In this document: one piece after another, positions 1 to 64,000 of the stretch
Numbering within the stretch: the first letter of the stretch is position 1
How the letters are laid out: each line of letters opens with the position of its first letter
Source of the DNA: Nitrospira sp.
Lineage (GTDB): Bacteria; Nitrospirota; Nitrospiria; Nitrospirales; Nitrospiraceae
DNA: 64,000 bases
NCBI GenBank assembly: GCA_013140455.1
Contig: JABFSU010000057.1
Span: 1-64,000, forward strand
Direction of reading: 5' to 3'
The notes under the pieces: generated by a model
The model's input: only the letters and a program-made list of their open reading frames with translations
The model's database searches: none
Told to the model about the DNA's origin: nothing
Program-made: the position numbers and the translations under genes

Positions 1-39
1 CAGCGTTCGTTCTGAGCCAGGATCAAACTCTCAAATAGG
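1..39 (-). rRNA. rrs: 16S rRNA, 5' end only (partial)
   Basis: The reverse complement of the first bases reads AGAGTTTGATCCTGGCTCAG followed by AACGAACGCTG, the universal start of bacterial 16S rRNA. Only about the first 35-40 nt are in the window; the gene continues off the left edge. The exact mature 5' end, near position 39, is estimated from the usual distance to the AGAGTTTGAT motif. Confidence 0.97.
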
Positions 40-108
40 TGTTCTCTAAAATTGGACCAAGGGCCACCACTTCAATACACCTTACACCTTGCTCAACTTC
101 CTCTATTC

Positions 109-124
109 AGTTGTCAAAGAACAA
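109..124 (-). promoter_or_regulatory. boxA-like antitermination site in the rRNA leader
   Basis: The minus strand reads TTGTTCTTTGACAACT between the rRNA promoter and the 16S gene. A CTTTGACA/CTTTAACA core upstream of 16S is the usual boxA (NusB/S10 antitermination) position. Called from sequence resemblance and position only. Confidence 0.55.
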
Positions 125-152
125 TACTTCGCGTTCGTGACGCGGGAGGCGC

Positions 153-181
153 AATATAAACGTTGCGCACTCTCATGTCAA
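153..181 (-). promoter_or_regulatory. sigma-70-type promoter of the rRNA operon
   Basis: On the minus strand a perfect -35 TTGACA (181-176) is followed after exactly 17 nt by TATATT (158-153), five of six matches to the -10 consensus. Transcription would start near position 147 and run through the boxA-like site into 16S. The region from here to about 340 has no gene and separates this promoter from the oppositely transcribed oxidoreductase. Confidence 0.75.
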
Positions 182-344
182 GGGACCCACTCAAAAAACT
201 TCGGGTAGTTTCCCTCAGGCACCGCTCCATCTGGATGCGGTATACAGGCAAGAACTCATCCGCCCACTGCCCTCGAACGAGTGGGAAGATAACAAGACTC
301 CCCCACGGGTGTCAAGCAACATTTTCATGTATAATCAAAAAAAT

Positions 345-1382
345 ATGAGAAACAATGAATCATCACTGTCCATGCGGCGGCGCACGATTTTAAAAACGCT
401 CGGCCTCTTCGCGACGGCCGGAATAACCGGAGGCTGCGACGCCGTCGGTTCTGTTTTTGGACGCATGTTTGCGATTCCGCCTCGCGAAACTACCTACTTC
501 ACACCCAATTCTAAATTTTATGTCGTCAATTACGCCGATTCCGCCGTCTCCATGTCACGCGAGGTGAATATCGAACAGTGGAAAGTTCACGTCAAAGGTG
601 TCGTGAAAACACCGATTTCACTGGGTTGGCGCGATATTTTGAACCGCGACTCCTACGATCAAGTCTCCACGCTCATGTGTATCGATACGCTCCCCGGCGG
701 CGACAGCCTGGGCACCGCCACCTGGCGAGGTATTTCATTAAAAAAGCTCCTCCAGGACGCCGGCGCCGACGAAGAAGCTGCACGGGATGTGATCTTTCGC
801 GGGATCGACGGTTACGACGACAGCATTCCGTTTACACGCGCCATGCAGGACGATGTGATGATTGCCTTTCTGATGAACGGCGAAAAACTCCCTAAGGAAC
901 ATGGCTTCCCGATCCGCTTGATTGTGCCGGGACTTTACGGCATCAAGAATGTGAAATGGATTACAGAAATTGAAGTTTATCCGGGTGATTACCTAGGATA
1001 CTGGCAGCGCAAGGGCTGGACCGACGACGCCACAATCAAGATCTTCTCCCGCATCGATTCCCCAGGCCATTACCAAACCCTGCGTGGATCCGTGCAGAAA
1101 TTCCGCGGGATCGCCTTCGGCGGCCCCAACTCCATCAGCAAGGTCGAACTCAGCTTCGATGCCGGTCGCACGTGGAGCGAATGCGAGATTGAACCGCCGA
1201 TGTCGCCCTACTCCTGGGTGATTTGGAACTACATGTGGACCGCGCCGAAGCCAGGGAAGTTTCAAACAGTGGTGCGGGCGACCGATACAAAGGGGCAGTT
1301 GCAGATAGCCGAAATCGTCCGGCCGCAGCCGGCCGGCGCGAGCGGATTGCACACGATTATCACGGACGTTGAGCAGGTGTAG
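345..1382 (+). CDS. Tat-exported molybdopterin-dependent oxidoreductase (sulfite-oxidase fold)
   Basis: Probable periplasmic molybdenum-cofactor oxidoreductase of the sulfite oxidase/YedY superfamily. The N-terminus has a twin-arginine signal (RRRTILK) followed by a hydrophobic stretch ending in GGC, so it may also be a lipoprotein. The central molybdopterin-binding domain has the likely Mo-ligand cysteine in LMCIDTLPGG and a WRGISL motif. Residues ~235-330 resemble the Mo-co dimerisation domain (KVELSFDAGRTW). The substrate cannot be told. The start is uncertain: a TATAAT at 330-335 would put transcription near 342, so ATG 372 (at RRRT) is a serious alternative to 345; an upstream in-frame GTG at 309 also exists. 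Confidence 0.85.
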   Translation: MRNNESSLSMRRRTILKTLGLFATAGITGGCDAVGSVFGRMFAIPPRETTYFTPNSKFYVVNYADSAVSMSREVNIEQWKVHVKGVVKTPISLGWRDILNRDSYDQVSTLMCIDTLPGGDSLGTATWRGISLKKLLQDAGADEEAARDVIFRGIDGYDDSIPFTRAMQDDVMIAFLMNGEKLPKEHGFPIRLIVPGLYGIKNVKWITEIEVYPGDYLGYWQRKGWTDDATIKIFSRIDSPGHYQTLRGSVQKFRGIAFGGPNSISKVELSFDAGRTWSECEIEPPMSPYSWVIWNYMWTAPKPGKFQTVVRATDTKGQLQIAEIVRPQPAGASGLHTIITDVEQV

Positions 1383-1451
1383 CAGGTCTCCCTCGCCAAG
1401 CCTTAGTCCTCCCAATGAAGCTGTTCACCCATTGACGTACACACGTTCTGT

Positions 1452-1760
1452 ATGTACACTTTCTCCGTGAGATTCGAATGGGACGAGGCCAAACGAAAAG
1501 CGAACATTACCAAACATGGCATAGACTTTGGGGACGTGCCGGAAATGTTTACGAGCCTGATGCTGGTAGGTCAGGACATTCGGAAAGACTACGGCGAAAC
1601 CAGGAAAATCGGCTTCGGGTTCATTTGTGGGCGACTCATGGCAGTCGCCTTTACCGAACGCGCGGCAAACTCGATTCGCATTATCTCCGCACGAAAGGCG
1701 AACAAACGTGAAGAAACCTACTATCAAGAAGCGATCGCGGACGAACTGGGCAAAAATTGA
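1452..1760 (+). CDS. brnT: BrnT family type II toxin (ribonuclease)
   Basis: Small 102-aa protein with the BrnT signature: the N-terminal FEWDEAKRKANITKHGIDF block, then a beta-rich core and an ISARKANKREETYY segment near the C-terminus. BrnT toxins are RelE-fold ribonucleases that stop translation and are neutralised by BrnA. The first half of brnA overlaps the end of this gene, the normal operon order (toxin first). Expression is probably autoregulated by the BrnTA complex, known for the family and not seen directly here. Confidence 0.93.
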   Translation: MYTFSVRFEWDEAKRKANITKHGIDFGDVPEMFTSLMLVGQDIRKDYGETRKIGFGFICGRLMAVAFTERAANSIRIISARKANKREETYYQEAIADELGKN

Positions 1761-1974
1761 TGCGATCAAGAACAAGGAGATCGACACCTCCGATATCCCG
1801 GAACAAGGAAAAGCCTTCTTCAAACGCGCCGTACTCAGGCTTCCCCAGCCAAAAACGGCTGTAACCATTCGCCTGGATCGCCAGGTCTTGGACTGGTTCA
1901 AGGCAAAAGGGCCTGGATATCAGACCAGGATAAATGCCCTTCTCAGGGCCTACATGGAAGCGCACAAGGGGTGA
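1708..1974 (+). CDS. brnA: BrnA family antitoxin
   Basis: Antitoxin partner of the preceding BrnT. From the GTG at 1708 (overlapping the toxin gene by 53 nt) the product is 88 aa with a basic N-terminus, a DTSDIPE segment, and the C-terminal ribbon-helix-helix domain typical of BrnA (TIRLDRQVLDWFKAKGPGYQ then RINALLRAYM). That domain binds operator DNA, while the N-terminal half wraps the toxin. A longer frame exists upstream, but it would lie inside brnT and lacks family similarity, so the GTG is preferred. Confidence 0.92.
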   Translation: MKKPTIKKRSRTNWAKIDAIKNKEIDTSDIPEQGKAFFKRAVLRLPQPKTAVTIRLDRQVLDWFKAKGPGYQTRINALLRAYMEAHKG

Positions 1975-2003
1975 GGTGCGGGTGTAGCAGATACATCGTG
2001 TTC

Positions 2004-2038
2004 GCGTGGCCTAAGAAGGCCCTCATTCGACGCGCGCA
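2004..2038. repeat. Dispersed GC-rich repeat, family A copy 1
   Basis: A 35-nt segment (gcgtggcctaagaaggccct onward to gcgcgca) that recurs at 25559-25593 with 32 of 35 identical bases, and in inverted, more diverged form at 47697-47741. It lies between brnA and the next unknown gene and carries a GGCCT/AGGCC palindrome. Not obviously coding. Confidence 0.7.
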
Positions 2039-2223
2039 CGAACCACACCCGCTACCGCCCACAGAGATGAGAGCATCTACCGACCAAGTCGGTCTCAGCG
2101 GTGGTGGTGGATCTGATCTCTCCGCCCGCCGAGCTTTCACGATGAAGCAGTAGTCGCTCGATGCGCACAGATGAGATTGTCCCAACCACTCACCTACAAG
2201 CAAGAACCTCGCAGCTTTAATGC

Positions 2224-2814
2224 ATGAACTCGTCCGACCTACGCACCCGACTTCGAGTCATAACCTCTACCGCGGATATCGATCACCACCCCTACGCTAT
2301 CGAAAATTTGCGAACTGATTTTCCACACACCATTCAACTCCTCGAAAGAAACAACCCAAAATTTCCACGAAATTGTTTCGAATGGGCACTCAATTTAGAT
2401 CAGGAGATTACACACTGGGTTTGTGATTTCGGTCTCCCAGAGCTTTTCGCTGGCTCAAGGTTTGCCCTAGAACTCATCCTTCACATGACCAAGATTTCCG
2501 AGGGCGATGCGACCGATGGCGATTTGGTCCTGTACTTCGACAAACAAATCCCAACCCACGCTGGCCGACTTAAGGAATCACAAGTCGTTTCCAAATGGGG
2601 CACAGGTCACATATACAAGCATGGTTTCCTGGAAGTTCCAGAGAGCTATGGCAGCAAGATTAGATTTTACCGGACAATGCCGCCCAGTGTGGCAACAGCA
2701 AGATTTGTAAGTTATATTCGTCACCATCCTGATTATGGAGCAATTGATGAGATATTCGAAGAACGGTTCGGCCACCTCTACCCCGATAGCCATGCGCAAA
2801 AACACCATTCCTAG
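2224..2814 (+). CDS. Hypothetical protein, possibly papain-like fold
   Basis: 196-aa protein of unrecognised family. It has no signal peptide or membrane segment. Two blocks stand out: RNCFEWALNL near residue 50 and DGDLVLYFD...THAGRL around residues 98-113. A Cys at the head of a helix followed by a His at the start of a strand is the arrangement in NlpC/P60-like and DUF7689-like proteins, so a cysteine-peptidase-like fold is possible but unproven. It sits in the accessory patch after brnTA, with AT-richer codon use than the housekeeping genes. Confidence 0.7.
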   Translation: MNSSDLRTRLRVITSTADIDHHPYAIENLRTDFPHTIQLLERNNPKFPRNCFEWALNLDQEITHWVCDFGLPELFAGSRFALELILHMTKISEGDATDGDLVLYFDKQIPTHAGRLKESQVVSKWGTGHIYKHGFLEVPESYGSKIRFYRTMPPSVATARFVSYIRHHPDYGAIDEIFEERFGHLYPDSHAQKHHS

Positions 2815-2836
2815 GCCGCTTGTAAGGGAGGCTTGG

Positions 2837-3337
2837 ATGAAACGTTTGCTGTGCATAGTTCTTCTATGGGCGATCCTGCCCTTCCAGAATGGTTACGGAT
2901 ACGATGACCAGACTGCGCGCGAAACACTCAGAGGAATCTCCGCGACAACGATTTCCGTCACCTACTGGGGCAGAACTGAGTCTGAACCGCCAGGGTTAAG
3001 CATAGATCAGGTTAAAAATAACGTCGAGCTTCGTCTCAGGGAAGCTGGAATTCGCGTGGTCGATCCTAAAGAAGCCGTTCGACTGAAGCATGTCTCCGCT
3101 GAACTTCTTGTTTTAATAAACTGCATGGACTACCAATCCATCTATCCTTGCTATATCGAGACGCAGCTTGTGCAAGCTGTGCATGTTGAAAAGAATGACC
3201 AATTCACCGTCGCACCGACATGGAGCGTGAAGCGTTTTGCCCTTTTGGGAGCTGACCGCATTCGGGCAATCCATGATTACACGAAAGACATGGTCGACCA
3301 ATTTCTGAACGCATATTTGGCAATGAATCCGAGATAA
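2837..3337 (+). CDS. Secreted hypothetical protein
   Basis: 166-aa protein with a clear signal peptide (MKRLLCIVLLWAILPFQNGYG) and a mature part starting near YDDQT. The start is set by a GGGAGG ribosome-binding site six bases before ATG 2837; an open frame continues upstream but overlaps the preceding gene. The LRGI...TTISV and VELRLREAGIRVV segments look like a small alpha/beta periplasmic domain, but I do not recognise the family. It may be co-transcribed with the genes on either side (gaps of 22 and 15 nt). Confidence 0.75.
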   Translation: MKRLLCIVLLWAILPFQNGYGYDDQTARETLRGISATTISVTYWGRTESEPPGLSIDQVKNNVELRLREAGIRVVDPKEAVRLKHVSAELLVLINCMDYQSIYPCYIETQLVQAVHVEKNDQFTVAPTWSVKRFALLGADRIRAIHDYTKDMVDQFLNAYLAMNPR

Positions 3338-3352
3338 CACCTGGAGCAGCCT

Positions 3353-4024
3353 GTGAAATCAGTTAGAAATCGCCAGCGCGGCGGTCTTCGAAATCATGAG
3401 AACTACCAGGCATTCATGGAAATGAAGCAAGCGTATCTCGATGACTTTCGGCAACGCATCAGCAATCTTGCCAAACTGGCGCAACAAGGCTATGCGGGAG
3501 AAGCAACGGTGTTAGCCTGCTGTTACTTGGACGCACTCGGATATTTCCGCTACCTTCCCGATCGCCTTGAGAGCAGGAAAACCTTCATGAAATTCATGTT
3601 GCGGTATGGGAAGGACGTGGACCTGTCTAAAGTGTCACTTCTAATTCTTGGCAGGCTGGTAAGCGCCGCTAGGAATCCTCAAGGTGACAAGCTATTGGCA
3701 TGGGCCAAAGCTTGTGAAGCCAACGGACGGAAACATTCATCATCACGCACGATTCTAAGACGATTTAAGAAAGACTACAGCGACCCCAAACAACTTACAA
3801 AGCTGCTCAACGACGCAACGATTGTTGGTGTCCTGTACAACAACGTACGAAGCCTAGGAGTGCATCAAGGAAGATTCACGGCAACCAATCATTCGACCAT
3901 CGAAGTGGGAGGAATTAGTATTAATGGGGAGCGCATTCTCGGCTGGCTGAATACCTGTTTTGAAGGCGTCCTACCATATCTAAAACGGAATCACAGGTGG
4001 ATCAGATTTGGGAAGTATGCCTGA
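3353..4024 (+). CDS. Hypothetical helical protein with an R-x4-H motif
   Basis: 223-aa, mostly helical, basic protein starting at GTG 3353. The segment GEATVLACCYLDALGYFRY resembles the second helix of HEPN-type proteins, and YNNVRSLGVHQG near residue 170 contains an Arg-x4-His motif like the HEPN ribonuclease site. This is only a suggestion of a HEPN-like RNase; no recognised family was identified. It ends the three-gene plus-strand group that follows brnTA. Confidence 0.65.
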   Translation: MKSVRNRQRGGLRNHENYQAFMEMKQAYLDDFRQRISNLAKLAQQGYAGEATVLACCYLDALGYFRYLPDRLESRKTFMKFMLRYGKDVDLSKVSLLILGRLVSAARNPQGDKLLAWAKACEANGRKHSSSRTILRRFKKDYSDPKQLTKLLNDATIVGVLYNNVRSLGVHQGRFTATNHSTIEVGGISINGERILGWLNTCFEGVLPYLKRNHRWIRFGKYA

Positions 4025-4171
4025 TAGGATCGGGGGATCAGGAAAAGTGTAGGGAACCATTCTCTTCAGCTTTTGATCACAGTTTTCACTTGAAGCCGCC
4101 ACGTGATTGTGCGCCATACTACTTGGCAAAATCGCTGAATACCTTTCGAAGCGCGCGCTGATCAACAACTC

Positions 4172-5332
4172 CTACAGCATTCGCTGGACATCAGCCTTCA
4201 GATTCGCCAGGCAGTGTTCCATCTCGGGAGCTGACGCTCTGGTCACCACGATGGCGGCTGGCACCTCGTCCCAATGTCGCAGATCCGGACGCAGTGCTCC
4301 TTCCAGCACTGTGGGTGCCGTACTCATAATCGCCATGCCCCCGACGACCGAGAGCTGGCAAAGCGCCCCCTTGCCGTCGCCCGCCATATCGATCATGCAC
4401 CCGCCGACCATGACGCTGGCCCCGGCTGCCACCGGAATCAGACTGTACGTCAGGCCCAGCGGCAGTCTAATCCAGGTTTGTATATTCAACAGCGGGTGGT
4501 AGGCATGACTATGGCGTATTGCGATTTTATCGAACCAGGTTTCCGTCGAGAGACGCAGCCCCGTCGCCGACTCGCAAGACTCCATAAACGGCTGTTTGGG
4601 TGTGATCGAAAAATAACCGCTGGTGGAACTGGTAAATTGCAGATCCCAATCGAGCCCGGGAAATCGCCCAACCCGGTACACATGCCACTCTTCGACCTGC
4701 CCCTCCTCGCTGTCGATTCGGCTGACGCGCCCTCCCGCAAACCCTCGAAGCGCGCCATCGCTCTTTTGTGACGTCCCTTGAAAATCCCGGAGGCGCAACC
4801 AGTCTACCCGTGCCTCACGAACGTCCCCTACCCGCTCCCAGAGAACCGCGGACAGCAGCAGATTGACCGGATCTTCTCCATAGTTGTAGATCGGCGCGAA
4901 CAGCTCATGATCCAAGTCCCTCAGCTCGACCTTCCCTTCCTCGGGATTCTGCAAACGGATATAACTCGCGGACAATAGGATGCTGAGATACCCCCGCTCA
5001 TAACTCTCCATCACATAGTTGATGAAGGTGCCGTCAGGCACAAATACGTTGGCGGTCTCTCTCGTGACCGAAAATGATTTGTGCCGGAACCGGGATCGCG
5101 CTTGCGCTCCGTACTTCACCACCAGCTCATCGCAGCGGGAGGCGAACGCCTCCGATAACAGATTCAGCGCGTCGATTCGCGCGGAGAGATCGATGGCCTG
5201 CTCAATCGCCGCACAATCCCGGCCTTTCGGCTTGCGCAGATCCCCTGAATGACATCCGAGCAGGAGACCGGCAATCCATGCAATGCCGATAGAAACCGCG
5301 ACACGCACCCTCAAGCTATTCTGGAAATCCAT
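4172..5332 (-). CDS. Probable lipoprotein, COG3014-like
   Basis: 386-aa predicted lipoprotein: an N-terminal hydrophobic segment ends in a lipobox (GLLLGC), followed by an ordered soluble domain. The NYVMESYERGYLSILLSASYI block and VELRDLDHEL resemble COG3014-type outer-membrane-associated lipoproteins with TPR-like helices. Residues ~285-345 contain two hydrophobic, glycine-rich stretches that may touch the membrane. It is convergent with the preceding unknown gene and faces away from the alpha/beta hydrolase. Function unknown. Confidence 0.75.
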   Translation of the reverse strand: MDFQNSLRVRVAVSIGIAWIAGLLLGCHSGDLRKPKGRDCAAIEQAIDLSARIDALNLLSEAFASRCDELVVKYGAQARSRFRHKSFSVTRETANVFVPDGTFINYVMESYERGYLSILLSASYIRLQNPEEGKVELRDLDHELFAPIYNYGEDPVNLLLSAVLWERVGDVREARVDWLRLRDFQGTSQKSDGALRGFAGGRVSRIDSEEGQVEEWHVYRVGRFPGLDWDLQFTSSTSGYFSITPKQPFMESCESATGLRLSTETWFDKIAIRHSHAYHPLLNIQTWIRLPLGLTYSLIPVAAGASVMVGGCMIDMAGDGKGALCQLSVVGGMAIMSTAPTVLEGALRPDLRHWDEVPAAIVVTRASAPEMEHCLANLKADVQRML

Positions 5333-5462
5333 AGGCCGTCCGCCTCACCGCTCCCTTGATGACAATCCGTCGATCTGGCCGATCCCTCTTATCACCCGGC
5401 TTGCTTCTGCCCCTGAACCTCGGTACTGATAGTCGTTCCGCATCCAATTTTCGGAGGGCATT

Positions 5463-6380
5463 ATGGCACGACTTTTCCTCATGTTCTCGTCATTCCTCTT
5501 CGGTCTCACAGGCTGCGATGTGCATTCTCCGGCGCTGCAACAGGACCGGCTGACGTCTCTGGGATCCGCCCAAACCCATGCGACGGCGACACGCGTGAAC
5601 GGGGAAATTCGACGGCGCTCCGTGACCATTGATGGCGTTTCGCTCAGCGTGCTGGAAGCCGGGACCGGCGATCCGATCATCTTCGTCCACGGCGTCGTTA
5701 CCACCAGCAATATTTTCCCGACCTATCTGAATGCCTACTCACCGGATTTTCGGGGAATTGCCGTTGACCTCCGCGGATATGGCGAATCGCAAAAACCGGA
5801 GAGCGGCTTCACGATCACACAATTTTCCAACGACCTGATTGCACTGGCGGACAAGCTGGGGATCGATCGGCCGATCTGGGTCGGCGTCTCCATGGGTGGC
5901 ATGATCTTGCAACAACTGGCTCTGGATTACCCCGATCGCGTGCGGGCTCTCGTGTTGGTGTCCACAACCGACGGAGCGATGGTCCTCGATAAGGATCTCC
6001 CGACCATCGGCAATCCGCGTGATTTCCGAGACGTGTCCAAGCACATCATTATCGACAGCTTCCCCCAGGGAACGCCCGCCACGCTCTATCAGCCCTTATT
6101 GGACCGCATTCCAAGCTGGAACGGCACCGTACTCCGCGAAGCCTTGACGAGCATGGCTCAGACCAATGTGCACGGACAACTTCACAAGATCACCGCGCCG
6201 ACGCTGGTGGTGGTCGGAGCCAAAGACGATGTCGCCACGCCAGCCATCGCACGAGGGATTCAGGCGCAGATCGCCGGCGCGCAACTGGTGGAGTTCAACA
6301 CCGGCCATTTCATGATGGCGGAAGATCCGGAGCGGCTTCGGAAAGTGCTGGGAGAATTTCTGCAGAGCCTGAAGAAGTAA
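5463..6380 (+). CDS. Alpha/beta hydrolase, lipoprotein-type
   Basis: 305-aa serine hydrolase with a lipoprotein signal (FLFGLTGC) so probably envelope-anchored. The alpha/beta-hydrolase fold shows an oxyanion-region FVHGVVTT, the nucleophile elbow GVSMGG, an acid in GAKDDVATP, and the catalytic His in NTGHFMM near the C-terminus. A GGAGGG ribosome-binding site lies eight bases before ATG 5463. The fold is shared by esterases, haloperoxidase-like enzymes and lactonases; the substrate cannot be inferred. Confidence 0.9.
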   Translation: MARLFLMFSSFLFGLTGCDVHSPALQQDRLTSLGSAQTHATATRVNGEIRRRSVTIDGVSLSVLEAGTGDPIIFVHGVVTTSNIFPTYLNAYSPDFRGIAVDLRGYGESQKPESGFTITQFSNDLIALADKLGIDRPIWVGVSMGGMILQQLALDYPDRVRALVLVSTTDGAMVLDKDLPTIGNPRDFRDVSKHIIIDSFPQGTPATLYQPLLDRIPSWNGTVLREALTSMAQTNVHGQLHKITAPTLVVVGAKDDVATPAIARGIQAQIAGAQLVEFNTGHFMMAEDPERLRKVLGEFLQSLKK

Positions 6381-6396
6381 CCGGACGAGCACTGCC

Positions 6397-7077
6397 CTAA
6401 TCAGCGGAGCGGCGGGAAGTCCTCGGCGAATCCGGCCTCCGCGACTTGCTGACAGCGGCCGTTCCACTGCCCTGAATCGACTGCACTTCGCCAGGAGTCA
6501 GTTCACGCCAGACACCGGACGCAAGATTCCCCAACGAGATCGGGCCAATCGCCACACGCACCAATCGTAATGTCGGGTGCCCCACCGCCGCGGTCATGCG
6601 ACGCACCTGCCGGTTCATCCCTTCGCGAATCGTCATCTCGATCCAGCAGGTCGGCACGGTTTTCCTGAACCGAATAGGCACCGGCCGATCGGGCAATGCC
6701 GGTGGCTCATCCAGCAATCGCACCTCCGCCGGCCTCGTCCTGGTTCCGCTCAGCACGACACCTTGACGCAATTGCCGGAGCGCCTGCTCATCGGGAACTC
6801 GCTCCACCTGCACCAGATAGATTTTAGGAAGCTTGTGCTGCGGATCGGTAATGCGGTGGGACAGCGTTCCGTCGGAAGTCAGGAGCATCAACCCTTCGCT
6901 GTCCATATCCAGTCGCCCCGCGGCATAGACGCCGGGCAACTCGACATAGTCGGCGAGCGTCGGCCGCCCTTCAGGATCGGTAAAACACGGCAGGACGCCA
7001 TAGGGTTTATGAAACGCGATAGTGTGGGCAAGCGCAGATATCGACGCAGCCTGTGTCATGCGGGACGTAGTTTTCAC
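6397..7077 (-). CDS. rluE: 23S rRNA pseudouridine synthase, RluE-like
   Basis: 226-aa pseudouridine synthase of the RsuA/RluB/RluE family without an N-terminal S4 domain, as in RluE. The FHKPYGVLPCF start, the catalytic-Asp motif [16 protein letters not shown], and EGMNRQVRRMTAAVGHPTLRLVR are all present. RluE isomerises a uridine in the 23S peptidyl-transferase region. The C-terminal ~25 residues are a Ser/Arg-rich low-complexity tail. ATG 7059 (MTQAAS) is an alternative start. It is convergent with the hydrolase gene. Confidence 0.88.
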   Translation of the reverse strand: MKTTSRMTQAASISALAHTIAFHKPYGVLPCFTDPEGRPTLADYVELPGVYAAGRLDMDSEGLMLLTSDGTLSHRITDPQHKLPKIYLVQVERVPDEQALRQLRQGVVLSGTRTRPAEVRLLDEPPALPDRPVPIRFRKTVPTCWIEMTIREGMNRQVRRMTAAVGHPTLRLVRVAIGPISLGNLASGVWRELTPGEVQSIQGSGTAAVSKSRRPDSPRTSRRSAD

Positions 7078-7209
7078 CGGCCAGCCGTCGAGGGCTCAGC
7101 CATAGGCAGCTTGAGAATGCGCCAGACCCCGATCATGCCACGCCGACACGGCAACGAGATGAGTCGATCTAGTTCATTCGAATGCCCTGCCTGCCTACGG
7201 AGAAGGCGA

Positions 7210-7770
7210 TCAGTAACCACGGCCGAACCCTCCACCGATTCGTCCGCCGCTTCCCACCCCCATGCCGCCGAATACACCGATAGAAAAACCCGATCGCGGC
7301 TCCGCACCAGAGCCGGGCGGCCACACGTACAGATGCTTTACGCCAAAGGTCGGGTACCGATACTCCACCTCGTCGAGGCGATCCGTGCGGGCTCCGGTCA
7401 CTTCGCCAACCAGCGTGACAGCAGTCCCCTCTCGGATCGTCGCCGGATCGAGCAACTCTTGAGCGAGTGCCAGGAATCGGCCTTGCGATTCCGTCCTGAC
7501 AACAGTCGGTTCATAGTCGGCGCTCAATGGGAGCTGCAATACCTCTATCAGCATGCCGGCATCGGTTCGTTTTGCCTTCAGCACCTCACCGCCAACCACG
7601 ATCCGTTTCCCGACAAAGGACTCCGGCGCCGCAAGAATCTGAGCGAAGGTCAGGTCCTTGTCGAGTTGGGCCTCAAGCGCCTCAGGCACAACAACGTGCG
7701 ACGCACAACCGGTCATCATCGCCGCGCTCCACCACAGCGCGGCGACCACTCTGATCCAATTGATGTTCAT
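7210..7770 (-). CDS. Slp family outer-membrane lipoprotein
   Basis: 186-aa lipoprotein related to starvation-inducible Slp. The signal peptide ends in MMTGC (Cys22). The domain has the Slp-type order: FAQILAAPESFVGKRIVVGGEVL, then a strand-rich region, then GTAVTLVGEVTG and EVEYRYPTFGVKHLYVW. The last ~25 residues are a Gly-rich tail (GVFGGMGVGSGGR). The start at MNINW is preferred because it opens the signal peptide; an upstream in-frame ATG at 7806 would only add a charged extension. Confidence 0.88.
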   Translation of the reverse strand: MNINWIRVVAALWWSAAMMTGCASHVVVPEALEAQLDKDLTFAQILAAPESFVGKRIVVGGEVLKAKRTDAGMLIEVLQLPLSADYEPTVVRTESQGRFLALAQELLDPATIREGTAVTLVGEVTGARTDRLDEVEYRYPTFGVKHLYVWPPGSGAEPRSGFSIGVFGGMGVGSGGRIGGGFGRGY

Positions 7771-8119
7771 ACGGACACTATACCTGAGCCTACACATCAC
7801 CCTCAAATCTCATCCCCAGTGTAGAATCGTAGGTATTCCCCTTCAAATTCCAGAACGGCTCCATACGCTCTTCCCGTCACGGCTCTATTACTACGGGATA
7901 GCCTGACGCCGCGATCGCCTGTAGACGGCGAGACTTAGAAGATGCGGCCATCTCCGAATGGTGGATATCGCCCATCGTTTCCGCCCGGCATCAGGATTGC
8001 TCTATCACCCGGCATGAGAGCATGACCACTCTCATCGAATTCATCCAGTGTGCGCAGCGGCCACAGCATCGAGGATGACCGTGGCCTATTTCATCAACTC
8101 TCTACGTGAGGAGGTTCCC
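7771..8119. other. Intergenic region, divergent promoters presumed
   Basis: About 350 nt without a supported gene between the slp-like gene (minus) and the small secreted protein (plus). The only structure noticed is a perfect 7-bp inverted repeat ATGAGAG-N8-CTCTCAT at 8014-8035, about 85 nt before the downstream start, which could be an operator. No clear -35/-10 pair was recognised. Confidence 0.4.
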
Positions 8120-8299
8120 ATGACTCGCTTTGCCAGCTTCATCGCACTCGCAGCATTCTTGACGTTCGGTCTCGGCACGGCCGTCTCCTTCGCAAGTGAA
8201 CCGGCACCGGTCGAGCAGAAAGACAAGAAAGATATGAGCGGCTCCAAAGCCGACGACGACAGCAAGAAAAAAGATGAGAAGAAGGAGATGGGCAAGTAA
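8120..8299 (+). CDS. Small secreted charged protein
   Basis: 59-aa protein: a signal peptide (MTRFASFIALAAFLTFGLG, cleavage near SFA-SEP) followed by a ~35-residue disordered Lys/Asp-rich tail (KDKKDM, DDDSKKKDEKKEMGK). A strong GTGAGGAGG ribosome-binding site precedes ATG 8120 and a hairpin terminator follows the stop, so this is a complete single-gene unit. I do not recognise a family. The charged tail suggests a periplasmic ion- or polymer-binding role, which is speculation. Confidence 0.75.
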   Translation: MTRFASFIALAAFLTFGLGTAVSFASEPAPVEQKDKKDMSGSKADDDSKKKDEKKEMGK

Positions 8300-8310
8300 G
8301 CCTGTCTTCC

Positions 8311-8342
8311 GGGGGCGCAACCGCCGTTGCGCCCCCCTTCTT
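8311..8342 (+). terminator. Hairpin terminator after the small secreted protein
   Basis: GGGGGCGCAA-ccgcc-TTGCGCCCCC forms a ten-base-pair GC-rich stem 11 nt after the stop codon, followed by a short pyrimidine run (ttcttc). Confidence 0.75.
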
Positions 8343-8560
8343 CACCGGACCAGGTTCAATCTTAGATCTATCGAATCTGTAGGCCTATCCCTACAGAACC
8401 GTGGCATCTCACGACAGCCTCGAGAATCTCCCCAATCTCACGTCCAATTCATTCCCTTGAATAACCAGTGCTTCCTCGCGCTTCCCCCAGAGGTCGCTCA
8501 GGCATCGACCTTGCTCCTTCCCCCCTGTGTTTTGTTTGTCATCCTTTAAAGGAGGAATCT

Positions 8561-9775
8561 ATGCATCCACGTATTCCGTTCCAAGCCTCTTCTCTCCGCG
8601 CCGTCTCTTTGGTCGCGTTGTGCGCCATTTCCCCGATCGGATGCGTCACGAATGAAACGCACACCAAAGCGCTCACCGAGCTGGACGCCGCGAAGAAAAC
8701 ATCTGCCCAACGAGCCGCCGAGCTGGACGCATTGAAGAAGCAATCGCAGGCCCAATCGGATCAACTCAAACAGCAACTCGCCAGCCTCCAACACAATCTG
8801 GACCAGGAATCCACCCAACGAAAAACCGCAGAGGAAGCGGCCGCCGCTCTGGCGAAAGAACGCGCCGCCCTGGAGGCCCGCTCCGGAGAATTGCAGGCCA
8901 AGCTGGACGGTCTGGAAAAAGACAAGGGCCAACTCGGCAGCGATCTGACCGATGTCCGCAGCCAGATCGATCAGCTCCAAAAGAAGCTGGCCGACGAGGC
9001 CGCTCAGGTCAGCGCGCTGGAAAAAGACAAGCAACAGCTGACCAGCGGGACTGCATCCGCGCAGAACGAGATCGCCAAGCTGCAGAAGCGCGCCGCCGAC
9101 CTCGAAGCCGAAGCCGCCCGCGTCGCCAAGGAACGCGAGCAACTCCGCCAGGAGCAAAGCCAGCTCACCGCCAGCCTGGAGCAGGAGCGGCAACGACTGA
9201 AGGCTGAAGAAGCCGAGAAAGCCCGGCTTGAACAGGAACGCGCCGCCAAGGAAGCGGAAATTGCGCGGCTCACTCGTACGCAGGAAGAGCTGTCCAAATC
9301 CCTGCAGGACGAAATTTCGAAGGGCAATATCACGATCCAGCAGGTCCGCGATCAACTGACGATCAACATGGTCGACCGGGTGCTCTTCGATTCGGGGCAA
9401 GCGCAGGTCAAGCCGGCCGGAGTCAAAGTGCTGAAGCAAGTCGGCGATGTCTTGAACAAGATTTCAGACAAACAGATCCGCATCGAAGGACATACGGACA
9501 ATGTGCCGATCAGCACGAAGCTGCAGGATAAATTCAAAACGAATTGGGAACTCTCAACGGCTCGCGCCACCAATGTGGTGCGGTACTTGATCGATCAAGG
9601 GGGAGTGGCCCGGCAGCATATGTCCGCCGTCGGCTATGCCGAGACCAGGCCGATCGCTCCCAATGAAACCGAGCAGGGCCGCAGCGCCAATCGACGGATA
9701 GAGATCGTGCTCCACCCGAAAGACCTGTCTAAAATCACCGGCCAGCTGGGCTCCACCGGTCCGGACGGGAAATAG
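8561..9775 (+). CDS. OmpA-family lipoprotein with long coiled coil
   Basis: 404-aa envelope protein. A lipobox ends at Cys28 (ISPIGC), residues ~35-275 are a near-continuous coiled coil rich in Gln/Glu/Ala/Lys (repeats such as LEKDKGQL and AAKEAEIARL), and residues ~285-400 are an OmpA-like peptidoglycan-binding domain (VLFDSGQAQVK, IRIEGHTDNVPI, LSTARATNVVRYL, GRSANRRIEI). It probably spans from a lipid anchor to peptidoglycan. The AAAGGAGGA site seven bases before ATG 8561 fixes the start. A strong terminator follows. Confidence 0.92.
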   Translation: MHPRIPFQASSLRAVSLVALCAISPIGCVTNETHTKALTELDAAKKTSAQRAAELDALKKQSQAQSDQLKQQLASLQHNLDQESTQRKTAEEAAAALAKERAALEARSGELQAKLDGLEKDKGQLGSDLTDVRSQIDQLQKKLADEAAQVSALEKDKQQLTSGTASAQNEIAKLQKRAADLEAEAARVAKEREQLRQEQSQLTASLEQERQRLKAEEAEKARLEQERAAKEAEIARLTRTQEELSKSLQDEISKGNITIQQVRDQLTINMVDRVLFDSGQAQVKPAGVKVLKQVGDVLNKISDKQIRIEGHTDNVPISTKLQDKFKTNWELSTARATNVVRYLIDQGGVARQHMSAVGYAETRPIAPNETEQGRSANRRIEIVLHPKDLSKITGQLGSTGPDGK

Positions 9776-9793
9776 CCCGCCCGTTCGCACCGC

Positions 9794-9824
9794 GGCGGCC
9801 GCCACACCTCCTGTGGTGGCCGCC
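9794..9824 (+). terminator. Hairpin terminator after the OmpA-like gene
   Basis: GGCGGCCGCCACA-cctcc-TGTGGTGGCCGCC forms a 13-bp stem with a single mismatch 18 nt after the stop codon. There is no T-run, so termination strength is uncertain. Confidence 0.65.
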
Positions 9825-9947
9825 TCCCCTCACACCGCGCATTTGGAGACTTCCCCTCTCTCTTCGCTTCGGCTATGATGCCGGCGTGCCGCCGAAATCC
9901 ACAGCGCTTCGTAAGCACTTTTATGGATCTCTCAGCATGAGGATGTC

Positions 9948-10604
9948 ATGGTCCAATTGATCAGACTTGCCGTCATAGTCTCGCTCTCCGTCGGACTGAC
10001 TGCCTGCGACACCGCCTACATCGCCACGATGGAGAAAATGGGCTATGCCAAACGCGATATTCTGAGCAGCCGGGTCAAATCGGCACGCAACGCGCAGGAG
10101 GACGCCAAAAAAGACATCCAAAGCGCCTTGGAGCAATTCGGAACAGTCGTCGGCTACCAAGGCGGCGACCTGGAAGCCACTTACAAGAAACTGAACAGCG
10201 AGCTGGAAAGCAGCGAAGACAGCGCCGAGGCCGTACGGAAACGGATCAAGGATGTTGAAAGCGTTGCGGATTCGCTGTTCGCCGAATGGAAGACCGAACT
10301 CGGCCAATATTCCAGCGCCGATCTGCGGCGCAAGAGTGAAGAGAAACTGGCTCAGACAAAAGCCCGATACAACGAGATGCTCGGGGCCATGAAGAAGGCC
10401 GAGCAACGCATCGACCCGGTCTTGAAGCCGCTTCGCGATCAAGTCCTCTACCTGAAACACAACCTGAATGCGCGCGCCCTGGCCGCCATAAAAGGCGAAC
10501 TCGTGAAGGTCGACGCCCAAGTCGATCAACTGGTCAAAGACATGAATAAGTCCATCGCCGAAGCCGATAAATTCATTCAATCCATGGAAAAGGACCCGGC
10601 CTAA
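9948..10604 (+). CDS. DUF2959 family lipoprotein
   Basis: 218-aa predicted lipoprotein (lipobox GLTAC, Cys20). The mature part is helical and highly charged throughout, with the family-typical opening YIATMEKMGYAKRDILSSRV and a C-terminal helix-rich region (LRDQVLYLKHNLNARALAAI). DUF2959 proteins are of unknown function. The next stretch (10605-10886) holds no gene and is mostly a repeat element. Confidence 0.88.
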   Translation: MVQLIRLAVIVSLSVGLTACDTAYIATMEKMGYAKRDILSSRVKSARNAQEDAKKDIQSALEQFGTVVGYQGGDLEATYKKLNSELESSEDSAEAVRKRIKDVESVADSLFAEWKTELGQYSSADLRRKSEEKLAQTKARYNEMLGAMKKAEQRIDPVLKPLRDQVLYLKHNLNARALAAIKGELVKVDAQVDQLVKDMNKSIAEADKFIQSMEKDPA

Positions 10605-10645
10605 CTCGGAGGCCTGAATAGTCACGAATACTGGCAACATCATTC

Positions 10646-10873
10646 GCAGGCGGTTCAAAAAATCCGTCCAGCAAGGCCGCAGCAAGCGGAGAGGCGAGGA
10701 GGTACATACCAAGCTTCGCTTGACCCGTTCGCTTCGATCACATGCGAGCGGATAGGCCCTTTGCCTCAATTCGACTCTTGTATACGTTGAGCCTCTGTGC
10801 GCGGCGACCTGCCTGCGCGAAGCGCTTCGGCGAAGGCAGGGAACGCCGCTGGAGGACTTTTTCAACCGCCTGC
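10646..10873 (+). repeat. MITE-like element with terminal inverted repeats, family B copy 1
   Basis: The ends are imperfect inverted repeats of about 27 bp: gcaggcggttcaaaaaatcc at the left and, read on the other strand, gcaggcggttgaaaaagtcc at the right. The interior matches the inverted element at 44258-44481 along nearly its whole length. No transposase is encoded. The right end abuts the ribosome-binding site of the metallopeptidase gene, so the element may supply part of its 5' leader. Confidence 0.85.
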
Positions 10874-10886
10874 TGGGAGGATCGCA

Positions 10887-11750
10887 ATGCGGTGGGAAGG
10901 ACAACGGGAAAGCAGCAATATCGAAGACCGCCGCGGCATGGGCCCGGCCCGGGTTGGCAGTGTCGGCGGACTGGGAATCGGCGGCATCGTGTTGGTGCTC
11001 GCCGTCAGCTACTTCACCGGCACCAATCCCCTGACGCTCATCAATATGCTGAGCGGAGTCCAGAGCATGACAGAGTCCTCCGCCCCGTCAGAACCTGCCC
11101 CCACAAAGGCGCCCGGCGACCAGCTCGGCAAGTTTGCCTCAGTCGTCCTCGCGGATACGGAAACGACCTGGAAGCAGTTGCTGGGACCTGAATACGAGGA
11201 ACCCCGACTCGTCCTCTTCAGCGGCGGCGTCCGGTCCGCCTGCGGAACGACCTCATCAGCCGTCGGCCCGTTTTATTGCCCGGGTGATCACAAGGTGTAT
11301 CTCGATCTGACATTCTTCAACGAAATGGCTCAGCGCCTCGGTGCTCCTGGAGATTTTGCTCAGGCCTATGTCATCGCGCATGAGGTGGGGCACCACGTGC
11401 AGAATCTGACGGGTGTGGCCGAGAAAATCACTCGTCTCCAGCGTCAAGCCTCGGAGAAAGACGCGAATGCCTTGTCGGTCCGCATGGAACTGCAAGCCGA
11501 CTGCTTCGCCGGTGTGTGGGGCCACCATGCCAACCGCAAACGCAATCTGATCGAGCCGGGCGATTTCGAAGAAGGGCTCAAAGCCGCCGCCGCCATCGGC
11601 GACGATCGCCTACAAAAAATGGGTCAGGGTTACGTCCAACCGGAAAGCTGGACGCACGGTTCATCCGACCAACGGATGACCTGGCTCAGACGAGGCCTGG
11701 AAAGCGGCGATCCCGGTGTCTGCAACACCTTTGAAGGCACACGCTCATGA
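10887..11750 (+). CDS. Neutral zinc metallopeptidase, YpfJ family
   Basis: 287-aa membrane-anchored protein of the putative neutral zinc metallopeptidase (YpfJ) family. A basic N-terminus (MRWEGQRESSNIEDRRG) precedes a Gly-rich transmembrane segment (GGLGIGGIVLVLAVSYF). The catalytic motif is HEVGHHVQN, followed by MELQADCFAGVWG, where the Glu is the likely third zinc ligand. A TGGGAGG site six bases before ATG 10887 fixes the start; the open frame upstream comes from the repeat element. It overlaps the FUN14 gene by 4 nt (ATGA), indicating one operon. Confidence 0.9.
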   Translation: MRWEGQRESSNIEDRRGMGPARVGSVGGLGIGGIVLVLAVSYFTGTNPLTLINMLSGVQSMTESSAPSEPAPTKAPGDQLGKFASVVLADTETTWKQLLGPEYEEPRLVLFSGGVRSACGTTSSAVGPFYCPGDHKVYLDLTFFNEMAQRLGAPGDFAQAYVIAHEVGHHVQNLTGVAEKITRLQRQASEKDANALSVRMELQADCFAGVWGHHANRKRNLIEPGDFEEGLKAAAAIGDDRLQKMGQGYVQPESWTHGSSDQRMTWLRRGLESGDPGVCNTFEGTRS

Positions 11751-12193
11751 GCCTAGACGAGCAGGATTCCACACACCATCCGGCAACCGGCGCTCTTGAG
11801 ATACTCTTCGCCGATCCTCCGTGGAGTTCGACGTCTTTCCTCGGCGCAGGAGCCACCACTCTCGCCGGACTCGGAGCCTGGATGAATGACATGATGTCCC
11901 CGGCCCTCGCACGCGGAGGCGCCAGCTTTATGGGAGGGTTCTTGATCGGCTGGGCGATTCGCCGAACGATCAAGCTCGCCGCGATTGTCGCGGGCATCCT
12001 GCTGACTCTGCTGGCCGCCGTGAAAATGACCGGGGCTATCGACCTCGACTGGACTGCGATCGAAGCAAATATTTCGCACAGTCTCGCCTGGGCGCAGGGC
12101 AAAGCCGAGGGCTTCAAGGAAGTCCTTACGGGCTATCTCCCCTCAGCCGGAGCAGGCGGCGCTGGAACGTTTTTAGGATTTCGGAAGAAGTAG
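11747..12193 (+). CDS. FUN14 domain membrane protein
   Basis: 148-aa membrane protein. The FUN14-type block is ASFMGGFLIGWAIRRTIKLAAIVAGILLTLLA, with two closely spaced hydrophobic helices, followed by an amphipathic C-terminal region and a basic end (FLGFRKK). Translational coupling to the metallopeptidase gene is likely because of the ATGA overlap. The bacterial function is unknown. Confidence 0.78.
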   Translation: MSLDEQDSTHHPATGALEILFADPPWSSTSFLGAGATTLAGLGAWMNDMMSPALARGGASFMGGFLIGWAIRRTIKLAAIVAGILLTLLAAVKMTGAIDLDWTAIEANISHSLAWAQGKAEGFKEVLTGYLPSAGAGGAGTFLGFRKK

Positions 12194-12228
12194 CAGCGCA
12201 ATCAGAAGCATTCGAGAGGACAGACGAC

Positions 12229-12519
12229 TTAATCGTTCAACTTTTCCTTGATCTTATTCCCGGCCTTTTCGAACCCTTCGGCCGTTTTCGTCGCAGCCTT
12301 CTTGAGCTTCTCCCCGACCTTGTCCACGACGTGCTTCTCTTCGACCTTTTTCACCACCGCTTTGGTCTTACTCTCAATCTTTTCGCCGATATGTTTCGCC
12401 GTCGTTTCAACCCGCTCCATCATCCCCTGCGACTCTTCGGCAAAGACCGGACCGGCCGCAAACACGACCACCGTCGACAGCGCACAGAGCACCTGCTTTC
12501 GAACCATGATAGTAGGCAT
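12229..12519 (-). CDS. Small exported helical protein
   Basis: 96-aa protein with a signal peptide (VRKQVLCALSTVVVFAAGPVFA) and a Lys/Glu-rich helical body made of imperfect ~11-residue repeats (VETTAKHIGEKIESKTK, VVKKVEEKHVVDKVGEKL, AATKTAEGFEKAGNKIKEKL). The pattern resembles LEA/apolipoprotein-like or CsbD-like amphipathic repeats, suggesting surface or stress binding, but no family is certain. A GAGGAG site upstream supports ATG 12519; ATG 12510 is an alternative. It is convergent with the FUN14 gene. Confidence 0.72.
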   Translation of the reverse strand: MPTIMVRKQVLCALSTVVVFAAGPVFAEESQGMMERVETTAKHIGEKIESKTKAVVKKVEEKHVVDKVGEKLKKAATKTAEGFEKAGNKIKEKLND

Positions 12520-12653
12520 AGCCACTCCTCTATAAGATACGGACAACATACCATGCGAACCACCTCTTGTCCTTCTACTTCCCCCTTTCCTCTTACCCGG
12601 CACTCTGGATTATACTGAGCGTATCGATCGGCTCTGACATGAAAGGATCATGC

Positions 12654-13679
12654 ATGCGACGCACTGCTTTCATTCATTCATTTTTTCGTGCATCCGCCCT
12701 CTGCCTGCTGGCACTCCCGATACTTGTGCTGACCGCTCCCGCTCATGCTGAACTATCCCCTGCGGCACTCGACCGCGCCAAACTTGCGACCGTCGGTGTG
12801 CTCGAAGATACGCAGGATCAACGGACGCCGGACAAACCGGGAAAGATCCTGGTGCGCGGCACCGGATTTCATCTGCACGACGGCTACATCGTCACCGCCC
12901 GGCATGCCGCGGAGAAACATGATGTCACCACCGGCACCGTCATCGAAAAACAGATACGGATTCTGACGACCGATCTCCACGAACTCACCGCCGATCTGGT
13001 CGGCGACAGCGCCTTCATGGATGTCGTGGTGTATCGCGTCATCGAAGCCCAGCGAACCAAACTCCTCGCCACTGCATCCTTCGCCTCCGGCGATGTGCAA
13101 CCCGGCCAAACCGTCTTCACCGTCGGCTATCCCATGGGCTGGGGCCCAACCATGTCCTTCGGACATCTCGGCAATACGAATACCTTTCTTCAGACTGTCG
13201 ATACGAGGCTCATTCAAGCCGACGTGGCCGCCTGCAGCGGCAATTCAGGCGGCGGACTCTTCAACGACAAGGGCGATGTGGTCGGTATCATGCACGCCAT
13301 CATCCAGACCGAGCGGGACGATTCCACCGCCCACTGCAGCCGCATGGCCTTTGCGATTCCAGCGTTGTTGGCTGAACGGATTGTGAAATCAGCCATCGAC
13401 GGGAAGCCGATGACCTTCTCGAAGATGGGCATTCACATGATGGCCGTAAAGGACGGCACGAAGTGGCGCATGGCGGTGAAGGACGTGAATGAACCGTCCA
13501 AGTCAGCTGGCATTCAGAAGCACGACATCATCATCGCGGTGGACGAGACCGAGATCAACGATGCGGCGCATTTGAAGAATTATTTGATCGAGCGCACGAC
13601 CCCGGGTCAACAAGTCCGGGTCAAAGTACGTCGCATCGATGCCGACCTGACGTTTACCGTGACGTTAGGAGGCGGATAA
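12654..13679 (+). CDS. Exported trypsin-like serine protease with PDZ domain
   Basis: 341-aa HtrA-like periplasmic protease. After a signal peptide (to about AHA-EL) the trypsin domain carries the triad His (IVTARHAAE), Asp (AFMDVVVYR) and Ser (ACSGNSGGGLF). A C-terminal PDZ domain (residues ~250-340) includes AGIQKHDIIIAVDETEI. It is shorter than DegP, with one PDZ, as in DegS-type proteases. The start ATG 12654 has an AAAGGA site 6-7 bases upstream; ATG 12639 is possible. A repeat element follows immediately. Confidence 0.88.
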   Translation: MRRTAFIHSFFRASALCLLALPILVLTAPAHAELSPAALDRAKLATVGVLEDTQDQRTPDKPGKILVRGTGFHLHDGYIVTARHAAEKHDVTTGTVIEKQIRILTTDLHELTADLVGDSAFMDVVVYRVIEAQRTKLLATASFASGDVQPGQTVFTVGYPMGWGPTMSFGHLGNTNTFLQTVDTRLIQADVAACSGNSGGGLFNDKGDVVGIMHAIIQTERDDSTAHCSRMAFAIPALLAERIVKSAIDGKPMTFSKMGIHMMAVKDGTKWRMAVKDVNEPSKSAGIQKHDIIIAVDETEINDAAHLKNYLIERTTPGQQVRVKVRRIDADLTFTVTLGGG

Positions 13680-13687
13680 TCGATTCC

Positions 13688-13857
13688 GCAGGATGGTCAA
13701 AAAGGCCCCTATTCTCACCCACCCAACCCCGGCGCGCCGAGACGCGCCGTTCCTCGGGCAAGGCCGCAGCAAGCGAAGAGGCGAATCGTACTCTTGCGGT
13801 ACGTTGAGCTTCTGAGCGACGCGAGAACGAAGCTGGCGGACTTTTTCAACATCCTGC
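13688..13857. repeat. MITE-like element, family B copy 3 (short variant)
   Basis: 170-bp element bounded by gcaggatggtcaaaaaggcc and, on the other strand at the right end, gcaggatgttgaaaaagtcc. These terminal inverted repeats are related to those of the copies at 10646 and 44258, with a shared interior (gcaaggccgcagcaagcg, tacgttgagc). Its right end overlaps the stop codon of the RNase H-ABC gene. Confidence 0.78.
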
Positions 13858-15149
13858 TAACCTGGGAGGGCTTGATACCAACCGTTGGCCCGAACAAGAG
13901 TTACGGACTGGTCAAAGAGCCGGCTGAGGTTCACGTCTGTGAGCAGGTTGGCTTTGCTACCGTCCGCAACAATCTGCCCTTCTTTGAGCAACACCACCCG
14001 CTCAATCTCCGGCGGGATTTCATGCAGGTGATGCGTGACGAGCAGCACAGTCTTTCCTTTGCGGATCTGCGCGCGCAAGAGATCCAGGTATTGGAAGCAG
14101 GCCTTCAGATCGAGTCCGCTCGTCGGTTCATCCAGGACCAGCACGGACGGATCGTGCACCAGCGCGCGGCCGAGGAGAAAGCGGCGTTGCTCGCCGGTTG
14201 AGAGATGGCCAAAGCGGCGGGCGGCTAATGACTCAATGCCCAGTTCCTTCATCACCTCACACGCCCGCGTGACCTGCGCCTCGCTGAACTCCTGATACTC
14301 ATACGTGTCGTTGCTCGCGTAGTACCCGGACAGAATGACATTCAACCCCTCTGCACAGATCAGATAGTCCCGCTGGAGATCGTGCGAGACAATTCCGAGT
14401 CGCTTGCGCACCTCCCAGACATTCCCGCCCTCCTCGCCGAAGAGGCTGATCCTGGTTTCATCCAACGGCAGCGGGTGGACACCGCCCGCTAAGAGCTTGA
14501 GCAGCGTCGACTTGCCCGCCCCGTTAGGACCGACAATCGCCGCATGTTCTCCCTCTTGTAGCGCAAAGGAGAAATCGGAGAAGACGCAGGTGTCACCCCG
14601 ATAGACGGTCGCATGTTGAATATCGAGGATGGGACGAGCGGACGCCTTAGGAACCGTTGCTTTGACGGGAGTGGCGACCGGCGCGGCAACGGCAACCGGA
14701 CCACCGACTTTCTTACCAGCGCTGCGCGACTGTTCAAGCCCTGCGCGAGCCAAAACATCTACCCGCTCATTTTCAGGATGCCCGTTATGCCCCCGCACCC
14801 AGTGCCATTCAAGCTTGTGACCGGAAGCCAGCGCATCGAGACGGCGCCACAAATCCTCATTCTTCACCGGCTCCTTGCCGGCTGTTTTCCAACCGCGCCG
14901 CTTCCAGCTATGGATCCATTCGCTGATGCCCTTCTGGACATATTGCGAATCGGTGTAGACGCGCGCTTCGACCGGCTGGGCGAGCGACTGCAAGGCCTCA
15001 ATGACGGCGAGCAACTCCATCCGGTTGTTCGTCGTCGCCGGCTCCCCGCCACAAAGTTCCGTTTCGGCATCGCCCACACGCAGCAAGGCACCCCAGCCGC
15101 CAGGGCCTGGATTCCCGCTACAAGCACCATCCGTATAGATTTCGATCAT
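13857..15149 (-). CDS. Fusion protein: RNase HI joined to an ABC ATPase
   Basis: 430-aa two-domain protein. Residues 1-150 are a complete type 1 RNase HI ([47 protein letters not shown]) with the four acidic catalytic residues. An Ala/Val/Pro linker (~150-178) leads to an ABC ATPase of the ModF/cytosolic type: Walker [12 protein letters not shown], signature LSTGEQRR, Walker [13 protein letters not shown], and a switch His in VTHHLHE. No membrane segment is present. The joint is in one continuous frame with no stop. It is downstream of aroC in a run of minus-strand housekeeping genes. The role of the fusion is unknown. Confidence 0.92.
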
Positions 15150-15276
15150 GCGCCCGCTCTCCTCATGAGACGTCACAATACCTTCAAGCCAGTGCGCCCT
15201 TCGATTGCAGACAGGATTCTACACCGCCCCGGGAGGACCGGCCATAGGAAGAAAGGCCCGCTGCTTCACAACGAAA

Positions 15277-16440
15277 TTATGCTTCGGCAGGATCCTGATC
15301 GATCTTCGCAGTCGATTTCTTGCTGGCGGAAGAAGCTTTCTGCTTTGGCGAACCGGGAATCTTCGGAGTCGCGGTCTTCACATCGGCGTTCTGCGCGCGA
15401 TGCAGCAGAGCGTGATCCATGAGGACGAGGGCCAGCATGGCTTCGGCAATCGGCGTGGCTCTGATGCCCACGCAGGGGTCATGGCGGCCATTGGTTTCGA
15501 CGGTGACCGGCTGGCCTTGCTTGTCGATCGACCGGCGCGGGACACGGATGCTGGAGGTCGGCTTGATGCCAATCGTCACAACAATATCCTGCCCCGTTGA
15601 GATGCCGCCGAGAATGCCGCCGGCATGATTGGTCACAAAGCCTTCGGGCGTCAGTTCGTCGCCATGTTCGGAACCACGTTGGGCGACTGAGCCGAAGCCT
15701 GAACCGATTTCGACCGCCTTCACCGCGTTGATGCTCATCATCGCGCCGGCCAGATCGGAATCCAGCTTCGCATAGACCGGAGCCCCCCACCCGACCGGCA
15801 CATGCTCGGCCACCGTGGTGATCTTCGCACCGACGGAATCGCCGGACTTCCGCAGGTCATCCATGAACGTTTCGAGTTTCGCGACAAGACCGGCATTCGC
15901 GGCAAAAAACGGATTGGCTCTGACCTCGTCCCAACTCTGGAACGGCACCTCGATCGGTCCCAACTGGCTGAGATAGCCTCGAATCACAACCTCATGATTC
16001 TCGTGCAGCCATTTCTTCGCGATCGCCGCAGCCGCCACACGCACCGCCGTTTCGCGCGCCGAGGACCGTCCCCCGCCGCGATGATCGCGGATGCCGTACT
16101 TCTGCCAATAGGTGTAGTCGGCATGGCCCGGACGGAACGTATCGATGAGGTTGCCGTAATCCCGGCTGCGCTGATCTTCGTTACGAATGAGGAGGGCAAT
16201 CGGAGTCCCGGTCGTCTTCCCTTCAAAGACACCCGAGAGAATTTCGACGGTATCCGATTCCTGCCGTTGCGTGACGTGGCGTGACGTGCCAGGCTTGCGC
16301 CGGTCCAAATCGCCCTGAATGTCTTCGACTGAGAGTGCCATCCCAGGCGGGCACCCGTCCACGACACAGCCGATCGCCGGCCCGTGGCTCTCGCCAAAGG
16401 AAGTGACGGTGAAGATGTGTCCGATACTGTTGCCAGCCAT
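15277..16440 (-). CDS. aroC: Chorismate synthase
   Basis: 387-aa FMN-dependent chorismate synthase, which makes chorismate from 5-enolpyruvylshikimate-3-phosphate in the last shikimate-pathway step. Family signatures are present: [24 protein letters not shown], and [24 protein letters not shown] basic, Ser/Lys/Pro-rich tail of about 30 residues extends beyond the usual C-terminus. It starts 20 nt after the aspS stop, so it is probably co-transcribed with it. Confidence 0.97.
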
Positions 16441-16460
16441 GGCAGATTCACACGTTGGGG

Positions 16461-18224
16461 TTATTCGACGAGATCCAACTTAATTCTCAACTCCTTCAAC
16501 TGTTCGGCGCTCACGGCCGACGGCGCATCGGTCAACGGACATTGGGCACGCTGCGTCTTGGGGAACGCGATGACGTCGCGGATGGAATCTGCGCCGCCCA
16601 GCAGCATGATCAAGCGATCGAGGCCGAAGGCGATGCCTCCGTGCGGTGGCGCGCCATACTCCAGAGCCTCCAAGAGAAACCCGAACTTCGCCTGCGACTG
16701 CTCTTTGTTGATACCCAGCAGATCCAGAATCTTCAGCTGAATATCGCTGCGGTGGTTCCGGATGCTGCCGCCGCCGATCTCGCTCCCGTTCAACACCATA
16801 TCGTACGCCTTGGCGCGCACTTTCAACGGCTCTGAATCCAGCAGCGCCAGGTCTTCATCCATCGGCGCAGCAAAGGGGTTATGCATGAAGATATAGCGCT
16901 TCTCTTCCGGCGAATAGTCCAATAGCGGGAACTCGGTGACCCAGAGCGGCTTCCAGGCATTCTTGTCGATCAGGTTCAACTCCTCGCCCAGCTGGAGCCG
17001 GATGCGGCCCAGCACATCGTGCACGACCGCCGACTTGTCGGCGCCGAAGAGCACGAGATCGCCCGGCTTCGCCTCCGGTAAGGCCGCGGTAAAGGCTTTG
17101 GCATCAAGGAACTTCGCGATGACTGATTCCAACTGCCCTTCGGGCGTGATCTTCAACCAGGCCAGGCCCTTGGCCCCGAAGCTCTTGGCCGTTTCGCCCA
17201 AGGCATCGATACGGCTGCGCGGCGTCGCGGCCCCGCCCTTCACGATCAGCGCCTTGACCAATCCGCCTTTCGTCGCGGCATCCTTGAACACCTTGAACTC
17301 ACTGGCCGCTGCAAAGGCCGTCACATCGTGCAAGGGCATCTCGAAACGCAGATCCGGCTTATCCGATCCATAGCGCCCCATCGCTTCGGCATAGGTCATC
17401 CGCGGAAACGGCGTCGGCAATTGCACGCCGCCGGCCTCGCGAAACACGGTGACGATCATCTTTTCCATCAAACTCATCACGTCCAGCCGATCGACAAAGG
17501 ACATCTCCAGATCGATCTGGGTAAACTCGGGCTGGCGATCGTTGCGCAGATCTTCGTCACGGAAGCAGCGGGCGATCTGATAGTAGCGATCCATGCCGCT
17601 GACCATAAGCACCTGCTTGAAGAGCTGCGGCGACTGCGGCAGCGCAAAGAAGGTCCCGGGATTCACCCGGCTCGGCACCAGATAGTCTCGTGCCCCTTCC
17701 GGCGTGCTCTTGGTGAGAATCGGCGTTTCGATTTCGAGAAACTCTTCCTTATTGAGAAACCCGCGCACCGCCTGCGCAATATCATGCCGGGTCTTCACCA
17801 GTTTCTGCATGCGGGGACGCCGCAAATCCAAAAACCGGTACTTCAGGCGAATCGCTTCCGTCACTTCAGCATCATCTTCAATCACAAACGGCGGCGTCTT
17901 GGATTCGTTCAACACTTCGACGGCATCGACAAAGACTTCTATCTCGCCCGTCGAAAGATTCGCGTTCTTGGACTCATCCGGACGCGCCATCACCTGCCCG
18001 GTGATGGAGACCACACATTCGCTCCGCAGAGTATGGCCGCCTTGGTGAACCGCCGCGTTGCGCTCCGCATTGAAGACGACTTGCGTGAGGCCGGTCCGGT
18101 CGCGCAGATCGATAAAGATCACCGTGCCATGGTCGCGCCGCCGCTGCACCCAACCGTTCAAGACGACGGTCTGGCCGACATGGGTCTTATTCAATTCACC
18201 ACAGCGATGCGTTCTCACCTTCAT
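16461..18224 (-). CDS. aspS: Aspartyl-tRNA synthetase (bacterial type)
   Basis: 587-aa class II synthetase charging tRNA-Asp (possibly also tRNA-Asn, not testable here). The order is an N-terminal OB anticodon-binding domain ([19 protein letters not shown]), motif 2 ([21 protein letters not shown]), a GAD insertion, and motif 3 ([14 protein letters not shown]). The start ATG 18224 overlaps the stop of the upstream pseudouridine synthase gene by 4 nt, so the two are translationally coupled. Confidence 0.97.
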
Positions 18225-19069
18225 GCCACGGGTCTCGCTTTCTTCGTCGAGTGTCGTTTGGTCTTCGAGGGCTTCGCCCAACCGGGACGCCGGGGAGGCT
18301 TGGGCGGCCGGACACCGGGGTCCTTCCCTTCCTTTTCCAATGTTCGCCGCTGCTCGACGATGTCGCGCAACGCATTCGCTTCCCGATCCGTCAGGAACCG
18401 GAATTCGCCGGCCCCCAGATCGCCCAGCGTCAGCGGTCCCATCTTGACGCGGGTCAATTTGATCACCGGATGGCCGACCGCTTCCAGCATCCGCTTCACC
18501 TGATGCTTGCGGCCCTCATGAATCGTAATTTCCACCCAGGAGTTGGCCTCGGCCTTGCGCACCTTTTTCACCGTGGCCGGACTGGTCATGCCGTCTTCGA
18601 GCTTGATCCCCTTCTCAAGTTGGGCAATCTCTGCATCCGTCAGGACGCTCTTGACCTTGATCAGATAGGTCTTCGGGACATGATAGCGCGGGTGCAGCAG
18701 GGCCTGCGTCAAATCGCCGTTATTCGTCAGCAGCATCAGACCTTCACTGTCGAAGTCCAACCGGCCGACCGGAAACACCCGCACCGACACGCCGTGCAGA
18801 AAATTCTTCACCGTCGGCCGACCGCCCGGATCGTCCAGCGTAGACATAACGTTCTTGGGCTTATTCAGGATGAGATAGACGAAGGGTTGTGCGTGTTCGA
18901 GGTGCTTACCGTCCACCTTCACGTGATCGCGATCAGGATCGACCTTGGTGCCGAGCTCCGTGACCACCTTGCCGTTGACGGTGACGCGACCGCTCGCGAT
19001 CAACATCTCCGCCTTCCGGCGCGAAGCCAGACCGGTTGTCGCGATAATTTTCTGCAATCTGGTTTCCAT
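18221..19069 (-). CDS. rluB: rRNA pseudouridine synthase, RluB/RsuA family
   Basis: 282-aa pseudouridine synthase. An N-terminal S4 RNA-binding domain ([20 protein letters not shown]) is followed by the catalytic domain ([20 protein letters not shown], with the catalytic Asp in GRLD) and [20 protein letters not shown]. The basic C-terminal tail ([16 protein letters not shown]) is typical of RluB, which modifies 23S rRNA, more than of RsuA. ATG 19069 is preferred because the S4 domain begins there. It heads the rluB-aspS-aroC set. Confidence 0.9.
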
Positions 19070-19252
19070 ATAGGTACTAGGAGCCTTTACGTCTGACCGT
19101 CCGGTCCGAGATTCTTCCATTCCCTCTTTTAGGAGCGGGCCTGTTGACTCTCACTGCGCGCATCCAGTGAGCACCGCCCGACAATCACAATACTCATTAC
19201 TCCCGCGTGCGCACTGGGCGAGCAAGAGAGGCGACAGGCTCGCTCCTGCTCT

Positions 19253-20809
19253 CTACTCCCATTCAATTGTGCTTGGCGGCTTCGAGCTGATGTCGTAGAC
19301 GACGCGATTCACGCCCTTCACTTCGTTGATGATCCGGCTCGACATCCGGCCCAGCACGTCGTTCGGGATCTTGGCCCAGTCGGCGGTCATCCCGTCTACG
19401 CTGGTCACCGCGCGAATCGCCACGACATTGTCATAGGTCCGTTGATCGCCCATGACGCCGACCGTACGGATCGGCAAGAGCACGGCAAAGAATTGCCAGA
19501 TTTCGCGGTACAGTCCCGCGCCGCGGATTTCCTGATCGACGATCGTTTCCGCTCCACGGAGGATCGCCAATCGTTCCTTGGTCACAGAGCCGAGTACCCG
19601 AATCGCTAAGCCTGGACCGGGGAACGGCTGCCGCCAGACAATCTCATCCGGCAACCCAAGTTCAGTTCCCAATACCCGCACTTCGTCCTTGAACAATTCC
19701 CGAAGCGGCTCAATCAATTTCAACTTCATCCGCGCGGGCAGACCACCGACATTATGATGCGTCTTGATCGTGGCCGACGGCCCCTTGAAGCTCACGCTCT
19801 CGATGACGTCTGGATAGAGCGTCCCCTGCACCAGATACTTGACGCCCTTCAGCTTTTTGGACTCGACGTCGAAATTCTTGATGAACAGGCGCCCGATGAT
19901 CTTGCGCTTTCGCTCGGGATCAGTGACACCTTTCAGGCCGTCCAGGAACTGTGTCGTGCGATCGAGCACCCGCAGATTCAGATGCATCTGCGACGCAAAG
20001 GTCTTCTTCACCTGATCACGTTCGCCGGTCCGCAGCACCCCGTTGTCGACGAAGATGCAGGTCAGCTGGTCTCCGATGGCCCGATGCGTAAGGGCTGCAG
20101 CCACCGATGAATCCACCCCGCCGCTCAACGCACAGATGACACGATCTTTCCCGACCTGCTCGCGAATCTGAGTCACCGCCTGATCCACATAGGACTGCAT
20201 GGTCCAGGTCGGCGTGCAGCCGCAAATCTCATAGACAAAATTCCGGAGAATCTTCGCCCCTTCCGGCGTATGCGCAACTTCCGGATGGAACTGCAGGCAA
20301 TAGATCCGCCGCTGTTCATCCTCCGACTTCATCGCCGCGACCGGCGAGTTGCTCGTATGGGCGATGGACCGGAACCCCTTCGGCATGCGCTCGATCCGGT
20401 CTCCATGAGACATCCACACGACCGAGGAACCGCCTGTACCGATCCCCTTAAAGAGATCGCTGCGGTCATCAATGAGGAGATCCGCCCGGCCGTATTCCCG
20501 ATGCGGCGCTTTCACGACTTTTCCGCCGGACAGGTGCGTGACCAACTGCATGCCGTAACAAATGCCCAGAATCGGAATGCCCTGATCGAATAATTCCTTG
20601 GCGACAGACGGCGCCTTCTTTTCGTAGACGCTGGAAGGCCCGCCGGAAAGCACAATGCCCTGGGGGCGATAGGCCAAAATAGTCGCGAGGGATGCCGTGC
20701 AGGGCAGAATCTGCGAATAGACCTGCGCCTCACGAATACGCCGGGCGATCAGCTGCGTATACTGCGAACCGAAGTCGAGGACGAGAATGCGATTGTGCCA
20801 AAGTTCCAT
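19253..20809 (-). CDS. guaA: GMP synthase (glutamine-hydrolysing)
   Basis: 518-aa enzyme converting XMP to GMP with ATP and glutamine. The class I glutamine amidotransferase domain shows GICYGMQLV (nucleophile Cys) and QFHPEVAHT. The ATP-pyrophosphatase domain starts with SGGVDSS, and the C-terminal dimerisation domain ends in KPPSTIEWE, the standard end of the family. It lies 126 nt downstream of guaB, and both act in the same guanine-nucleotide branch. Confidence 0.98.
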
Positions 20810-20935
20810 GATTTTTAAGAGCCTATGGCTGATAGCTGATGACGGATCACTCAGAAAGAGAAGTCGGCAGGCAGGAAAGAATCGGCTTCCGGCGCTTCTG
20901 CTATCGGCTATACGCCATCAGCCATTCGCTCCGGC

Positions 20936-22402
20936 TCACTCCCAATCCATCCGGTAGTTCGGTGCTTCTTTGGTGATAATGACGTCGTGCACGTGGCTTT
21001 CACGGAGGCCGGCCACAGTTTGCCTGATGAAGGTGGCATTTTTCTGAAGGTCGGAGATCGTCTGACAGCCGCAGTACCCCATCCCGGATCTGACTCCGCC
21101 GACCAGCTGATAGATGACCGCGCCCAGTTGCCCTTTGTACGGAACGCGGCCTTCAATGCCTTCAGGTACGAGCTTCTGAGCCGGACGTCCGCCCTGCCCA
21201 TAGCGATCACCGCCGCCGCGCTCCATCGCGCCGATGGAACCCATCCCGCGATAGACTTTATAGGTTCGGGCTTGATAGAGGACGGTTTCACCCGGCGATT
21301 CTTCCGTCCCGGCCAGGAGTCCGCCCAGCATAACGGAGGAAGCCCCGGCCGCCAACGCCTTGGTCACGTCGCCGGAGAACTTGATCCCGCCGTCCGCAAT
21401 GATCGGCACCCCGCTCCCGCGAAGCGCTTTGGCACAATCGGCAATGGCCGTCAGCTGCGGCATGCCGGCTCCGGACACAATGCGCGTCGTGCAGATGGAT
21501 CCGGGACCGACGCCGACCTTGACGGCATCAACGCCCATCTTCAGCAAATCTTTCGCCGCTTCCGCCGTCGCAATATTGCCGGCAATCAATTCCAGACTCG
21601 GATGCTGCTTCTTGAGCCGCTTCACCGTCTCCAACACCGCCTGCGAATGCCCGTGTGCGGTATCGACGACAACCAGATCGACGCCGGCCTTGATCAAGAG
21701 GCTGGCCCGTTCATCGGTATCCGGCCCCACACCGACCGCCGCGCCCACGCGCAAGCGACCATGGGTATCTTTGCAGGCGTTCGGATACTTGATCCGCTTT
21801 TCTATGTCCTTAATCGTGATGAGCCCTTTGAGCTCGTAGTTCTTATTCACGACCGGCAGTTTTTCAATACGGTGCTCGTGCAATATATCGCGGGCCTTCT
21901 CAAGACTCGTTCCCACCGGCGCCGTCACCAGCTTGTCGCGCTTCATGACTTGCGACACCTTGAGATCCATACGCGTTTCGAACCGCAGATCCCGATTCGT
22001 GAGAATGCCCACCAGCTTGCCCTCTTTCGTCACGGGAATGCCGGAGATGCGATACTTCGACATGAGCGCGTGGGCATCGCGGATGGTCTGTTCGGGCGAG
22101 ATCGTCACAGGATCCAGAATCATCCCGCTTTCCGATTTTTTCACCCGATCCACTTCCGCGGCCTGATCCACCGGTGGAAGCACGCGATGGATGATCCCGA
22201 TCCCGCCCTCGCGAGCCATCGCAATGGCCAGCCGCGCCTCGGTCACGGTGTCCATCGCCGCGCTGACAAAGGGGACATGGATGCGAATATTGCGCGTCAC
22301 CAGCGTCGACGTCTCGACTTCGTTCGGCAAGACTTGCGACTTTGCCGGTACCAGGACAACGTCGTCATACGTGAGGCCCAATCGCGGTTCTTTATCCAGC
22401 AT
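20936..22402 (-). CDS. guaB: Inosine-5'-monophosphate dehydrogenase
   Basis: 488-aa NAD-dependent IMP dehydrogenase, the first committed step to GMP. A TIM barrel ([13 protein letters not shown] at the start) is interrupted by two CBS domains (~residues 95-205). The catalytic Cys is in GPGSICTTR, and the flap and C-terminal part ([17 protein letters not shown]) are intact. It is followed by guaA. A long open frame on the opposite strand across this gene is a GC-rich shadow. Confidence 0.98.
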
Positions 22403-22441
22403 GATCTCCCCGTACCAACCCTACGGCCCGTTTGTCAGGCC

Positions 22442-25405
22442 CTATCGTGTCTGTTGCGCTTTATCGAGTTCCGCCAGCGCTTCCGCATTTTCCTGCAACC
22501 GCTCGCTGCCTTCATCGGCCGGCATGAATTGCTGCACCCGCGTGTTCCCGCTGTCCACCACAAACACGCTGCCCCTGGCATCCACGGCGACACCATACGG
22601 GAAGTTGAATTGCCCGTCGCCGTTCCCGTAGCCGCCCCACTGCGTGATGTAGTTGCCTTCTTTGTCGAATTTCTGCACGCGCTGGTTGCCGGCATCCGTC
22701 ACATACACATCGCCGGCGCCGTCCACCGCCACCCCCCAGGGATTCCGCAACTGTCCGGCTTCCTGCGCGAGCGGACTGCTCGCATGACCGGCCTCGGGAC
22801 TGCCGCCCCACTTGGCCAGCAACTGCGGCAACACGTTGGTACTGGTATCGAATTTCTGGATGCGGTGGTTGCCCATGTCCACGACATACACTGCGCCGTC
22901 GTTCTGGTCGACAGCCACGCCGCGCGGGAAGTAGAACTGCCCGTCGCCGCTGCCGAAGCTGCCCCAGGCCATGATGAACTCGCCGGCCATATCGAACTTC
23001 TGCACGCGGAAATTCGCGCTGTCCACGACGTAGACGAACCCGCGCACGCGATCGACCGCGATGCCCCAGGGGGCATTGAATTGGCCTTCGCCGTTTCCAC
23101 GCGACCCGAACTTCATCAGGTACCCGCCGAGCTTCCCGTCGAACTTCTGCACGCGATGGTTGTTGGTATCAACCACCCACACATCACCCTTGCCGTCGCA
23201 GGCGATACCCGTCGGGTTATGGAAGTTCGCGTTGGCCGATCCGAAGCAGCCCCAGAGGATGATGAAGTTTCCGGCGTTGTCGAATTTCTGGATGCGGTTG
23301 TTGCCGTTATCGACGGCGAACAACGACCCCTGCTGATCCACGCACAAGCCGTACAACGGCGCCATGAACTCGCCCCCGTGCAGGAGCGAGGCGCCGCGGC
23401 CAGGCTGTCCCCACTTGGAGACACAGACATATCCGGACGTATTGACGAGAATGCTGGCGCTGGCCGGAGTCGAGACGTTGTTGCCCACGTCTTTAAACCA
23501 GACATAGATGGTCTTCGGCCCATCGGTCGGCGACAGAATGAAGGGAATCGTGGCGCCGAACTTGATCGCCGTCGTGACATCGACCCATCCCGGCGTGCCG
23601 CCCATCGGTGTCAACGGACTTTCCGAAATGAAATAGGCCGTCACACCGGTATCCAAATCCGTCGCGGAGATCGTGACGACGACTTCCGGTGAGTTGGTCA
23701 TGAACGCGCCGTGGTTGATGACGGCATAGGGGTTCTGCGGAGCGGTAATGTCGATGAGGACCGGCGTTGAGGTGACTTCTTCCGACACCTCGCTCTCGGT
23801 GCCGTCTTCGAACACCGCCGTGATGGTATAGAAATACGCCGTATCGTTGGTCAATCCGGAATGCGTGTAGGGACTGGTGACCCCTTCGACTTTGGTCCCC
23901 GTCTGAATGGTGACGCCCTGCGCGGTATTGAAATACAGATTGTAGGAGACCGCACCCTGCACATCCAGCCAGCTCAAATAGATTTCCGTGTCGCCCGGCT
24001 TGACCGCCACACTACGCGGAGGCTGGACCGTACCCGCCGCCGGAGCCGGCAGGGATTGTTCTTTCCCTCGATTGATTTCTTCTTCGGTCGGCACATATTT
24101 CACGACGCGGCTGTTGCCGCTGTCGACGACAATGACCGCGCCCTCTTTATCCACGGCAATCCCGGACGGAAAGTTCAATTGCCCTTCTGTCTTTCCGCGG
24201 TTCCCGAAGGAGCAGAGGAAGGTGCCGTTGCCGTCGAACTTCTGAACGCGATGGTTGCCGCTGTCCACGACATAGACGTTGCCGAGCGCGTCGCACGCGA
24301 TGCCCCAGGGCGACTTGAACTGGCCAGGCCCGTGCCCTTCGCGCCCCCACTTGGTCAGAAAGCTGCCGCGCGCATCGAATTTCTGAATCCGGTTGTTGCT
24401 TTCATCGGCCACAAAAATATTGCCGACAAAATCCACCGCCACGCCGCGCGGGAAAAAGAACGCGCCGTCGAAACTGCCGTCACGCCCCCACTTCAGCAAC
24501 GGCTGGCCATCCTCCTGAAACTTCTGGATGCGGGCGTTGCTGGTGTCGGACACATAGACATTGCCATCTTGGTCCGTCGTGATTCCCCAGGGCACATCGA
24601 ATTTGCCCATGTCGGCGCCGCGCCAGGCGAAGCCGAACTTGCCCCAGGCCTTCATGACATTGCCTTCCAGGTCAAACTTCTGCACGCGGTTGTTGCCGCT
24701 GTCGGCGATGTAAATCACATCGTCCGGGCCGACCGCCAACCCGCGCGGATAGTAAAACGATCCTTCTTGCGAGCTCGGTTCGCTTCCCCATCGAGCAACG
24801 AACTTCCCGTCCTTGGAAAACTTCTGAATCGAATGGTTGTCGGTATCGGCGACATAGATATTGCCGTCTTTGTCGAGCGTCAGACCGGTGGGCGAGCTGA
24901 ATTCTCCATCGTCCGGGCCTTCCTGACCGAAGGCCATGGCCAAGAGATACGGAGAGGGAATCGCCATGACCTCCTGCGACTCCAGGCTCTCCCCCTTCTG
25001 CGTCACCACCGTCACGACATAGTGATAACAGGTCCCGTTCGCGAGATCATCGTGAACAAAGGGGGACGTCGCGCCTTCGAGGCAGGTCGCCTTGTCCTTC
25101 TTCACCCCGATGACGGCTTTGAAATCTTCGGCGCTGGCGATAGGGCGGGTGAGTTCTGAGAACTTGATCTGCACGCCCTTCGTGGTCTGGAAATAGAGAT
25201 TGTAGTACATGGCGTCGGGGACCGCGTCCCACGTGATCGTGACGCGACCATTGCCCGCTTTGGCCTGGACGTTTTGCGGCGCGGGCGGCAGCTCTTCATC
25301 CGCGGCAACCGAATCGCCGGCACCCCACTCACTCTGGGTGCCTTCGGCGGACAGGATCAGCCGATCAAACCGGAACATTTCGTCAAAAAGCCATGCCTTC
25401 ATCAT
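22442..25405 (-). CDS. Large NHL-repeat/fibronectin-III protein (two six-bladed propellers)
   Basis: 987-aa protein. I count twelve NHL-type blades of the form (F-x2-P-x-G-(I/V)-A-V-D ... VYVVDSGNHRVQKF) in two sets of six (about residues 155-445 and 660-975), enough for two six-bladed beta-propellers. Fibronectin-III-like domains precede the first set (APQNVQAK...VTITWDAVPDAMYYNLYF) and lie between the sets (PRSVAVKPGDTEIYLSWLDV), followed by a bacterial Ig-like stretch. No classical signal peptide is visible; the N-terminus (MMKAWLFDEMFRFDRLIL) is odd, so export is undecided. The role is probably adhesion or scaffolding; no catalytic motif seen. Confidence 0.88.
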   Translation of the reverse strand: MMKAWLFDEMFRFDRLILSAEGTQSEWGAGDSVAADEELPPAPQNVQAKAGNGRVTITWDAVPDAMYYNLYFQTTKGVQIKFSELTRPIASAEDFKAVIGVKKDKATCLEGATSPFVHDDLANGTCYHYVVTVVTQKGESLESQEVMAIPSPYLLAMAFGQEGPDDGEFSSPTGLTLDKDGNIYVADTDNHSIQKFSKDGKFVARWGSEPSSQEGSFYYPRGLAVGPDDVIYIADSGNNRVQKFDLEGNVMKAWGKFGFAWRGADMGKFDVPWGITTDQDGNVYVSDTSNARIQKFQEDGQPLLKWGRDGSFDGAFFFPRGVAVDFVGNIFVADESNNRIQKFDARGSFLTKWGREGHGPGQFKSPWGIACDALGNVYVVDSGNHRVQKFDGNGTFLCSFGNRGKTEGQLNFPSGIAVDKEGAVIVVDSGNSRVVKYVPTEEEINRGKEQSLPAPAAGTVQPPRSVAVKPGDTEIYLSWLDVQGAVSYNLYFNTAQGVTIQTGTKVEGVTSPYTHSGLTNDTAYFYTITAVFEDGTESEVSEEVTSTPVLIDITAPQNPYAVINHGAFMTNSPEVVVTISATDLDTGVTAYFISESPLTPMGGTPGWVDVTTAIKFGATIPFILSPTDGPKTIYVWFKDVGNNVSTPASASILVNTSGYVCVSKWGQPGRGASLLHGGEFMAPLYGLCVDQQGSLFAVDNGNNRIQKFDNAGNFIILWGCFGSANANFHNPTGIACDGKGDVWVVDTNNHRVQKFDGKLGGYLMKFGSRGNGEGQFNAPWGIAVDRVRGFVYVVDSANFRVQKFDMAGEFIMAWGSFGSGDGQFYFPRGVAVDQNDGAVYVVDMGNHRIQKFDTSTNVLPQLLAKWGGSPEAGHASSPLAQEAGQLRNPWGVAVDGAGDVYVTDAGNQRVQKFDKEGNYITQWGGYGNGDGQFNFPYGVAVDARGSVFVVDSGNTRVQQFMPADEGSERLQENAEALAELDKAQQTR

Positions 25406-25706
25406 AGGTGTTGCCTCGTGTTGCTAAAGCCGTCCCGCGCCAAGAACCAAGGGTCTTCAATCACTTAGAATTGGATTGGCGAGTCTAACAAAGCGCTGGA
25501 AAGAGAGTCAAGGAGCGGGAAGGGACGGACAAGCAGCCGCCCTTTGTGCTCGCGGAACGCGCGGCCTCAGAAGGCCCTCGTTCGACGCGCGCAGTATAAG
25601 GGCAGGCTCCTTGCCCGTATGTGGGGAGTAAGTGAGATAAGAGATTAGAGTCAGCCTGGAGTCGCAAGCAGCTTTGGAGGAAACGATATGACTGACGATA
25701 CCTGAC
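25406..25706. other. Intergenic region containing repeat family A
   Basis: About 300 nt between the NHL protein gene and scpB. It holds the family A repeat at 25548-25593 and otherwise nothing recognisable. Confidence 0.4.
25548..25593. repeat. Dispersed GC-rich repeat, family A copy 2
   Basis: The core at 25559-25593 (gcgcggcctcagaaggccct onward) matches 2004-2038 at 32 of 35 positions. The preceding gctcgcggaacgcgcg also occurs, inverted, in the copy at 47697-47741. An AGAAGGCC/GGCCT palindrome lies at its centre. Confidence 0.7.
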
Positions 25707-26693
25707 CTAGCTCTGTTGAGCTGATTCCTCAACGAGCACATCCTCACCGTTCACCTCGACCGCCATCATGCGCTCTTCCTCAACCGCAGATTCAATCTCG
25801 ACTTCCTCTGCATCCGTCACGGAGGATGCCTCTTCACTCAAGCCCATGATCGCCTCCGTGGTACTGTCGATCACCGCCGCTTCGGCAGCGGTTGGCACGG
25901 CCACCTCCATGGACTCCATCGGCAACAGCGATTGATCGGACTCGCCCAATTCCGTGAACTCCCGCAGCGGCGGCAATTGCGTCAGGTCGTTCAAGCCGAA
26001 ATGCTCAAGGAAGAACTTGGTCGTGCCATACATGATCGGACGCCCCGGCACTTCCTTCCGGCCCACAATACGCACGAGCTTTCGCTCCAACAACGTCCGG
26101 ACAACCCCAGAGGTTTCAACGCCACGAATTTCCTCGATCTCCGAGCGAACGATCGGCTGCTTGTAGGCAATGATCGCCAGGGATTCGAGCGCGGAGCGGG
26201 ACAGCTTGGCCGCCGATTTCGTTTTATCCAGACGCTTGATCCAGGTCGCGTACTCCTGCTTGGTCACCAGACGGAAGCCGCCGGCGATTTCAACCAGCCG
26301 GACCCCGCGTCCCTCCTGCTCTAATTCTTCTCCCAAGCCGCGCAAGGCTTGCGCGACATCCGCCTTCGTCACGTCGCCCATGATCGCCACCAGGCGCTGC
26401 ACAGACAACGGCTCAGGGGAGACAAACAGTAAGGACTCGACAATGCCACGCAACTCGCGCTCGGCAATCGCCTGCACGGCGCCCTCATTCGCCGGCGCGG
26501 CCACTACGGATGCGGCTTCCGTCGATTCGGCTTCAGCCGATACTTCCGGTGCAGCCGAGTCCTCGAATCCCTCAGAAACCACTTCGCCGGCAGGTACGTC
26601 GCATGCCGCAGCATCGATGGATTCCACCGATTCAGAGACCTCAATCTCGACCTCAACCGAGGCCATATGCATTTCTTCCGTGATCGGAGTCAT
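25707..26693 (-). CDS. scpB: Segregation and condensation protein B
   Basis: 328-aa ScpB, the winged-helix kleisin-associated subunit of the SMC-ScpAB condensin. The conserved core (ELRGIVESLLFVSPEPLSVQRL to about TKFFLEHFGLNDLTQLPPL) holds two winged helices, including ALESLAIIAYKQPIVRSEIEEIRGV. It is longer than usual (~200 aa) because of acidic, low-complexity extensions at both ends. The start ATG 26693 overlaps the scpA stop by 4 nt and has a GGAGG site; ATG 26705 is an alternative. Confidence 0.95.
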   Translation of the reverse strand: MTPITEEMHMASVEVEIEVSESVESIDAAACDVPAGEVVSEGFEDSAAPEVSAEAESTEAASVVAAPANEGAVQAIAERELRGIVESLLFVSPEPLSVQRLVAIMGDVTKADVAQALRGLGEELEQEGRGVRLVEIAGGFRLVTKQEYATWIKRLDKTKSAAKLSRSALESLAIIAYKQPIVRSEIEEIRGVETSGVVRTLLERKLVRIVGRKEVPGRPIMYGTTKFFLEHFGLNDLTQLPPLREFTELGESDQSLLPMESMEVAVPTAAEAAVIDSTTEAIMGLSEEASSVTDAEEVEIESAVEEERMMAVEVNGEDVLVEESAQQS

Positions 26694-27508
26694 GTCCCCC
26701 TCCATTCGGCATCTAAGTCATCCAGCTCAGCCGGATCCGGCACAAGCGAGAACGTTCGTGAAACCAGAATCGGCCCGAAGGTCTCGCTTTGAAAGACGTG
26801 CGCGACCCGCAACCGGATCAGTTCCAGCAAAGCCAAAAATGTCACAATAATCACCAGCCGGTGGCAGGAGCCGTCAAAGAGCGCGGCAAACGAGACCGAG
26901 TCCTTGCCTTCCAGCGTTTCCAAAATCACGTTCATGCGCTCTCGCACCGTGAGATTATCCGGCACGATTTCAATCAGCGTCTTCCCCGGATTCCGCTCGA
27001 CGATCGCCTTCAGCGCATCGACCAGATCGAAGAGCGACACATTGTCCATGGACGTCTCATCCGACTCGACTTCAGCGACGAGCGGCTCCGGCTCGCGGCT
27101 GAAAATCTCCCGCCACATTTTTTCCTGGCCGTCGAGCTGACGGGCAGCTTCCTTGTACGTCTTGTACTCCAGCAGCCGCCTGACCAGTTCCTCGCGCGGA
27201 TCCGGCCCGTCTTCCTCGTCCTCCGCCGCCTCGTCTGCCGGCAATAACATCTTGGATTTGATCTGCAGCAGGGTGGCCGCCATGACCAGAAATTCCCCCG
27301 CCACGTTCAGATTCAATTCCTTCATCGCCTCGACATATTCGAGATATTGCTGGGCGATCAGATTGATCGGAATGTCGTAAATGTTGATTTCGCTCTTCTT
27401 GATGAGATGAAGAAGCAGGTCCAGCGGTCCTTCGAAATTCTCGATACGGACCTGATACGGCAGCTCGGTTTGTTCGAACCCGCTGGTCTGTTGGTTGGGC
27501 TGATCCAC
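26690..27508 (-). CDS. scpA: Segregation and condensation protein A
   Basis: 272-aa kleisin ScpA, which bridges the SMC head domains. The signature start YQVRIENFEGPLDLLLHLI is followed by EINIYDIPINLIAQQYLEY and a C-terminal winged helix (FLALLELIRLRVAHVFQ). The start is uncertain: GTG 27508 is used; an in-frame TTG at 27544 is also possible, and no good ribosome-binding site is visible for either. It is coupled to scpB by an ATGA overlap. Confidence 0.93.
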   Translation of the reverse strand: MDQPNQQTSGFEQTELPYQVRIENFEGPLDLLLHLIKKSEINIYDIPINLIAQQYLEYVEAMKELNLNVAGEFLVMAATLLQIKSKMLLPADEAAEDEEDGPDPREELVRRLLEYKTYKEAARQLDGQEKMWREIFSREPEPLVAEVESDETSMDNVSLFDLVDALKAIVERNPGKTLIEIVPDNLTVRERMNVILETLEGKDSVSFAALFDGSCHRLVIIVTFLALLELIRLRVAHVFQSETFGPILVSRTFSLVPDPAELDDLDAEWRGT

Positions 27509-27583
27509 GAGGGCGTTATAGCAAGTTATAGGGGGGCGGAGCAAGCCTGAAACTATATGTTGGGGGTCCGATACTTCAGGGGA

Positions 27584-28678
27584 TTACTTTAACTTTACGG
27601 CATAGGCGACCAGAAAGGCTGCCACGAGCAGGATGCCCAGCGTAATAGCGTATTGCTGGAAGGTGGATTGCCCCCCCTTGCCTGCCCCTGCCTGCGCGAT
27701 CCCCTTGGTCCCGTTGGTCAAAGGCTTCTGATCGAAACGGACCCTGGCCAGGTCATCGCCCCGCTTAAAGTCGGCGTTGGAGAAATCGGCCGCTTGAAGA
27801 AACTGCGCCCCGGCAAACCGTGCCTCACCGGAAAAGACCACGAACGCGAAGAAGGCCTCCCGACTAAAAATAGCGTCTGAGAAATTCGCGAGCTTCTTGA
27901 ATTGCGCGCCGGAGAATCCAGTCCCCAACCCGAATCGCGCCCGCTCAAAATTCACCGGCGCGTCACAGACCACTTCGAGAAACTCCGCCATCCCATCGAA
28001 GAGACTCCCTTGGCAGTCAACCGGCCCGCGAAAGACAGAACGATGGAAGCGGGTATGGGGACCGAACTTGGTATCGGCACAGCGGAGTCCCTGGGCAAAG
28101 TGTCCTTGAACGAAATAGGCCTCCCGTTCAAACAGAGCGCTATCTATCGTCAAAACCCGCTGAAAGACCGACCGTGACAGATCGACTCCGTCTTTAAATT
28201 TGGTGCCATGAAAATCGACCGTTCCCTCGAACTCCAGCGTCCCCTTGGCCGATCGATGACGGAGGGCTCCTTCCACCACTGAATCGCGAATGATCAGATT
28301 CCCCGCCACAACCCGCTGCTCTTCGTCGTTCATGGCACTGAGCGCAGCCTGCTGTTCGGGCGTGAGGCCTTTAGGAATTTGTGATTTCTGAACCGGCAGC
28401 TGATCGAAGATCAGATCGCCCCGCAGCACCACACCGGCGAGATCCACCGCCAGTCCCTGTGCGAGTGCCTTCATCACACTCGCTGCAGGAACGGCCTGCG
28501 CTTCGCGCTCAGCGTTCGTACAATCCGGGCTCAGACGCTTCATGAGCGGGCCGGGCTTCCCGCCAGGTGAGGATTCAATCGTGCAGGCCGCTTCAGCAAC
28601 ACCGGTTCGGCAGATGCCGCCCAGCATCAGCAGCGCGCACAGCAGGACAAGCCCGCATGATCGCATCGTATTCATCAT
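27584..28678 (-). CDS. Exported pentapeptide-like repeat protein with C-terminal membrane anchor
   Basis: 364-aa envelope protein. A signal peptide (GLVLLCALLMLGGI) opens the sequence. From about residue 95 to 310 it has irregular five-residue repeats with central Phe/Leu (VDFHGTKFKDGVDLSRSVF, ANFSDAIFSREAFF, ARFAGAQFLQAADFSNADF), as in pentapeptide-repeat beta-helices. It ends with a transmembrane helix (YAITLGILLVAAFLVAYAV). It likely forms a periplasmic beta-helix tethered to the inner membrane; partner unknown. Confidence 0.82.
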   Translation of the reverse strand: MMNTMRSCGLVLLCALLMLGGICRTGVAEAACTIESSPGGKPGPLMKRLSPDCTNAEREAQAVPAASVMKALAQGLAVDLAGVVLRGDLIFDQLPVQKSQIPKGLTPEQQAALSAMNDEEQRVVAGNLIIRDSVVEGALRHRSAKGTLEFEGTVDFHGTKFKDGVDLSRSVFQRVLTIDSALFEREAYFVQGHFAQGLRCADTKFGPHTRFHRSVFRGPVDCQGSLFDGMAEFLEVVCDAPVNFERARFGLGTGFSGAQFKKLANFSDAIFSREAFFAFVVFSGEARFAGAQFLQAADFSNADFKRGDDLARVRFDQKPLTNGTKGIAQAGAGKGGQSTFQQYAITLGILLVAAFLVAYAVKLK

Positions 28679-28737
28679 AGTCGCCGTTATACGAGATGCC
28701 TGAGGCTAAGGCAAGGCAGGAATGTTGACGAATTGTG

Positions 28738-29181
28738 TCAGTGCAGCCCGGCTAATATGGCACGGTACTCGTCTTCCGTCAGACGATGCATCCCCAAGCT
28801 CAGCCGCCGGGTGAGTTCCGCCTGATCTTGAATCTGAAGTACCGACTGCAACAGGCTGTGGCTCTCCTGCGGTGTCGAGGTCCACTGTTTCGTCAGCTCG
28901 ACGCGCACGAATCCGAAGCGCGCTTCCGTCTTGAAATCCTCGCGCAGAAATTCATCCATCTGCTGCAGGGGCAGCACCGGGGAGACAATCTTGACATCGG
29001 CACAGATCCCCGCCTTCAGCACATAAATCAGCGCATGGGAATCGGGAGTCAGGAACGTGGTCAGATTGTCACGGATCAATGCCGAGCAACAGCCCCACAA
29101 CCCGTGGGTCAATTGGAGCGAGGCGCTTTCGGGTGAGCTGCGCTCGCGGAGGGTACCGGCCACAAATAAAAAATGACTCAT
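28738..29181 (-). CDS. Hypothetical protein
   Basis: 147-aa soluble protein of unrecognised family, with no signal peptide or membrane helix. It opens MSHFLFVAGTLRER and ends with helices rich in Leu/Glu (LTRRLSLGMHRLTEDEYRAI). The FVAGTLR start faintly recalls gamma-glutamylcyclotransferase-like proteins, but the catalytic Glu context was not found. It lies between the pentapeptide-like and histone-like genes on the same strand. Confidence 0.65.
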   Translation of the reverse strand: MSHFLFVAGTLRERSSPESASLQLTHGLWGCCSALIRDNLTTFLTPDSHALIYVLKAGICADVKIVSPVLPLQQMDEFLREDFKTEARFGFVRVELTKQWTSTPQESHSLLQSVLQIQDQAELTRRLSLGMHRLTEDEYRAILAGLH

Positions 29182-29289
29182 GGAGGTTCGGGATCAGGAA
29201 CCAGGAAGGAATGAAACGGTTACCATACTCATCTGTGCCGATCCTTCTCGATCTCCGGAAGGACCGGCGCATGCAACAGGGACCGTCCG

Positions 29290-29853
29290 TCAGTTATTAT
29301 GATAATCGTCGGTGTCGTCCAGCAAGTCTTCGGACTTCTCAAGGAAGTCAGCCGCTTCGTCATCATCGGTGAGCGCCAGATCGCCCTGCAGCTCCTCTTC
29401 GATGTCGCCTTCCGCTTCGGTCTCGACCTCTAATTCCTCTTCCGCCAACTCTTCATCCACATCAATCTCTTTCGGTATCGACACCGGAGCCGGCCTGACC
29501 GCCACTGGAGGCCTCGGGGCTTCCTCCACCGGAGCCACTGCAGCCTTCACCGGAGCAGCGGGCTTGGGGACTGACGGAGCCGCAGGCTTTTTCACGGCAG
29601 CGGCTTTCTTGGGCGCCAGCTTGGCAGGCGCCTTCTTCTTCGCTGCCGGCTTCGCGGCCTTCTTTGCAACAGCCTTTTTAGCAGGCTTCTTCGCAACCGC
29701 TTTCTTGGCCGATTTCTTCGCCGGCTTTCTCGCGACGGCTTTCTTCACCGGCTTCTTGGCAACCGCTTTCTTGGCTGGTTTGGCAGCCTTCTTCTTGCCT
29801 GCCGGCTTCTTGACGGCCTTCTTTGCCACGACCTTCTTCTTAGACTTCGCCAT
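29290..29853 (-). CDS. Histone H1-like Lys/Ala-rich DNA-binding protein with acidic tail
   Basis: 187-aa protein in two opposite halves. Residues 1-~110 consist of AKKAVKKP/AVAKKPAKK-type repeats, like histone H1 C-terminal domains and bacterial AlgP/HctB-like nucleoid proteins. Residues ~125-187 are strongly acidic (DVDEELAEEELEVETEAEGD and DDDEAADFLEKSEDLLDDTDDY). The first half should bind DNA or RNA without sequence specificity; the acidic tail may self-inhibit or recruit basic partners. There is no folded domain, and repeat length may vary between strains. Confidence 0.85.
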   Translation of the reverse strand: MAKSKKKVVAKKAVKKPAGKKKAAKPAKKAVAKKPVKKAVARKPAKKSAKKAVAKKPAKKAVAKKAAKPAAKKKAPAKLAPKKAAAVKKPAAPSVPKPAAPVKAAVAPVEEAPRPPVAVRPAPVSIPKEIDVDEELAEEELEVETEAEGDIEEELQGDLALTDDDEAADFLEKSEDLLDDTDDYHNN

Positions 29854-30173
29854 CAGATTTCCTCCTGATCAAGTGCACAACGCATGGCGGATCGCATTGC
29901 GGTCTCCATCTAGCATGAACCCATAGCCTCTTGCAACCGGCAGAATTGTCGACCGAAACCTGCGCAGTTTTGGCTAGGGAGCCGCCCAGCTCTTGAGCCG
30001 TCAGCAGAACAACACCTCCCCACCATCTGGCTGAATCCTGAGTCCCCAAGGACTAGCCCAGGAGAGACGACCCCATGGTAAACTGGATATGAGATCCGTT
30101 ACTGTTCGATGAATCGTTCGCCGCGATTCCCGCTCTAATCATGTACGGGAAACTAAAAAGGACCCCTCAGCCC
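29854..30173. other. Intergenic region between divergent histone-like and cupredoxin genes
   Basis: 320 nt with no supported gene. It should contain the two divergent promoters. An AAAGGA site lies 11 bases before the cupredoxin start, and AGGAGGAAAT (minus strand) precedes the histone-like start. No convincing -35/-10 pairs or long palindromes were seen. Confidence 0.4.
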
Positions 30174-30551
30174 ATGACACGCTCTCTGATCATCGCCGTC
30201 GTCAGCCTCTTCATGACCAGCCTGGCCTGGCCGATAACGGCTATGCCCATCGCCACGCAGATCATGATCGAAGACGGCTCTCCCTACTTTGCCCCGTCAA
30301 AAGCCATCGCCACCAGCGGGAGTCCTATAAGTTGGTACAATCCGACGCCTACGGATCATACGGTCACGCATAACGGCTGCGTCGAAGACGGCAGCCCCTG
30401 CCTCTTCGATTCAGGCGTCATACCCCCCGGAGAGCAATTCAGTGTTCCAGGCCTCCCCCCCGGCCGCTATCCCTATCACTGCCGCATCCATCCCATCATG
30501 CGTGGCGTGTTGACTGTGACGGATGCCGCCACTATGCCGTCCCAGCTCTAA
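30174..30551 (+). CDS. Exported cupredoxin (plastocyanin-like)
   Basis: 125-aa periplasmic type 1 copper protein. A signal peptide (SLIIAVVSLFMTSLAWPITA) is followed by a single cupredoxin domain. The predicted copper ligands are His in DHTVTH, Cys in YPYHC, His in RIHPIM and Met in the same segment, matching the Cys-x4-His-x2-Met pattern of small blue copper proteins. It probably shuttles electrons in the periplasm. An upstream in-frame ATG at 30141 would lengthen the N-region; 30174 gives the best signal peptide. Confidence 0.9.
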   Translation: MTRSLIIAVVSLFMTSLAWPITAMPIATQIMIEDGSPYFAPSKAIATSGSPISWYNPTPTDHTVTHNGCVEDGSPCLFDSGVIPPGEQFSVPGLPPGRYPYHCRIHPIMRGVLTVTDAATMPSQL

Positions 30552-30683
30552 ACACGCCACTCGTATCTCATCGCTCGTCTCTCGCAAACTGTGTTTCTAT
30601 CGAAATACGCTTCACGTGCGCTCTTGCGAGTTCACCATCCGCTCAGGTAGTCTGCGCCTTCCCACGGGGTAGGAACACAGGTC

Positions 30684-32174
30684 ATGAAGCCCGTTGCCGC
30701 AGTCCAAGAACCACTCCAACTCACCGGCGAGACGCTGAATCTCCTCGCCTGGCACATTCCCGACCTCGTCGCCTATCAACATCGCGAGGATGAATATTGG
30801 CTCGCGCCGCTCGACGATAATTTCCCCTTGATCCGACTGAACCTGACCGGCATCGAAATGTTGAAATCGATGAACGGTCACATCACCGTCGGAGCCCTGC
30901 TTGAAAAATACGGCAACAAAGTCTGCGGACCGGACGGCCAACCCGGCCAATGGCATCTGGAACGCTGGTCCACCCCGAACTACTCCCTCTGCTACTTCGG
31001 CACCGAACCGCCGGGCGGACACCGGCACCAGGCTAAGTGGGACATTCTGCTCCAACAGATCCGCGAAGGCTGGTCAGGGCAGGAAGGCTTCGAAGGCGAA
31101 GAACACCTGGAAGATTTTCACCATCATGAATTGACTGAGAGCGCCGAGGACGACGGCCACTTCGACCTGATCGAAACCACCGTCTCTCACCTCTTCCGTG
31201 AGCCGAACGAAGCGCTGAACGGCCTGACCTATGGTCGGCTCCTCATGCGGCAGCTCCGTCAGCTCGGCTGGTTTAATCCCAAACCTAAAGTCATTGTAGA
31301 AGTCGGCGGCGGACTCGGCTACGTGGCGCGCGAACTGGCTAAAGAACTGCTGCCGTTCGAGCGACAGAGTATCCGGTACATCTCCCTCGACATCACCAGT
31401 CCGTTCCTGAAGCTGCAAACCAAGCGCGCCAAAGAAGGTGGCTGGGGAGGCCTTGGAACCAGGGCCAATGCCGAAGCCCTCCCCTTCACAGACAACTCGG
31501 TTGACCTTGTGATCGACAACGAAAACATGGCCGACATGACGCCCGTCAAACTGACACGCAATGAACTACTCACCAACAAGGGTGAGACCGAGCAGCATCA
31601 AGAAGCGCTGGATTGGATCAGACGCATCCGCCTCCCGATCGAAGCGAATCCACCGGACGATGTCATCTTTAACCTGGGACCGATCCGATTTGTCGCCGAA
31701 TTGTGGCGGGTGCTGAAACCGGGCGGACATGCCTTCCTGACCGAATTTGGCGTGGAAGAAGGCTGGCCGGCCTCCGTGAAACTGCCGGGCCATACCGAAT
31801 ATGAAGTGCAATACAGCCACCTGCGCCAGGCCGTGCGCTGGCTAGGATTCCAAGAACGCTATCTCTCGCTTCCGCAGTTCCTCGCGATGAAGCCGGATAC
31901 GAAAGTTCTCTGCACCGGCGCGGCCTATACCATCCAGCGGTTCTGCCAGGCCATGAACAAACCCTTCACCGTCCGCGCCTACACCGAGAGCGAACTGAAG
32001 CAGACCCTCAACGATATGCTCCCCAAGATCCACGGCGCCCACTACCACGACGTAGTCGATCCCGCCTGGTTCGGCCTCATCGACTTCAAAGTGCTGTTAT
32101 TGGAAAAGCCCGGCGGCGCGCCGAAAGCCCAGTTCACTGAAACCAAGGGCTATCGGTGGTATTCGCAGAAATAG
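30684..32174 (+). CDS. PqqD-like domain fused to SAM-dependent methyltransferase
   Basis: 496-aa protein. Residues ~25-75 (FPLIRLNLTGIEMLKSMNGH, TVGALLEKYG) read like a PqqD/RRE winged helix. Residues ~205-400 are a class I SAM methyltransferase: motif I VIVEVGGGLGYVA, acidic loop ISLDITSPF, and ELWRVLKPGGHAFLTEFGV. The substrate is unknown; the PqqD-like part suggests a peptide or protein, which is inference. Its last 69 nt are duplicated with five changes at 33107-33175, just beyond the HEPN-MNT genes. Confidence 0.82.
   Translation: MKPVAAVQEPLQLTGETLNLLAWHIPDLVAYQHREDEYWLAPLDDNFPLIRLNLTGIEMLKSMNGHITVGALLEKYGNKVCGPDGQPGQWHLERWSTPNYSLCYFGTEPPGGHRHQAKWDILLQQIREGWSGQEGFEGEEHLEDFHHHELTESAEDDGHFDLIETTVSHLFREPNEALNGLTYGRLLMRQLRQLGWFNPKPKVIVEVGGGLGYVARELAKELLPFERQSIRYISLDITSPFLKLQTKRAKEGGWGGLGTRANAEALPFTDNSVDLVIDNENMADMTPVKLTRNELLTNKGETEQHQEALDWIRRIRLPIEANPPDDVIFNLGPIRFVAELWRVLKPGGHAFLTEFGVEEGWPASVKLPGHTEYEVQYSHLRQAVRWLGFQERYLSLPQFLAMKPDTKVLCTGAAYTIQRFCQAMNKPFTVRAYTESELKQTLNDMLPKIHGAHYHDVVDPAWFGLIDFKVLLLEKPGGAPKAQFTETKGYRWYSQK
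32106..32174 (+). repeat. Direct repeat, left copy (3' end of methyltransferase gene)
   Basis: 69-nt sequence ending at the methyltransferase stop codon, repeated exactly 1001 bp downstream at 33107-33175 with five mismatches. Four of the five are synonymous third-position changes (Ala, Glu, Lys and Lys codons) and one changes Ser to Leu. Confidence 0.9.
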
Positions 32175-32185
32175 GAAGTCCTTCG

Positions 32186-32602
32186 TTAGATCAGTCCGGC
32201 GACAGCGGCACGGAATGCACGTAGGTCATCAAGCTTCGTGGTGATAACCTCGTATACCTGGCCGTAGTCAATCTTCCAATACACGTGCACCAGCAGATTT
32301 CTGAAACGCGCCATCTGTTGCAAACGGCTCGAAAGATCCGCCGGAATCAGCCCGGCCCGTTCAAGCGTACTGAAGCACCCGGCATACTCCTCGGGAACCT
32401 GATGCAACTGTTTTGCCGACACGTGAAAGCAGAGTGCCAATGCCGCTTCAATGGCAATCAGCAATCGATAGCAGGCCACATCGAGACCATCTTGATTCAC
32501 AAGGAATTGATCGCGTGACAGCCTGCGAAATTCTTCGAGGCGGCTCAAGGACGAATCAATTTCCCCACAGCGCGCCCGGATGAGATCCGGATTGAGGCTC
32601 AT
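32186..32602 (-). CDS. hepT: HEPN domain toxin (HepT/DUF86 type)
   Basis: 138-aa all-helical protein of the HepT-like family. The RNase/AMPylation-target motif R-x4-H appears as FRNLLVHVYWKIDY near residue 105, as expected. HepT is the toxin of HEPN-MNT modules and is inactivated when the MNT partner AMPylates it (known for the family). It overlaps the mntA stop by 4 nt and lies convergent to the methyltransferase gene, 11 nt after its stop. Confidence 0.92.
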   Translation of the reverse strand: MSLNPDLIRARCGEIDSSLSRLEEFRRLSRDQFLVNQDGLDVACYRLLIAIEAALALCFHVSAKQLHQVPEEYAGCFSTLERAGLIPADLSSRLQQMARFRNLLVHVYWKIDYGQVYEVITTKLDDLRAFRAAVAGLI

Positions 32603-33018
32603 GCTGCGAAGGCGTCCTTCGTGCCTTGATAAAGCAACGGAGCGAGATCGAGATAGCGTCGGGCGACATCTTCCAGCATCGTGGTCAGGAGATCTTCATC
32701 TCGACAGAGAAGCAACCGCCCGCGGAGAACGTGATAGACAAAGGATAGCGGCGCCTCATTCAACACACGAACATCCACCGGCAACCCGGCAATGATTGAG
32801 AGCCGGGCAGATAGCGCTGAAGCAACCGCCGAGCCTCTTTCGGCATCGGATTCACGAAGATACAGACCGACATCGACATCGTGTACGGCTTCAGAATCGA
32901 GCAGCGATCCATGGAGATACGCGAACACAACCGCAGGGTCTTTCTCCAGTTCAGCCGCGAGACGGCAGACCAACGCTTCGCGGGCTTCCGGGTGAACTGT
33001 GTAGCGTGTGTGCTTCAT
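32599..33018 (-). CDS. mntA: MNT-type nucleotidyltransferase antitoxin
   Basis: 139-aa minimal nucleotidyltransferase, the antitoxin of the preceding HEPN toxin. The active-site signature is HGSLLDSEAVHDVDVGLYL (GS...DxD), with later acidic residues that could complete the site. MntA-type enzymes add AMP to the HepT toxin near its R-x4-H motif. Order is antitoxin first, toxin second, with an ATGA overlap. Confidence 0.92.
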   Translation of the reverse strand: MKHTRYTVHPEAREALVCRLAAELEKDPAVVFAYLHGSLLDSEAVHDVDVGLYLRESDAERGSAVASALSARLSIIAGLPVDVRVLNEAPLSFVYHVLRGRLLLCRDEDLLTTMLEDVARRYLDLAPLLYQGTKDAFAA

Positions 33019-33106
33019 TCAAGAAACCGTAATGAGGTGTACTGACCAGACGTGAGGGGCATTTTACACTGCTACCAAGGGGAGAACAAGAAACCCGCCT
33101 CCCCTT

Positions 33107-33175
33107 AAGCCCGGCGGCGCACCGAAAGCCCAGTTCACTGAGACCAAAGGCTATCGGTGGTATTTGCAGAAGTAG
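33107..33175 (+). pseudogene. Orphan 3' end of the methyltransferase gene (right direct repeat)
   Basis: 69 nt coding KPGGAPKAQFTETKGYRWY followed by LQK and a stop, with no upstream gene body in frame. It is the second copy of the end of the methyltransferase gene and bounds the HEPN-MNT module on the far side. The mostly synonymous differences mean it was once part of a functional, diverged allele. The rest of 33019-33310 holds nothing recognisable. Confidence 0.88.
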
Positions 33176-33310
33176 CGGGATTGAGGGTTGCCTGAGTGGT
33201 TCCCTGCGCTCATCAACCGCGCACGGGAAGAATCGTCCAGCTCTGGAATTGCTCAACTCAAAAAGCAGAATGTCCCTATTTTTCAGGCCCGTGAACGCTT
33301 CTAGGAAGCA

Positions 33311-34189
33311 TTATCTTTCACACCCTAAAGTGGATGAGACCACGCCCTGGCCGTTAAAGTGCACGCTGGTATTTCCGTATGACCAAACGTCATTAGCAAC
33401 ATAATGATCCCCAAAGCGCTCGGGTGGGTATTTTCGACCGTCCGGGTTACCCAGAAGCCTTGTCATCTCCGCCGGGGTCATTCCAGACGCGACATGCCGA
33501 CAGGCGTTTTGAGAACTCGACCTTACTCGCTCTTGGATTTGACGGGAGAGGCGACTCAGTTCCTGTTCGCTCGCGTCGAGCTTGGCGTCTGTCTCTTTGA
33601 GGCGGTCTACCAAAGATGCGCTTCGCTCTGACCGATTGATCGGCATACTGATCGACTGAATTTTCGTATTGATCTGCTGCAACATTTGCTCGACTTGCCG
33701 CTGCTGTTGATCTAATTTCGTCACCTTCTCACCAAGTGCTTGCTGGGTCATTGCCAGTTCCTTGCGTGACTGCTCTATGGTCTGCTCCTGGGCTTGACTC
33801 TGTGCTTTAAGACGGCCTTGAATGCCCACAAGCTTGGATGCGGGAACCCGCAACAGGCGATACACCGTCACGGTGCCATCCGCGTTCGGCTCCTCAAAGG
33901 TCATTTGCGTCTCAATCACGAGTCCTTGAGCTTCGAGGCTGGTTATCTGTGCGAAGTTCATCAGCTCAACCTTGCCCTGCTCAAACGCCTGCCGTCGCCC
34001 TTCTTCAACCGTCCGCGCCTTTGACGCCACCCCAACCACAAACAGCTCTTCTCCTTCGATAAAGGATGATTTCTCAGTCCAAAATGGACGTGCATCCTTG
34101 GCGGCCCATGCAAGAGAAGTGGACAGGAGAATCCCTGTTAGTACGAGCCCTACAACGGAAATGGCTTGCTGCATCTTGTGCTGACTCAT
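33311..34189 (-). CDS. Exported protein: LPP20-like domain, coiled coil and BamE-like C-terminus
   Basis: 292-aa secreted protein. The signal peptide ends near LAWAA. Residues ~30-110 (PFWTEKSSFIEGEELFVVGV, EEGRRQAFEQGKVEL) resemble LPP20-type lipoprotein domains; ~120-220 is a Gln/Glu-rich coiled coil; the last ~60 residues (GMTPAEMTRLLGNPDGRKYP, DVWSYGNTSVHFNGQGVV) resemble BamE/SmpA. ATG 34189 opens the signal peptide; longer starts upstream only add a charged, unlikely extension. It probably belongs with the ankyrin protein gene just upstream. Function unknown. Confidence 0.75.
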   Translation of the reverse strand: MSQHKMQQAISVVGLVLTGILLSTSLAWAAKDARPFWTEKSSFIEGEELFVVGVASKARTVEEGRRQAFEQGKVELMNFAQITSLEAQGLVIETQMTFEEPNADGTVTVYRLLRVPASKLVGIQGRLKAQSQAQEQTIEQSRKELAMTQQALGEKVTKLDQQQRQVEQMLQQINTKIQSISMPINRSERSASLVDRLKETDAKLDASEQELSRLSRQIQERVRSSSQNACRHVASGMTPAEMTRLLGNPDGRKYPPERFGDHYVANDVWSYGNTSVHFNGQGVVSSTLGCER

Positions 34190-34271
34190 AGAGTGGATTC
34201 TCCGAATTGTTGAGAGGCCAGTCCACTTCTTCAATTCTGCACCTTCAAAACACCATTGAGTTGCTGCTTTT

Positions 34272-35864
34272 CTATCCCTCAATCGTATACCATTCCAACA
34301 GCTCCACGATTTCTGGCTGATTAGTTTCTCTTGCAATATCAAGGGGTGTCTTGCCTTGAGAATCTAACGCTTGAATATTTGCACCTTGCTCAACAAGATA
34401 TTCGATCATCTCCTTGTCCGTTGAGCGAACGGCTAAGTGCAAGCCCGTATATCCCGCATCCACTGTCGTGCGTTCTAAGACAAATGGGTTCTCTTCGAGA
34501 ATCCGTTTAACATCGCCCAAAAACAATTTCCCTAGCCCGCAGTGATAAAGAAAATTACTCCCAGCGTGACCGGCTGCTAAGTTTTTCAATTCAATAGAGT
34601 TCCCTGCCGCTTCTGTCTTTTCTATCCTACTTTGCAGATTCGATCGTACCGAATGCACGTGTGCAAGACGTGCAGCCTCTTCCTGCTCTCGCCTGATTGC
34701 GCCACGCCGAGCATCCTCCATCGCAAGCAGACGAGCAAATCGCGCCTTGATGTAGAGAACGCGGGTTTGCTGATCATCACCTCCGGCTTGGGCATAGGCC
34801 TTCGTCCAAAGTCCTTTATCAACCGTATTGGTTTCCATCTCCTGTGCGATCTGCTCATAAAGGCGATCTTCGTACGCTTCGGTAGTATTTTGGCTTGGTT
34901 CAACAGGAATGGAAATAGGGGCAATTGGATTTGCGGTTGGTTGAGGGGAAGACATTGCTTTCGATGCTCCTGATGGAGTTGCCTGCACACTTGTTTCCGT
35001 CGAGGCGGCACTGAATTGCCGATCCCAGGCCGACTCCATAGACACAGCAGGCTTAGGCTCATCTGCTCGTTGGCCAGTTTTCTTAGGCGTTGTATCAATG
35101 CTCGACACTGTAGTAGCGTGAAACGTATTCCCTACATTAAGAATATCCCGTCGTGATTCTCTTTGGTGCGCTAAGATCGACCCGCACACAGCAAAAAAGA
35201 AGAATGGCCAAATCGCGCCCGCTCCACCAGGTGAATCTTTTAGGAAAATGACGAGAATAGGACTTATGAATGCGTAAACTGCCAAGAGCCAACGTGATGG
35301 CGCAGACCCTTGCTTTACTCCTGCCCCCAATAAGCCGCAAACACCCGCGTCTACCAACAGTCCATAGCGTTGAAAGAAAAGTGCCATGGCCGCGAACAAT
35401 ATGGCCAGCACGATAGCGAACGAGAAAATGGTCTTATCGGCAGATTGAGCGTCGCCTGATAGGCCAAAGGCACCAAAGAAAAGGCGACCAGGCGTTCTTT
35501 TGAAAAACTTCAAAACCCCAACAATTAATGCAGTGAACACTGCGTAACCGATCCCTACCACCACGCCCAATGCGGCCCGATCAATCGAGGTGGCCGATTC
35601 CCACGTCGGACGCGCCGTCGTAAGTCCTAGCAGGAAGGCAAATAACACCCACGTAAGAACAGAGCCCCATGGGTATGGTTGTTGTATGGCAGCTCGCGGT
35701 GGCTGTTGTGCGAGAGGCAGCTTCTCCTGCTGCTTCGAACGGACTGGGAAGTTACGGAGTGGCTCTAGGCATTCCGGGCATTGGACAGATTCAGTCGCAA
35801 TGTCCCACGACTTATCAGCTTCTGAGAAGCTACATCTACAGTGAGGACAATTATACGTCCGCAT
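34272..35864 (-). CDS. Zinc-ribbon membrane protein with C-terminal ankyrin repeats
   Basis: 530-aa multi-part protein. Residues 1-40 form a zinc ribbon (CPHC ... CPEC). Residues ~65-235 contain about five transmembrane segments (VLTWVLFAFLLGLTTA, LGVVVGIGYAVFTALIVGVL, FSFAIVLAILFAAMALFF and others). A long Ala/Ser/Pro and charged region follows. The C-terminus (~435-525) has two ankyrin repeats (TGLHLAVRSTDKEMIEYLVEQ, GKTPLDIARETNQPEIVELL). Codon use is AT-richer than the flanking housekeeping genes, consistent with acquisition. Confidence 0.78.
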   Translation of the reverse strand: MRTYNCPHCRCSFSEADKSWDIATESVQCPECLEPLRNFPVRSKQQEKLPLAQQPPRAAIQQPYPWGSVLTWVLFAFLLGLTTARPTWESATSIDRAALGVVVGIGYAVFTALIVGVLKFFKRTPGRLFFGAFGLSGDAQSADKTIFSFAIVLAILFAAMALFFQRYGLLVDAGVCGLLGAGVKQGSAPSRWLLAVYAFISPILVIFLKDSPGGAGAIWPFFFFAVCGSILAHQRESRRDILNVGNTFHATTVSSIDTTPKKTGQRADEPKPAVSMESAWDRQFSAASTETSVQATPSGASKAMSSPQPTANPIAPISIPVEPSQNTTEAYEDRLYEQIAQEMETNTVDKGLWTKAYAQAGGDDQQTRVLYIKARFARLLAMEDARRGAIRREQEEAARLAHVHSVRSNLQSRIEKTEAAGNSIELKNLAAGHAGSNFLYHCGLGKLFLGDVKRILEENPFVLERTTVDAGYTGLHLAVRSTDKEMIEYLVEQGANIQALDSQGKTPLDIARETNQPEIVELLEWYTIEG

Positions 35865-35981
35865 CTGGCCTCAACTTATTCTATCAACCTTCCAGTTGAC
35901 CGATGAGCAGCAAATTCTCTTGTATCGGCGAATTTAGTGGCAGGTTTCTTAATTCTCACAAGAAATGCCCCCACCAAAAGT

Positions 35982-36983
35982 CTACTTACCACGAAATGGC
36001 GTGTCCGATACTAGCACTGCTGCGTTGATACCATGGCTCCGCAGGAGAATTTCAACTGCTCTTTTCCGCAGCAACTTCTCAGGATGAGGCCCCACAATGA
36101 CACGTTGGATTGGCAAAGCATTTAATTTCTGATCCTCAAAGAGATGGATGCAGGGCACAGAAACACCATTGCGAAGGTAGGCATGCGTCTTTCGATATGG
36201 CTTCCCTGTGGCTTTTCTGGGATCTGCTCCTATTTCGACTGAAGGCTCGCTGATTACCATTCGAACCTCTTTCTCTTCTTCAAAACCTTTGTGCTTCGTC
36301 ATCGTGGAAAGCACGGTGATGCTTTCAAACGCGGGGTAGACATCCTTAATGCTGGAAGTTGACCAGTACTTATACACCGCCCGCTTTATTTCCCTAATAT
36401 GGTCTCGCATTACCACATCCTTAGTTCTTGATAAGTCTGTTAGCGTATACTGAACATCACCCCAGGCCCATCCCTCTTCGTGGTACATTTTACGTTCCAC
36501 GCTGAGTAATGATTTCAATCTTTTGTAGTCAAAAACGACTGCATAGCCTCCACCCGCTCCATATCCACGCCACTGACTCAATAAGCCATTTTGGGATATC
36601 CACGGATCTTCAGTGGTACAAGTAGAAAATACATAGAAATCTTGTGCTCTCCGCTGCGCCTCCTCAAATTTGTTGACGATTTTGGCAAGCAGATCTTCAA
36701 ACAGATCTATACCTAAATGATCGGCTGCTTTGACACGCGCAGCAAATGCCTTGGAAGCCTTGATATACTTTTTGAATTCCGGCCTTAAGATTACCGGAAG
36801 GACGCGGTGAAAAAACCCCACAACCTCCTCGGCGTCATTGGCGAAAGCGGTGTGACTGGCCCAAAGAGTCTTACTCGCAACTATCCCATGTAGCCCGCAC
36901 TCGTTTGTGTAGTGCATCAACTCTTCGTGTTCTTTTTGCGATTTCTTGGTCATCCAGCCATGCACCAACAGAATGATTGCCAA
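35982..36983 (-). CDS. DUF2971 domain protein
   Basis: 333-aa protein with the DUF2971 opening pattern (LMHYTNECGLHGIVASKTLWASH, then NDAEEVVGFFHRVL) and the later block GLLSQWRGYGAGGGYAVVFDY. DUF2971 is common in accessory and defence-linked regions, with no assigned biochemical role. ATG 36953 (MTKKSQ) is an alternative start. It sits in an AT-rich segment between the ankyrin protein and ppx. Confidence 0.82.
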   Translation of the reverse strand: MAIILLVHGWMTKKSQKEHEELMHYTNECGLHGIVASKTLWASHTAFANDAEEVVGFFHRVLPVILRPEFKKYIKASKAFAARVKAADHLGIDLFEDLLAKIVNKFEEAQRRAQDFYVFSTCTTEDPWISQNGLLSQWRGYGAGGGYAVVFDYKRLKSLLSVERKMYHEEGWAWGDVQYTLTDLSRTKDVVMRDHIREIKRAVYKYWSTSSIKDVYPAFESITVLSTMTKHKGFEEEKEVRMVISEPSVEIGADPRKATGKPYRKTHAYLRNGVSVPCIHLFEDQKLNALPIQRVIVGPHPEKLLRKRAVEILLRSHGINAAVLVSDTPFRGK

Positions 36984-37005
36984 CTGAATCTAATAGCCAT
37001 CATAC

Positions 37006-37947
37006 TCATGATGCCAGATCAATCAGCACTCCCTCCCTCAACCCCAAGTCACTCACCAACACCGCTGACATCCCCAGCGTCTCCATCACCGTCCTGATGA
37101 TGATCGCGCCGGCGGCGATGACTTCTTCGCGGTTCTTTTCCAGGCCTGGTAATCCGATGCGGTCGGCTTTCTTGCGAGTGAGTAGCGTCTGTTCTAGTTC
37201 CTGCACCATAGCGAGGGTCAGGCGATAGTTATGGATGCGGGCCGGGTCGTATGCGGCCAGTTTCTGCGCCATGGCGGCGAGAGCGGTGATGGTTCCGGCG
37301 GTCCCAACGAAGGTTGCCGCTTCATAGCCTGTCATCTCCGTGACAGCCGCTTTTGTTTCCCGCGCAATCCATTTCCGCGACTGCTGAATCTCCTCACTCG
37401 TCGGAGGATCGTGATGGAGCAATCGTTCACACAAACGCACGACTCCGATATCGATGGAGCGGACAATCGGCTGCTGGCCCGTCCGATCCAGAATAAATTC
37501 CGTGCTGCCGCCGCCGATATCCAACGCCAGCATATCGGTTACGCCAGAAGGCAGGCCGGAACGAATACCGAGCAACGTGCGCCGCGCTTCTTCGTCACCG
37601 GAGATGACTTCGACATCGAATCCGGCTTCGCCCTTCACCTTCTCCAGAAACTCGGCGCGATTGGCTGCATCGCGGACGGCGCTCGTCGCAACGGCCGTAT
37701 AGCCATCGACTCGATAGGTGTCAATGACGGCCCTCCACTCACGCAAGCACTGGATCACCCGATCCATCGCCGCCTGGCTCAAGCGCTTATGCTGATCGAC
37801 GCCTTCGCCCAGGCGAAGAATGCGCCGCTCGGATCGCAGCTCTTTGAGAGGCATATTCGGTGAGAGATCGGCGATGAGGAGCCGACAGGTAAGGGTGCCG
37901 ATATCGATACCGGCGAGCCGGCGCGGGCGAACGGAGGGGGCTGTCAT
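37006..37947 (-). CDS. ppx: Exopolyphosphatase/guanosine pentaphosphate phosphohydrolase family
   Basis: 313-aa Ppx/GppA protein of the ASKHA fold, shorter than E. coli Ppx (no C-terminal HD-like half). It has phosphate-1 loop GIDIGTLTCRLLIAD, phosphate-2 loop LALDIGGGSTEFIL, and the GTAGTITALAAMAQ adenosine-site motif. Short forms hydrolyse polyphosphate and/or pppGpp; which cannot be told. Its start overlaps the stop of the preceding small gene by 4 nt (ATGA). Confidence 0.93.
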   Translation of the reverse strand: MTAPSVRPRRLAGIDIGTLTCRLLIADLSPNMPLKELRSERRILRLGEGVDQHKRLSQAAMDRVIQCLREWRAVIDTYRVDGYTAVATSAVRDAANRAEFLEKVKGEAGFDVEVISGDEEARRTLLGIRSGLPSGVTDMLALDIGGGSTEFILDRTGQQPIVRSIDIGVVRLCERLLHHDPPTSEEIQQSRKWIARETKAAVTEMTGYEAATFVGTAGTITALAAMAQKLAAYDPARIHNYRLTLAMVQELEQTLLTRKKADRIGLPGLEKNREEVIAAGAIIIRTVMETLGMSAVLVSDLGLREGVLIDLAS

Positions 37948-38267
37948 TGCTCGTTCCGGATCTCGTCCATCTCGGCTTCGAGTTTCTTCCGGGCGTCTTT
38001 CAACTGCTGAATCTCGCGGACCACACGGCCGATTTCTTCGTCGTATGTCACCCGTTCGGCCGTCTCGCCCCGCTCTTTCATTTCAACGGCCCGTTCACCG
38101 ATGTCTTTATAGAGATCAGACAATTCCTGATCGATTTTCCGGACATCCAGCCGCATCCGGAGTAGTTCCGTCTCTTCCAGCGCGCGGCCGGCGACATGCG
38201 CCGTACCCAACCGCAAGGTTGCAAGGCCTGACCGGAAATCGTCTTTCAACCGCTGCAACAGTCCCAT
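37944..38267 (-). CDS. Small coiled-coil protein between recG and ppx
   Basis: 107-aa, highly charged helical protein (LLRMRLDVRKIDQELSDLYKDIG, EIQQLKDARKKLEAEMDEIRNEQ) with no signal peptide. The heptad pattern suggests a coiled coil. It starts at ATG 38267, nine nt after the recG stop, and overlaps ppx by 4 nt, so recG, this gene and ppx form one operon. Family not recognised. Confidence 0.78.
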   Translation of the reverse strand: MGLLQRLKDDFRSGLATLRLGTAHVAGRALEETELLRMRLDVRKIDQELSDLYKDIGERAVEMKERGETAERVTYDEEIGRVVREIQQLKDARKKLEAEMDEIRNEQ

Positions 38268-38275
38268 GCGTCTCC

Positions 38276-40807
38276 TTAACTGATCGACCCTAGCTCCAAC
38301 TTCTGCTCCCACTTCCTCAACATCGCTTCTTTCAATCCCTGATGCCCCGGCGCGCTCAACTGCGGATCCTGCTTGAGCAGCGAGAATGCTTCCAGCCTGG
38401 CCTGTTGTAACAAATCACCGTCACGCACGATGTTGGCCACGCGAAACTCCGGCATGCCCCACTGGCGAAACCCGAAAAATTCTCCCGGCCCCCTGATGCG
38501 CAAATCTTCTTCCGCGATTACAAAGCCATCGTTCGATTGCACCAGGGCATCCAGCCGTTCTCGCGCGTTGGATACCGGCTCCTCTCCGCCGAGCGGATGC
38601 CGCCCCAGCGTCGGACGATTTCGCCCCAACCCGGCCGCCATCAACAGGCAATAGGACTGTTCCGCGCCCCGCCCCACCCGGCCTCGCAGTTGATGCAGTT
38701 GCGCCAGGCCGAACCTCTCGGCATGCTCGATCATCATAATCGTCGCATTCGGCACATCGACACCGACTTCAATCACCGTGGTGGCGACGAGCAGATGGAT
38801 CTTCCCGGCCTTGAAGTCGGCCATCACCGCTTCCTTCTCCGCAGATTTCATTCGCCCGTGCAACAACCCGACTTTGAACTCGGCGAACTCGCCGTTCTGC
38901 AGCAGCTCGGCCCCTTGAATCGCCGCCTGCAAATCCGTCTTCTCTGATTCCTCGACTAACGGATAGACGACATAGGCCTGCCTTTTGTTCCGCAATTCAT
39001 CTTTGAGAATTTGATAGGCCCGGCGTCGTTGGGCATCGCCGAAGAGGAAGGTCCGAACCGGCCGGCGTCCGGGCGGCAACATGTTGATGACAGAGACATC
39101 CAGATCACCATAGACCGTCATGGCCAGCGTGCGCGGGATCGGCGTCGCCGTGAGCACCAGCACATCCGGCTTGTAGCCTTTATCGATCAGATTCTTCCGC
39201 TGCATTACGCCGAACTTGTGCTGTTCATCGACCACGGCGAGTCCGAGGTTCTTGAAGGCCACGCCCTTCTGGATCAAGGCGTGAGTCCCGATCGCTACCT
39301 GCACCTCTCCCGAAGCGAGCTGCGCCGCCTGCGTTTTTTTGACTGCCGCCTTATCACTCCCGCGCAGCAACGCCACACTCAACCCCAGCGCCTCCAATGT
39401 GCCTTTGAGATTGCGATAGTGCTGCTCAGCCAGAATTTCCGTCGGCGCCATGAGCGCGGCCTGGTAACCGGAGCCGCAGGCCATGACGATGGCATGTAAC
39501 CCCACCACCGTCTTCCCCGAACCGACATCGCCCTGCACCAGCCGGTTCATCGGTTTGGACGAGATCATATCCCGATATATCTCGCGAATGACTTGATCCT
39601 GCGCTGCCGTCAAGCGGAACGGGAGCAAGCGGCTCAACTTATCGACGATCGGCGCCCGCGGATTGAACTTGAGGCCCTTCGGCTGCTCCTGCACTGACCG
39701 TTGCCTGGTGGCCAAGGCCATCTGCAGCAGAAATAATTCTTCGAACGCGAGACGGCGATGTGCCGGAGTCTTGCCTTGCTCCAACAGTCGGGCATCTGCC
39801 TCCGCTTTGGGGAAGTGCACATCTTGAATGGCTTCTTGAATCGGAATCAGCCGTTGGCGGGCTCGCAGGGGCACCGGAAGATGATCGCGCAATTCCCGGG
39901 CATACTCATCCAGCAATCCCTTCACCAGCACGCGCGACTGCCGGGAAGTCCAGCCCTTCGTCTCATGGTAGATCGGCACAATGCGGCCCACATGCAGCGC
40001 CGACTCCGCCGCCTCGCCCACCACTTCATACTGCGCCACGTCCATGCGCGGGACCATCCACCCCTGCTTTCCGGCGATGACGCGGCCGCTCATCATGACG
40101 ACTTTCCCGACCGCCAAGACATCTTCAAGATAGGCCTGATTGAAGAACACCACCTGCATTTTCCCGGTCTCATCCTCGACGCCGACCTCCAGTACGGACA
40201 AGCGGCGATTCCTCGTGCGCTTCGCGTCGCATTTCGCGATCGTGCCGCAAATCGACGTGACCATGCCCGGCACCAGATTACCGATAGGCGTCATCACGGA
40301 TCGGTCTTCGTAGCGCCAGGGAATCGTCCACAAGGCATCCTCGACTGTCGCCACTCCGAGCCGTTGCAACAGGGCCATCCGTTTCGGCCCGACGCCTTTC
40401 ACAAACTGGACGGGAAGATTCCAGACATCCCCCCGCGCCGATCCCGCGGTTGAGGCCGCGTCATCGCTCTGCTCAGCACGGGTAGACACGATCTCAGGCG
40501 CCGCCTCACGCAGCCGGCCGAGAATCGCGCAGGCCGCTTGCAGCCGCCGCTGCTGTTCGTCGATCGGGAGAGCCTGCTGGAAATCGATGAAGAGTTCGCG
40601 GAGCGAACGCAGGCGGGACTCAATAGCCGGGGGAATCCATTCCTGAGCGAGGGCGGATTGGACCTGACTCGACACAAAGCTGCTGAGATTCTTTACGGCC
40701 CCGGCGTGGGCGCAATCGTCCTTCGTCGCAAACTCAATCGGCCGCGCAAGGCGATCGAGCCACTCATGAAACGTCGCAGGCAAGCTGGACTCGGCGGGAG
40801 GCTCCAT
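38276..40807 (-). CDS. recG: ATP-dependent DNA helicase RecG
   Basis: 843-aa RecG, a fork-reversal and Holliday-junction helicase. A long N-terminal extension (~145 aa) precedes the wedge/OB domain. Helicase motifs: Walker A GDVGSGKTVVGL, DEQH box, TATPIPRTLAMTVYGD, and C-terminal QLRGRVGRGAEQSYC. It is longer than E. coli RecG (693 aa) because of the N-terminal part, as in Aquifex and Thermotoga homologues. ATG 40807 is used rather than an upstream in-frame codon. Confidence 0.96.
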   Translation of the reverse strand: MEPPAESSLPATFHEWLDRLARPIEFATKDDCAHAGAVKNLSSFVSSQVQSALAQEWIPPAIESRLRSLRELFIDFQQALPIDEQQRRLQAACAILGRLREAAPEIVSTRAEQSDDAASTAGSARGDVWNLPVQFVKGVGPKRMALLQRLGVATVEDALWTIPWRYEDRSVMTPIGNLVPGMVTSICGTIAKCDAKRTRNRRLSVLEVGVEDETGKMQVVFFNQAYLEDVLAVGKVVMMSGRVIAGKQGWMVPRMDVAQYEVVGEAAESALHVGRIVPIYHETKGWTSRQSRVLVKGLLDEYARELRDHLPVPLRARQRLIPIQEAIQDVHFPKAEADARLLEQGKTPAHRRLAFEELFLLQMALATRQRSVQEQPKGLKFNPRAPIVDKLSRLLPFRLTAAQDQVIREIYRDMISSKPMNRLVQGDVGSGKTVVGLHAIVMACGSGYQAALMAPTEILAEQHYRNLKGTLEALGLSVALLRGSDKAAVKKTQAAQLASGEVQVAIGTHALIQKGVAFKNLGLAVVDEQHKFGVMQRKNLIDKGYKPDVLVLTATPIPRTLAMTVYGDLDVSVINMLPPGRRPVRTFLFGDAQRRRAYQILKDELRNKRQAYVVYPLVEESEKTDLQAAIQGAELLQNGEFAEFKVGLLHGRMKSAEKEAVMADFKAGKIHLLVATTVIEVGVDVPNATIMMIEHAERFGLAQLHQLRGRVGRGAEQSYCLLMAAGLGRNRPTLGRHPLGGEEPVSNARERLDALVQSNDGFVIAEEDLRIRGPGEFFGFRQWGMPEFRVANIVRDGDLLQQARLEAFSLLKQDPQLSAPGHQGLKEAMLRKWEQKLELGSIS

Positions 40808-40962
40808 AACTGGGCGGGATCGTAGCATACCGCCGCAAGTCACTCAATGAAGTCCTCCGGCTCTCACGGATCGCTCGTTGGCCTCACTCTGACCGGTCGT
40901 CGCATTGCGGTGATTCCTTGGCCCCTTCTCTCTCAGGTGTTACACTGAGTTACTTTATCGCT

Positions 40963-42393
40963 ATGTATCGCCGCAACATCCAACACGTCCTTATTCCCCT
41001 GGCCGTAGGCTTGGTCCTCTTCCTGGCCTATCAGCTCTATTTCAAAGCCCTGTGGGTCACGGTACCGGTTGCGCAAACACCCGCCCAGACAACCGACGAG
41101 CCAACAGAGCCTCGCACGGCTGGATTGCAGACTGAGCCGCCTCCGACCGACGAAGAGATCAAACAAATTCGCGGGATTGATCCCACCATCATTCCAGAAA
41201 CCGACTCCAGTCAACTGTTGGAAACCATTCGCGACGAGATTGAAAAGAAGCAGCTCCCTGTCGCCGAACGACAACTGATGAATCTGGCTCCGTCAGTCCT
41301 CGCCGATGCCAAGGCGACGCCCTATGTCGCGATTCTCTGGAACAATCTTGGGTTGGAACAGGAACGGATCGACGGAACAAAGGTGTCCGTCAAAGCCTTC
41401 AAGAAAGCCGCCGCACTCGACCACACCAATCCGATCATCCAATTGAATCTCGCCCACGCCTACTGGGAACTGCGCGATCCGGCTCTTAATCAGGACTTCC
41501 TGACCGGTTTGATGACGCTCGCTCCCAACGAGCCATTTCCGCATCTCGCCATGGCCGATCTGCTCTATGAACAAGACCGGCTGAGTGAGGCCACTCAGCA
41601 CCTGACGCAGGCGACGGAACGGGCCGGAAAAGATCCGCGTGTGCAGTCTTACCTCGCGACCGTCACGAATAAAGTGCGCCACACCGATGCGGTGGAATCC
41701 CGCATGAACGCCAGAAGCAGCAGCCACTTCCTGGTGAAATACGACGGGGCAGAAGATCAACACACCTGGACGATCGTGCTGGAAATTTTAGAGGAAGCCT
41801 ATCGCGAAATCGGTCAACGATTCGGCCATTTCCCCGCCAAGCCGATCGTGGTAGTCCTCCACACCAAAGACACCTTTCAGACGGCCACCGGCAGCCCGGC
41901 CTGGGCCGACGGCCTCTATGATCCGACGCTCGGCCGTATCAAAATTCCGGCACAAGGCGCCACGACCGATACGAAATGGCTCACCCATGTCCTGCGCCAT
42001 GAGTATGTTCACGCCTTGTTGCACGATCGGTTGGAGGGTCAGATCGGCTCGCTGCCGGTGTGGCTCAATGAGGGTCTGGCGATGCAACTGGCCGGCGATC
42101 CCTGGCCGGACCTCGACCAGGCCATGCCGAACGGCGGCTCAGTCCTGCACTTGCGCTATTTGGAAGGGGGATGGGGCCAGATGCCGAACAACGTAGCGAC
42201 ACTCGCCTACCTCGAGGCCAATTCCGCCACACACTATTTGATCGAACGATTCGGAATGAGCCGCGTGGTCGATCTCCTGGATGCTTTCAAGGCCAAAGCC
42301 ACCGTCGCAACCGCGCTCCAGGATAAAATTTTTCTGTCCTACGATCAGTTTCACCAACAGTGGCTGGATACGTTTCTTCAGAAACGCAACTAG
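40963..42393 (+). CDS. Membrane-anchored TPR protein with gluzincin (peptidase MA-like) domain
   Basis: 476-aa protein. An N-terminal membrane segment (HVLIPLAVGLVLFLAYQLYF) is followed by TPR-like helices (~90-230; KAFKKAAALDHTNPIIQLNLAHAYWELRD) and a C-terminal metallopeptidase domain: HEYVHALLHD (HExxH) with downstream WLNEGLAMQ, whose Glu completes the zinc site. The arrangement matches 'peptidase MA' family proteins. It is likely a periplasmic-facing protease; substrate unknown. Divergent from recG. Confidence 0.88.
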   Translation: MYRRNIQHVLIPLAVGLVLFLAYQLYFKALWVTVPVAQTPAQTTDEPTEPRTAGLQTEPPPTDEEIKQIRGIDPTIIPETDSSQLLETIRDEIEKKQLPVAERQLMNLAPSVLADAKATPYVAILWNNLGLEQERIDGTKVSVKAFKKAAALDHTNPIIQLNLAHAYWELRDPALNQDFLTGLMTLAPNEPFPHLAMADLLYEQDRLSEATQHLTQATERAGKDPRVQSYLATVTNKVRHTDAVESRMNARSSSHFLVKYDGAEDQHTWTIVLEILEEAYREIGQRFGHFPAKPIVVVLHTKDTFQTATGSPAWADGLYDPTLGRIKIPAQGATTDTKWLTHVLRHEYVHALLHDRLEGQIGSLPVWLNEGLAMQLAGDPWPDLDQAMPNGGSVLHLRYLEGGWGQMPNNVATLAYLEANSATHYLIERFGMSRVVDLLDAFKAKATVATALQDKIFLSYDQFHQQWLDTFLQKRN

Positions 42394-42406
42394 CTTACAA
42401 CACCCA

Positions 42407-43294
42407 CTAGATCAATTCTTCTTGGACCTGTCGTCCTGCCTGCCCGGACCAGGTCGGCAACTGCAGCGCTTTCTCTTCCACCGCTTCCGATTCAACGACC
42501 TCCTCGGCTTCAGTCTGAGCAAACTGATCCTCCCAGAGGATGTGACGACCCTCGTCCTCAGACATCCGAATTCTAAAGTCAAAGGAGCGGCTGAGTTCCG
42601 GCTGATCACGATCCTCGCTTACACGCCGATTAGCGATACGCTCCATCCTGGCGCGGTTGTTTCCATCCGTCGAAAACTCATCTTGCCACACCAGTCCGCC
42701 GGTTTCAGGATCAAGCGCGCGGAGCAAGAAAGACGGTTGGGGAGACGTGGGCGACGTCTCCCGGACCTTGGTCACCGTCGCACGCCTCGGCACTATGGTC
42801 GAGACCAACTGTCCCGCACTCTCTGCATCACGAGGCGTCAGATTCAGGTTCCCTTCCCATTGAAACTTTCCGGTCGTCGCATCATAGACGCGCAACACGA
42901 AATTGGAGAGGTCCGTCGCGCCCGGGCCGACCCCGCCGGCAAAAATCCGAGCTTGCGGCTGCGGTCCTTTCGCCGCGCTCTCTTCCTTCACATTCAACTC
43001 ATAGGTGTCATCCGAAAGCACCTCGCCGCTCTGCGGATCGTAGATCTTCACGGTGATCGTCGAGACGTCCCCGACCTGATAGCCGAACCCGGCTGCAACA
43101 ATCCCCGCTTTGACCGGAGCAACCTCGGCCCAGGCCAGCGACGGACCGAGCATGATGCCCACAAGACCCCAGGCCAGACTTTTTATGGAATGCCGCAGAC
43201 GGCGGGACGAGTGGAGCTTCTTCACTTGAATTTTGGGAGACATGGCACCGGTCACTGACTGCAGAAGACGGCTGATCCAAGAAATGATTGGCAT
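42407..43294 (-). CDS. Exported hypothetical protein
   Basis: 295-aa protein with a long basic N-region and an export signal (SLAWGLVGIMLGPSLAWAEV). The body is beta-rich with two similar segments: STITVKIYDPQSGEVLSDDTYEL and FVLRVYDATTGKFQWEGNLNL, plus a third (FLLRALDPETGGLVWQDEF), so it may be built of three repeats of a small beta domain. No family recognised. It is convergent with the TPR/gluzincin gene. Confidence 0.75.
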   Translation of the reverse strand: MPIISWISRLLQSVTGAMSPKIQVKKLHSSRRLRHSIKSLAWGLVGIMLGPSLAWAEVAPVKAGIVAAGFGYQVGDVSTITVKIYDPQSGEVLSDDTYELNVKEESAAKGPQPQARIFAGGVGPGATDLSNFVLRVYDATTGKFQWEGNLNLTPRDAESAGQLVSTIVPRRATVTKVRETSPTSPQPSFLLRALDPETGGLVWQDEFSTDGNNRARMERIANRRVSEDRDQPELSRSFDFRIRMSEDEGRHILWEDQFAQTEAEEVVESEAVEEKALQLPTWSGQAGRQVQEELI

Positions 43295-43420
43295 GGCCCC
43301 TCCGTGATGTTGGGGTCATTCTGCCTGTGTCGAACCCGCCGCGTATATTCCCCACTGTGGGAGGATTCCCCTCGAAAGAGGGGGTGAGGATGGAACAATG
43401 AGGCTGAGAACAGGCAGTCC

Positions 43421-43831
43421 TCAAGCGTGCGGAGTGACTGTGCCGAACAGCCGATAACGATGTCTGGCGATCCAACGATAGGCGCGTTCAGCCACTCTTC
43501 GTGTGATGGACCATTGCAACATCCACCGGACGAACTTCCCTGCGGGGAGGCCTTGAATCAATGGGAGAAACGCATCAATTCCTTGCGACACCCCGCCTGC
43601 CGGATTGATGAGATAGGCCATCGATGGAGGACCTGGCCGATACTGCTCCCCCAGTGCGCTAGCCGCTTCCTGACTCTCGTAGGGAATCATCCGAACTCCG
43701 GATCCTGGCAAGCCTACTCCGGACCGGCCGAGGCGTTCTTTAGTTGCGACACAGAGCCGGCAATTCGCATCATAAATAAGCAGGCAGGGCTGCTGAGGAT
43801 CGAACTGACTGACTAGCAACGGCTCTTCCAT
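43421..43831 (-). CDS. DCC family (DUF393) thiol-disulfide oxidoreductase-like protein
   Basis: 136-aa member of the DUF393/DCC family. The family motif D-x-x-C-x-x-C appears as YDANCRLCVATKERL, followed by a thioredoxin-like beta-alpha pattern and a helical end (VAERAYRWIARHRYRLFG). No signal peptide. DCC proteins are presumed redox proteins; the partner is not known. Confidence 0.85.
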   Translation of the reverse strand: MEEPLLVSQFDPQQPCLLIYDANCRLCVATKERLGRSGVGLPGSGVRMIPYESQEAASALGEQYRPGPPSMAYLINPAGGVSQGIDAFLPLIQGLPAGKFVRWMLQWSITRRVAERAYRWIARHRYRLFGTVTPHA

Positions 43832-43912
43832 GATGCGAGCAGGCTACCACCCGGAAATTTCTCTCATCAAGGCGCCGTTGTTGCCGCCGACTGAACCGGC
43901 TATAGTGCAGAA

Positions 43913-44266
43913 ATGACGAAACCATGGGGATTGATGATCAGTTTGATCGGCCTGACCGCCGTGGGCATGGCAACCCTGTTTCTCGTGGGACAGCCGGACC
44001 AGGCAGAGCCCAGCCGCTTTCTCGTCGGCTTTCTCATCGGCCTGCCGGTGTTCCTGCTGGTTGCGGTGCGACTGGGGTATCGATGGGCAATGATGGCCAG
44101 TGTGATCTACGGAACCGTGGGATTGGCACTGGATTTATCGACGATGGTCCAGCTGATTACGAAAGACCAGCCGACCGTGGCCATGCTGACGGCCAATGGC
44201 TTCAGCGGGCTTTTGAACTTTCTCGTGATTGCGTTCGGCGGGCGCGCGTTCCTGACAAGAGACTGA
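43913..44266 (+). CDS. Small four-helix membrane protein
   Basis: 117-aa integral membrane protein with four predicted transmembrane helices (MISLIGLTAVGMATLFLVG, FLVGFLIGLPVFLLVAVRL, MMASVIYGTVGLALDLSTM, GFSGLLNFLVIAFGG). Family not recognised. Its stop codon lies inside the left terminal inverted repeat of a family B element, so the extreme C-terminus may have been altered by that insertion. Confidence 0.72.
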   Translation: MTKPWGLMISLIGLTAVGMATLFLVGQPDQAEPSRFLVGFLIGLPVFLLVAVRLGYRWAMMASVIYGTVGLALDLSTMVQLITKDQPTVAMLTANGFSGLLNFLVIAFGGRAFLTRD

Positions 44267-44481
44267 AAAAACCCGTGCTTCGGCGTTCCCTGCCTCCGCC
44301 GAAGCGCTTCGCGCAGGCAGGTCGCTGCGATCAAAGGCTCGACGTATGCAAGAGTCGACTTGAGGCAAAGGGCCTATCCGCTCGCATGTGATCGAAGCGA
44401 GCGGGTCAAGCGAAGCTTGGTATGTACCTCCTCGCTTCTTCACTTGCTGCGGCCTTGCTGAACGGGCTTTTTGAGTCTCTT
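44258..44481 (-). repeat. MITE-like element with terminal inverted repeats, family B copy 2
   Basis: 224-bp element, inverted relative to the copy at 10646. The left end reads aagagactgaaaaaacccgt and the right end, on the other strand, aagagactcaaaaagcccgt. The interior is close to identical with copy 1 (for example gaggaggtacataccaagct on the minus strand). It contains the stop codons of both flanking convergent genes, which therefore end inside repeat sequence. Confidence 0.87.
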
Positions 44482-45528
44482 GCGAGACAACCCCGCAGGC
44501 GCCACCGCCTCCAGAATCCCGTCCTCCCAATCCTCCGTTCCCGGCTCCACCCGCAACACCTTAGTCGTCGCGAACCCGGCCTCCTTCAGCCAGACGCGTG
44601 TCTCCTTCGCCGAATAGGTATTGCCCTCTTCCGTGAAGAGCAGCATCGAGACGGCAAAGAGACTCGCTTCGGCGGGATGGAGACCTTCACGATCGTGCAG
44701 AAACGCATCTTGAATCAGCAGACGCCCGCCCGGATTCAAGGCTGCAAGCGCGCGCCGAAAGATGGCGCGATTCGTCGCCGGTGAATAGATGTGCAGCACA
44801 TTGGAATACCAGATGACATCGTAGGTGCCGGGAATCGCTTCCTTCGTGAAGTCGACCGGCACATAGCTGAGCCGGGATCCCGCTTTATGCGTCGCGGCAA
44901 TTTCCCTGGCCACTTCTAAGGCTTCAGGACGGTCGCCGACAGCGGCACGCAAACGCGGACGCGTGGACAGGAATGCCATCGCGTAGGTGCCCGGTCCGCC
45001 GCCGAGATCGAGCAACGTCTTGGCTCCATGCAGATTCACCTGCCCGGCAATCTTCGGCGCGGTCTCCAACGTCCGGTAGTGCATGGCCCAGGTGAATCGT
45101 TGACGATAGCCCGGCTCTTCCGGCTCATCCTCATCCAACGGGCGACCTGATTGCACGGATTCGCCCAGACGCGCCCAATCCTGCCAATGACTCGCCATGA
45201 GGTTCAGATAGTCTTTGCGATACGCGGCATGTCGGGCATTCAATGCCGTCGCGGCCAACCGGCTATTGCGATAGACCGTACCCACTTTCGTGAGCAGACC
45301 GGACATAGCCAGATTGCGGCAGAGGATCGAGAGTCCCCGCTCACTCATGGATACGGCCTTCGCTAACTGAGGGATCGTCCAGCGGCGCGTGCCGATCTTC
45401 GTAAAAAGATCCAGCTCCAGCGCCGTGAGAAGAATTCTTGGCAACCGATAGGCCGACACCGCATCACGAAACTCATCGAAGCTGGCGATGCGCGGCTTCA
45501 CGCGGTCCCGCCGATTTGTCGCAGACAC
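44440..45528 (-). CDS. SAM-dependent O-methyltransferase-like protein
   Basis: 362-aa methyltransferase of the plant COMT-like/hydroxyneurosporene type. An N-terminal winged helix (DLFTKIGTRRWTIPQLAKAVSM) is followed by the SAM domain: motif I KTLLDLGGGPGTYAMAFL, DVIWYSNVLHIYS, and LAALNPGGRLLIQDAFL. Substrate unknown. It overlaps the upstream gene by 31 nt. The last ~14 residues (KKPVQQGRSK) are encoded by a repeat element and probably replace the original end. Confidence 0.85.
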   Translation of the reverse strand: MSATNRRDRVKPRIASFDEFRDAVSAYRLPRILLTALELDLFTKIGTRRWTIPQLAKAVSMSERGLSILCRNLAMSGLLTKVGTVYRNSRLAATALNARHAAYRKDYLNLMASHWQDWARLGESVQSGRPLDEDEPEEPGYRQRFTWAMHYRTLETAPKIAGQVNLHGAKTLLDLGGGPGTYAMAFLSTRPRLRAAVGDRPEALEVAREIAATHKAGSRLSYVPVDFTKEAIPGTYDVIWYSNVLHIYSPATNRAIFRRALAALNPGGRLLIQDAFLHDREGLHPAEASLFAVSMLLFTEEGNTYSAKETRVWLKEAGFATTKVLRVEPGTEDWEDGILEAVAPAGLSRKRLKKPVQQGRSK

Positions 45529-45935
45529 CAGCGCATGAGATCCTGGACCTTAGAAGGATTGGTGACATCGACCGGACGTGCAAACGTCGCCGCGACGAAT
45601 TCTTCGTTCATCTCGGTTCCTTCGGTAAATCCCGACTGTAGGAGCAGCGCCCGGTATTTCCCGACCGCCGGCTGAATAAAATACTTCGCCTGCTTCGCCA
45701 CTTCGTCCGTGCCGAGATCTTCCGGCGTTCCGTCCGACATCAACGCCATGACATCGTCCATCGCGATCCCGTACTGACAGAGCACGGTTCCCTCCGGCTT
45801 GACCTCAAGCAGCCAGCCATCGGACCCGAGGTCCATGGCCAGGGCTCCGCCCGGTTCCAATTCATAGAGTTGTGGGAAGGCCCGCATCAGCGCCGCATGG
45901 AGCTGCGGCCAGGCGGACACTGTCGGATCACTCAT
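45498..45935 (-). CDS. Hypothetical protein in the methyltransferase operon
   Basis: 145-aa soluble protein (ALAMDLGSDGWLLEVKPEGTVL, KQAKYFIQPAVGKYRALLLQ). No family recognised and no signal peptide. Its ends overlap both neighbours (4 nt with the TPR gene, 31 nt with the methyltransferase gene), so it is translated in the same operon. Confidence 0.75.
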   Translation of the reverse strand: MSDPTVSAWPQLHAALMRAFPQLYELEPGGALAMDLGSDGWLLEVKPEGTVLCQYGIAMDDVMALMSDGTPEDLGTDEVAKQAKYFIQPAVGKYRALLLQSGFTEGTEMNEEFVAATFARPVDVTNPSKVQDLMRWCLRQIGGTA

Positions 45936-46756
45936 GCATGCGACTCTCGATAGGGTGGGATAGGATCCGACTCCGCCAGACGAGCCCGGAGCCGCACGAG
46001 ACGGTTGGTATTTTCTTCGAGCTTGGGCAACTGATATTTGCGGTCCATGAGCACGACGAGCTCAAGGAGATCGGCCGCATCCTGTAACCGTCCAAGATCT
46101 TCATAACACTGGGCCAGCACATACCGCGCACCGCCGGTCCGCAGCTCATCGCGCGCCCGCTCCGCGATGGACTGGCTGGTTTGGCAACAGGCAATCGCAT
46201 CGTCGTAGCGCTTCTGAAGCAGGAACGTCCTGCCGATCATCCGCCAGGCATCGGCCACGCCGCCTTGATTGCCCAGCCGCCGCATCAGCACCAGCGAATG
46301 CTCATAGTATTGAATCGCCTGATCGAATTGACCGTTCTCGCGCGCCACCAGCCCGAGATCCGACAGCAGCACCGCCTTGGCCGCTTCGTCATGCGTCTTC
46401 GTCAGGAGATCCAGCGCTTCCAGATAGTAGGCGCGTGCGCGATCCCATTCGCCGGCATCGGCGCGCAGGTTCCCCAGATTCCCGAGCGTCGTCCCGATCC
46501 CCTTCTCGTCGCCGAGAATCTTCTGCAGCTCCAGCACTTCCTGATAGTAGGTCTGCGCCGAGTCCCGCCGGCCGCTGACGGCGCAGATGTTCCCCAGGTT
46601 CCCGAGCGTCGCGGCCATCGCGCGCTGGTCCCCGGTCATCCGGTCGCATTCCAGCGCCTTGGCGTAGCAGGTATAGGCTTCGGTATAGAGGCCGCGCGCG
46701 AAATGCTCGTTCCCCTGGCGATTCAATTCTTCGGACAGCCCGTTTCGTAATGGCAT
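45932..46756 (-). CDS. Tetratricopeptide repeat protein
   Basis: 274-aa cytoplasmic TPR protein of the regular 40-residue 'Rapsyn/NPHP3'-like class: successive units such as LGNLGNICAVSGRRDSAQTYY, LGNLGNLRADAGEWDRARAYY, LSDLGLVARENGQFDQAIQYY and AWRMIGRTFLLQKRYDDAIA. About six repeats are visible. It serves as a protein-interaction scaffold. It heads the three-gene set with the hypothetical and the methyltransferase. Confidence 0.9.
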   Translation of the reverse strand: MPLRNGLSEELNRQGNEHFARGLYTEAYTCYAKALECDRMTGDQRAMAATLGNLGNICAVSGRRDSAQTYYQEVLELQKILGDEKGIGTTLGNLGNLRADAGEWDRARAYYLEALDLLTKTHDEAAKAVLLSDLGLVARENGQFDQAIQYYEHSLVLMRRLGNQGGVADAWRMIGRTFLLQKRYDDAIACCQTSQSIAERARDELRTGGARYVLAQCYEDLGRLQDAADLLELVVLMDRKYQLPKLEENTNRLVRLRARLAESDPIPPYRESHA

Positions 46757-46768
46757 AGGACGATTCCG

Positions 46769-47362
46769 TTACTGCAACGACTGCTCCACAATGGACTTCG
46801 CCCCGGTCAGGATCGAGGCACCGTCACCCACTAACACCGAATCGAACTGGTATTTCAGCAGACGACGCAATCCGTCTTTGGCCTTCTCCCGATCCGCATA
46901 CTTCTCGGCCGGCAGCATGGAGAGTGCCCCGGCCGGCTTCCCGATCAAGGCATCGCCGAGGATCAAGACGCCCTGGCGTTGCTGAATGAAGAGGGCGGAC
47001 TCTCCGGGAGATTTCTGATCTTTGAGTTGAATCGCCCAAATCCCGCCGACCAGCAATTCCCCGTCTTTAAACGTCTTCGTCGGGGTGAGATCCATCTGCG
47101 GGGCATCCACCTCCGGCACGTGCAGCTGACAGCGGAACTCATCCCGATACTTCACTGATTCGCGCACATGATCACGATTCGTGACGATGATGTAATCGAC
47201 AGGACCGTTGCGCAACACCACCGCGCTCGCATCACCGGTCATCGGCGGAGGGTCGACGAGAATCTTATGCTCGCCTACCGTCAGAAAGAGCCCGTTGAAA
47301 TCGATCTGCTTCTCCTCAGAGAACCAGGACCATTGCCAGATACCGGGAAGAATGTTTTTCAT
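46769..47362 (-). CDS. Degenerate metallo-beta-lactamase-fold protein
   Basis: 197-aa protein that reads like a metallo-beta-lactamase fold: NGLFLTVGEHKILVDPP, VDYIIVTNRDHVRES (in place of the HxHxDH zinc motif), SPGESALFIQQRQGVLILGDAL, and DSVLVGDGASIL at the end. Two of the usual histidines are missing, so zinc binding is probably reduced or absent. It lies 12 nt upstream of the TPR gene and may share its operon. Confidence 0.7.
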   Translation of the reverse strand: MKNILPGIWQWSWFSEEKQIDFNGLFLTVGEHKILVDPPPMTGDASAVVLRNGPVDYIIVTNRDHVRESVKYRDEFRCQLHVPEVDAPQMDLTPTKTFKDGELLVGGIWAIQLKDQKSPGESALFIQQRQGVLILGDALIGKPAGALSMLPAEKYADREKAKDGLRRLLKYQFDSVLVGDGASILTGAKSIVEQSLQ

Positions 47363-47408
47363 AGATACGAACCGATGGCGCCTCGCCGATCACAGATGGC
47401 ACGAGGGC

Positions 47409-47648
47409 TCACAGCGCAGCCACGGCATCCTTTACGACTTTCGTGACCTTGGCCAGAATACCGGCGTCATTGGGGAGATCCAGGATATCGTCTTCGGACA
47501 CCGTGATGAATTTCCGGTTCGGCCCCTTGGTGAAGGAGATCAAGAACATACTGTTCGACGGAGTGACCGGAATCACGACCTGCACCGCCGCATCCACCTC
47601 CTTGATCACATCCAAAAACTTCTGCTTCCCCGCTTCCATCTCATCCAT
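47409..47648 (-). CDS. Small hypothetical protein
   Basis: 79-aa acidic protein (VVIPVTPSNSMFLISFTKGPNRKFITVSEDDILDL; helical C-terminus AKVTKVVKDAVAAL, written in parts). No family recognised. It lies between the beta-lactamase-fold gene and the TlpA-like gene, on the same strand. Confidence 0.65.
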   Translation of the reverse strand: MDEMEAGKQKFLDVIKEVDAAVQVVIPVTPSNSMFLISFTKGPNRKFITVSEDDILDLPNDAGILAKVTKVVKDAVAAL

Positions 47649-47696
47649 CCTTTTCTCCCCTCACCCACTCGGCGCGGCGGCCAGAGCATCCCAGTA

Positions 47697-47741
47697 TGCG
47701 CGCGTTGAACGAGCACAGCCTCACCGTGCGCGTTCCGCGAG
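47697..47741. repeat. Dispersed GC-rich repeat, family A copy 3 (inverted, diverged)
   Basis: Reads tgcgcgcgttgaacgagcac through gcgcgttccgcgagc. Compared with the reverse complement of 25548-25593 the two ends match well (tgcgcgcgt-gaacgag and gcgcgttccgcgagc) and the centre differs. Confidence 0.6.
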
Positions 47742-47768
47742 CAGCGGGAGCCCTGGTTGACACGCCTC

Positions 47769-48302
47769 TTACATCTTATTCGCGCCGCCCACCAGCAACT
47801 TCTCAACCTCTGCCGTAATCACATCCGCCGCCGCAAGATCCATGTTCCCGACCCGCTGCCATCGGATGACCCCGGCCTGATCGATCACATACACGTTGGG
47901 GATAAACTTTCCGCCGCCGTAGAGTTTGTCGGTAACTTTCCCCGGATCGAGCAGATAGGGATAGGTGACTTTCACAGGAAAAGCAGAGAGGAACTCGCCG
48001 ACGCTCTTCTTCGAGTCGCCGGAAGAATTGACGCCCACCACCGCCACATCCTTGCCCTTCGTCAGCTCGGACACTTTCTGGAGGGTCGAGCCCTGCATCA
48101 TACAAGGATCGCAGATATGAAACAGGCCGAGGACAATGACTTTCCCCTTATAGGCATCTAACGACACCGTCTCGCCGGTAATCGCCGTCAACGTAAACGA
48201 CGGCGCTTTCTCGCCTACTTTGAAGAATCCAGCCGCCAGCACCAGATGCGCCGCGAAAACCGGAAAGAGTACCGCCCCGAGCACCCACAGAGATCGCTTC
48301 AT
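47769..48302 (-). CDS. TlpA-like exported thioredoxin
   Basis: 177-aa periplasmic thiol-disulfide protein of the TlpA/ResA type. A signal peptide (SLWVLGAVLFPVFAAHLVLA) is followed by a peroxiredoxin/TlpA domain with GEKAPSFTLTAITGE, the redox site FHICDPCMMQ (CxxC), and a cis-Pro region GKFIPNVYVID. It is likely involved in cytochrome c maturation or thiol maintenance. ATG 48302 opens the signal peptide. Confidence 0.88.
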   Translation of the reverse strand: MKRSLWVLGAVLFPVFAAHLVLAAGFFKVGEKAPSFTLTAITGETVSLDAYKGKVIVLGLFHICDPCMMQGSTLQKVSELTKGKDVAVVGVNSSGDSKKSVGEFLSAFPVKVTYPYLLDPGKVTDKLYGGGKFIPNVYVIDQAGVIRWQRVGNMDLAAADVITAEVEKLLVGGANKM

Positions 48303-48440
48303 AACAGCCTCCTTCGCCATCGATCAAACAACCGAATGAACGACGAACGCTATCCTACCATGCAGAATTTTTCAGGGGCAACGGCAGACAACAGATCCAT
48401 CTGGTTTCACCCCACACCCGGCGTTGTGTGGCGCTTTGAT

Positions 48441-49697
48441 TCACCGATGGAACAGGTGACGGATCGAAGCCGGAGGAGAGAGCCATCGTGAGAGCGTGTG
48501 AATAGGGCTCACTCCGCGAGCGAGCCAGGGCAACAACCGGCGCCAGCGGAACCAAGCCGGCGGCGCTTGCACGATCGGATCGTGACTGCGACACAACGCG
48601 ATCCCGTATCGCCACCGCGCATTCCAATCATCTTGAAGAGTAAACAACAACGCCCCGACATCGCGATCGTCGAGCCCCTCCTGCTGTTGCAGAAGCAGGC
48701 TTTTCGGCATGCGTTGGGCCAAACTCAAGACATCGGAATCAGCCGCAATCATGTTCAGGATCTGTGGGGGAATGGGCGCCTCCATGACTCGATGGGACAG
48801 CGCCAGACCAAGCAGCAGGACCCGATAACATTTCCATTCCAGGGCGGTCGTGAGCACCCGCTTCCAATTCAGCCGCCCGGCACGGATAAGTCCGGCCGCC
48901 TCCGTCACCAAGCTGAGTTGTCCCCACGCCTGATGTGCTCCATGCATGCAGAGCACAAGCAACACTTCCTCCGGAGCCATCCCCTTGATCTTCCGGCCGT
49001 TCAGCGAGACCGGCCTGGCGTGCCCCCACACCTCCGGCCGGTCAATAGGGAAGATCATACGCGCATGTCTCACCGCCCACAGCAGCTCGACCTGACAAGA
49101 CGTGCCGGCGTGAAGATAGACGAGCGGCCGCTCGCATACACCGGCATCAACAGTGCGATCACTCGCCCCTCCGCGCACAGAATAGCCCTGTGAGATCAAC
49201 GCCCGCTCTGCATCCGCAAGTTGCTCCCGGCGCACAAGCGCGACCAGATCGGCGTGAGCACAGAGCGTGGGATCACCGTAGATCATGGCTGCCAAGCCGA
49301 CACCCCTGAAAGGAAGCACCGAGACTCCGGCCTCGCCAAAGGCCCGAGATAGGCGAAGCAGTTCAGCCGCTCCAGCTCGATTCGCGGCGGCCGCCTCTTC
49401 CGTCCGCCGGCGAAGCGCATCCAGATCCGCCGGGGGAACAAGGTCCGCACACAGTTCGGTCAGCGTCCTGGCGAGCAGGGACTCGACCCCATGGCTCTTG
49501 GCCAACTCCAGCAGCAACGGCCAATTCAAACCGGCTTGCGCGACATCAAGAATCCGGCGACGGAGAGACTCAGGCACCGCCGCTCTGGCGCACCAGATGA
49601 GGAATTGGGCCTCCCGGAAACGCACCGGGTTCACCCATCCGGCAGACGCCGTCGTAGATGCCGCTCCATCGACCGGATGTCGAAACGAGAATCCCAC
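48441..49697 (-). CDS. RiPP-cluster nucleotidyltransferase 2 (NTP_transf_5 type), probably inactive
   Basis: 418-aa member of the uncharacterised nucleotidyltransferase family found in lasso-peptide and exopolysaccharide loci, paralogous to the gene at 59052. The N-terminal helical part (FLIWCARAAVPESLRRRI) and the body align well, but the catalytic motif differs: FRGVGLAAMIYGDPTLC-AHADLVALV, where paralogue 1 has LRDFSDLDLLI. The second Asp of DxD and the preceding Arg/Asp are lost, so catalysis is doubtful. GTG start, two nt after the hydroxylase stop. Confidence 0.85.
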   Translation of the reverse strand: MGFSFRHPVDGAASTTASAGWVNPVRFREAQFLIWCARAAVPESLRRRILDVAQAGLNWPLLLELAKSHGVESLLARTLTELCADLVPPADLDALRRRTEEAAAANRAGAAELLRLSRAFGEAGVSVLPFRGVGLAAMIYGDPTLCAHADLVALVRREQLADAERALISQGYSVRGGASDRTVDAGVCERPLVYLHAGTSCQVELLWAVRHARMIFPIDRPEVWGHARPVSLNGRKIKGMAPEEVLLVLCMHGAHQAWGQLSLVTEAAGLIRAGRLNWKRVLTTALEWKCYRVLLLGLALSHRVMEAPIPPQILNMIAADSDVLSLAQRMPKSLLLQQQEGLDDRDVGALLFTLQDDWNARWRYGIALCRSHDPIVQAPPAWFRWRRLLPWLARGVSPIHTLSRWLSPPASIRHLFHR

Positions 49698-49699
49698 CG

Positions 49700-50743
49700 C
49701 TAAACCCTCCTCTCGAGCAACCGAGTCACGCCGCGAACCGCACTGACAAAGGGAGTCCCATAGAGCTTGGAAACCGTGGCAAATTCCTGGGACTCTCCCC
49801 CAGGAATCCCGACGCGCAATACCTCCGGCTTCCCCGGAGCGTACAACGTGCCAAAGAGCGCATCCCAGAGAGTAAATTTCACCCCAAAGTTCTTATTCCA
49901 ATGCCGAGGGTCGATGCTGTGATGAAGCTGGTGGTGTGCCGGGCTCATCACAAGCCGGTTCAACCAAGGCCCATAGGACATCCAGATATGGGAATGCCGA
50001 AGATGAGTCCCCAGCAACCCATAGACAAACCCGAAAATGCTCACGCCGAAGATCATCATGAACTGGCGGTCACGTCCGAGCACATTTTGAAACAACAGAG
50101 CCGACAGTCCGACCACCGGCGCTTGCAGCACCACTGTGATCAGATTTTCAACCGGATGCACCCGAAACGCAGCCGCCGGAGTCAACACCTCGGCGGAATG
50201 ATGCACTTGGTGGAATGACCAGAGGACGGGATTCCTGTGGAGCCACACATGCGCCCAGTAATTGATCAGATCGGACAAGAGCAGAAACCCCATCGTCGCG
50301 ACGGCGATCGTCGCCGGGGTCATTGACCCGGGAGGCTCCCAGCCCATTCGCTGGATGACCACCGCCGAGAGAATCTTAGCGGTCAGGAGGCCAACCCCTG
50401 AGAAGACCGGGATCCACATAAGAAAATTCAGCACAAGATCGACAGCCATGAAACGTAGATCCAACAGCGTGGACGGATGGCGATAAATGTGAGCCGGAAA
50501 CGCATACTCGCGAAAGGACGTGGCGGTCGTTCCGCCCTGCCGCAGTGCGACAAGATAGAGCAACCAGGCCAACACCAGACTGGAGAGCAGATACGGCCAG
50601 GCCAGCCCGTTCGTGAAGTTGACGAACACCAACGGAATCCGCTCAAGGGCCTCTTGAAAACTGGCCCAGGAGTGGAATGACGCAAACACCGTCTCCCACA
50701 CCCGCTCAAAGAACCAGCTGATACGCTCGATCATAGCCGACAC
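49700..50743 (-). CDS. RiPP-cluster membrane di-iron hydroxylase 1 (sterol desaturase/fatty acid hydroxylase superfamily)
   Basis: 347-aa integral membrane protein of the fatty acid hydroxylase superfamily. The di-iron His clusters are WAHVWLHR, WSFHQVHHS, and HHQLHHSIDPRH with the later NFGV motif. About five membrane helices. It shares its layout, including SAEVLTP and YGP-L, with the gene at 51453, so the two arose by duplication. Its place between precursor 1 and NTase 2 suggests it may oxidise the peptide, a membrane partner or a lipid; this is inference. ATG 50734 is an alternative start. Confidence 0.88.
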   Translation of the reverse strand: MSAMIERISWFFERVWETVFASFHSWASFQEALERIPLVFVNFTNGLAWPYLLSSLVLAWLLYLVALRQGGTTATSFREYAFPAHIYRHPSTLLDLRFMAVDLVLNFLMWIPVFSGVGLLTAKILSAVVIQRMGWEPPGSMTPATIAVATMGFLLLSDLINYWAHVWLHRNPVLWSFHQVHHSAEVLTPAAAFRVHPVENLITVVLQAPVVGLSALLFQNVLGRDRQFMMIFGVSIFGFVYGLLGTHLRHSHIWMSYGPWLNRLVMSPAHHQLHHSIDPRHWNKNFGVKFTLWDALFGTLYAPGKPEVLRVGIPGGESQEFATVSKLYGTPFVSAVRGVTRLLERRV

Positions 50744-50841
50744 CTAGCCCCACACAGATCATCCGGCCCAGACGCTTCTCTTCACGCGAGGCGCTCCGAG
50801 GGTCAGAGGCCTCGGCATCACTGCCCGTTCAGGAACACCGC

Positions 50842-50874
50842 AAGACTGGTTGGCGATTCTCGCCAACCAGTCTT
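50842..50874 (-). promoter_or_regulatory. Perfect stem-loop downstream of precursor 1
   Basis: AAGACTGGTTGGCGA-3 nt-TCGCCAACCAGTCTT, a 15-bp perfect stem starting 41 nt after the precursor stop, before hydroxylase 1. There is no T-run, so it may be an attenuator or a 3'-end stabiliser of the short precursor transcript rather than a full terminator. Confidence 0.8.
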
Positions 50875-50914
50875 GCCAGCGCACGCTTCGCACCTCTGTC
50901 GCCAGAGGCATCAA

Positions 50915-51043
50915 TTAGCTGATGCAGGCGTTATCCACTGCCTTCTGACACTGCTCCTTGTACTTCTGACCCGTCACATCGCGCAGCAATTCATGCGCGA
51001 CCAACACAGGCTCCGAGTACGCTTCCTTCTTCTGTTGCTCCAT
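50915..51043 (-). CDS. RiPP precursor peptide 1
   Basis: 42-codon gene with a strong AAAGGGGGTGAA ribosome-binding site before ATG 51043. The leader begins MEQQKKEAYSE and carries PVLVAHELLRDVTG, shared with precursors 2 and 3. Spacing matches the lasso-leader rule Y9-x2-P12-x-L14-x3-(E18 for Gly)-x5-T24. The segment after it is QKYKEQCQKAVDNACIS with two Cys and a C-terminal Ser, a possible HPr-kinase-like target. No Asp/Glu lies 7-9 residues after a Gly1, so a classical lasso ring is not evident. Confidence 0.88.
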   Translation of the reverse strand: MEQQKKEAYSEPVLVAHELLRDVTGQKYKEQCQKAVDNACIS

Positions 51044-51223
51044 GGTTGTTCACCCCCTTTCTTTCATCAGAGTCCCCCGTGCTCCAGACGGCTCACGGGA
51101 GCGACGGCCCCTATCTATCTTCACCCTGCGTCTCCCTCTCGCACCCCTGCGCTGCCGAAACAAAAGAAGGACGCGCAACCAACTCTTGCATCACCGGCAA
51201 TCCCTGGACCATCTCGTCCAAGT

Positions 51224-51261
51224 CGTGAGCTGGCCGGTCCTCTCGAACCGGCCAGCTCACG
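51224..51261 (-). promoter_or_regulatory. Stem-loop downstream of precursor 2
   Basis: CGTGAGCTGGCCGGT-8 nt-ACCGGCCAGCTCACG, a 15-bp stem 31 nt after the precursor 2 stop. Same position relative to the gene as the hairpins after the other precursors. Confidence 0.8.
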
Positions 51262-51291
51262 CTTACAGGTAGCGACTCACACAATCCCAAC

Positions 51292-51429
51292 CTAGAAGTT
51301 GGCACCGTCGCTCTCCTTACCGCCCTTGTCACTAGTCTTCACTCCGGACGCGCCACCGGTCACATCGCGCAACAATTCATGCGCGATCAATACAGGCTCC
51401 GAATACGATTCCTTCTTCTGTTGTTCCAT
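51292..51429 (-). CDS. RiPP precursor peptide 2
   Basis: 45-codon gene, ATG 51429, with an AAAGGGGGTGAA site. The leader (MEQQKKESYSE, PVLIAHELLRDVTG) is nearly identical to precursors 1 and 3. If cleavage follows the lasso rule (Thr at -2), the core is GASGVKTSDKGGKESDGANF: Gly1 and Asp9, an arrangement allowing a 9-residue macrolactam ring. The GxSG start recurs in precursors 4 and 5. Lies between hydroxylase 2 and precursor 1. Confidence 0.9.
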   Translation of the reverse strand: MEQQKKESYSEPVLIAHELLRDVTGGASGVKTSDKGGKESDGANF

Positions 51430-51452
51430 GCTTGTTCACCCCCTTTCTCTTG

Positions 51453-52529
51453 TTAAAGTCCCTCAGAACGCACGGCATCCTGAGAGCGAGTGAGCGGGCC
51501 GGACGCAACGCTTCGCCGGATCAATCTTCCTACGCGTTGGAACGGCCCGGCATACAGCTTCCCAACCGTCGAAAACTCGTCCTTCTTCATACCGACAAGC
51601 CCGAATTGGAGGCATTCGTGGCGATCCGGCACGCAAAGCGTACCGAAGACCCAGTCCCATAGTGCGAACTTCACGCCGAAGTTCTTATCGTGATGCCGAG
51701 GATCAATGCTGTGATGCGTTTGGTGCACGATCGGACTCAGCAGCACACGATCAAGCAGGGGACCGTAGGAAATAGGAAGATGCGAATGCTGCAGGTGGAA
51801 TCCAGATAGTCCATACATGAACGCCACAAGACTCACGCCGAACACGGTCGTCACAGCTAACTCGTGCGCCGGAATGGCCTGATAAAAGATGAACGCCGAT
51901 CCGATCACCGGCACACGAAAGATCGTCGTGACAAAGAATTCCACCGGGTGGGCGCGATAGGCCGAGAGCGGAGTCAATACTTCAGCCGAATGATGGACCT
52001 GGTGAAATGCCCACAGCAGCGGAACTTTGTGGAGCAGCATGTGGCTCCAGTAGTTCATAAAGTCGTGCAGCAGATAGAAGCCCAGCGCTGCGGCAAAGAG
52101 GGCCGGCACGGACAAGGTGACCGGAGGTGCCCACCCCGCATAGCCGGCCAAGACGGCACTCCCGATCTTCCCGGCAATGGCGCCGAGGCCGGCCAGCATG
52201 GGGAAACAGAAGAACACATTGAAGAGGAGACTCACGACATAGAATCGGTAGTCCAACCTCGCGGAGGGATGGGCGAACACGTGAGCAGGAAAGAGAAAGG
52301 CCGAGAATGCTTTTGCCGACCATGCGGCTCGCGGCTTGGACAGGAGGTACGCTCCCCCCGCTATCGTCACACTGGCCAGCGCATAGGGCCAGGCCAGGCC
52401 GCTAGTGAACCGGGTAAACATCCCGCTGATCTCACCGACAGCAGCCGTCACACCGTCCCAGGAAGAGACGGCGGACAAGGCGTATTCCGCACATCTCTCG
52501 AGAAACCATTGCACCGTCTCAAACGACAT
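51453..52529 (-). CDS. RiPP-cluster membrane di-iron hydroxylase 2
   Basis: 358-aa membrane protein, paralogue of the gene at 49700. His clusters: YWSHMLLHK, AFHQVHHS, VHQTHHSIDPRHH. About five membrane helices (FLFPAHVFAH, LFNVFFCFPMLAGLGAIAG, among others). The start MSFETVQWF at 52529 matches the N-terminus of the paralogue and has an AAAGG site; an open frame continues upstream to 52601. Two precursor genes flank it (3 upstream, 2 downstream), and peptide hydroxylation is a possible role. Confidence 0.88.
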   Translation of the reverse strand: MSFETVQWFLERCAEYALSAVSSWDGVTAAVGEISGMFTRFTSGLAWPYALASVTIAGGAYLLSKPRAAWSAKAFSAFLFPAHVFAHPSARLDYRFYVVSLLFNVFFCFPMLAGLGAIAGKIGSAVLAGYAGWAPPVTLSVPALFAAALGFYLLHDFMNYWSHMLLHKVPLLWAFHQVHHSAEVLTPLSAYRAHPVEFFVTTIFRVPVIGSAFIFYQAIPAHELAVTTVFGVSLVAFMYGLSGFHLQHSHLPISYGPLLDRVLLSPIVHQTHHSIDPRHHDKNFGVKFALWDWVFGTLCVPDRHECLQFGLVGMKKDEFSTVGKLYAGPFQRVGRLIRRSVASGPLTRSQDAVRSEGL

Positions 52530-52553
52530 CTGCCTTTCACCCTTTCCCATCCC

Positions 52554-52587
52554 TGGGTTGACCGCCCCCTGCGGGACGGCCAACCCA
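52554..52587 (-). promoter_or_regulatory. Stem-loop downstream of precursor 3
   Basis: TGGGTTG...CCAACCCA arms (52554-52560 and 52581-52587) with an inner CCG/CGG and CCC/GGG extension. It starts 26 nt after the precursor 3 stop. Confidence 0.72.
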
Positions 52588-52612
52588 AGAACAGCCCGCA
52601 CACTCGCGTGAA

Positions 52613-52741
52613 CTAGACGGGACCCTCACTACCGGCTTTCTCCGGGCTCTTCTCCCTGTACTTCACCCCCGTCACGTCGCGCAGCAATTCATGCGCGATC
52701 AACACGGGTTCGGAGTACGACTCCTTCTGCTGTTGTTCCAT
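52613..52741 (-). CDS. RiPP precursor peptide 3
   Basis: 42-codon gene, ATG 52741, with an AAAGGGGGTGAA site. The leader (MEQQQKESYSE, PVLIAHELLRDVTG) is of subtype 1-3. The segment after Thr24-Gly25 is VKYREKSPEKAGSEGPV, resembling precursor 1 at its start (xKYxE). No Gly1 plus Asp/Glu7-9, so no classical lasso ring unless another ring chemistry applies. Follows HPrK-2. Confidence 0.87.
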   Translation of the reverse strand: MEQQQKESYSEPVLIAHELLRDVTGVKYREKSPEKAGSEGPV

Positions 52742-52864
52742 GCTTCTTCACCCCCTTTCTCTTGTTGAAGTCCCTCGTAGCGCAAACGCATTACGAGAGC
52801 AGATCCGCAACGTTCTTGCCCAACCTGATTTCCGGACGCACCGATAGGCCTCACCGCCGGCCGA

Positions 52865-53899
52865 CTACGCCGCGGATCGCGCGTCAAGCAGCGGACGGAT
52901 CAACTTGGGCAGATCAAGGATGTCCCGGCCGAAGTGGAGCCGATAGCAATCGACCTGCTGAACGAGCTTCGCCAAGGCCTCAAACTCACGGCGGGCCACG
53001 GCCTGGTCATAGACCAACAACCCCTGCGGCATCAGCGCCTCGAGGGCGCGGCTCTTTGGCAGCGGCTCCAGACAGCTATGCGGCATATCAACGACGTGCG
53101 GGAACATGATGATGGCCGGCCTGCAGGTGCGGCCGATGGACTCGGCATAGAGGTCTTCTGACTGAAAGTGTTTCTTCTGGACCCCTTGTTTCAACAGCCC
53201 GGGGGGCGCATCGCGCAGCTCAGGGAAAAACTCGATCGTCCGGTCTGTCACATCGATCTTCATGGGGAAGGCAAGCAGTTCCATCTGCGTGCCTCGGTCG
53301 CGGAGCAAGGGATAGTCGTCGGAGAGATAATGGAATCCCGACCGCAGGAGCGACAAGAACGACGTCGTCTTCCCCTGGCCGCTATAGCCCGGAATCAAGA
53401 CGCCCTGGCCCGCATATTCCAACGCCGTCGCATGGACGGTAAACAGGCCGTTGCGCTTCAGCAGCTCAGCCAGCGCGAAGTGGAGAAAGCTCGTCCGCAC
53501 ATCCGGATGCATCGCGTCGGGTCGAATGAAGTAGCCTTCCACCAGATTTCTCGCGCCATCGATCACCAGCACACCCTGTTCATGAAAGTCGGCAATGAGC
53601 CGGTCCCCGTCCTGCACGATCTCGCATTGCCACAGCGGACGCATCGTGTCCCCCAGAGAGGGCCGCTCCCCTGCAAACAACACCTTCGAACCCGCCGACT
53701 TCGTGACCGGGACCTCCGCTCGACTTGCCACCTCGCCAAACTGAATCGTGAGCACCGACGCTCCCTGCGCAGCGGCCGCATGGAAATAGCGGAGGAAGGT
53801 GAGCGCTGGATCGATAAATGCAGGAATAGACGTCCGAAACCGGAGATCAAGGCCATGACAATTGAACAGATACTCGCCGGCGGTGACCGCTGTATTCAT
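52865..53899 (-). CDS. RiPP-cluster HPr-kinase-like kinase 2
   Basis: 344-aa protein with the HPr kinase/phosphorylase-like C-terminal domain: Walker A GYSGQGKTTSFLSLL, then FHYLSDDYPLL with the acidic pair, and a conserved end (YDQAVARREFEALAKLVQQV). Homologous kinases in lasso clusters phosphorylate a C-terminal Ser of the precursor (known for paeninodin-type clusters); here this is inference. ATG 53899 with a GGAGG site is preferred over the open frame up to 53971. 79 nt after PqqD-2. Confidence 0.9.
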   Translation of the reverse strand: MNTAVTAGEYLFNCHGLDLRFRTSIPAFIDPALTFLRYFHAAAAQGASVLTIQFGEVASRAEVPVTKSAGSKVLFAGERPSLGDTMRPLWQCEIVQDGDRLIADFHEQGVLVIDGARNLVEGYFIRPDAMHPDVRTSFLHFALAELLKRNGLFTVHATALEYAGQGVLIPGYSGQGKTTSFLSLLRSGFHYLSDDYPLLRDRGTQMELLAFPMKIDVTDRTIEFFPELRDAPPGLLKQGVQKKHFQSEDLYAESIGRTCRPAIIMFPHVVDMPHSCLEPLPKSRALEALMPQGLLVYDQAVARREFEALAKLVQQVDCYRLHFGRDILDLPKLIRPLLDARSAA

Positions 53900-53978
53900 G
53901 ACATCCTCCACTAGAGAAATTGGTTCCTTCTTCAACCCCGGCCAGCCCGTGCGAACTGCGCGGTGGTGCAATTCCTAT

Positions 53979-54437
53979 TCACGCCTGTTCAATGGTTAAC
54001 AGCCCCTCGTGGCTCAGATGGGTCACGAGGGCGAACAGATCATCGGCAATTCGCTCCGGCGGAGCGTCGAACCGCCCGCACAGGGCGGCGTGGATGGCCT
54101 GAAGGGACTGTGTTCCCGTACAGATTTCCCAGATCGCGCTGCCGACCCGATTCAACGTGTAGTAGCGGCCTGTGCTCAGATTCAGCAATACGGTCTCACC
54201 ATCGAGCGTCGTACCCTGAACATCCGGATTGGGGCGCGGCACCGCCGACATGAGCGCTTGACGGGTATCCTGCCTGCCCCGTTCAATCTGCTGCTGTTCC
54301 CCCTCCGACAGGACGGCACGAGCCGCTTCGGCCAGTTGCGCGGTCGTGGCCTGGCCCGACGGCGACACCTGCCCAGGCTCGGACTCCACAGTCATATCCG
54401 GCCTCAAGTCGGCGGTAATAAACGGCTGTCTCCCCAT
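53979..54437 (-). CDS. RiPP-cluster PqqD-like leader-binding protein 2
   Basis: 152-aa protein ending in a PqqD/RRE-type winged-helix domain (~70-150): GETVLLNLSTGRYYTLNRVG, SAIWEICTG, IHAALCGRFDAPPERIADDL. PqqD-like proteins (lasso B1) bind the precursor leader and present it to the modifying enzymes. The first ~70 residues are a variable, Gln/Glu-rich extension absent from the shorter paralogue at 61720. ATG 54437 with an AAGGGAG site. Confidence 0.9.
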   Translation of the reverse strand: MGRQPFITADLRPDMTVESEPGQVSPSGQATTAQLAEAARAVLSEGEQQQIERGRQDTRQALMSAVPRPNPDVQGTTLDGETVLLNLSTGRYYTLNRVGSAIWEICTGTQSLQAIHAALCGRFDAPPERIADDLFALVTHLSHEGLLTIEQA

Positions 54438-54478
54438 GATGACGCTCCCTTCGTTATGACTCGACAGTTCCACCCGCA

Positions 54479-55378
54479 CTACGCGCGTCCGGCACAGAGC
54501 AAATCGGCTAAGGCATCGCCGATCCGTTGCCCCGTATGGTTTTCGAAAAAGGTAAACCCCGGGCTGGTATTGACTTCGAAACAGTAATAGGTGCCGTCCG
54601 GTGTCCGGCGAAGATCGATCCCGCTCAGGCTCAATCCCAGTCCTTTGGCGAGATTGAGGCAGCGGGTCTGGACACTCGGCTCCAATTCGACCGCTCTCAT
54701 GGTGCGTTGCTTATCCTCGCGCTCGGCATACCGGTAATCCGCTCCATCCGACAGCACCTCGGTTGCAAACAACCGGTCTCCGACCGTGTGAACCCGCACA
54801 TCAGCGCCGGGAATGGTTTCTTGCAGTTGCACCGGGCAGGTCCGGATCTGTTCCAGGCGGGGAAAATCAGCCGGCGTGAGAGGCCGCACGATCGACCGCT
54901 CCGCGCTGATGGATTTGTAGATGACGCGCCCCTGACAGGCGTCATAGAAACGGCGCGCTTCCTCCGGCACCATCGTCACCAGCGTCTTCGGAACCATAAA
55001 GCCATACTGCTCGATCAGCCGCTGCTGATAAGGCTTCGACATGTTCGTATGCGATGCCTGGCGCCGGTTGACGACCAGGACCGGCAGACTTTCAGCGAAC
55101 TCCCAGAGCGTCGTCGCCACCATACGCTCACGAGGCGCCGAGCCTGACCGGACGCCGACTCCTCGGAGGTACACCGCATTGATACTTGCGGCATCGATGA
55201 CCCGCTGGCCGAGACGGATGCGCCCCACAGCCTGACCGCTGTCGGTCGACCAGGATACGTCCCAGTCCTGTCCGTCCGACTCCGGATGGACGAGCATCAG
55301 ATCAGCGTTCCGGACTGCGAGTCGGGCACACACGTTCGCGAGCACTGAATCGGCCATCGGCCCCATGAGAAGAATCAT
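54479..55378 (-). CDS. RiPP-cluster ATP-grasp ligase 1
   Basis: 299-aa ATP-grasp protein of the RimK/MvdD-like shape. An N-terminal alpha/beta region (AASINAVYLRGVGVRS) is followed by the ATP-grasp fold: VIYKSISAERSIVRP, VQLQETIPGADVRVHTVGD, and the metal/ATP site GIDLRRTPDGTYYCFEVNTS with intact E-x-N. Such enzymes form amide or ester bonds between peptide side chains, or ligate amino acids. No lasso cyclase is present nearby, so this is the best candidate for a bond-forming step. It overlaps ATP-grasp 2 by 77 nt; ATG 55357 is an alternative start. Confidence 0.88.
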   Translation of the reverse strand: MILLMGPMADSVLANVCARLAVRNADLMLVHPESDGQDWDVSWSTDSGQAVGRIRLGQRVIDAASINAVYLRGVGVRSGSAPRERMVATTLWEFAESLPVLVVNRRQASHTNMSKPYQQRLIEQYGFMVPKTLVTMVPEEARRFYDACQGRVIYKSISAERSIVRPLTPADFPRLEQIRTCPVQLQETIPGADVRVHTVGDRLFATEVLSDGADYRYAEREDKQRTMRAVELEPSVQTRCLNLAKGLGLSLSGIDLRRTPDGTYYCFEVNTSPGFTFFENHTGQRIGDALADLLCAGRA

Positions 55379-56294
55379 GATGCGAAAGACTCCTCAGTTT
55401 GGAAAGATGTTGGAGCAGATGCTCCACAATCTGCTGCTGGGCATCTTGCGGACAGCGCCAGAAATTCGGCGCGCTGCTGATATCGAGGCAGGAGACTCCT
55501 CCCTCGGGGGTAATCACGATCTGGCACTCGGCGAACGTCAGCCCCAAGGCGCGCACGAGGCCAAGGCACTGCGCGGGGTGAACCGACAACACCTCCATCG
55601 GCTGGGTGACCCTGTCACCAGGGCGAAGCACCGTGGCCACGACTTCCTCTCCCGCCACATAGACCGTCGCCTGTTGCCCCGGTGGGATCGCTTGGAGTGA
55701 CACCGCCTGCTGCTCCATGACTCGGCGGATCTGCTCGGCCCCATCGTGCGAATGCAGGAACTGACCCGGCTCGACCGATCCGAGAGGCTTGAGGTAGGCC
55801 GCCTCGCCCCACGCCATGAATTGCTGCAGGGCATCGGCTTGGCTTGACGTACAGCGGGAAGCCGGAAGGAGAAATCCATGATCCTGAGCGAGCTTCGCCA
55901 GCAACGGGCTCCCCGAAAGGAGCGTGGGCCTGCCACCTGGAATTGGTCGATTGACCACGGAACAGGGCATGGCATTCAAGAAGGCCAGCCAGGCGGCGGT
56001 CGACTCCTTGGTCACATACTGGGCATCAGCGTCCGAGAGCCCCTCAAGATCCAAACGGAGGGGGAACGGAAGACGAGCAAAAATACCCGTCAGGTCATCA
56101 AGGAGAATCGTCCGGCCGTCGATTTCCAGAGATCCGGGAACGAACGCCTCTCCCTCCATGACCGGCCAATTGAGCAGGATCGTATCCAGAAGTCGCAACG
56201 GTTCAACCCAAAAGACCGCACCCCCCGTCCGTTGGGCTTCCCGATGGACAAGCGTGGCCCAGGGATCGGTCGAATCGGCAAGAATAAGAATCAC
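55302..56294 (-). CDS. RiPP-cluster ATP-grasp-like protein 2, probably degenerate
   Basis: 330-aa paralogue of ATP-grasp 1. The fold pattern is kept (AYLKPLGSVEPGQF, ATVYVAGEEVVATVLRPGD), but the C-terminal metal site reads VSCLDISSAPNFW where the active copy has YCFEVNTSPGF: the usual Glu is Asp and the Asn is Ser. Catalysis may be lost, leaving a role in binding or in a heterodimer with ATP-grasp 1. GTG start with a GGAGAGGAG site, first gene after the operator-like palindromes at 56427-56455. Confidence 0.83.
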   Translation of the reverse strand: MILILADSTDPWATLVHREAQRTGGAVFWVEPLRLLDTILLNWPVMEGEAFVPGSLEIDGRTILLDDLTGIFARLPFPLRLDLEGLSDADAQYVTKESTAAWLAFLNAMPCSVVNRPIPGGRPTLLSGSPLLAKLAQDHGFLLPASRCTSSQADALQQFMAWGEAAYLKPLGSVEPGQFLHSHDGAEQIRRVMEQQAVSLQAIPPGQQATVYVAGEEVVATVLRPGDRVTQPMEVLSVHPAQCLGLVRALGLTFAECQIVITPEGGVSCLDISSAPNFWRCPQDAQQQIVEHLLQHLSKLRSLSHHDSSHGADGRFSARERVCPTRSPER

Positions 56295-56426
56295 TGTTGG
56301 TGACTCCTCTCCGGCGCCTGAGATTGTAAAATTGCTGCTTCGGAGGCAGTGAGGCGCGCCATGTCTTTGAGGAGAGTAGCCCCGGGCGGACGTTCTGCCT
56401 AGATCACTAGAAGCGGGGCCCCCCCC

Positions 56427-56455
56427 CTACGTAAGTCTGTACGTAGTCCTACGTG
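56427..56455. promoter_or_regulatory. Clustered TACGTA palindromes, candidate operator
   Basis: Three TACGT(A/G) boxes within 29 nt. CTACGTA-6 nt-TACGTAG (56427-56446) and ACGTAG-TC-CTACGT (56441-56454) are both perfect inverted repeats that overlap. They lie about 135-165 nt upstream of ATP-grasp 2 in the only sizeable gap of the locus (56295-56556). A LuxR/NarL-type regulator site is possible; the regulator is not in the window. Confidence 0.5.
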
Positions 56456-56556
56456 TTCTGAAGACCTGACGGGAAGGATGAGCCGTACGCGCGGCCACAC
56501 AGACTCACCGGTTCGACACCGACCAGGGGAAATGAGCGATCGGAAGGGAGGGGAGA

Positions 56557-58383
56557 CTACTGGTAGTGTTGCGCTTGCGTGAGGAATAACGAGGCATAGA
56601 GGCCTTGGCGGCCCATCAAGTCATCATGGGTGCCCTGCTCCACGATCTGACCACGATCCACCACGAAAATCCGGTCGGCCATTTTCACCGTGGACAACCG
56701 ATGACTGATTAAAATAGCCGTCCGCCCTTGTGCGAGTTCGTGGAACCGTTCGAACAACTCCGCTTCCGCCTTGGCGTCCATGGCACTGGTCGGTTCGTCG
56801 AGAATCAGGACTTGGGAATTGCGGAGGATAGCCCTCGCCAGCGCCACCTTCTGCCATTCCCCGATACTCAGCTCATGCCCCCCGTCGAATAACTTGCCCA
56901 ACAAAGACTCGTAGCCCTTCGGCAAACGCTCGATGGCCTCATGCACTCCGGCTTGCTTGGCAGCCTGCACGATCACCGGAAGTGCAACCTCCGACGCATT
57001 GCCCCCCATCGTGATGTTGTCTTTGGCGGAAAACTGAAACTTCACAAAATCCTGAAAAATCCCGCTGACCGCCCCGCGGACATCAGCGATGGCGTAGTCA
57101 CGAATATCCGTCCCGTCGATCGTAATACGACCGCTCGTGGGATCGTAGAGACGACATAACAGTTTCACCAACGTGGTTTTCCCTGCGCCGTTGGCTCCGA
57201 CAAACGCCACATGCTCGCCGGGCTTGATCGTAAAGGTGAAGTCGCGGACGGCCACCCGTTCTTCATGGGGATATTGAAACGACACCTGCTCGAACACAAT
57301 CCCCTGCCCGAGCGAAGCAGGAAACGGCCGAGGACGGACCGCTTCGGGCAACTTCGAGCGAATCGCCAGAAATTCGTTCAGCGTCGTCAGAAAGAGATTG
57401 CTCTCATACAAGTTCGACACACTCCAGCCCAGCCCTTCGAGAAACCCTGAGGCCCGCTGAATGGCCTGAAAGAACATGACCAGGTCGCCGACCGTCAAGA
57501 GCCCATGAAACGTTCGCACCGCCACGAAACTGTAGACTCCGAAGACTCCTGCGACGCCTACGATCTGCGCCGCCAACCCGGCAAACGCCCATCGGCGTTC
57601 TAAGGCGATCCGCTCCCGCCGCAGCACCGTTCGCGCCTCGCGGAACCATTCCCGCAGCCGGGGGCCGAGGTCGAAGAGACGGACCTCTTTGGCCGCGGTG
57701 GCCTGGGTCAACAACATGTTGACGTACCAGGCCTTTCGTTCCAGCGGTGTCCGCTCGCGCTCCCATGCAAACAGCCGGTTGGACTGCTGCAGGCGGACAA
57801 AGAAATATGGAATCGCCGTCAGGGCGAGGACCGGAATGACGGCCCAGTGCAACCACCAGAGAATGCCCGCCATCGCCAGAAGCGAAATGCCGTCCTGGCC
57901 GAATTGAAGCAGCGCATTGAGGATCGACGTCGGGCGATACGGCGCTTCCTGCTGTGCCCGATGCAGCGTATCCTGGTAACGGGCATTCTCGTAATACTCA
58001 AGATCGACCTCGACGGATTTGGCCTGCAACAACGCATGCATATGATCCGTGACAACCTGCGCATGAATCCTGGAGATTAAGGATGCCGCGACGGTAAGCA
58101 TCGCGCTCACCAGTGCGGCCCCTGCCAGGCCCGCGAGAATCGTCGTAATGGGGGTCAACGAGGCATCCTGCGAGGGAGCCTTGAGCCCCTCCGTCACCGC
58201 ATCGATCAACAGTTTGGTCAGATACAGCACGGCCAGGGGAAGCAGCCCCTGGATGACCCGCACGACGATACTGCCGACCGCAAGACTCGGACTGCTCTGC
58301 CAGACAAACGAAAGGGCATACCGAAGCGTCTGGAGGAAGGGACGTATGCGGAGGATAAGACTATTCATGGAGATAGGTTGCAC
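56557..58383 (-). CDS. RiPP-cluster ABC exporter
   Basis: 608-aa half-transporter with a fused permease (about six helices, residues ~20-320) and an ATPase: Walker A FVGANGAGKTTLVKLL, signature ELSIGEWQKVALARAI, Walker B VLILDEPTSAMDA, switch His in ILISHRLST. There is no N-terminal C39 peptidase, so the leader must be cut by another enzyme (the B2-like protease). It likely exports the mature peptide and confers self-protection, as lasso D transporters do. ATG 58368 is an alternative start. Confidence 0.93.
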   Translation of the reverse strand: MQPISMNSLILRIRPFLQTLRYALSFVWQSSPSLAVGSIVVRVIQGLLPLAVLYLTKLLIDAVTEGLKAPSQDASLTPITTILAGLAGAALVSAMLTVAASLISRIHAQVVTDHMHALLQAKSVEVDLEYYENARYQDTLHRAQQEAPYRPTSILNALLQFGQDGISLLAMAGILWWLHWAVIPVLALTAIPYFFVRLQQSNRLFAWERERTPLERKAWYVNMLLTQATAAKEVRLFDLGPRLREWFREARTVLRRERIALERRWAFAGLAAQIVGVAGVFGVYSFVAVRTFHGLLTVGDLVMFFQAIQRASGFLEGLGWSVSNLYESNLFLTTLNEFLAIRSKLPEAVRPRPFPASLGQGIVFEQVSFQYPHEERVAVRDFTFTIKPGEHVAFVGANGAGKTTLVKLLCRLYDPTSGRITIDGTDIRDYAIADVRGAVSGIFQDFVKFQFSAKDNITMGGNASEVALPVIVQAAKQAGVHEAIERLPKGYESLLGKLFDGGHELSIGEWQKVALARAILRNSQVLILDEPTSAMDAKAEAELFERFHELAQGRTAILISHRLSTVKMADRIFVVDRGQIVEQGTHDDLMGRQGLYASLFLTQAQHYQ

Positions 58384-58443
58384 ACTTTCTCACGTCAGAT
58401 GGCCGCAGTCGTCCCATTCCTGGAACGCACAGGGGGCGCCGGC

Positions 58444-58860
58444 TCACGGTTGCCCTGGCGGAAACGAATAGGTGACGGTGAAACACTGCCAATGCCGGCC
58501 GGGCTCGTAAAATGGGGCTCGATCGAGCGTCAACCAGGCATGGCCATCAAGGCCGGTTCCGTCTTTTCGCACTCCGCAGTGAAACAACACCGGATAGCCG
58601 GATCGTGTGGCGAACCAATACAACGCCAACGACCGGGGAAAGCAATTTCCCTTCGCGTTGTATGGAAAGAGTTGGAGCCACCGGTCCGTATAGTAGACGA
58701 GGTCCTCGAACCGCGCCGAATCAGGCTCCCCGGACAGTGCGCCGGGATCCAGCCGTTTCAACACCGCCGGAAGACTCTCACCGCGTAACCGGAGGCGAAT
58801 CCAGGACACGATCGCAGCCACCTGGAGCAACATCCAATACTTTCTTACCACTCGCTTCAT
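58444..58860 (-). CDS. RiPP-cluster lasso B2-like leader peptidase
   Basis: 138-aa transglutaminase-like cysteine protease of the lasso peptide B2 type. The triad is visible: Cys in KGNCFPRSLALYWFATR, His in LDGHAWLTLD and the Asp that follows. B2 removes the leader after B1/PqqD has bound it. The start ATG 58860 matches the usual length; the frame open further upstream has no family similarity. Only one B2 is present for two PqqD-like proteins. Confidence 0.9.
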   Translation of the reverse strand: MKRVVRKYWMLLQVAAIVSWIRLRLRGESLPAVLKRLDPGALSGEPDSARFEDLVYYTDRWLQLFPYNAKGNCFPRSLALYWFATRSGYPVLFHCGVRKDGTGLDGHAWLTLDRAPFYEPGRHWQCFTVTYSFPPGQP

Positions 58861-59051
58861 CGTGGGCTCACTGTCACAAGTCGTCCGGCAAATTCCAGCA
58901 ATCACTGCCTCCTCGCTCACTCGACCATGCTCCACACGTTCAAGAGGCCAGCGACACGATCGCCGTTGCACCGGATGTTCCAGGCATGGCCGCCAGGGTT
59001 CGTCAAGCTTGGAGAATGGATGGCTTAGAATGAATTAGCTCGACGGGACCA

Positions 59052-60272
59052 TCAGCCTCCGTGTTCAACCCATCGATTGATCGCGCCTCGAATTGAAGAT
59101 GGCACCAGAGTCCTCACCGCTCGCTGGCACGGCCGAACGAGATGAGCCAATCGCATGAGCCCCCTCCCACGGGAAAACCAGCTTGGCGGATTGTCCACAA
59201 CTGACGAGCCGTCCCGGCACAGCACCAGGCCGAATCGCATCCGTTCCCACCAGGTATCCTTCAACGTCAAGTAGAAGGCCACGGCCTGCTCCTCACTGAC
59301 CCCGTTCCGGGGACTCGCCAAGAGGCTTGCCGGCATACGCTCAGACAACATCCGGACATCGGCATCGGTCGAATAGCGCGCATAGACGGATTGCGGGATC
59401 GGCGCATCCAGCACCCGATGCGCCAGCGCCAATCCAATGTGAATTAATCGTCGGCAACCCCAGGCCCTTGCGTTTGCAAAGATCCGCTCCCAGTCAAGAT
59501 CCGGATGTGAGCGGAGAAGTTCCGCGACATCGCAGACCCATTTGAGCTGTTCCCAGGCATGCTTCGAGCCATGCACGCAGAGAAGGATCAGAAGCTCCTC
59601 GGGCGCCAACCCTTGTACAGTCGAATTCCCCAGCGACATAGGCGACCGATGTGCCCAGAACTCCGGACGATCCAACTGAAAGGCAAAGTGCTGATGCGCC
59701 ATCACCCACTGGAGATCGACACGAAACAGGCTGCGCTTCTTGATATACACATGATAGGGCCCCTCTTCGTGCTCCGCTTCCGCAGGGTCGCTCGAAGGAT
59801 CTTTCCGTTCATAGCCCTGGGCGAACAGGACCGCTTGCGCGGCCCCGGTCGCAGATTCGGAAATCAGGAGGTCGAGATCGCTGAAATCGCGGAGCGTCAG
59901 ATCGCCATAGGCGGACAGCGCCAGAGTCGCGCCTTTAATCGGCACAACCGGGACACTGCGCGCGGCAAACGCGTCACACAGGCTTCCAAGCTCCTGCGCA
60001 AGCGATCGATTCAGCAAGGCACAGGCTTGCGTTTTCTGACGCAGCCTCGTCAGCGTATCGCCCGGCACGAGAGAAGGACAAATTGCCGACAGATTCCGGT
60101 ACAGAAGCGGAAGCACCCCGTGATACGCGGCGAGATCCAGCATTAGTCCCCAATCGAGAGGCTCCTGGACCCGCGCGCAGATGTGCGCGCGCAGTTCCTC
60201 GGCGACGGACGTGCGCGCGCACCAGACCAGCAGTTCTGCTTCAGGCGACCACGGAAACTGTCGCGGTTGCAT
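59052..60272 (-). CDS. RiPP-cluster nucleotidyltransferase 1 (NTP_transf_5 type)
   Basis: 406-aa uncharacterised nucleotidyltransferase with an intact active-site motif: IKGATLALSAYGDLTLRDF followed by SDLDLLI (D-x-D). The helical rest aligns with the paralogue at 48441. Homologues accompany HPr-like kinases in lasso clusters, where they may add nucleotide groups to the phosphorylated peptide; this is known only for a few systems and inferred here. ATG 60272 shares one nucleotide with the HPrK-1 stop (TAATG), so the two are coupled. Confidence 0.9.
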   Translation of the reverse strand: MQPRQFPWSPEAELLVWCARTSVAEELRAHICARVQEPLDWGLMLDLAAYHGVLPLLYRNLSAICPSLVPGDTLTRLRQKTQACALLNRSLAQELGSLCDAFAARSVPVVPIKGATLALSAYGDLTLRDFSDLDLLISESATGAAQAVLFAQGYERKDPSSDPAEAEHEEGPYHVYIKKRSLFRVDLQWVMAHQHFAFQLDRPEFWAHRSPMSLGNSTVQGLAPEELLILLCVHGSKHAWEQLKWVCDVAELLRSHPDLDWERIFANARAWGCRRLIHIGLALAHRVLDAPIPQSVYARYSTDADVRMLSERMPASLLASPRNGVSEEQAVAFYLTLKDTWWERMRFGLVLCRDGSSVVDNPPSWFSRGRGLMRLAHLVRPCQRAVRTLVPSSIRGAINRWVEHGG

Positions 60273-61288
60273 TATCGCCCCTTCTCCAGCAATGGCGTGA
60301 TCAGCTTCGGCAAGTCCAGAATATCGCGACCGAAATGCAGGCGGTAACAATCGACCTGCTGCACGAGTTTCGCCAGCACCTTAAATTCACGCCTGGCGAC
60401 CTCTTGATCGTAGACCAGGAGGGCTTGCGGCAAGAGCGCTTCCAATGCCCGGCTCTTGGGAAGCATCTCGAGGTGGCTCTGTGGCGCATCCACGACATGA
60501 GGAAAAAGCACCAGGGCCGGCCGGCAGCGCTCCCCGACCCCCGTGGGATAGAGGTCTTCGGCATAAAAGAATCGTTTGGGCACTCCAGGATGAAGCACCT
60601 GCTCTGAGGCCGCTCTGAGCTCCGGGAAAAACTGGACCGTGGCGTCCGTGACATTGATCTTAATCGGGAACGGCAGCACTTCCACCTGCGCCCCCGAGTC
60701 CTGCAGAAGCGGATGGTCATCCGACAGATAGCGATAGCCCGACCGGAGCAAGGAGATAAACGAGGTGGTCTTCCCCCGCCCGCTGTTGCCGGGAATCAAG
60801 ATGGCGCGCCCGTTGTGTTCCAAAGCCGTCGCATGAATCGTATAGAGCCCACCCCGCCGCAACAATTCGATCAGCGCCAGGTGAAACAGATATTCAATGA
60901 GGTTGGAGGGCAGCCGCTCCGGATTGATCAGATAACCGTCGGCCCGACTCTGTGCGCCGTCGACCACCAACACCCCGATCCCATGGAACTCTGCGATTAG
61001 AAGCCCCTGATCCAGAATCACGTCGTAAGGCAATCCGTTCGCTCGCCGATCCCCGACGGCCTCCCCCGTACCTGACGCCAGCTTCCGAGCCGACGCAGAA
61101 ATCGAGAGCGGGACTTGCGTCCGGTCCGCCACCTGATGCAAACGAATGGCCAGAACCGCATCGGATTCGAGCGAATCCCTACGGAAATTCCGCAATAACT
61201 CGTTCACCGGGTGCGCCAGAACCGGCACATCCGTCTCATACCTGACCGCTGTGCCATAGAGGGAATACCAGTATTCAGCCATGCCCAT
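60272..61288 (-). CDS. RiPP-cluster HPr-kinase-like kinase 1
   Basis: 338-aa paralogue of the kinase at 52865 (shared HATALE, LLRSGYRYLSDDHPLL, LVQQVDCYRLHFGRDILDLP). Walker A is PGNSGRGKTTSF. The start is uncertain: ATG 61288 has a GAGGA site about 10 nt upstream, and 61297 and 61282 are possible; a longer frame to 61465 would run into precursor 4 and is unlikely. It follows precursor 4 and precedes NTase 1. Confidence 0.88.
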   Translation of the reverse strand: MGMAEYWYSLYGTAVRYETDVPVLAHPVNELLRNFRRDSLESDAVLAIRLHQVADRTQVPLSISASARKLASGTGEAVGDRRANGLPYDVILDQGLLIAEFHGIGVLVVDGAQSRADGYLINPERLPSNLIEYLFHLALIELLRRGGLYTIHATALEHNGRAILIPGNSGRGKTTSFISLLRSGYRYLSDDHPLLQDSGAQVEVLPFPIKINVTDATVQFFPELRAASEQVLHPGVPKRFFYAEDLYPTGVGERCRPALVLFPHVVDAPQSHLEMLPKSRALEALLPQALLVYDQEVARREFKVLAKLVQQVDCYRLHFGRDILDLPKLITPLLEKGR

Positions 61289-61353
61289 TTCTACCATGTC
61301 CTCGTGATTCAACCGATCTATTTCTTCTCCCTGCCACCCCGCATCGGGGAGAC

Positions 61354-61384
61354 GGGCCGGCCCGCTCATGCAGCGGGCTGGCCC
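61354..61384 (-). promoter_or_regulatory. Stem-loop downstream of precursor 4
   Basis: GGGCCGGCCCGCT-5 nt-AGCGGGCTGGCCC, a 13-bp stem (one G-U) 8 nt after the precursor 4 stop and before HPrK-1. Confidence 0.78.
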
Positions 61385-61391
61385 CTTCAAG

Positions 61392-61523
61392 CTAGTCGTT
61401 ATTTCGCCACCAGCGCTTCTTATCATCGTCGCAATTGTAGCCCGACTGACCCGCCGTAATATCACGCAACAATTCGTGCTTCACCATCACCGGCTGAACG
61501 TACGACTCTTTCTTCTGTTCCAT
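61392..61523 (-). CDS. RiPP precursor peptide 4
   Basis: 43-codon gene, ATG 61523, with a GAGGAGG site. Leader subtype 4-5: MEQKKESYVQ then PVMVKHELLRDITA, with Y8-x2-P11-x-M13-x3-E17-x5-T23. Taking Thr as -2, the core is GQSGYNCDDDKKRWWRNND: Gly1 with Asp8, 9 or 10, which allows an 8- or 9-residue macrolactam ring, and two bulky Trp further on that could act as a plug. The most lasso-like of the five. Between precursor 5 and HPrK-1. Confidence 0.92.
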   Translation of the reverse strand: MEQKKESYVQPVMVKHELLRDITAGQSGYNCDDDKKRWWRNND

Positions 61524-61555
61524 CGGTCTGTTGCCTCCTCAATTTAGAATACAGA

Positions 61556-61581
61556 CTGGCCAATCCCTGTGAACCGGCCAG
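61556..61581 (-). promoter_or_regulatory. Stem-loop downstream of precursor 5
   Basis: CTGGCC...GGCCAG (61556-61561 and 61576-61581) with weak G-U extension into the loop, starting 18 nt after the precursor 5 stop. It resembles the hairpin after precursor 2, which shares gaaccggccag. Confidence 0.62.
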
Positions 61582-61598
61582 CCCATCGTGAATCTCTG

Positions 61599-61712
61599 CT
61601 ACTCCTCACACTGACGGCAAATCACCTGGCCTGACGTGCCCGCCGTAATGTCGCGCAGCAACTCGTGCTTCACAACTACCGGCTGAGCATACTGTTCTTT
61701 CTTCTGTTCCAT
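61599..61712 (-). CDS. RiPP precursor peptide 5
   Basis: 37-codon gene, ATG 61712, with a near-perfect AAAGGAGGTGAA site that lies within the end of PqqD-1. Leader subtype 4-5 (MEQKKEQYAQ, PVVVKHELLRDITA). The core would be GTSGQVICRQCEE, with a C-x2-C pair and Glu only at 12-13, so a standard 7-9 ring cannot form; a disulfide or another linkage is possible. Seven nt after PqqD-1. Confidence 0.9.
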   Translation of the reverse strand: MEQKKEQYAQPVVVKHELLRDITAGTSGQVICRQCEE

Positions 61713-61719
61713 CTGTTCT

Positions 61720-62061
61720 TCACCTCCTTTCTTGTTGAAGTAACCCTTCCTGAATCAGTTCATTGGCCAGATCGACGAGATCGTCGAGGGCACGTGACGG
61801 TACGACGTCAAACCGGTCACAGATGGCCGCATGAATATCTGTCATCGTGCTGTGCCCGGTACAATGCTCCCAGATCACGCTCCCTAGTCGGTTCAACGTG
61901 TAATACCGACCCGTGCTGAGGTCCAAGAGAACTGTTTCTCCATCCATCGTCGTACCTTGGACGTCCGGATTCGACCGTAAAACGATGCGATCAAGCTGCG
62001 CTCGGTCGATCGCAGATCCTGTCGTACCAGGCAATGTCGTCGTAGATGCTCTCTCTGCCAT
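61720..62061 (-). CDS. RiPP-cluster PqqD-like leader-binding protein 1
   Basis: 113-aa PqqD/lasso B1-like protein. It shares NPDVQGTTMDGETVLLDLST, GRYYTLNRLGSVIWEHCTG and IHAAICDRFDVVPSRALDDL with the paralogue at 53979 but lacks its long N-terminal extension. It should bind the leaders of precursors 4 and 5, the next genes. AAGGAGG site nine bases before ATG 62061. First gene of the cluster. Confidence 0.92.
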   Translation of the reverse strand: MAERASTTTLPGTTGSAIDRAQLDRIVLRSNPDVQGTTMDGETVLLDLSTGRYYTLNRLGSVIWEHCTGHSTMTDIHAAICDRFDVVPSRALDDLVDLANELIQEGLLQQERR

Positions 62062-62568
62062 CCGCCATCCTCCTTGGTCGGTCGTTGCCGGGCTTCTTCA
62101 CTAAGAGCCGCCTTTCCGGCGGCGGCTGCCTACGCCGATCTACGGCAGGCTCGAACACATCGTGTCGGCGTCTTCAAGAAAGGTAGCCTGGCATTGGGTT
62201 TCTGCCTATACCCACAAAGACCAGGGGGAGCACCCTACCTTGGTAGGTGGCACGGCAGCACCCGCATGAACGAATGGATTTCTGGTGTTGTCAGATCACG
62301 CGAGCGAGAACTTCACGCCCCTCGTAGGGCAAGAAGTCACTGCAGATATGGGCCTGAAGAGGAGAATCGGCGTTTACGAGATTGAACTGGGAGAAGGGAT
62401 GCTCCGGAGGAGAAACCTGCCGCCCCCTGGTCAATGTTGGCCGCAGAGCCAGACTAACCCGCGTTGGCGGCGCGGCGTCCCGAGGGTCGCTCAGAAAGAG
62501 GGTATCGATGGGCGTTGAGGCCTGATTGTTAGGAGAATCAGATCAGATGCGGGAGAACACACGCTTCC
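62062..62568. other. Intergenic region upstream of the RiPP cluster
   Basis: About 500 nt with no supported gene. It contains a GC hairpin AGCCGCC...GGCGGCT at 62106-62127 and a perfect CCTACC-TT-GGTAGG palindrome at 62234-62247, about 175 nt upstream of PqqD-1, which shares the CTAC/GTAG half-sites of the boxes at 56427. The main cluster promoter should be here, but no clear -35/-10 was recognised. Confidence 0.45.
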
Positions 62569-62889
62569 TTACGAGGCAGGGCTCACATCACTCTGATTGA
62601 GCATCTGCTGGAGTTGGGCTTTGGCGTTGTCTTCGAACCGGACAAACTCAACGCCGAACCGATGATCCCGTTGCCAGCGAACCGTTGCAATAGCAATGTC
62701 GATGGGGCTCCGCGCACCGGATAACTGGATATGAACCCGAAAATGCGCTCCGATCGGAGCAGGCAGATCCGACTCGATCTCACCGCCGGTAATGGTGAGA
62801 TTGGTCAGCGTTCCGGTTCCGTTGCCCCCCTCGCTGCTCAAGGTGACAGGGTAGTTCACTTCGATCCTCGGCCGACCGCGTTCTTGCAT
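62569..62889 (-). CDS. PilZ domain protein
   Basis: 106-aa single-domain PilZ protein. It has RPRIEVNYPVTL at the start (a variant of the R-x3-R c-di-GMP motif) and a later LTNLTITGGEIESDLPAPIG matching the D/N-x-S-x-x-G region only loosely, so c-di-GMP binding is uncertain. ATG 62889 (MQERGRPR) is preferred; a Cys-rich upstream extension looks untranslated. It lies 43 nt downstream of purF. Confidence 0.82.
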   Translation of the reverse strand: MQERGRPRIEVNYPVTLSSEGGNGTGTLTNLTITGGEIESDLPAPIGAHFRVHIQLSGARSPIDIAIATVRWQRDHRFGVEFVRFEDNAKAQLQQMLNQSDVSPAS

Positions 62890-62932
62890 TTCGAAGCACC
62901 CTCCCGTGAGGCACAGGTGACACAATGACCGA

Positions 62933-64000
62933 CTATGTCAACTTCTTCTTTACATCGGCCGATGGCTCGAACAGCCCGAGCTGCATTTCTTCGGCCCGGG
63001 TAAACGCGATCGGGTACTTTTCAGTAAAGCAGGCATTGCAATATTGCGCAGGAACACCGGGCGCAGACTGCAGCATACCATCCAGACTCAAATAGGCCAA
63101 AGAATCTGCGGTAATGTACTTGCGTATTTCTTCGGTGGAATGATTCGACGCGATCAGCTCTTTCTTGGTCGGAGTATCGATGCCATAGAAACAAGGCGAC
63201 ACGATCGGCGGGGAACTGATGCGCATATGGACTTCTTTGGCGCCGGCGTTACGCAACATCTTCACGATCTTCCGGCTCGTCGTCCCGCGTACGAGCGAAT
63301 CGTCTACCACCACCACCCGCTTGCCTGCCAACACCTCAGGCACCGCGTTCAACTTCACCTTCACGCCGAAGTGACGGATGGACTGTTCCGGCTCGATGAA
63401 GGTCCGGCCGACATAGTGATTGCGGATCAACCCCGTCTCGAAAGGAATCCCACCGCCCTCGCTATAACCCAAAGCAGCAGGCACTCCGGAGTCCGGGACA
63501 GGAATCACAATGTCCGCCTCCACCCAGGATTCCTTGGCCAATCGGCGGCCCAACGCCTTGCGGGTCGAGTAGACCGCGTTCGCGCCGAAAATGCGGCTGT
63601 CCGGTCTGGCGAAGTAGACATACTCAAACACACACATGGCCGGATCGACTTTGGGAAATGGCCGGTGGCTGTCGATCCCCTGATCGCTCAACACTACCAG
63701 CTCGCCGGGCTCGATCTCGCGAATATACTCAGCGTCCAAGAGGTCAAACGCGCAGGTTTCCGATGCCACGACCCAACTTCCGCGCACACGCCCCAGACAG
63801 AGCGGCCGCAGGCCATGTGGATCGCGCACCGCGATCAGACCGTTGTCCGTCATCAAAACCAGCGAGAACGCGCCCCGCACCTGATTCAACGCATCCATCA
63901 CGCGCGCCAGAAACGTGCTGGCACGGGAATGGGCGATCAGGTGGATGATGACTTCCGTGTCCGAGGTGGATTGAAAAATCGCCCCGTACGCTTCAAGCTC
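62933..64000 (-). CDS. purF: Amidophosphoribosyltransferase, partial (5' end missing)
   Basis: C-terminal ~355 residues of the first enzyme of purine synthesis, which makes phosphoribosylamine from PRPP and glutamine. The frame continues off the right edge, so the N-terminal Cys is not seen. Visible parts: end of the glutaminase domain ([31 protein letters not shown]), [11 protein letters not shown], the PRPP loop [18 protein letters not shown], and [19 protein letters not shown]. Normal C-terminus. Confidence 0.97.

Follow-up and report, generated by a model that had tools for sequence, protein, structure and literature searches.

What kind of peptide would be made by a gene cluster that appears to handle its precursors in the manner of lasso peptides and also encodes ATP-grasp enzymes? 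The question is raised by positions 48441–62061 of a 64,000-nucleotide stretch of Nitrospira sp. DNA (contig JABFSU010000057.1), here called the window. A preliminary description had proposed a hybrid RiPP locus, and our verdict is likewise a new hybrid of known RiPP kinds, its chemistry being inferred. As had been counted, the locus holds 17 genes, all on the minus strand, 12 larger ones and five tiny precursors; it is flanked by purF on one side and a TlpA-like gene on the other. The genes are as follows.

48441–49697, minus: NTR1, an NTP_transf_5 protein with a degenerate DxD motif, a pseudo-nucleotidyltransferase (PF14907, 3.4e-42)
49700–50743, minus: FAH1, a membrane di-iron FA_hydroxylase-type oxygenase, His motifs complete (PF04116, 3.3e-25; weak OlsE model match)
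50915–51043, minus: preA, type I precursor, core GQKYKEQCQKAVDNACIS
51292–51429, minus: preB, type I precursor, core GGASGVKTSDKGGKESDGANF
51453–52601, minus: FAH2, a second FA_hydroxylase-type oxygenase (PF04116, 6.3e-23)
52613–52741, minus: preC, type I precursor, core GVKYREKSPEKAGSEGPV
52865–53971, minus: HPK1, an HprK-like peptide kinase, Walker A and DD motif intact (HprK_rel_A, 9.6e-16)
53979–54479, minus: PqqD1, a RiPP recognition element (RRE) with an N-terminal extension of ~85 residues (PF05402, 2.5e-17)
54479–55378, minus: GRASP1, a graspetide-synthetase-type ATP-grasp ligase, catalytic motifs intact (TIGR04187, 3.4e-37; PsnB, 4.5e-38; AF2 model and Foldseek)
55302–56294, minus: GRASP2, a degenerate ATP-grasp partner
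56557–58383, minus: MsbA-like ABC exporter (Pfam/NCBIfam)
58444–58971, minus: B2 leader peptidase (Transglut_core3), Cys and His motifs present (PF13471, 1.4e-15; NF033537 above cut-off)
59052–60350, minus: NTR2, an NTP_transf_5 protein, DLD motif intact (PF14907, 9e-64)
60272–61465, minus: HPK2, an HprK-like peptide kinase whose ORF overlaps preD (HprK_rel_A, 4.2e-17)
61392–61523, minus: preD, type II precursor, core AGQSGYNCDDDKKRWWRNND
61599–61712, minus: preE, type II precursor, core AGTSGQVICRQCEE
61720–62061, minus: PqqD2, a discrete RRE (PF05402, 6.5e-17)

Gene identities and catalytic motifs were observed directly, and the Pfam and NCBIfam assignments (two each of NTP_transf_5, FA_hydroxylase, HprK-like kinase, PqqD and ATP-grasp; one B2/Transglut_core3 and one MsbA-like ABC protein) bear out the families named earlier. 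Two of the pairs need qualification: both ATP-grasp proteins match their family, but the second (55302–56294) has lost the catalytic EVN motif, and both nucleotidyltransferases are NTP_transf_5 proteins, but that at 48441–49697 has lost its DxD motif. The DLD motif of NTR1 is replaced in the window and in same-genus orthologues, and is intact in cluster L064. The true start of HPK2 probably lies within the ORF listed.

The precursors are not chance small ORFs. This is ruled out by a strong Shine-Dalgarno sequence ahead of each of the five, by leaders that are near-identical both within one genome and between genomes, and by a pN/pS of 0.11 in leaders versus 0.33 in cores (12 pairs); these small genes are conserved, with purifying selection acting on them. 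A lack of conserved small frames in related genomes would have refuted the hybrid reading, which thus survives. The leader register was likewise observed: Tyr-17, Pro-14, Leu/Val-12 and Thr-2, with Y-17, P-14 and T-2 shared by each of the 15 type I precursors examined, which fulfills the lasso register of Tyr-17, Pro-14, Leu-12 and Thr-2 (PMC10368454).

A lasso peptide would further be expected to have B1 (PqqD) and B2 (Transglut_core3) proteins, both of which are present, and an Asn-synthetase-like cyclase in the cluster or genome, which is not. Asp/Glu at core positions 7–9, which a threaded lasso ring would call for, occurs in some cores and is lacking in many. The best solved relative of PqqD1 is TbiB1, a lasso RRE; B2 had no match among PDB sequences. 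No lasso cyclase scored above the NF033535 cut-off in nine genomes, one of them in a single contig, and the four full-length Asn synthetases of this genome all begin with MCG, the canonical glutaminase form. On the evidence of these nine genomes, an ordinary lasso peptide is therefore rejected. The earlier remark that no cyclase was seen thus holds for a lasso cyclase in those nine genomes, but not in general, since GRASP1 belongs to the graspetide macrocyclases. A third PqqD protein in the genome (C123) belongs to a separate SPASM-like system, is unlinked to the cluster, and was excluded as a part of it.

Clusters of the GRASP1 type occur in at least 15 Nitrospirota genomes (six genera) and one Nostoc; the entire cluster is syntenic in six other same-genus genomes, and shorter versions are found in five further genera and Nostoc. 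Some 16 further Nitrospira have GRASP-less clusters, likewise equipped with B2, that match the module of PqqD2, type II precursors, HPK2, NTR2, B2 and the ABC protein. The second module (GRASP2/1, PqqD1, HPK1 and the hydroxylases) accompanies K-Y-x-E-K-x-x-D/E-K cores. Clusters with only the GRASP1 module (L064/L196, L197, L198, L199, L200) have KYxEK-type cores exclusively, and GRASP-less clusters have exclusively x-x-S3-G cores, Gly-rich and nearly free of Lys and Asp/Glu; this co-segregation of core type with GRASP1 is an observation. Because both GRASP-less and GRASP-only clusters were found, we dropped a single homogeneous pathway for a two-module reading: the locus is a composite of a graspetide-like module and a phosphopeptide module resembling that of the linear polyphosphorylated peptides (LPP; PMC13381572, Nat Commun, May 2026). 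That such clusters turn up again in related genera, and in a single cyanobacterium, points to a naturally merged pathway drawing on two known kinds of peptide.

Type I cores follow K-Y-x-E-K-x-x-D/E-K or relatives of it. K-x-x-[DE] is present in 25 of 29 type I, 4 of 20 type II and 1 of 14 GRASP-less cores, and in 13 divergent type I cores it was counted 26 times versus 8.6 ± 2.4 in shuffles; a graspetide core, in which donor Ser/Thr/Lys and acceptor Asp/Glu form a repeated pattern, is matched by this enrichment. Some type I cores, e.g., GGASGVSGGQCQSTSALNCVL, lack a clear K-x-x-D/E, and one KYxEK core, that of L038 (AKQYPEKNPKEDE), has no Ser or Thr anywhere. Ser occupies position +3, counted from Thr(-2) (in LPP the Thr is -1), in 20/20 type II and 14/14 GRASP-less cores.

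That GRASP1 is a graspetide-synthetase-type ATP-grasp enzyme rests on its sequence and fold neighbors, the reaction being inferred. Its closest solved sequences are graspetide macrocyclases (PsnB, 4.5e-38, then CdnC, AMdnB, MdnC, MdnB and PruB), and the top 31 Foldseek matches to its AF2 model are all of that kind. Its catalytic motifs are intact, as expected of a macrocyclase of this family, and invariant. With TIGR04187, however, its score of 128 bits falls short of the cut-off (350), and on sequence it thus forms an outlying family. GRASP2, degenerate in every orthologue, is its catalytically degenerate partner. Some ATP-grasp enzymes of RiPP pathways are ligases, and there is a RimK-like domain match in Pfam; the pair might thus be an amino-acid or peptide ligase of the RimK or pheganomycin type, adding residues without closing a ring. 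We consider this unlikely, as RimK lies far below the macrocyclases in the comparisons and the Lys/Asp/Glu motif co-segregates with GRASP1.

Within the macrocyclase reading, GRASP1/GRASP2 could instead replace the missing lasso cyclase, joining the amine at the new N terminus left by B2 cleavage to Asp/Glu 8 or 9 in a lasso-like or head-to-side-chain ring. The lasso-type leader, PqqD and B2 are all present, no lasso cyclase was found above the model cut-off in the nine genomes, several cores begin with Gly and are acidic (Asp/Glu) at position 8 or 9 (GASGVKTSD, GQSGYNCDD), and position 9 is D/E in many type I cores. However, the D/E position floats in cores of g28, g11 and Nostoc, the first residue is frequently Gln, Val, Ser or Lys, and GRASP1 relatives join side chains. 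The proposal also leaves the conserved KYxEK motif unexplained, the sequence of which is constant while its spacing from Thr(-2) varies, and we therefore hold it to be improbable.

Are the ATP-grasp pair and hydroxylases part of the pathway at all? Conceivably, every precursor yields an LPP-like linear phosphopeptide, and these genes are chance neighbors serving another small molecule or a lipid. FA_hydroxylases are usually lipid enzymes and OlsE is the best model match here; GRASP-less clusters manage without either gene set; and other loci have comparable ATP-grasp pairs but no PqqD. Against this stand co-conservation over Nitrospirota genera and Nostoc, the overlapping genes (the start of PqqD1 overlaps the GRASP1 stop), the tracking of KYxEK cores with GRASP1 presence, and a single protein observed in Nostoc sp. 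UCD121 in which GRASP1 and PqqD are fused, encoded beside HPK, B2, ABC and NTR and a precursor whose leader is of the lasso type. A chance neighborhood is accordingly very doubtful. Among plasmids, the GRASP1 homologues retrieved were all distant (at most ~31% identity among the matches listed). In the GRASP1 tree, the PqqD-linked enzymes fall together on one side of a branch, the support for which is weak (67); this is compatible with a single origin without demonstrating one.

The account we favor, and think probable although no product has been observed, is one of two modules sharing lasso-type leader machinery, with stapling by GRASP1 and phosphorylation at Ser3. All reactions are inferred, as are the kind of bond, the order in which the steps occur and what the peptides do biologically. 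The products would be ribosomal peptides with lasso-type leaders, and recognition, cutting and export would be common to both modules: judging by homology and register, PqqD proteins would bind the Tyr-17/Pro-14/Leu-12 leader and so offer the core to the enzymes, and B2 would cleave after Thr(-2)-Gly/Ala(-1); the MsbA-like protein, by homology, would export the product. With PqqD2, HPK2 and NTR2, type II precursors would be phosphorylated at core Ser3, without a lasso ring, possibly followed by nucleotidylation or glycosylation; this is modeled on LPP and paeninodin/Bsf peptides, HprK-like kinases having been published to phosphorylate Ser3 of LppA and BsfA. GRASP1, with GRASP2 and guided by PqqD1, would turn Asp/Glu side chains of type I precursors into acyl phosphates and link these, for the most part, to Lys side chains close by (i to i+3 or i+4) as isopeptide staples, before FAH1/FAH2, or another oxidase in relatives, hydroxylate the stapled peptide, plausibly on Lys. 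The oxidase type is swapped from one relative to another: FA_hydroxylase, PF13640 (as in L067), WelO5-like or GMC with Gluconate_2-dh3. By analogy with corallotide, Lys-Asp/Glu cross-links made by GRASP1 and then hydroxylation are most likely, but no chemistry has been shown. Counting against the favored account, some type I cores have no clear K-x-x-D/E, and the K/E pattern could reflect helix salt bridges instead; GRASP1 is outlying, and most of its close homologues elsewhere have no adjoining PqqD, kinase or precursor of this type; as far as is known, graspetide synthetases of known structure bind their leaders without a PqqD protein; and HPK1 remains intact where KYxEK cores carry no Ser at +3 or, in L038, neither Ser nor Thr.

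In Carter et al. 2026 (PMC13097080), CorB, which is assigned to TIGR04187, the model that GRASP1 matches, makes an isopeptide between Lys and Asp, and the 2OG oxygenase CorC (PF13640) hydroxylates it. The locus resembles corallotide and partner-protein-dependent graspetides in its macrocyclase-family ATP-grasp, partner protein, Lys- and Asp/Glu-rich core at short spacing and clustered oxidase. It differs in its lasso-type YxxPxL...T(-2) leader, discrete or fused PqqD RRE, B2, HprK-like kinase and nucleotidyltransferase, in a partner that is a degenerate ATP-grasp, and in Nitrospira oxidases that are di-iron hydroxylases, not 2OG enzymes. Graspetide groups 33 and 39 are listed there with a transglutaminase-fold protein. 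Features found in LPP (PMC13381572) and also in the type II module and its GRASP-less sister clusters are the RRE, HprK-like kinase, NTP transferase, MsbA-like exporter and lack of a cyclase, the type II module thereby fulfilling the LPP gene set, as well as the YxxP leader and conserved core Ser3. LPP clusters, however, come mostly from Bacillota, their leaders being cut by an SpI-like signal peptidase, whereas this host is a Nitrospirota with B2; no SpI-like signal peptidase is in the window cluster, where the larger genes are all assigned and B2 is the sole peptidase. The core genes of LPP clusters include neither ATP-grasp enzymes nor hydroxylases. Paeninodin/Bsf-type phosphorylated lasso peptides (PMC9266682, PMC10368454) have the same B1 (PqqD), B2, HprK-like kinase, nucleotidyltransferase, ABC protein and identical leader register; unlike them, the locus has no lasso cyclase and has the extra ATP-grasp pair and hydroxylases. 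Engineered lasso/graspetide chimeras (PMC13003496) also bring both families' enzymes to one peptide, but through two separate leaders on a designed peptide, whereas this locus relies on a single natural leader type for both sets of enzymes.

No fitting literature was found on Nitrospira with graspetides or on PqqD/lasso/graspetide hybrids, nor any published description or prior characterization of this gene set, which would have refuted the claim of novelty; the supplements of PMC13097080, with its group 33/39 lists, were not covered. We lean, if only slightly, toward a natural hybrid class whose single lasso-type leader and RRE steer a graspetide synthetase, pseudo-ATP-grasp partner, kinase and swappable oxidase onto the same KYxEKxxDK core; the resulting peptides would be hydroxylated, Lys-Asp/Glu-stapled and possibly phosphorylated, and their role in Nitrospira would be conserved. 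If true, two RiPP pathways have merged naturally through a shared leader code, with lasso/LPP recognition and cutting driving a graspetide synthetase, a combination hitherto made by hand, in another form (PMC13003496); Nitrospira would hold conserved modified peptides of unknown role. Discrete RREs would also be extended to graspetides, and a pseudo-ATP-grasp partner offered for testing. Since one-module clusters exist in nature, the chemistry of each module is separately testable; cluster L199 of g21, for example, has a single precursor, with core GQKYREKERDKFSDKSGVEN.

Inspection of the window's genes, together with Pfam and NCBIfam matches, bore out the preliminary description of seventeen minus-strand genes at 48441-62061. 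The window is Nitrospira DNA, Nitrospira MAGs being its closest public relatives. Five of the genes are precursors; the remainder are listed here.

Non-precursor genes at 48441-62061, minus strand (basis: Pfam/NCBIfam)
Two ATP-grasp genes: GRASP1 (54479..55378, intact) and GRASP2 (55302..56294, degenerate)
Two PqqD recognition elements (PqqD1, PqqD2)
Two HprK-related kinases (HPK1, HPK2)
Two NTP_transf_5 proteins (NTR1, NTR2)
Two FA_hydroxylases
One B2 leader peptidase (Transglut_core3)
One MsbA-like ABC exporter

NTR1 (48441-49697) no longer has a DxD motif, either in the window or in same-genus orthologues, and is predicted to be a conserved pseudo-nucleotidyltransferase paired with the intact NTR2. 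The five precursor ORFs (37-45 codons) have one leader in common; because each is preceded by a Shine-Dalgarno sequence (e.g., AAAGGAGGTGA) and pN/pS over 12 close pairs was 0.11 in leaders and 0.33 in cores, they were judged to be genuine genes, as had been proposed.

In leaders of type I (preA, preB, and preC, the module with GRASP1), Tyr -17, Pro -14, and Thr -2 were present in 15/15 checked precursors, with Leu or Val at -12; positions -17, -14, and -12 are those of lasso leaders, where Thr(-2) is the usual penultimate residue (PMC10368454). The best solved relative of PqqD1 is the lasso recognition protein TbiB1, and B2 retains its Cys and His motifs and scores above the lasso B2 model cut-off. 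Lasso-type leader handling is thus supported, and it is these features that a lasso-like ring closure would have in its favor. Such a closure, which would put GRASP1/GRASP2 in the place of the lasso cyclase and would fit the lack of one, is nevertheless improbable. No lasso cyclase exceeded the model cut-off in nine genomes searched (one a single contig), in keeping with the earlier remark that none was seen, and the window's genome has four Asn synthetases of full length, all starting MCG, the glutaminase form; lasso cyclases are not known to carry the Cys of that start. On both grounds, membership of the cluster among lasso peptides fails.

GRASP1 scored 128 bits against TIGR04187 (cut-off 350) and also matched MvdD/MvdC (NCBIfam). 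Its profile found PsnB, CdnC, AMdnB, MdnC, MdnB, and PruB as the best solved structures, with RimK far lower, and the 31 top fold matches of its AF2 model (pLDDT 88) were the same macrocyclases; the catalytic Lys, Asp, and E-V-N positions are invariant. That the ATP-grasp pair acts as an amino-acid or peptide ligase might be argued from a RimK-like domain match, but beside these matches we find it improbable. GRASP2 has the same fold, and the loss of E-V-N in all of its orthologues marks it as a putative conserved pseudo-enzyme partner.

The cores point the same way. Of the type I cores, 25/29 contain K-x-x-[DE], against 4/20 of type II (preD and preE, the module with PqqD2, HPK2, and NTR2) and 1/14 from clusters without an ATP-grasp (GRASP-less). 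Across 13 divergent type I cores, i,i+3 spacings numbered 26, versus 8.6 +/- 2.4 in composition-preserving shuffles, and i,i+2 was depleted; because the cores are related sequences, the shuffle figure is not a probability. The KYxEK motif lies at varying distances from Thr(-2), and its Nostoc counterpart is QKSGDKGKEK. We therefore think it probable that GRASP1 makes Lys-Asp/Glu cross-links. For corallotide, a graspetide, PMC13097080 describes a TIGR04187 enzyme linking Lys to Asp within KxxxD, after which a PF13640 oxygenase hydroxylates the Lys delta carbon. By analogy, the cluster would fit this logic of cross-link then oxidase, since an oxidase is almost always present although its kind differs between relatives; none was seen at locus L038.

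Oxidases of the cluster and its relatives
FA_hydroxylase: genera g1, g18, and g21
PF13640 2OG: locus L067
WelO5-like: Nostoc
GMC with Gluconate_2-dh3: loci L037 and L200

An HPK2 search found a short cluster (PqqD, precursor, HPK, NTR, B2, ABC) in ~16 other Nitrospira genomes (L169-L184), none with an ATP-grasp or hydroxylase of this kind, though in some of them the contig is short. The leaders there agree with those of type II in the window; the cores start A-x-R/K-S-G and continue Gly-rich. Conversely, clusters of g18, g21, and g28 have GRASP1/2, PqqD, HPK, B2, and NTR, and some of them an FA_hydroxylase as well (example cores GQKYREKQPEKSGVESVT, GSKYREKYRDKVNDN, and AGNGVKYREKLLDKFSDVPL), and no type II precursor was found in them. 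Given single-module clusters of both sorts, the window joins the two modules.

The GRASP-less clusters could suggest that the ATP-grasp genes are merely unrelated neighbors, a reading we consider very unlikely. A syntenic cluster exists in six other same-genus genomes, and at E <= 1e-66 GRASP1 was found in 15 genomes of 6 genera (phylum sample, 396 genomes), with PqqD and an HprK-like kinase adjoining or near it in every locus read; most same-family loci read lie between purF and a TlpA-like gene. Beyond the phylum, Nostoc sp. UCD121 carries PqqD, B2, GRASP2, GRASP1, precursor, HPK, two oxygenase-like genes, ABC, and NTR in a single row, and the C-terminal part of its GRASP1 is a PqqD domain (residues 382-448), a fusion that, judged from sequence, directly links a macrocyclase relative to a lasso-type recognition element.

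All type II cores (20/20) and all GRASP-less cores (14/14) have Ser at +3, counted from Thr(-2). Ser3 is the residue that HprK-like kinases phosphorylate in BsfA (PMC10368454) and in LppA (PMC13381572), and a hexose on phospho-Ser has been connected with PsmN, which is of nucleotidyltransferase type. Both the type II module and the GRASP-less clusters are therefore apparently B2-using relatives of the linear polyphosphorylated peptides (LPP), their phosphorylation being inferred. L169-L184, whose cores are Gly-rich and carry Ser3, apparently encode such LPP-like, B2-using peptides in a host outside Bacillota (Nitrospira). KYxEK cores lack Ser3 although HPK1 is in the cluster, and its target was not identified. 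The L038/L068 core (AKQYPEKNPKEDE) has no Ser or Thr, yet an intact HprK-like kinase adjoins, its target unexplained. An RRWW or RWW motif occurs near the C-terminus of some type II cores (61392-61523) and of one distant Nitrospirales precursor (L067:7118-7273).

Overall, gene anatomy and comparative genomics give good support to the proposed hybrid RiPP with lasso-type leader handling and ATP-grasp enzymes, while its chemistry is inferred. The suggested novelty would hold only for the hybrid of two kinds: both parent kinds were already known, and, as graspetide groups 33 and 39 carry transglutaminase-fold proteins (PMC13097080), overlap with them is not excluded.

Many phyla also have a degenerate and an intact GRASP1-type ATP-grasp gene as a pair, with neither PqqD nor a kinase of the cluster's kind (L069-L138, e.g., L081:9102-10795); in one Nitrospira such a pair adjoins a DUF6519 protein. 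Elsewhere in the window's genome, close to the beginning of a contig, a further PqqD gene precedes a SPASM-like radical SAM gene (G000:C123:39-1245, L003); this is possibly another RiPP locus.

Follow-up and report, generated by a model that had tools for sequence, protein, structure and literature searches.

The 64,000 bases analyzed here (the window) carry a gene cluster that mixes graspetide with lasso and linear polyphosphorylated peptide (LPP) machinery. Five precursor genes with lasso-type leaders lie together with B1 and B2 proteins, an intact graspetide-type ATP-grasp ligase (AG1) and a degenerate second ATP-grasp protein (AG2), and no lasso cyclase is present on the contig or recognizable in the genome. 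We favor, with a probability of roughly 0.6, a reading in which AG1, together with AG2 and an extended PqqD protein, cross-links side chains of one group of precursors (class B), B2 removes the leader, and the other group (class A) is left uncyclized.

Organization of the cluster

The window comprises the first 64,000 bases of contig C142 (75,761 bases) in a 3.79-Mb assembly of 143 contigs that is 95.5% complete; the named near relatives from the AG1 profile search are Nitrospira MAGs. Along the minus strand, genes are ordered PilZ, PqqDa, two class A precursors, HprKa, NTa, B2, ABC, AG2, AG1, and PqqDb, followed by HprKb, three class B precursors among two PF04116 hydroxylases, and NTb. The five precursor genes were unannotated and all fall inside this cluster; four were recovered by a small-ORF scan of the gaps and the fifth by a pattern scan. 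The precursor profile A4 was built from ten precursors, with rows hand-picked from the window and related loci.

61720..62061, minus strand: PqqDa, discrete RRE/B1 without N-terminal extension (PF05402, 6.5e-17; no FIxx[DEH]LRP motif)
61599..61712, minus strand: class A precursor, 37 aa, core GTSGQVICRQCEE (ORF with RBS and lasso-type leader; A4 match)
61392..61523, minus strand: class A precursor, 43 aa, core GQSGYNCDDDKKRWWRNND (A4 match; relatives at other loci)
60272..61297, minus strand: HprKa, HprK-like kinase (TIGR04352, 4e-17, below cut-off; P-loop GNSGRGKT)
59052..60350, minus strand: NTa, nucleotidyltransferase, NTP_transf_5 (PF14907, 9e-64)
58444..58971, minus strand: B2, transglutaminase-like leader peptidase (NF033537, 40.1 against a cut-off of 33 bits; PF13471, 1.4e-15)
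56557..58383, minus strand: ABC exporter, MsbA-like (PF00005/PF00664; TIGR02203, 5e-83, below cut-off)
55302..56294, minus strand: AG2, degenerate graspetide-type ATP-grasp protein, 330 aa (proposed AG1 partner)
54479..55378, minus strand: AG1, intact graspetide-type ATP-grasp ligase, 299 aa (TIGR04187, fold, invariant site)
53979..54437, minus strand: PqqDb, RRE/B1 with N-terminal extension RQPFITADLRP (PF05402, 2.5e-17)
52865..53971, minus strand: HprKb, HprK-like kinase of the AG module (TIGR04352, 1e-15, below cut-off; P-loop GYSGQGKT)
52613..52741, minus strand: class B precursor, core VKYREKSPEKAGSEGPV (lasso-type leader; A4 match; relatives elsewhere)
51453..52601, minus strand: FAH1, PF04116 hydroxylase, accessory (PF04116, 6e-23)
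51292..51429, minus strand: class B precursor, core GASGVKTSDKGGKESDGANF (lasso-type leader; A4 match; relatives elsewhere)
50915..51043, minus strand: class B precursor, core QKYKEQCQKAVDNACIS (lasso-type leader; A4 match; relatives elsewhere)
49700..50743, minus strand: FAH2, PF04116 hydroxylase, accessory (PF04116, 3e-25)
48441..49697, minus strand: NTb, nucleotidyltransferase, NTP_transf_5 (PF14907, 3e-42)

The HprKa start is likelier ATG 61297, as an ORF beginning at the listed 61465 would share bases with the second class A precursor, and for PqqDb the conserved start is ATG 54437, the listed ORF extending to 54479. B2 retains its Cys and His motifs and is the sole PF13471 match genome-wide. 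Pfam/NCBIfam scans of the cluster genes showed B2 and no signal peptidase, and no N-terminal peptidase domain in the ABC exporter. FAH1 and FAH2, which are interleaved with the class B precursors, are probably accessory tailoring enzymes, since the stretches of four related loci (L054, L055, L179, L180) contain no PF04116 match. Downstream of the cluster (44440-48320) lies a block encoding a TlpA-like protein, a 79-aa protein, Lactamase_B_5, TPR, a 145-aa protein, and a methyltransferase, and it keeps this position at loci without the ATP-grasp pair as well. Beyond the window (64,000-75,761), the contig carries what, judging from sequence alone, we take to be pur-, rib-, and nusB-like ORFs. 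Comparison with PHROGs gave no useful result.

One member of the ATP-grasp pair looks catalytic

A preliminary description of this DNA had pointed to two adjacent ATP-grasp proteins of the graspetide ring-closing kind in the middle of a cluster with lasso B1 and B2 parts. The lasso parts are real, both PqqD genes matching PF05402, and B2 matching NF033537 and PF13471, above cut-off. Both ATP-grasp ORFs are also in place, overlapping by 77 bases; the pair, however, consists of one intact and one degenerate protein, and the assignment to the graspetide kind held for AG1. AG1 matched the NCBIfam models TIGR04187 (3e-37), MvdD (7e-25), and MvdC (3e-22), each score under the curated cut-off. Its best solved relatives by sequence were the graspetide ligases PsnB (7drm, 6e-33), AMdnB, MdnC, PruB (9bou), CdnC, and MdnB, all six of which outranked RimK (3e-9). 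Foldseek comparison of the AF2 model (mean pLDDT 85) returned graspetide macrocyclases in rows 1 to 31 (PsnB, TM 0.84), followed by RimK. The ATP-grasp residues K115, K155, R195, D214, R216, D255, E268, and N270 were invariant in 13/13 rows of alignment A2. Sequence and predicted fold thus identify AG1 as a graspetide-type ligase.

AG2 aligned with AG1 over its full length (hhalign E 4e-27) and matched TIGR04187 at 1e-12, chiefly in the first half of the model, while its AF2 model (pLDDT 80) was nearest to MdnC and PruB at a TM of about 0.58, a moderate fit. In AG2 the ExN motif is replaced by DxS, the DYR stretch is missing, and other site residues are lost; hence we read it as a pseudo-enzyme partner, and only AG1 of the pair looks catalytic. 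Given this residue loss in AG2, we rejected an arrangement of two active ligases like MvdC/MvdD. The order AG2-AG1-PqqD is kept down to 45% AG1 identity.

More distant AG1 relatives occur in other settings. At thirteen loci (L056-L067, L074) they are accompanied by a short degenerate partner of about 240-250 aa, with no PqqD or B2 matches, and the neighbors, judged from sequence alone, are presumably large peptidase-, lectin-, or TIR-like proteins. These loci possibly represent a separate ATP-grasp protein-modification system. As a degenerate partner sits beside AG1 relatives in such unrelated contexts, the pairing of an active with a dead protein may predate the link to B1/B2. AG relatives in Verrucomicrobiota, Blastococcus, Parafilimonas, and Mucilaginibacter (L182-L186) had no adjoining B1/B2.

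Two classes of precursor share a lasso-type leader

The A4 profile matched exactly these five precursors in their own genome. Among 395 Nitrospirota genomes it matched 48, 47 of which also had a B2 match, the single exception (G018) showing a weak partial A4 match. All precursors share a leader register with Tyr(-17), Pro(-14), Thr(-2), and a position -12 that is mostly hydrophobic (Y-17xxP-14...T-2), the same as that given for BsfA in the accessible text of PMC10368454. Thr(-2) was present in 33/33 class B and 20/20 class A peptides, counts that serve as a register check and no independent test because the lists were chosen by leader pattern and hand-sorted. The leader motif P[VIL][LVIA] occurred in 33/33 class B peptides vs. 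9/20 class A, 0/18 type II, and 5/19 type III peptides (locus types are described below), and graspetide ligases bind a Phh-type leader motif according to the portion of PMC8939145 available.

The cores differ between the two classes. Class A cores, encoded near PqqDa and HprKa, start GxSG or similar, and class B cores, near AG and PqqDb, are of the QKYKEK or GTSGVKTSDK type, rich in Lys, Glu, and Asp, and supply Lys, Ser, or Thr as donors together with Asp or Glu as acceptors. LppA (PMC13381572) and BsfA (PMC10368454) are phosphorylated at core Ser3 in the accessible parts of those papers, and this Ser was kept in 20/20 class A and 19/19 type III cores and in 12/33 class B cores. Class A does not need AG, as a class A1-type core occurs in a genome (G284) without an AG1 match.

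An N-terminal extension marks the PqqD beside the ligase

The motif FIxx[DEH]LRP was found in the extension of all 17 AG-adjacent PqqDs of related loci and in that of the window (18/18), and in 0/75 other PqqDs, of which 14 came from AG loci, 17 from type III, 16 from type II, 16 from lasso-type, and 12 from other loci. A profile of the extension found no relative outside these PqqDs in the loci examined, the weaker matches being to the PqqD-proximal end. The idea that it is shared with proteins near second-class AG pairs, which would have marked it as a docking segment, was rejected, as no relative was found. RQPFITADLRP resembles the graspetide leader PFFARFL, a likeness that we treat as a lead only, and no graspetide-precursor model matched PqqDb in an NCBIfam scan. 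We infer that the extension docks the ligase.

Distribution of the ATP-grasp pair across Nitrospirota

AG1 relatives, many of them distant, were detected in 57 and B2 matches in 71 of 395 Nitrospirota genomes. We compared 18 AG loci (the window, L043-L055, L173, L176, L179, and L180), two of which (L049, L055) had no B2 gene within the stretch examined, with 67 B2 neighborhoods without the AG pair (L106-L172), five of these being sub-cut-off B2 matches; five other Nitrospirota loci of the contig scan were already in the set. Among the 67, an SGGxDS AsnB-type ORF lay beside B2 in 15 (true lasso type), L118 had an AsnB match without the SGGxDS motif, and L161 only an AsnB fragment at the edge of the stretch. 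Most of the remainder, dozens of loci, had neither cyclase nor AG within the stretch.

Type II comprised 18 loci that are placed on the chromosome like the cluster of the window (purF ... TlpA, SM, MBL, MT), including that site in a sister genus, without cyclase or AG. Type III comprised 17 loci with PqqD-HprK-NT-B2-ABC, a few clipped by contig ends, in an order matching PqqDa-HprKa-NTa-B2-ABC of the window. A further 16 AG-less loci fell outside any type, three of them (L170-L172) without B2 by the B2 model used. Very short cores (IQLSRVLDQ..) characterized type II loci (L121, L125, L129-L133, L136-L143, L149-L159), and Gly/Asn-rich cores starting xRSG characterized type III loci (L126-L128, L134, L144-L152, L165, L166), which look, by analogy, like B2-using LPP-like systems in Nitrospirota. 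At two cyclase-less B2 loci (L135, L146) a different leader (KKPFVEPVLFKHKEKLDEIT) preceded Ser/Thr/Arg-rich cores. Some type II genomes (G141, G171, G246) carry distant, second-class AG1 relatives.

A midpoint-rooted HprK tree of 84 rows separated cyclase-associated from cyclase-less kinases (SH-aLRT 100), except for the long-branched L168. From AG loci, the HprKa rows clustered with type III (100), type II formed one clade (100), and HprKb rows joined those of other AG loci in three lineages. By this tree, the PqqDa-HprKa-NTa-B2-ABC half of the window belongs to the AG-less kind. A midpoint-rooted B2 tree (133 columns) agreed in outline and was poorly resolved.

With precursor matches taken at E <= 1e-4, we scored cores for K..[DE]K, KY.E, or K.Y.E, a pattern that is descriptive because it was picked after the cores were seen. 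A pattern core was found at 17/18 AG loci vs. 0/40 AG-less loci and in 28/53 parsed peptides vs. 0/52, a count that leaves out three unparsed matches and weaker matches. Many of the 25 pattern-free peptides at AG loci were class A. L045 was the only AG locus without a pattern core, several class B cores at other loci also lacked the pattern, and the class A core of L046 matched it by chance. Three of the AG-less loci (L137, L163, L224) have AG on another contig of the same genome. Mapped on the HprK tree, the association amounted to one independent contrast over supported branches and two over all branches, which was not significant (b in the same direction, not significant), so that the link of AG to the cores and the PqqD extension is a correlation. 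Genome-wide, TIGR04187 matched only the AG pair in G000, G110, G149, and G189, all below the curated cut-off, and nothing in the AG-less G147, G274, G055, and G145.

A proposed pathway and its alternatives

We propose that PqqDb would bind the class B leaders (52741-52613, 51429-51292, 51043-50915) through Y-17xxP-14 and that its N-terminal extension would bring these precursors to AG1. AG1, bound to a catalytically inactive AG2, would turn a core Glu or Asp carboxylate into an acyl phosphate and couple this to the side chain of a Lys (or a Ser/Thr). The resulting lactam or lactone would most probably lie within KYxEK or KxxDK. Further groups may be added by the HprK-like kinase and nucleotidyltransferase, after which B2 would cut one residue past T-2 and the ABC protein would export the product. 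Class A (61712-61599, 61523-61392) would be phosphorylated at Ser3 with PqqDa, HprKa, and NTa, trimmed by the same B2, and remain uncyclized. A wider generalization, plausible at somewhat under even odds, is an RRE-guided graspetide family in which a PqqD adaptor reads the lasso-type leader and uses a grafted N-terminal segment to bring in a graspetide ligase with its pseudo-enzyme for crosslinking, HprK phosphorylates, and B2 trims, evolution having joined two RiPP classes via a changed adaptor, not a changed leader.

Alternatively, the cluster may be a cyclase-less, LPP-like one producing linear phosphorylated peptides only, with an ATP-grasp pair that is vestigial or adds a non-cyclizing group, for example by RimK-like amino-acid ligation. 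Loci of the same family without cyclase and AG are common in the phylum, Ser3 is retained in class A and type III, and RimK is the next structural neighbor of AG1. AG1 nonetheless lies closer in both sequence and fold to graspetide ligases than it does to RimK, its site is kept across wide divergence, and Lys/Glu-rich cores and the PqqD extension accompany the pair, making this alternative unlikely, albeit one to be taken seriously.

Could AG1 instead close an N-terminal lasso-type ring, from the Gly1 amine to Asp/Glu at 8-9, and so stand in for the asparagine-synthetase-like cyclase? The lasso-type leader and B1/B2 are in keeping with this, and some cores that start with Gly1 are acidic at position 8 or 9: GTSGVKTSDK (D9), GQSGYNCDD (D8/D9), and GNGVKYREK of L054 (E8), such that lasso-like closure could apply to some peptides. 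Only some cores, however, combine Gly1 with Asp/Glu at 7-9; in roughly half the class B set, the core starts with Q, V, S, N, T, or L and places its Glu at position 5 (QKYKEK), misfitting a ring of 7-9 residues. Moreover, AG is absent from cyclase-less relatives, and known graspetide ligases join side chains (accessible text of PMC13097080). We regard ring closure of this kind as improbable.

A genome-wide PF00733 search returned four full-length matches and two partial ones, all of them on contigs other than C142, bearing out the preliminary description in that the window has no lasso cyclase. All four full-length proteins begin MCG, which we take as the mark of glutamine-dependent asparagine synthetase (GATase Cys), and ~20 kb around their genes contained no homologue of cluster genes. 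In three single-contig AG relatives (G110, G149, G189), the N-terminal Cys was likewise kept in 19/19 full-length PF00733 proteins (18 MCG, one VCG), whereas in a control set of B2-adjacent AsnB-type ORFs from other Nitrospirota it was absent in 13/15. A lasso cyclase elsewhere in the genome was rejected on these grounds, the AsnB proteins all being GATase-type and distant from B1/B2 genes. Although a cyclase gene could be missing from an assembly in 143 contigs that is 95.5% complete, a cyclase acting in trans beside an unrelated ATP-grasp pair is very improbable, given also that the pair is fixed beside PqqD in related loci. The proposal that ATP-grasp replaces the cyclase survives in part: there is no cyclase, lasso-type leaders lie beside AG1, and AG goes with Lys/Glu/Asp-rich cores. 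As worded it is not supported, since dozens of B2/PqqD/HprK/NT loci lack both cyclase and AG, weakening any general replacement. Ring closure by AG1 itself we infer.

Relation to known peptide classes

Relative to graspetides (microviridin, plesiocin, prunipeptin; MdnC, PsnB, PruB), AG1 is, in sequence and predicted fold, a ligase of their type, and class B cores likewise offer Lys/Ser/Thr donors and Asp/Glu acceptors. Unlike graspetides, this cluster has a lasso YxxP leader, an extended PqqD, B2, an HprK kinase, a nucleotidyltransferase, and a degenerate second ATP-grasp protein. The accessible text of PMC13097080 describes graspetide ligases as forming an acyl phosphate and then a side-chain lactam or lactone, reports partner dependence (MirC), and, for its graspetide groups 33 and 39, mentions transglutaminase-fold proteins; some overlap with this cluster is possible. 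The portion available of the main text of a 2022 graspetide phylogenomics study (PMC8939145) makes no mention of transglutaminase, HprK, or Nitrospir.

Phosphorylated lasso peptides (Bsf, paeninodin, pseudomycoidin), as presented in the accessible parts of PMC10368454 and PMC8498205, share the leader register, B1, B2, HprK kinase, nucleotidyltransferase, and ABC exporter; the cluster differs in having no cyclase, no consistent Asp/Glu at 7-9, and an ATP-grasp pair. LPPs, described in 2026, have an RRE, HprK, NTP transferase, MsbA-like exporter, Ser3 phosphorylation, SpI peptidase, and no cyclase, and occur, according to the text available for PMC13381572, in Bacillota only. The discrete RRE, HprK-like kinase, NTP transferase, MsbA-like transporter, YxxP leader, and lack of a cyclase are all found in our cluster, as is Ser3 in class A and type III cores, whereas the use of B2 rather than SpI peptidase, the occurrence in Nitrospirota rather than Bacillota, and the ATP-grasp module set it apart from LPPs as that text presents them. 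By analogy, class A of the window and the type III loci look like B2-using LPP counterparts in Nitrospirota.

Searches of open-licence PMC literature turned up, in the text covered, no ATP-grasp/B2/PqqD cluster with lasso-type leaders. Engineered lasso/graspetide enzyme chimeras have relied on a peptide that carries two leaders (available portion of PMC13003496). Here, with precursors, ligase, dead partner, and extended adaptor all adjoining, an environmental bacterial group seems to hold a natural, single-leader lasso/graspetide hybrid. If so, it would offer a portable route to graspetide crosslinks on lasso-leader peptides, show how RiPP classes mix, and extend cyclase-less LPP-like systems, with B2 as the peptidase, to another phylum.
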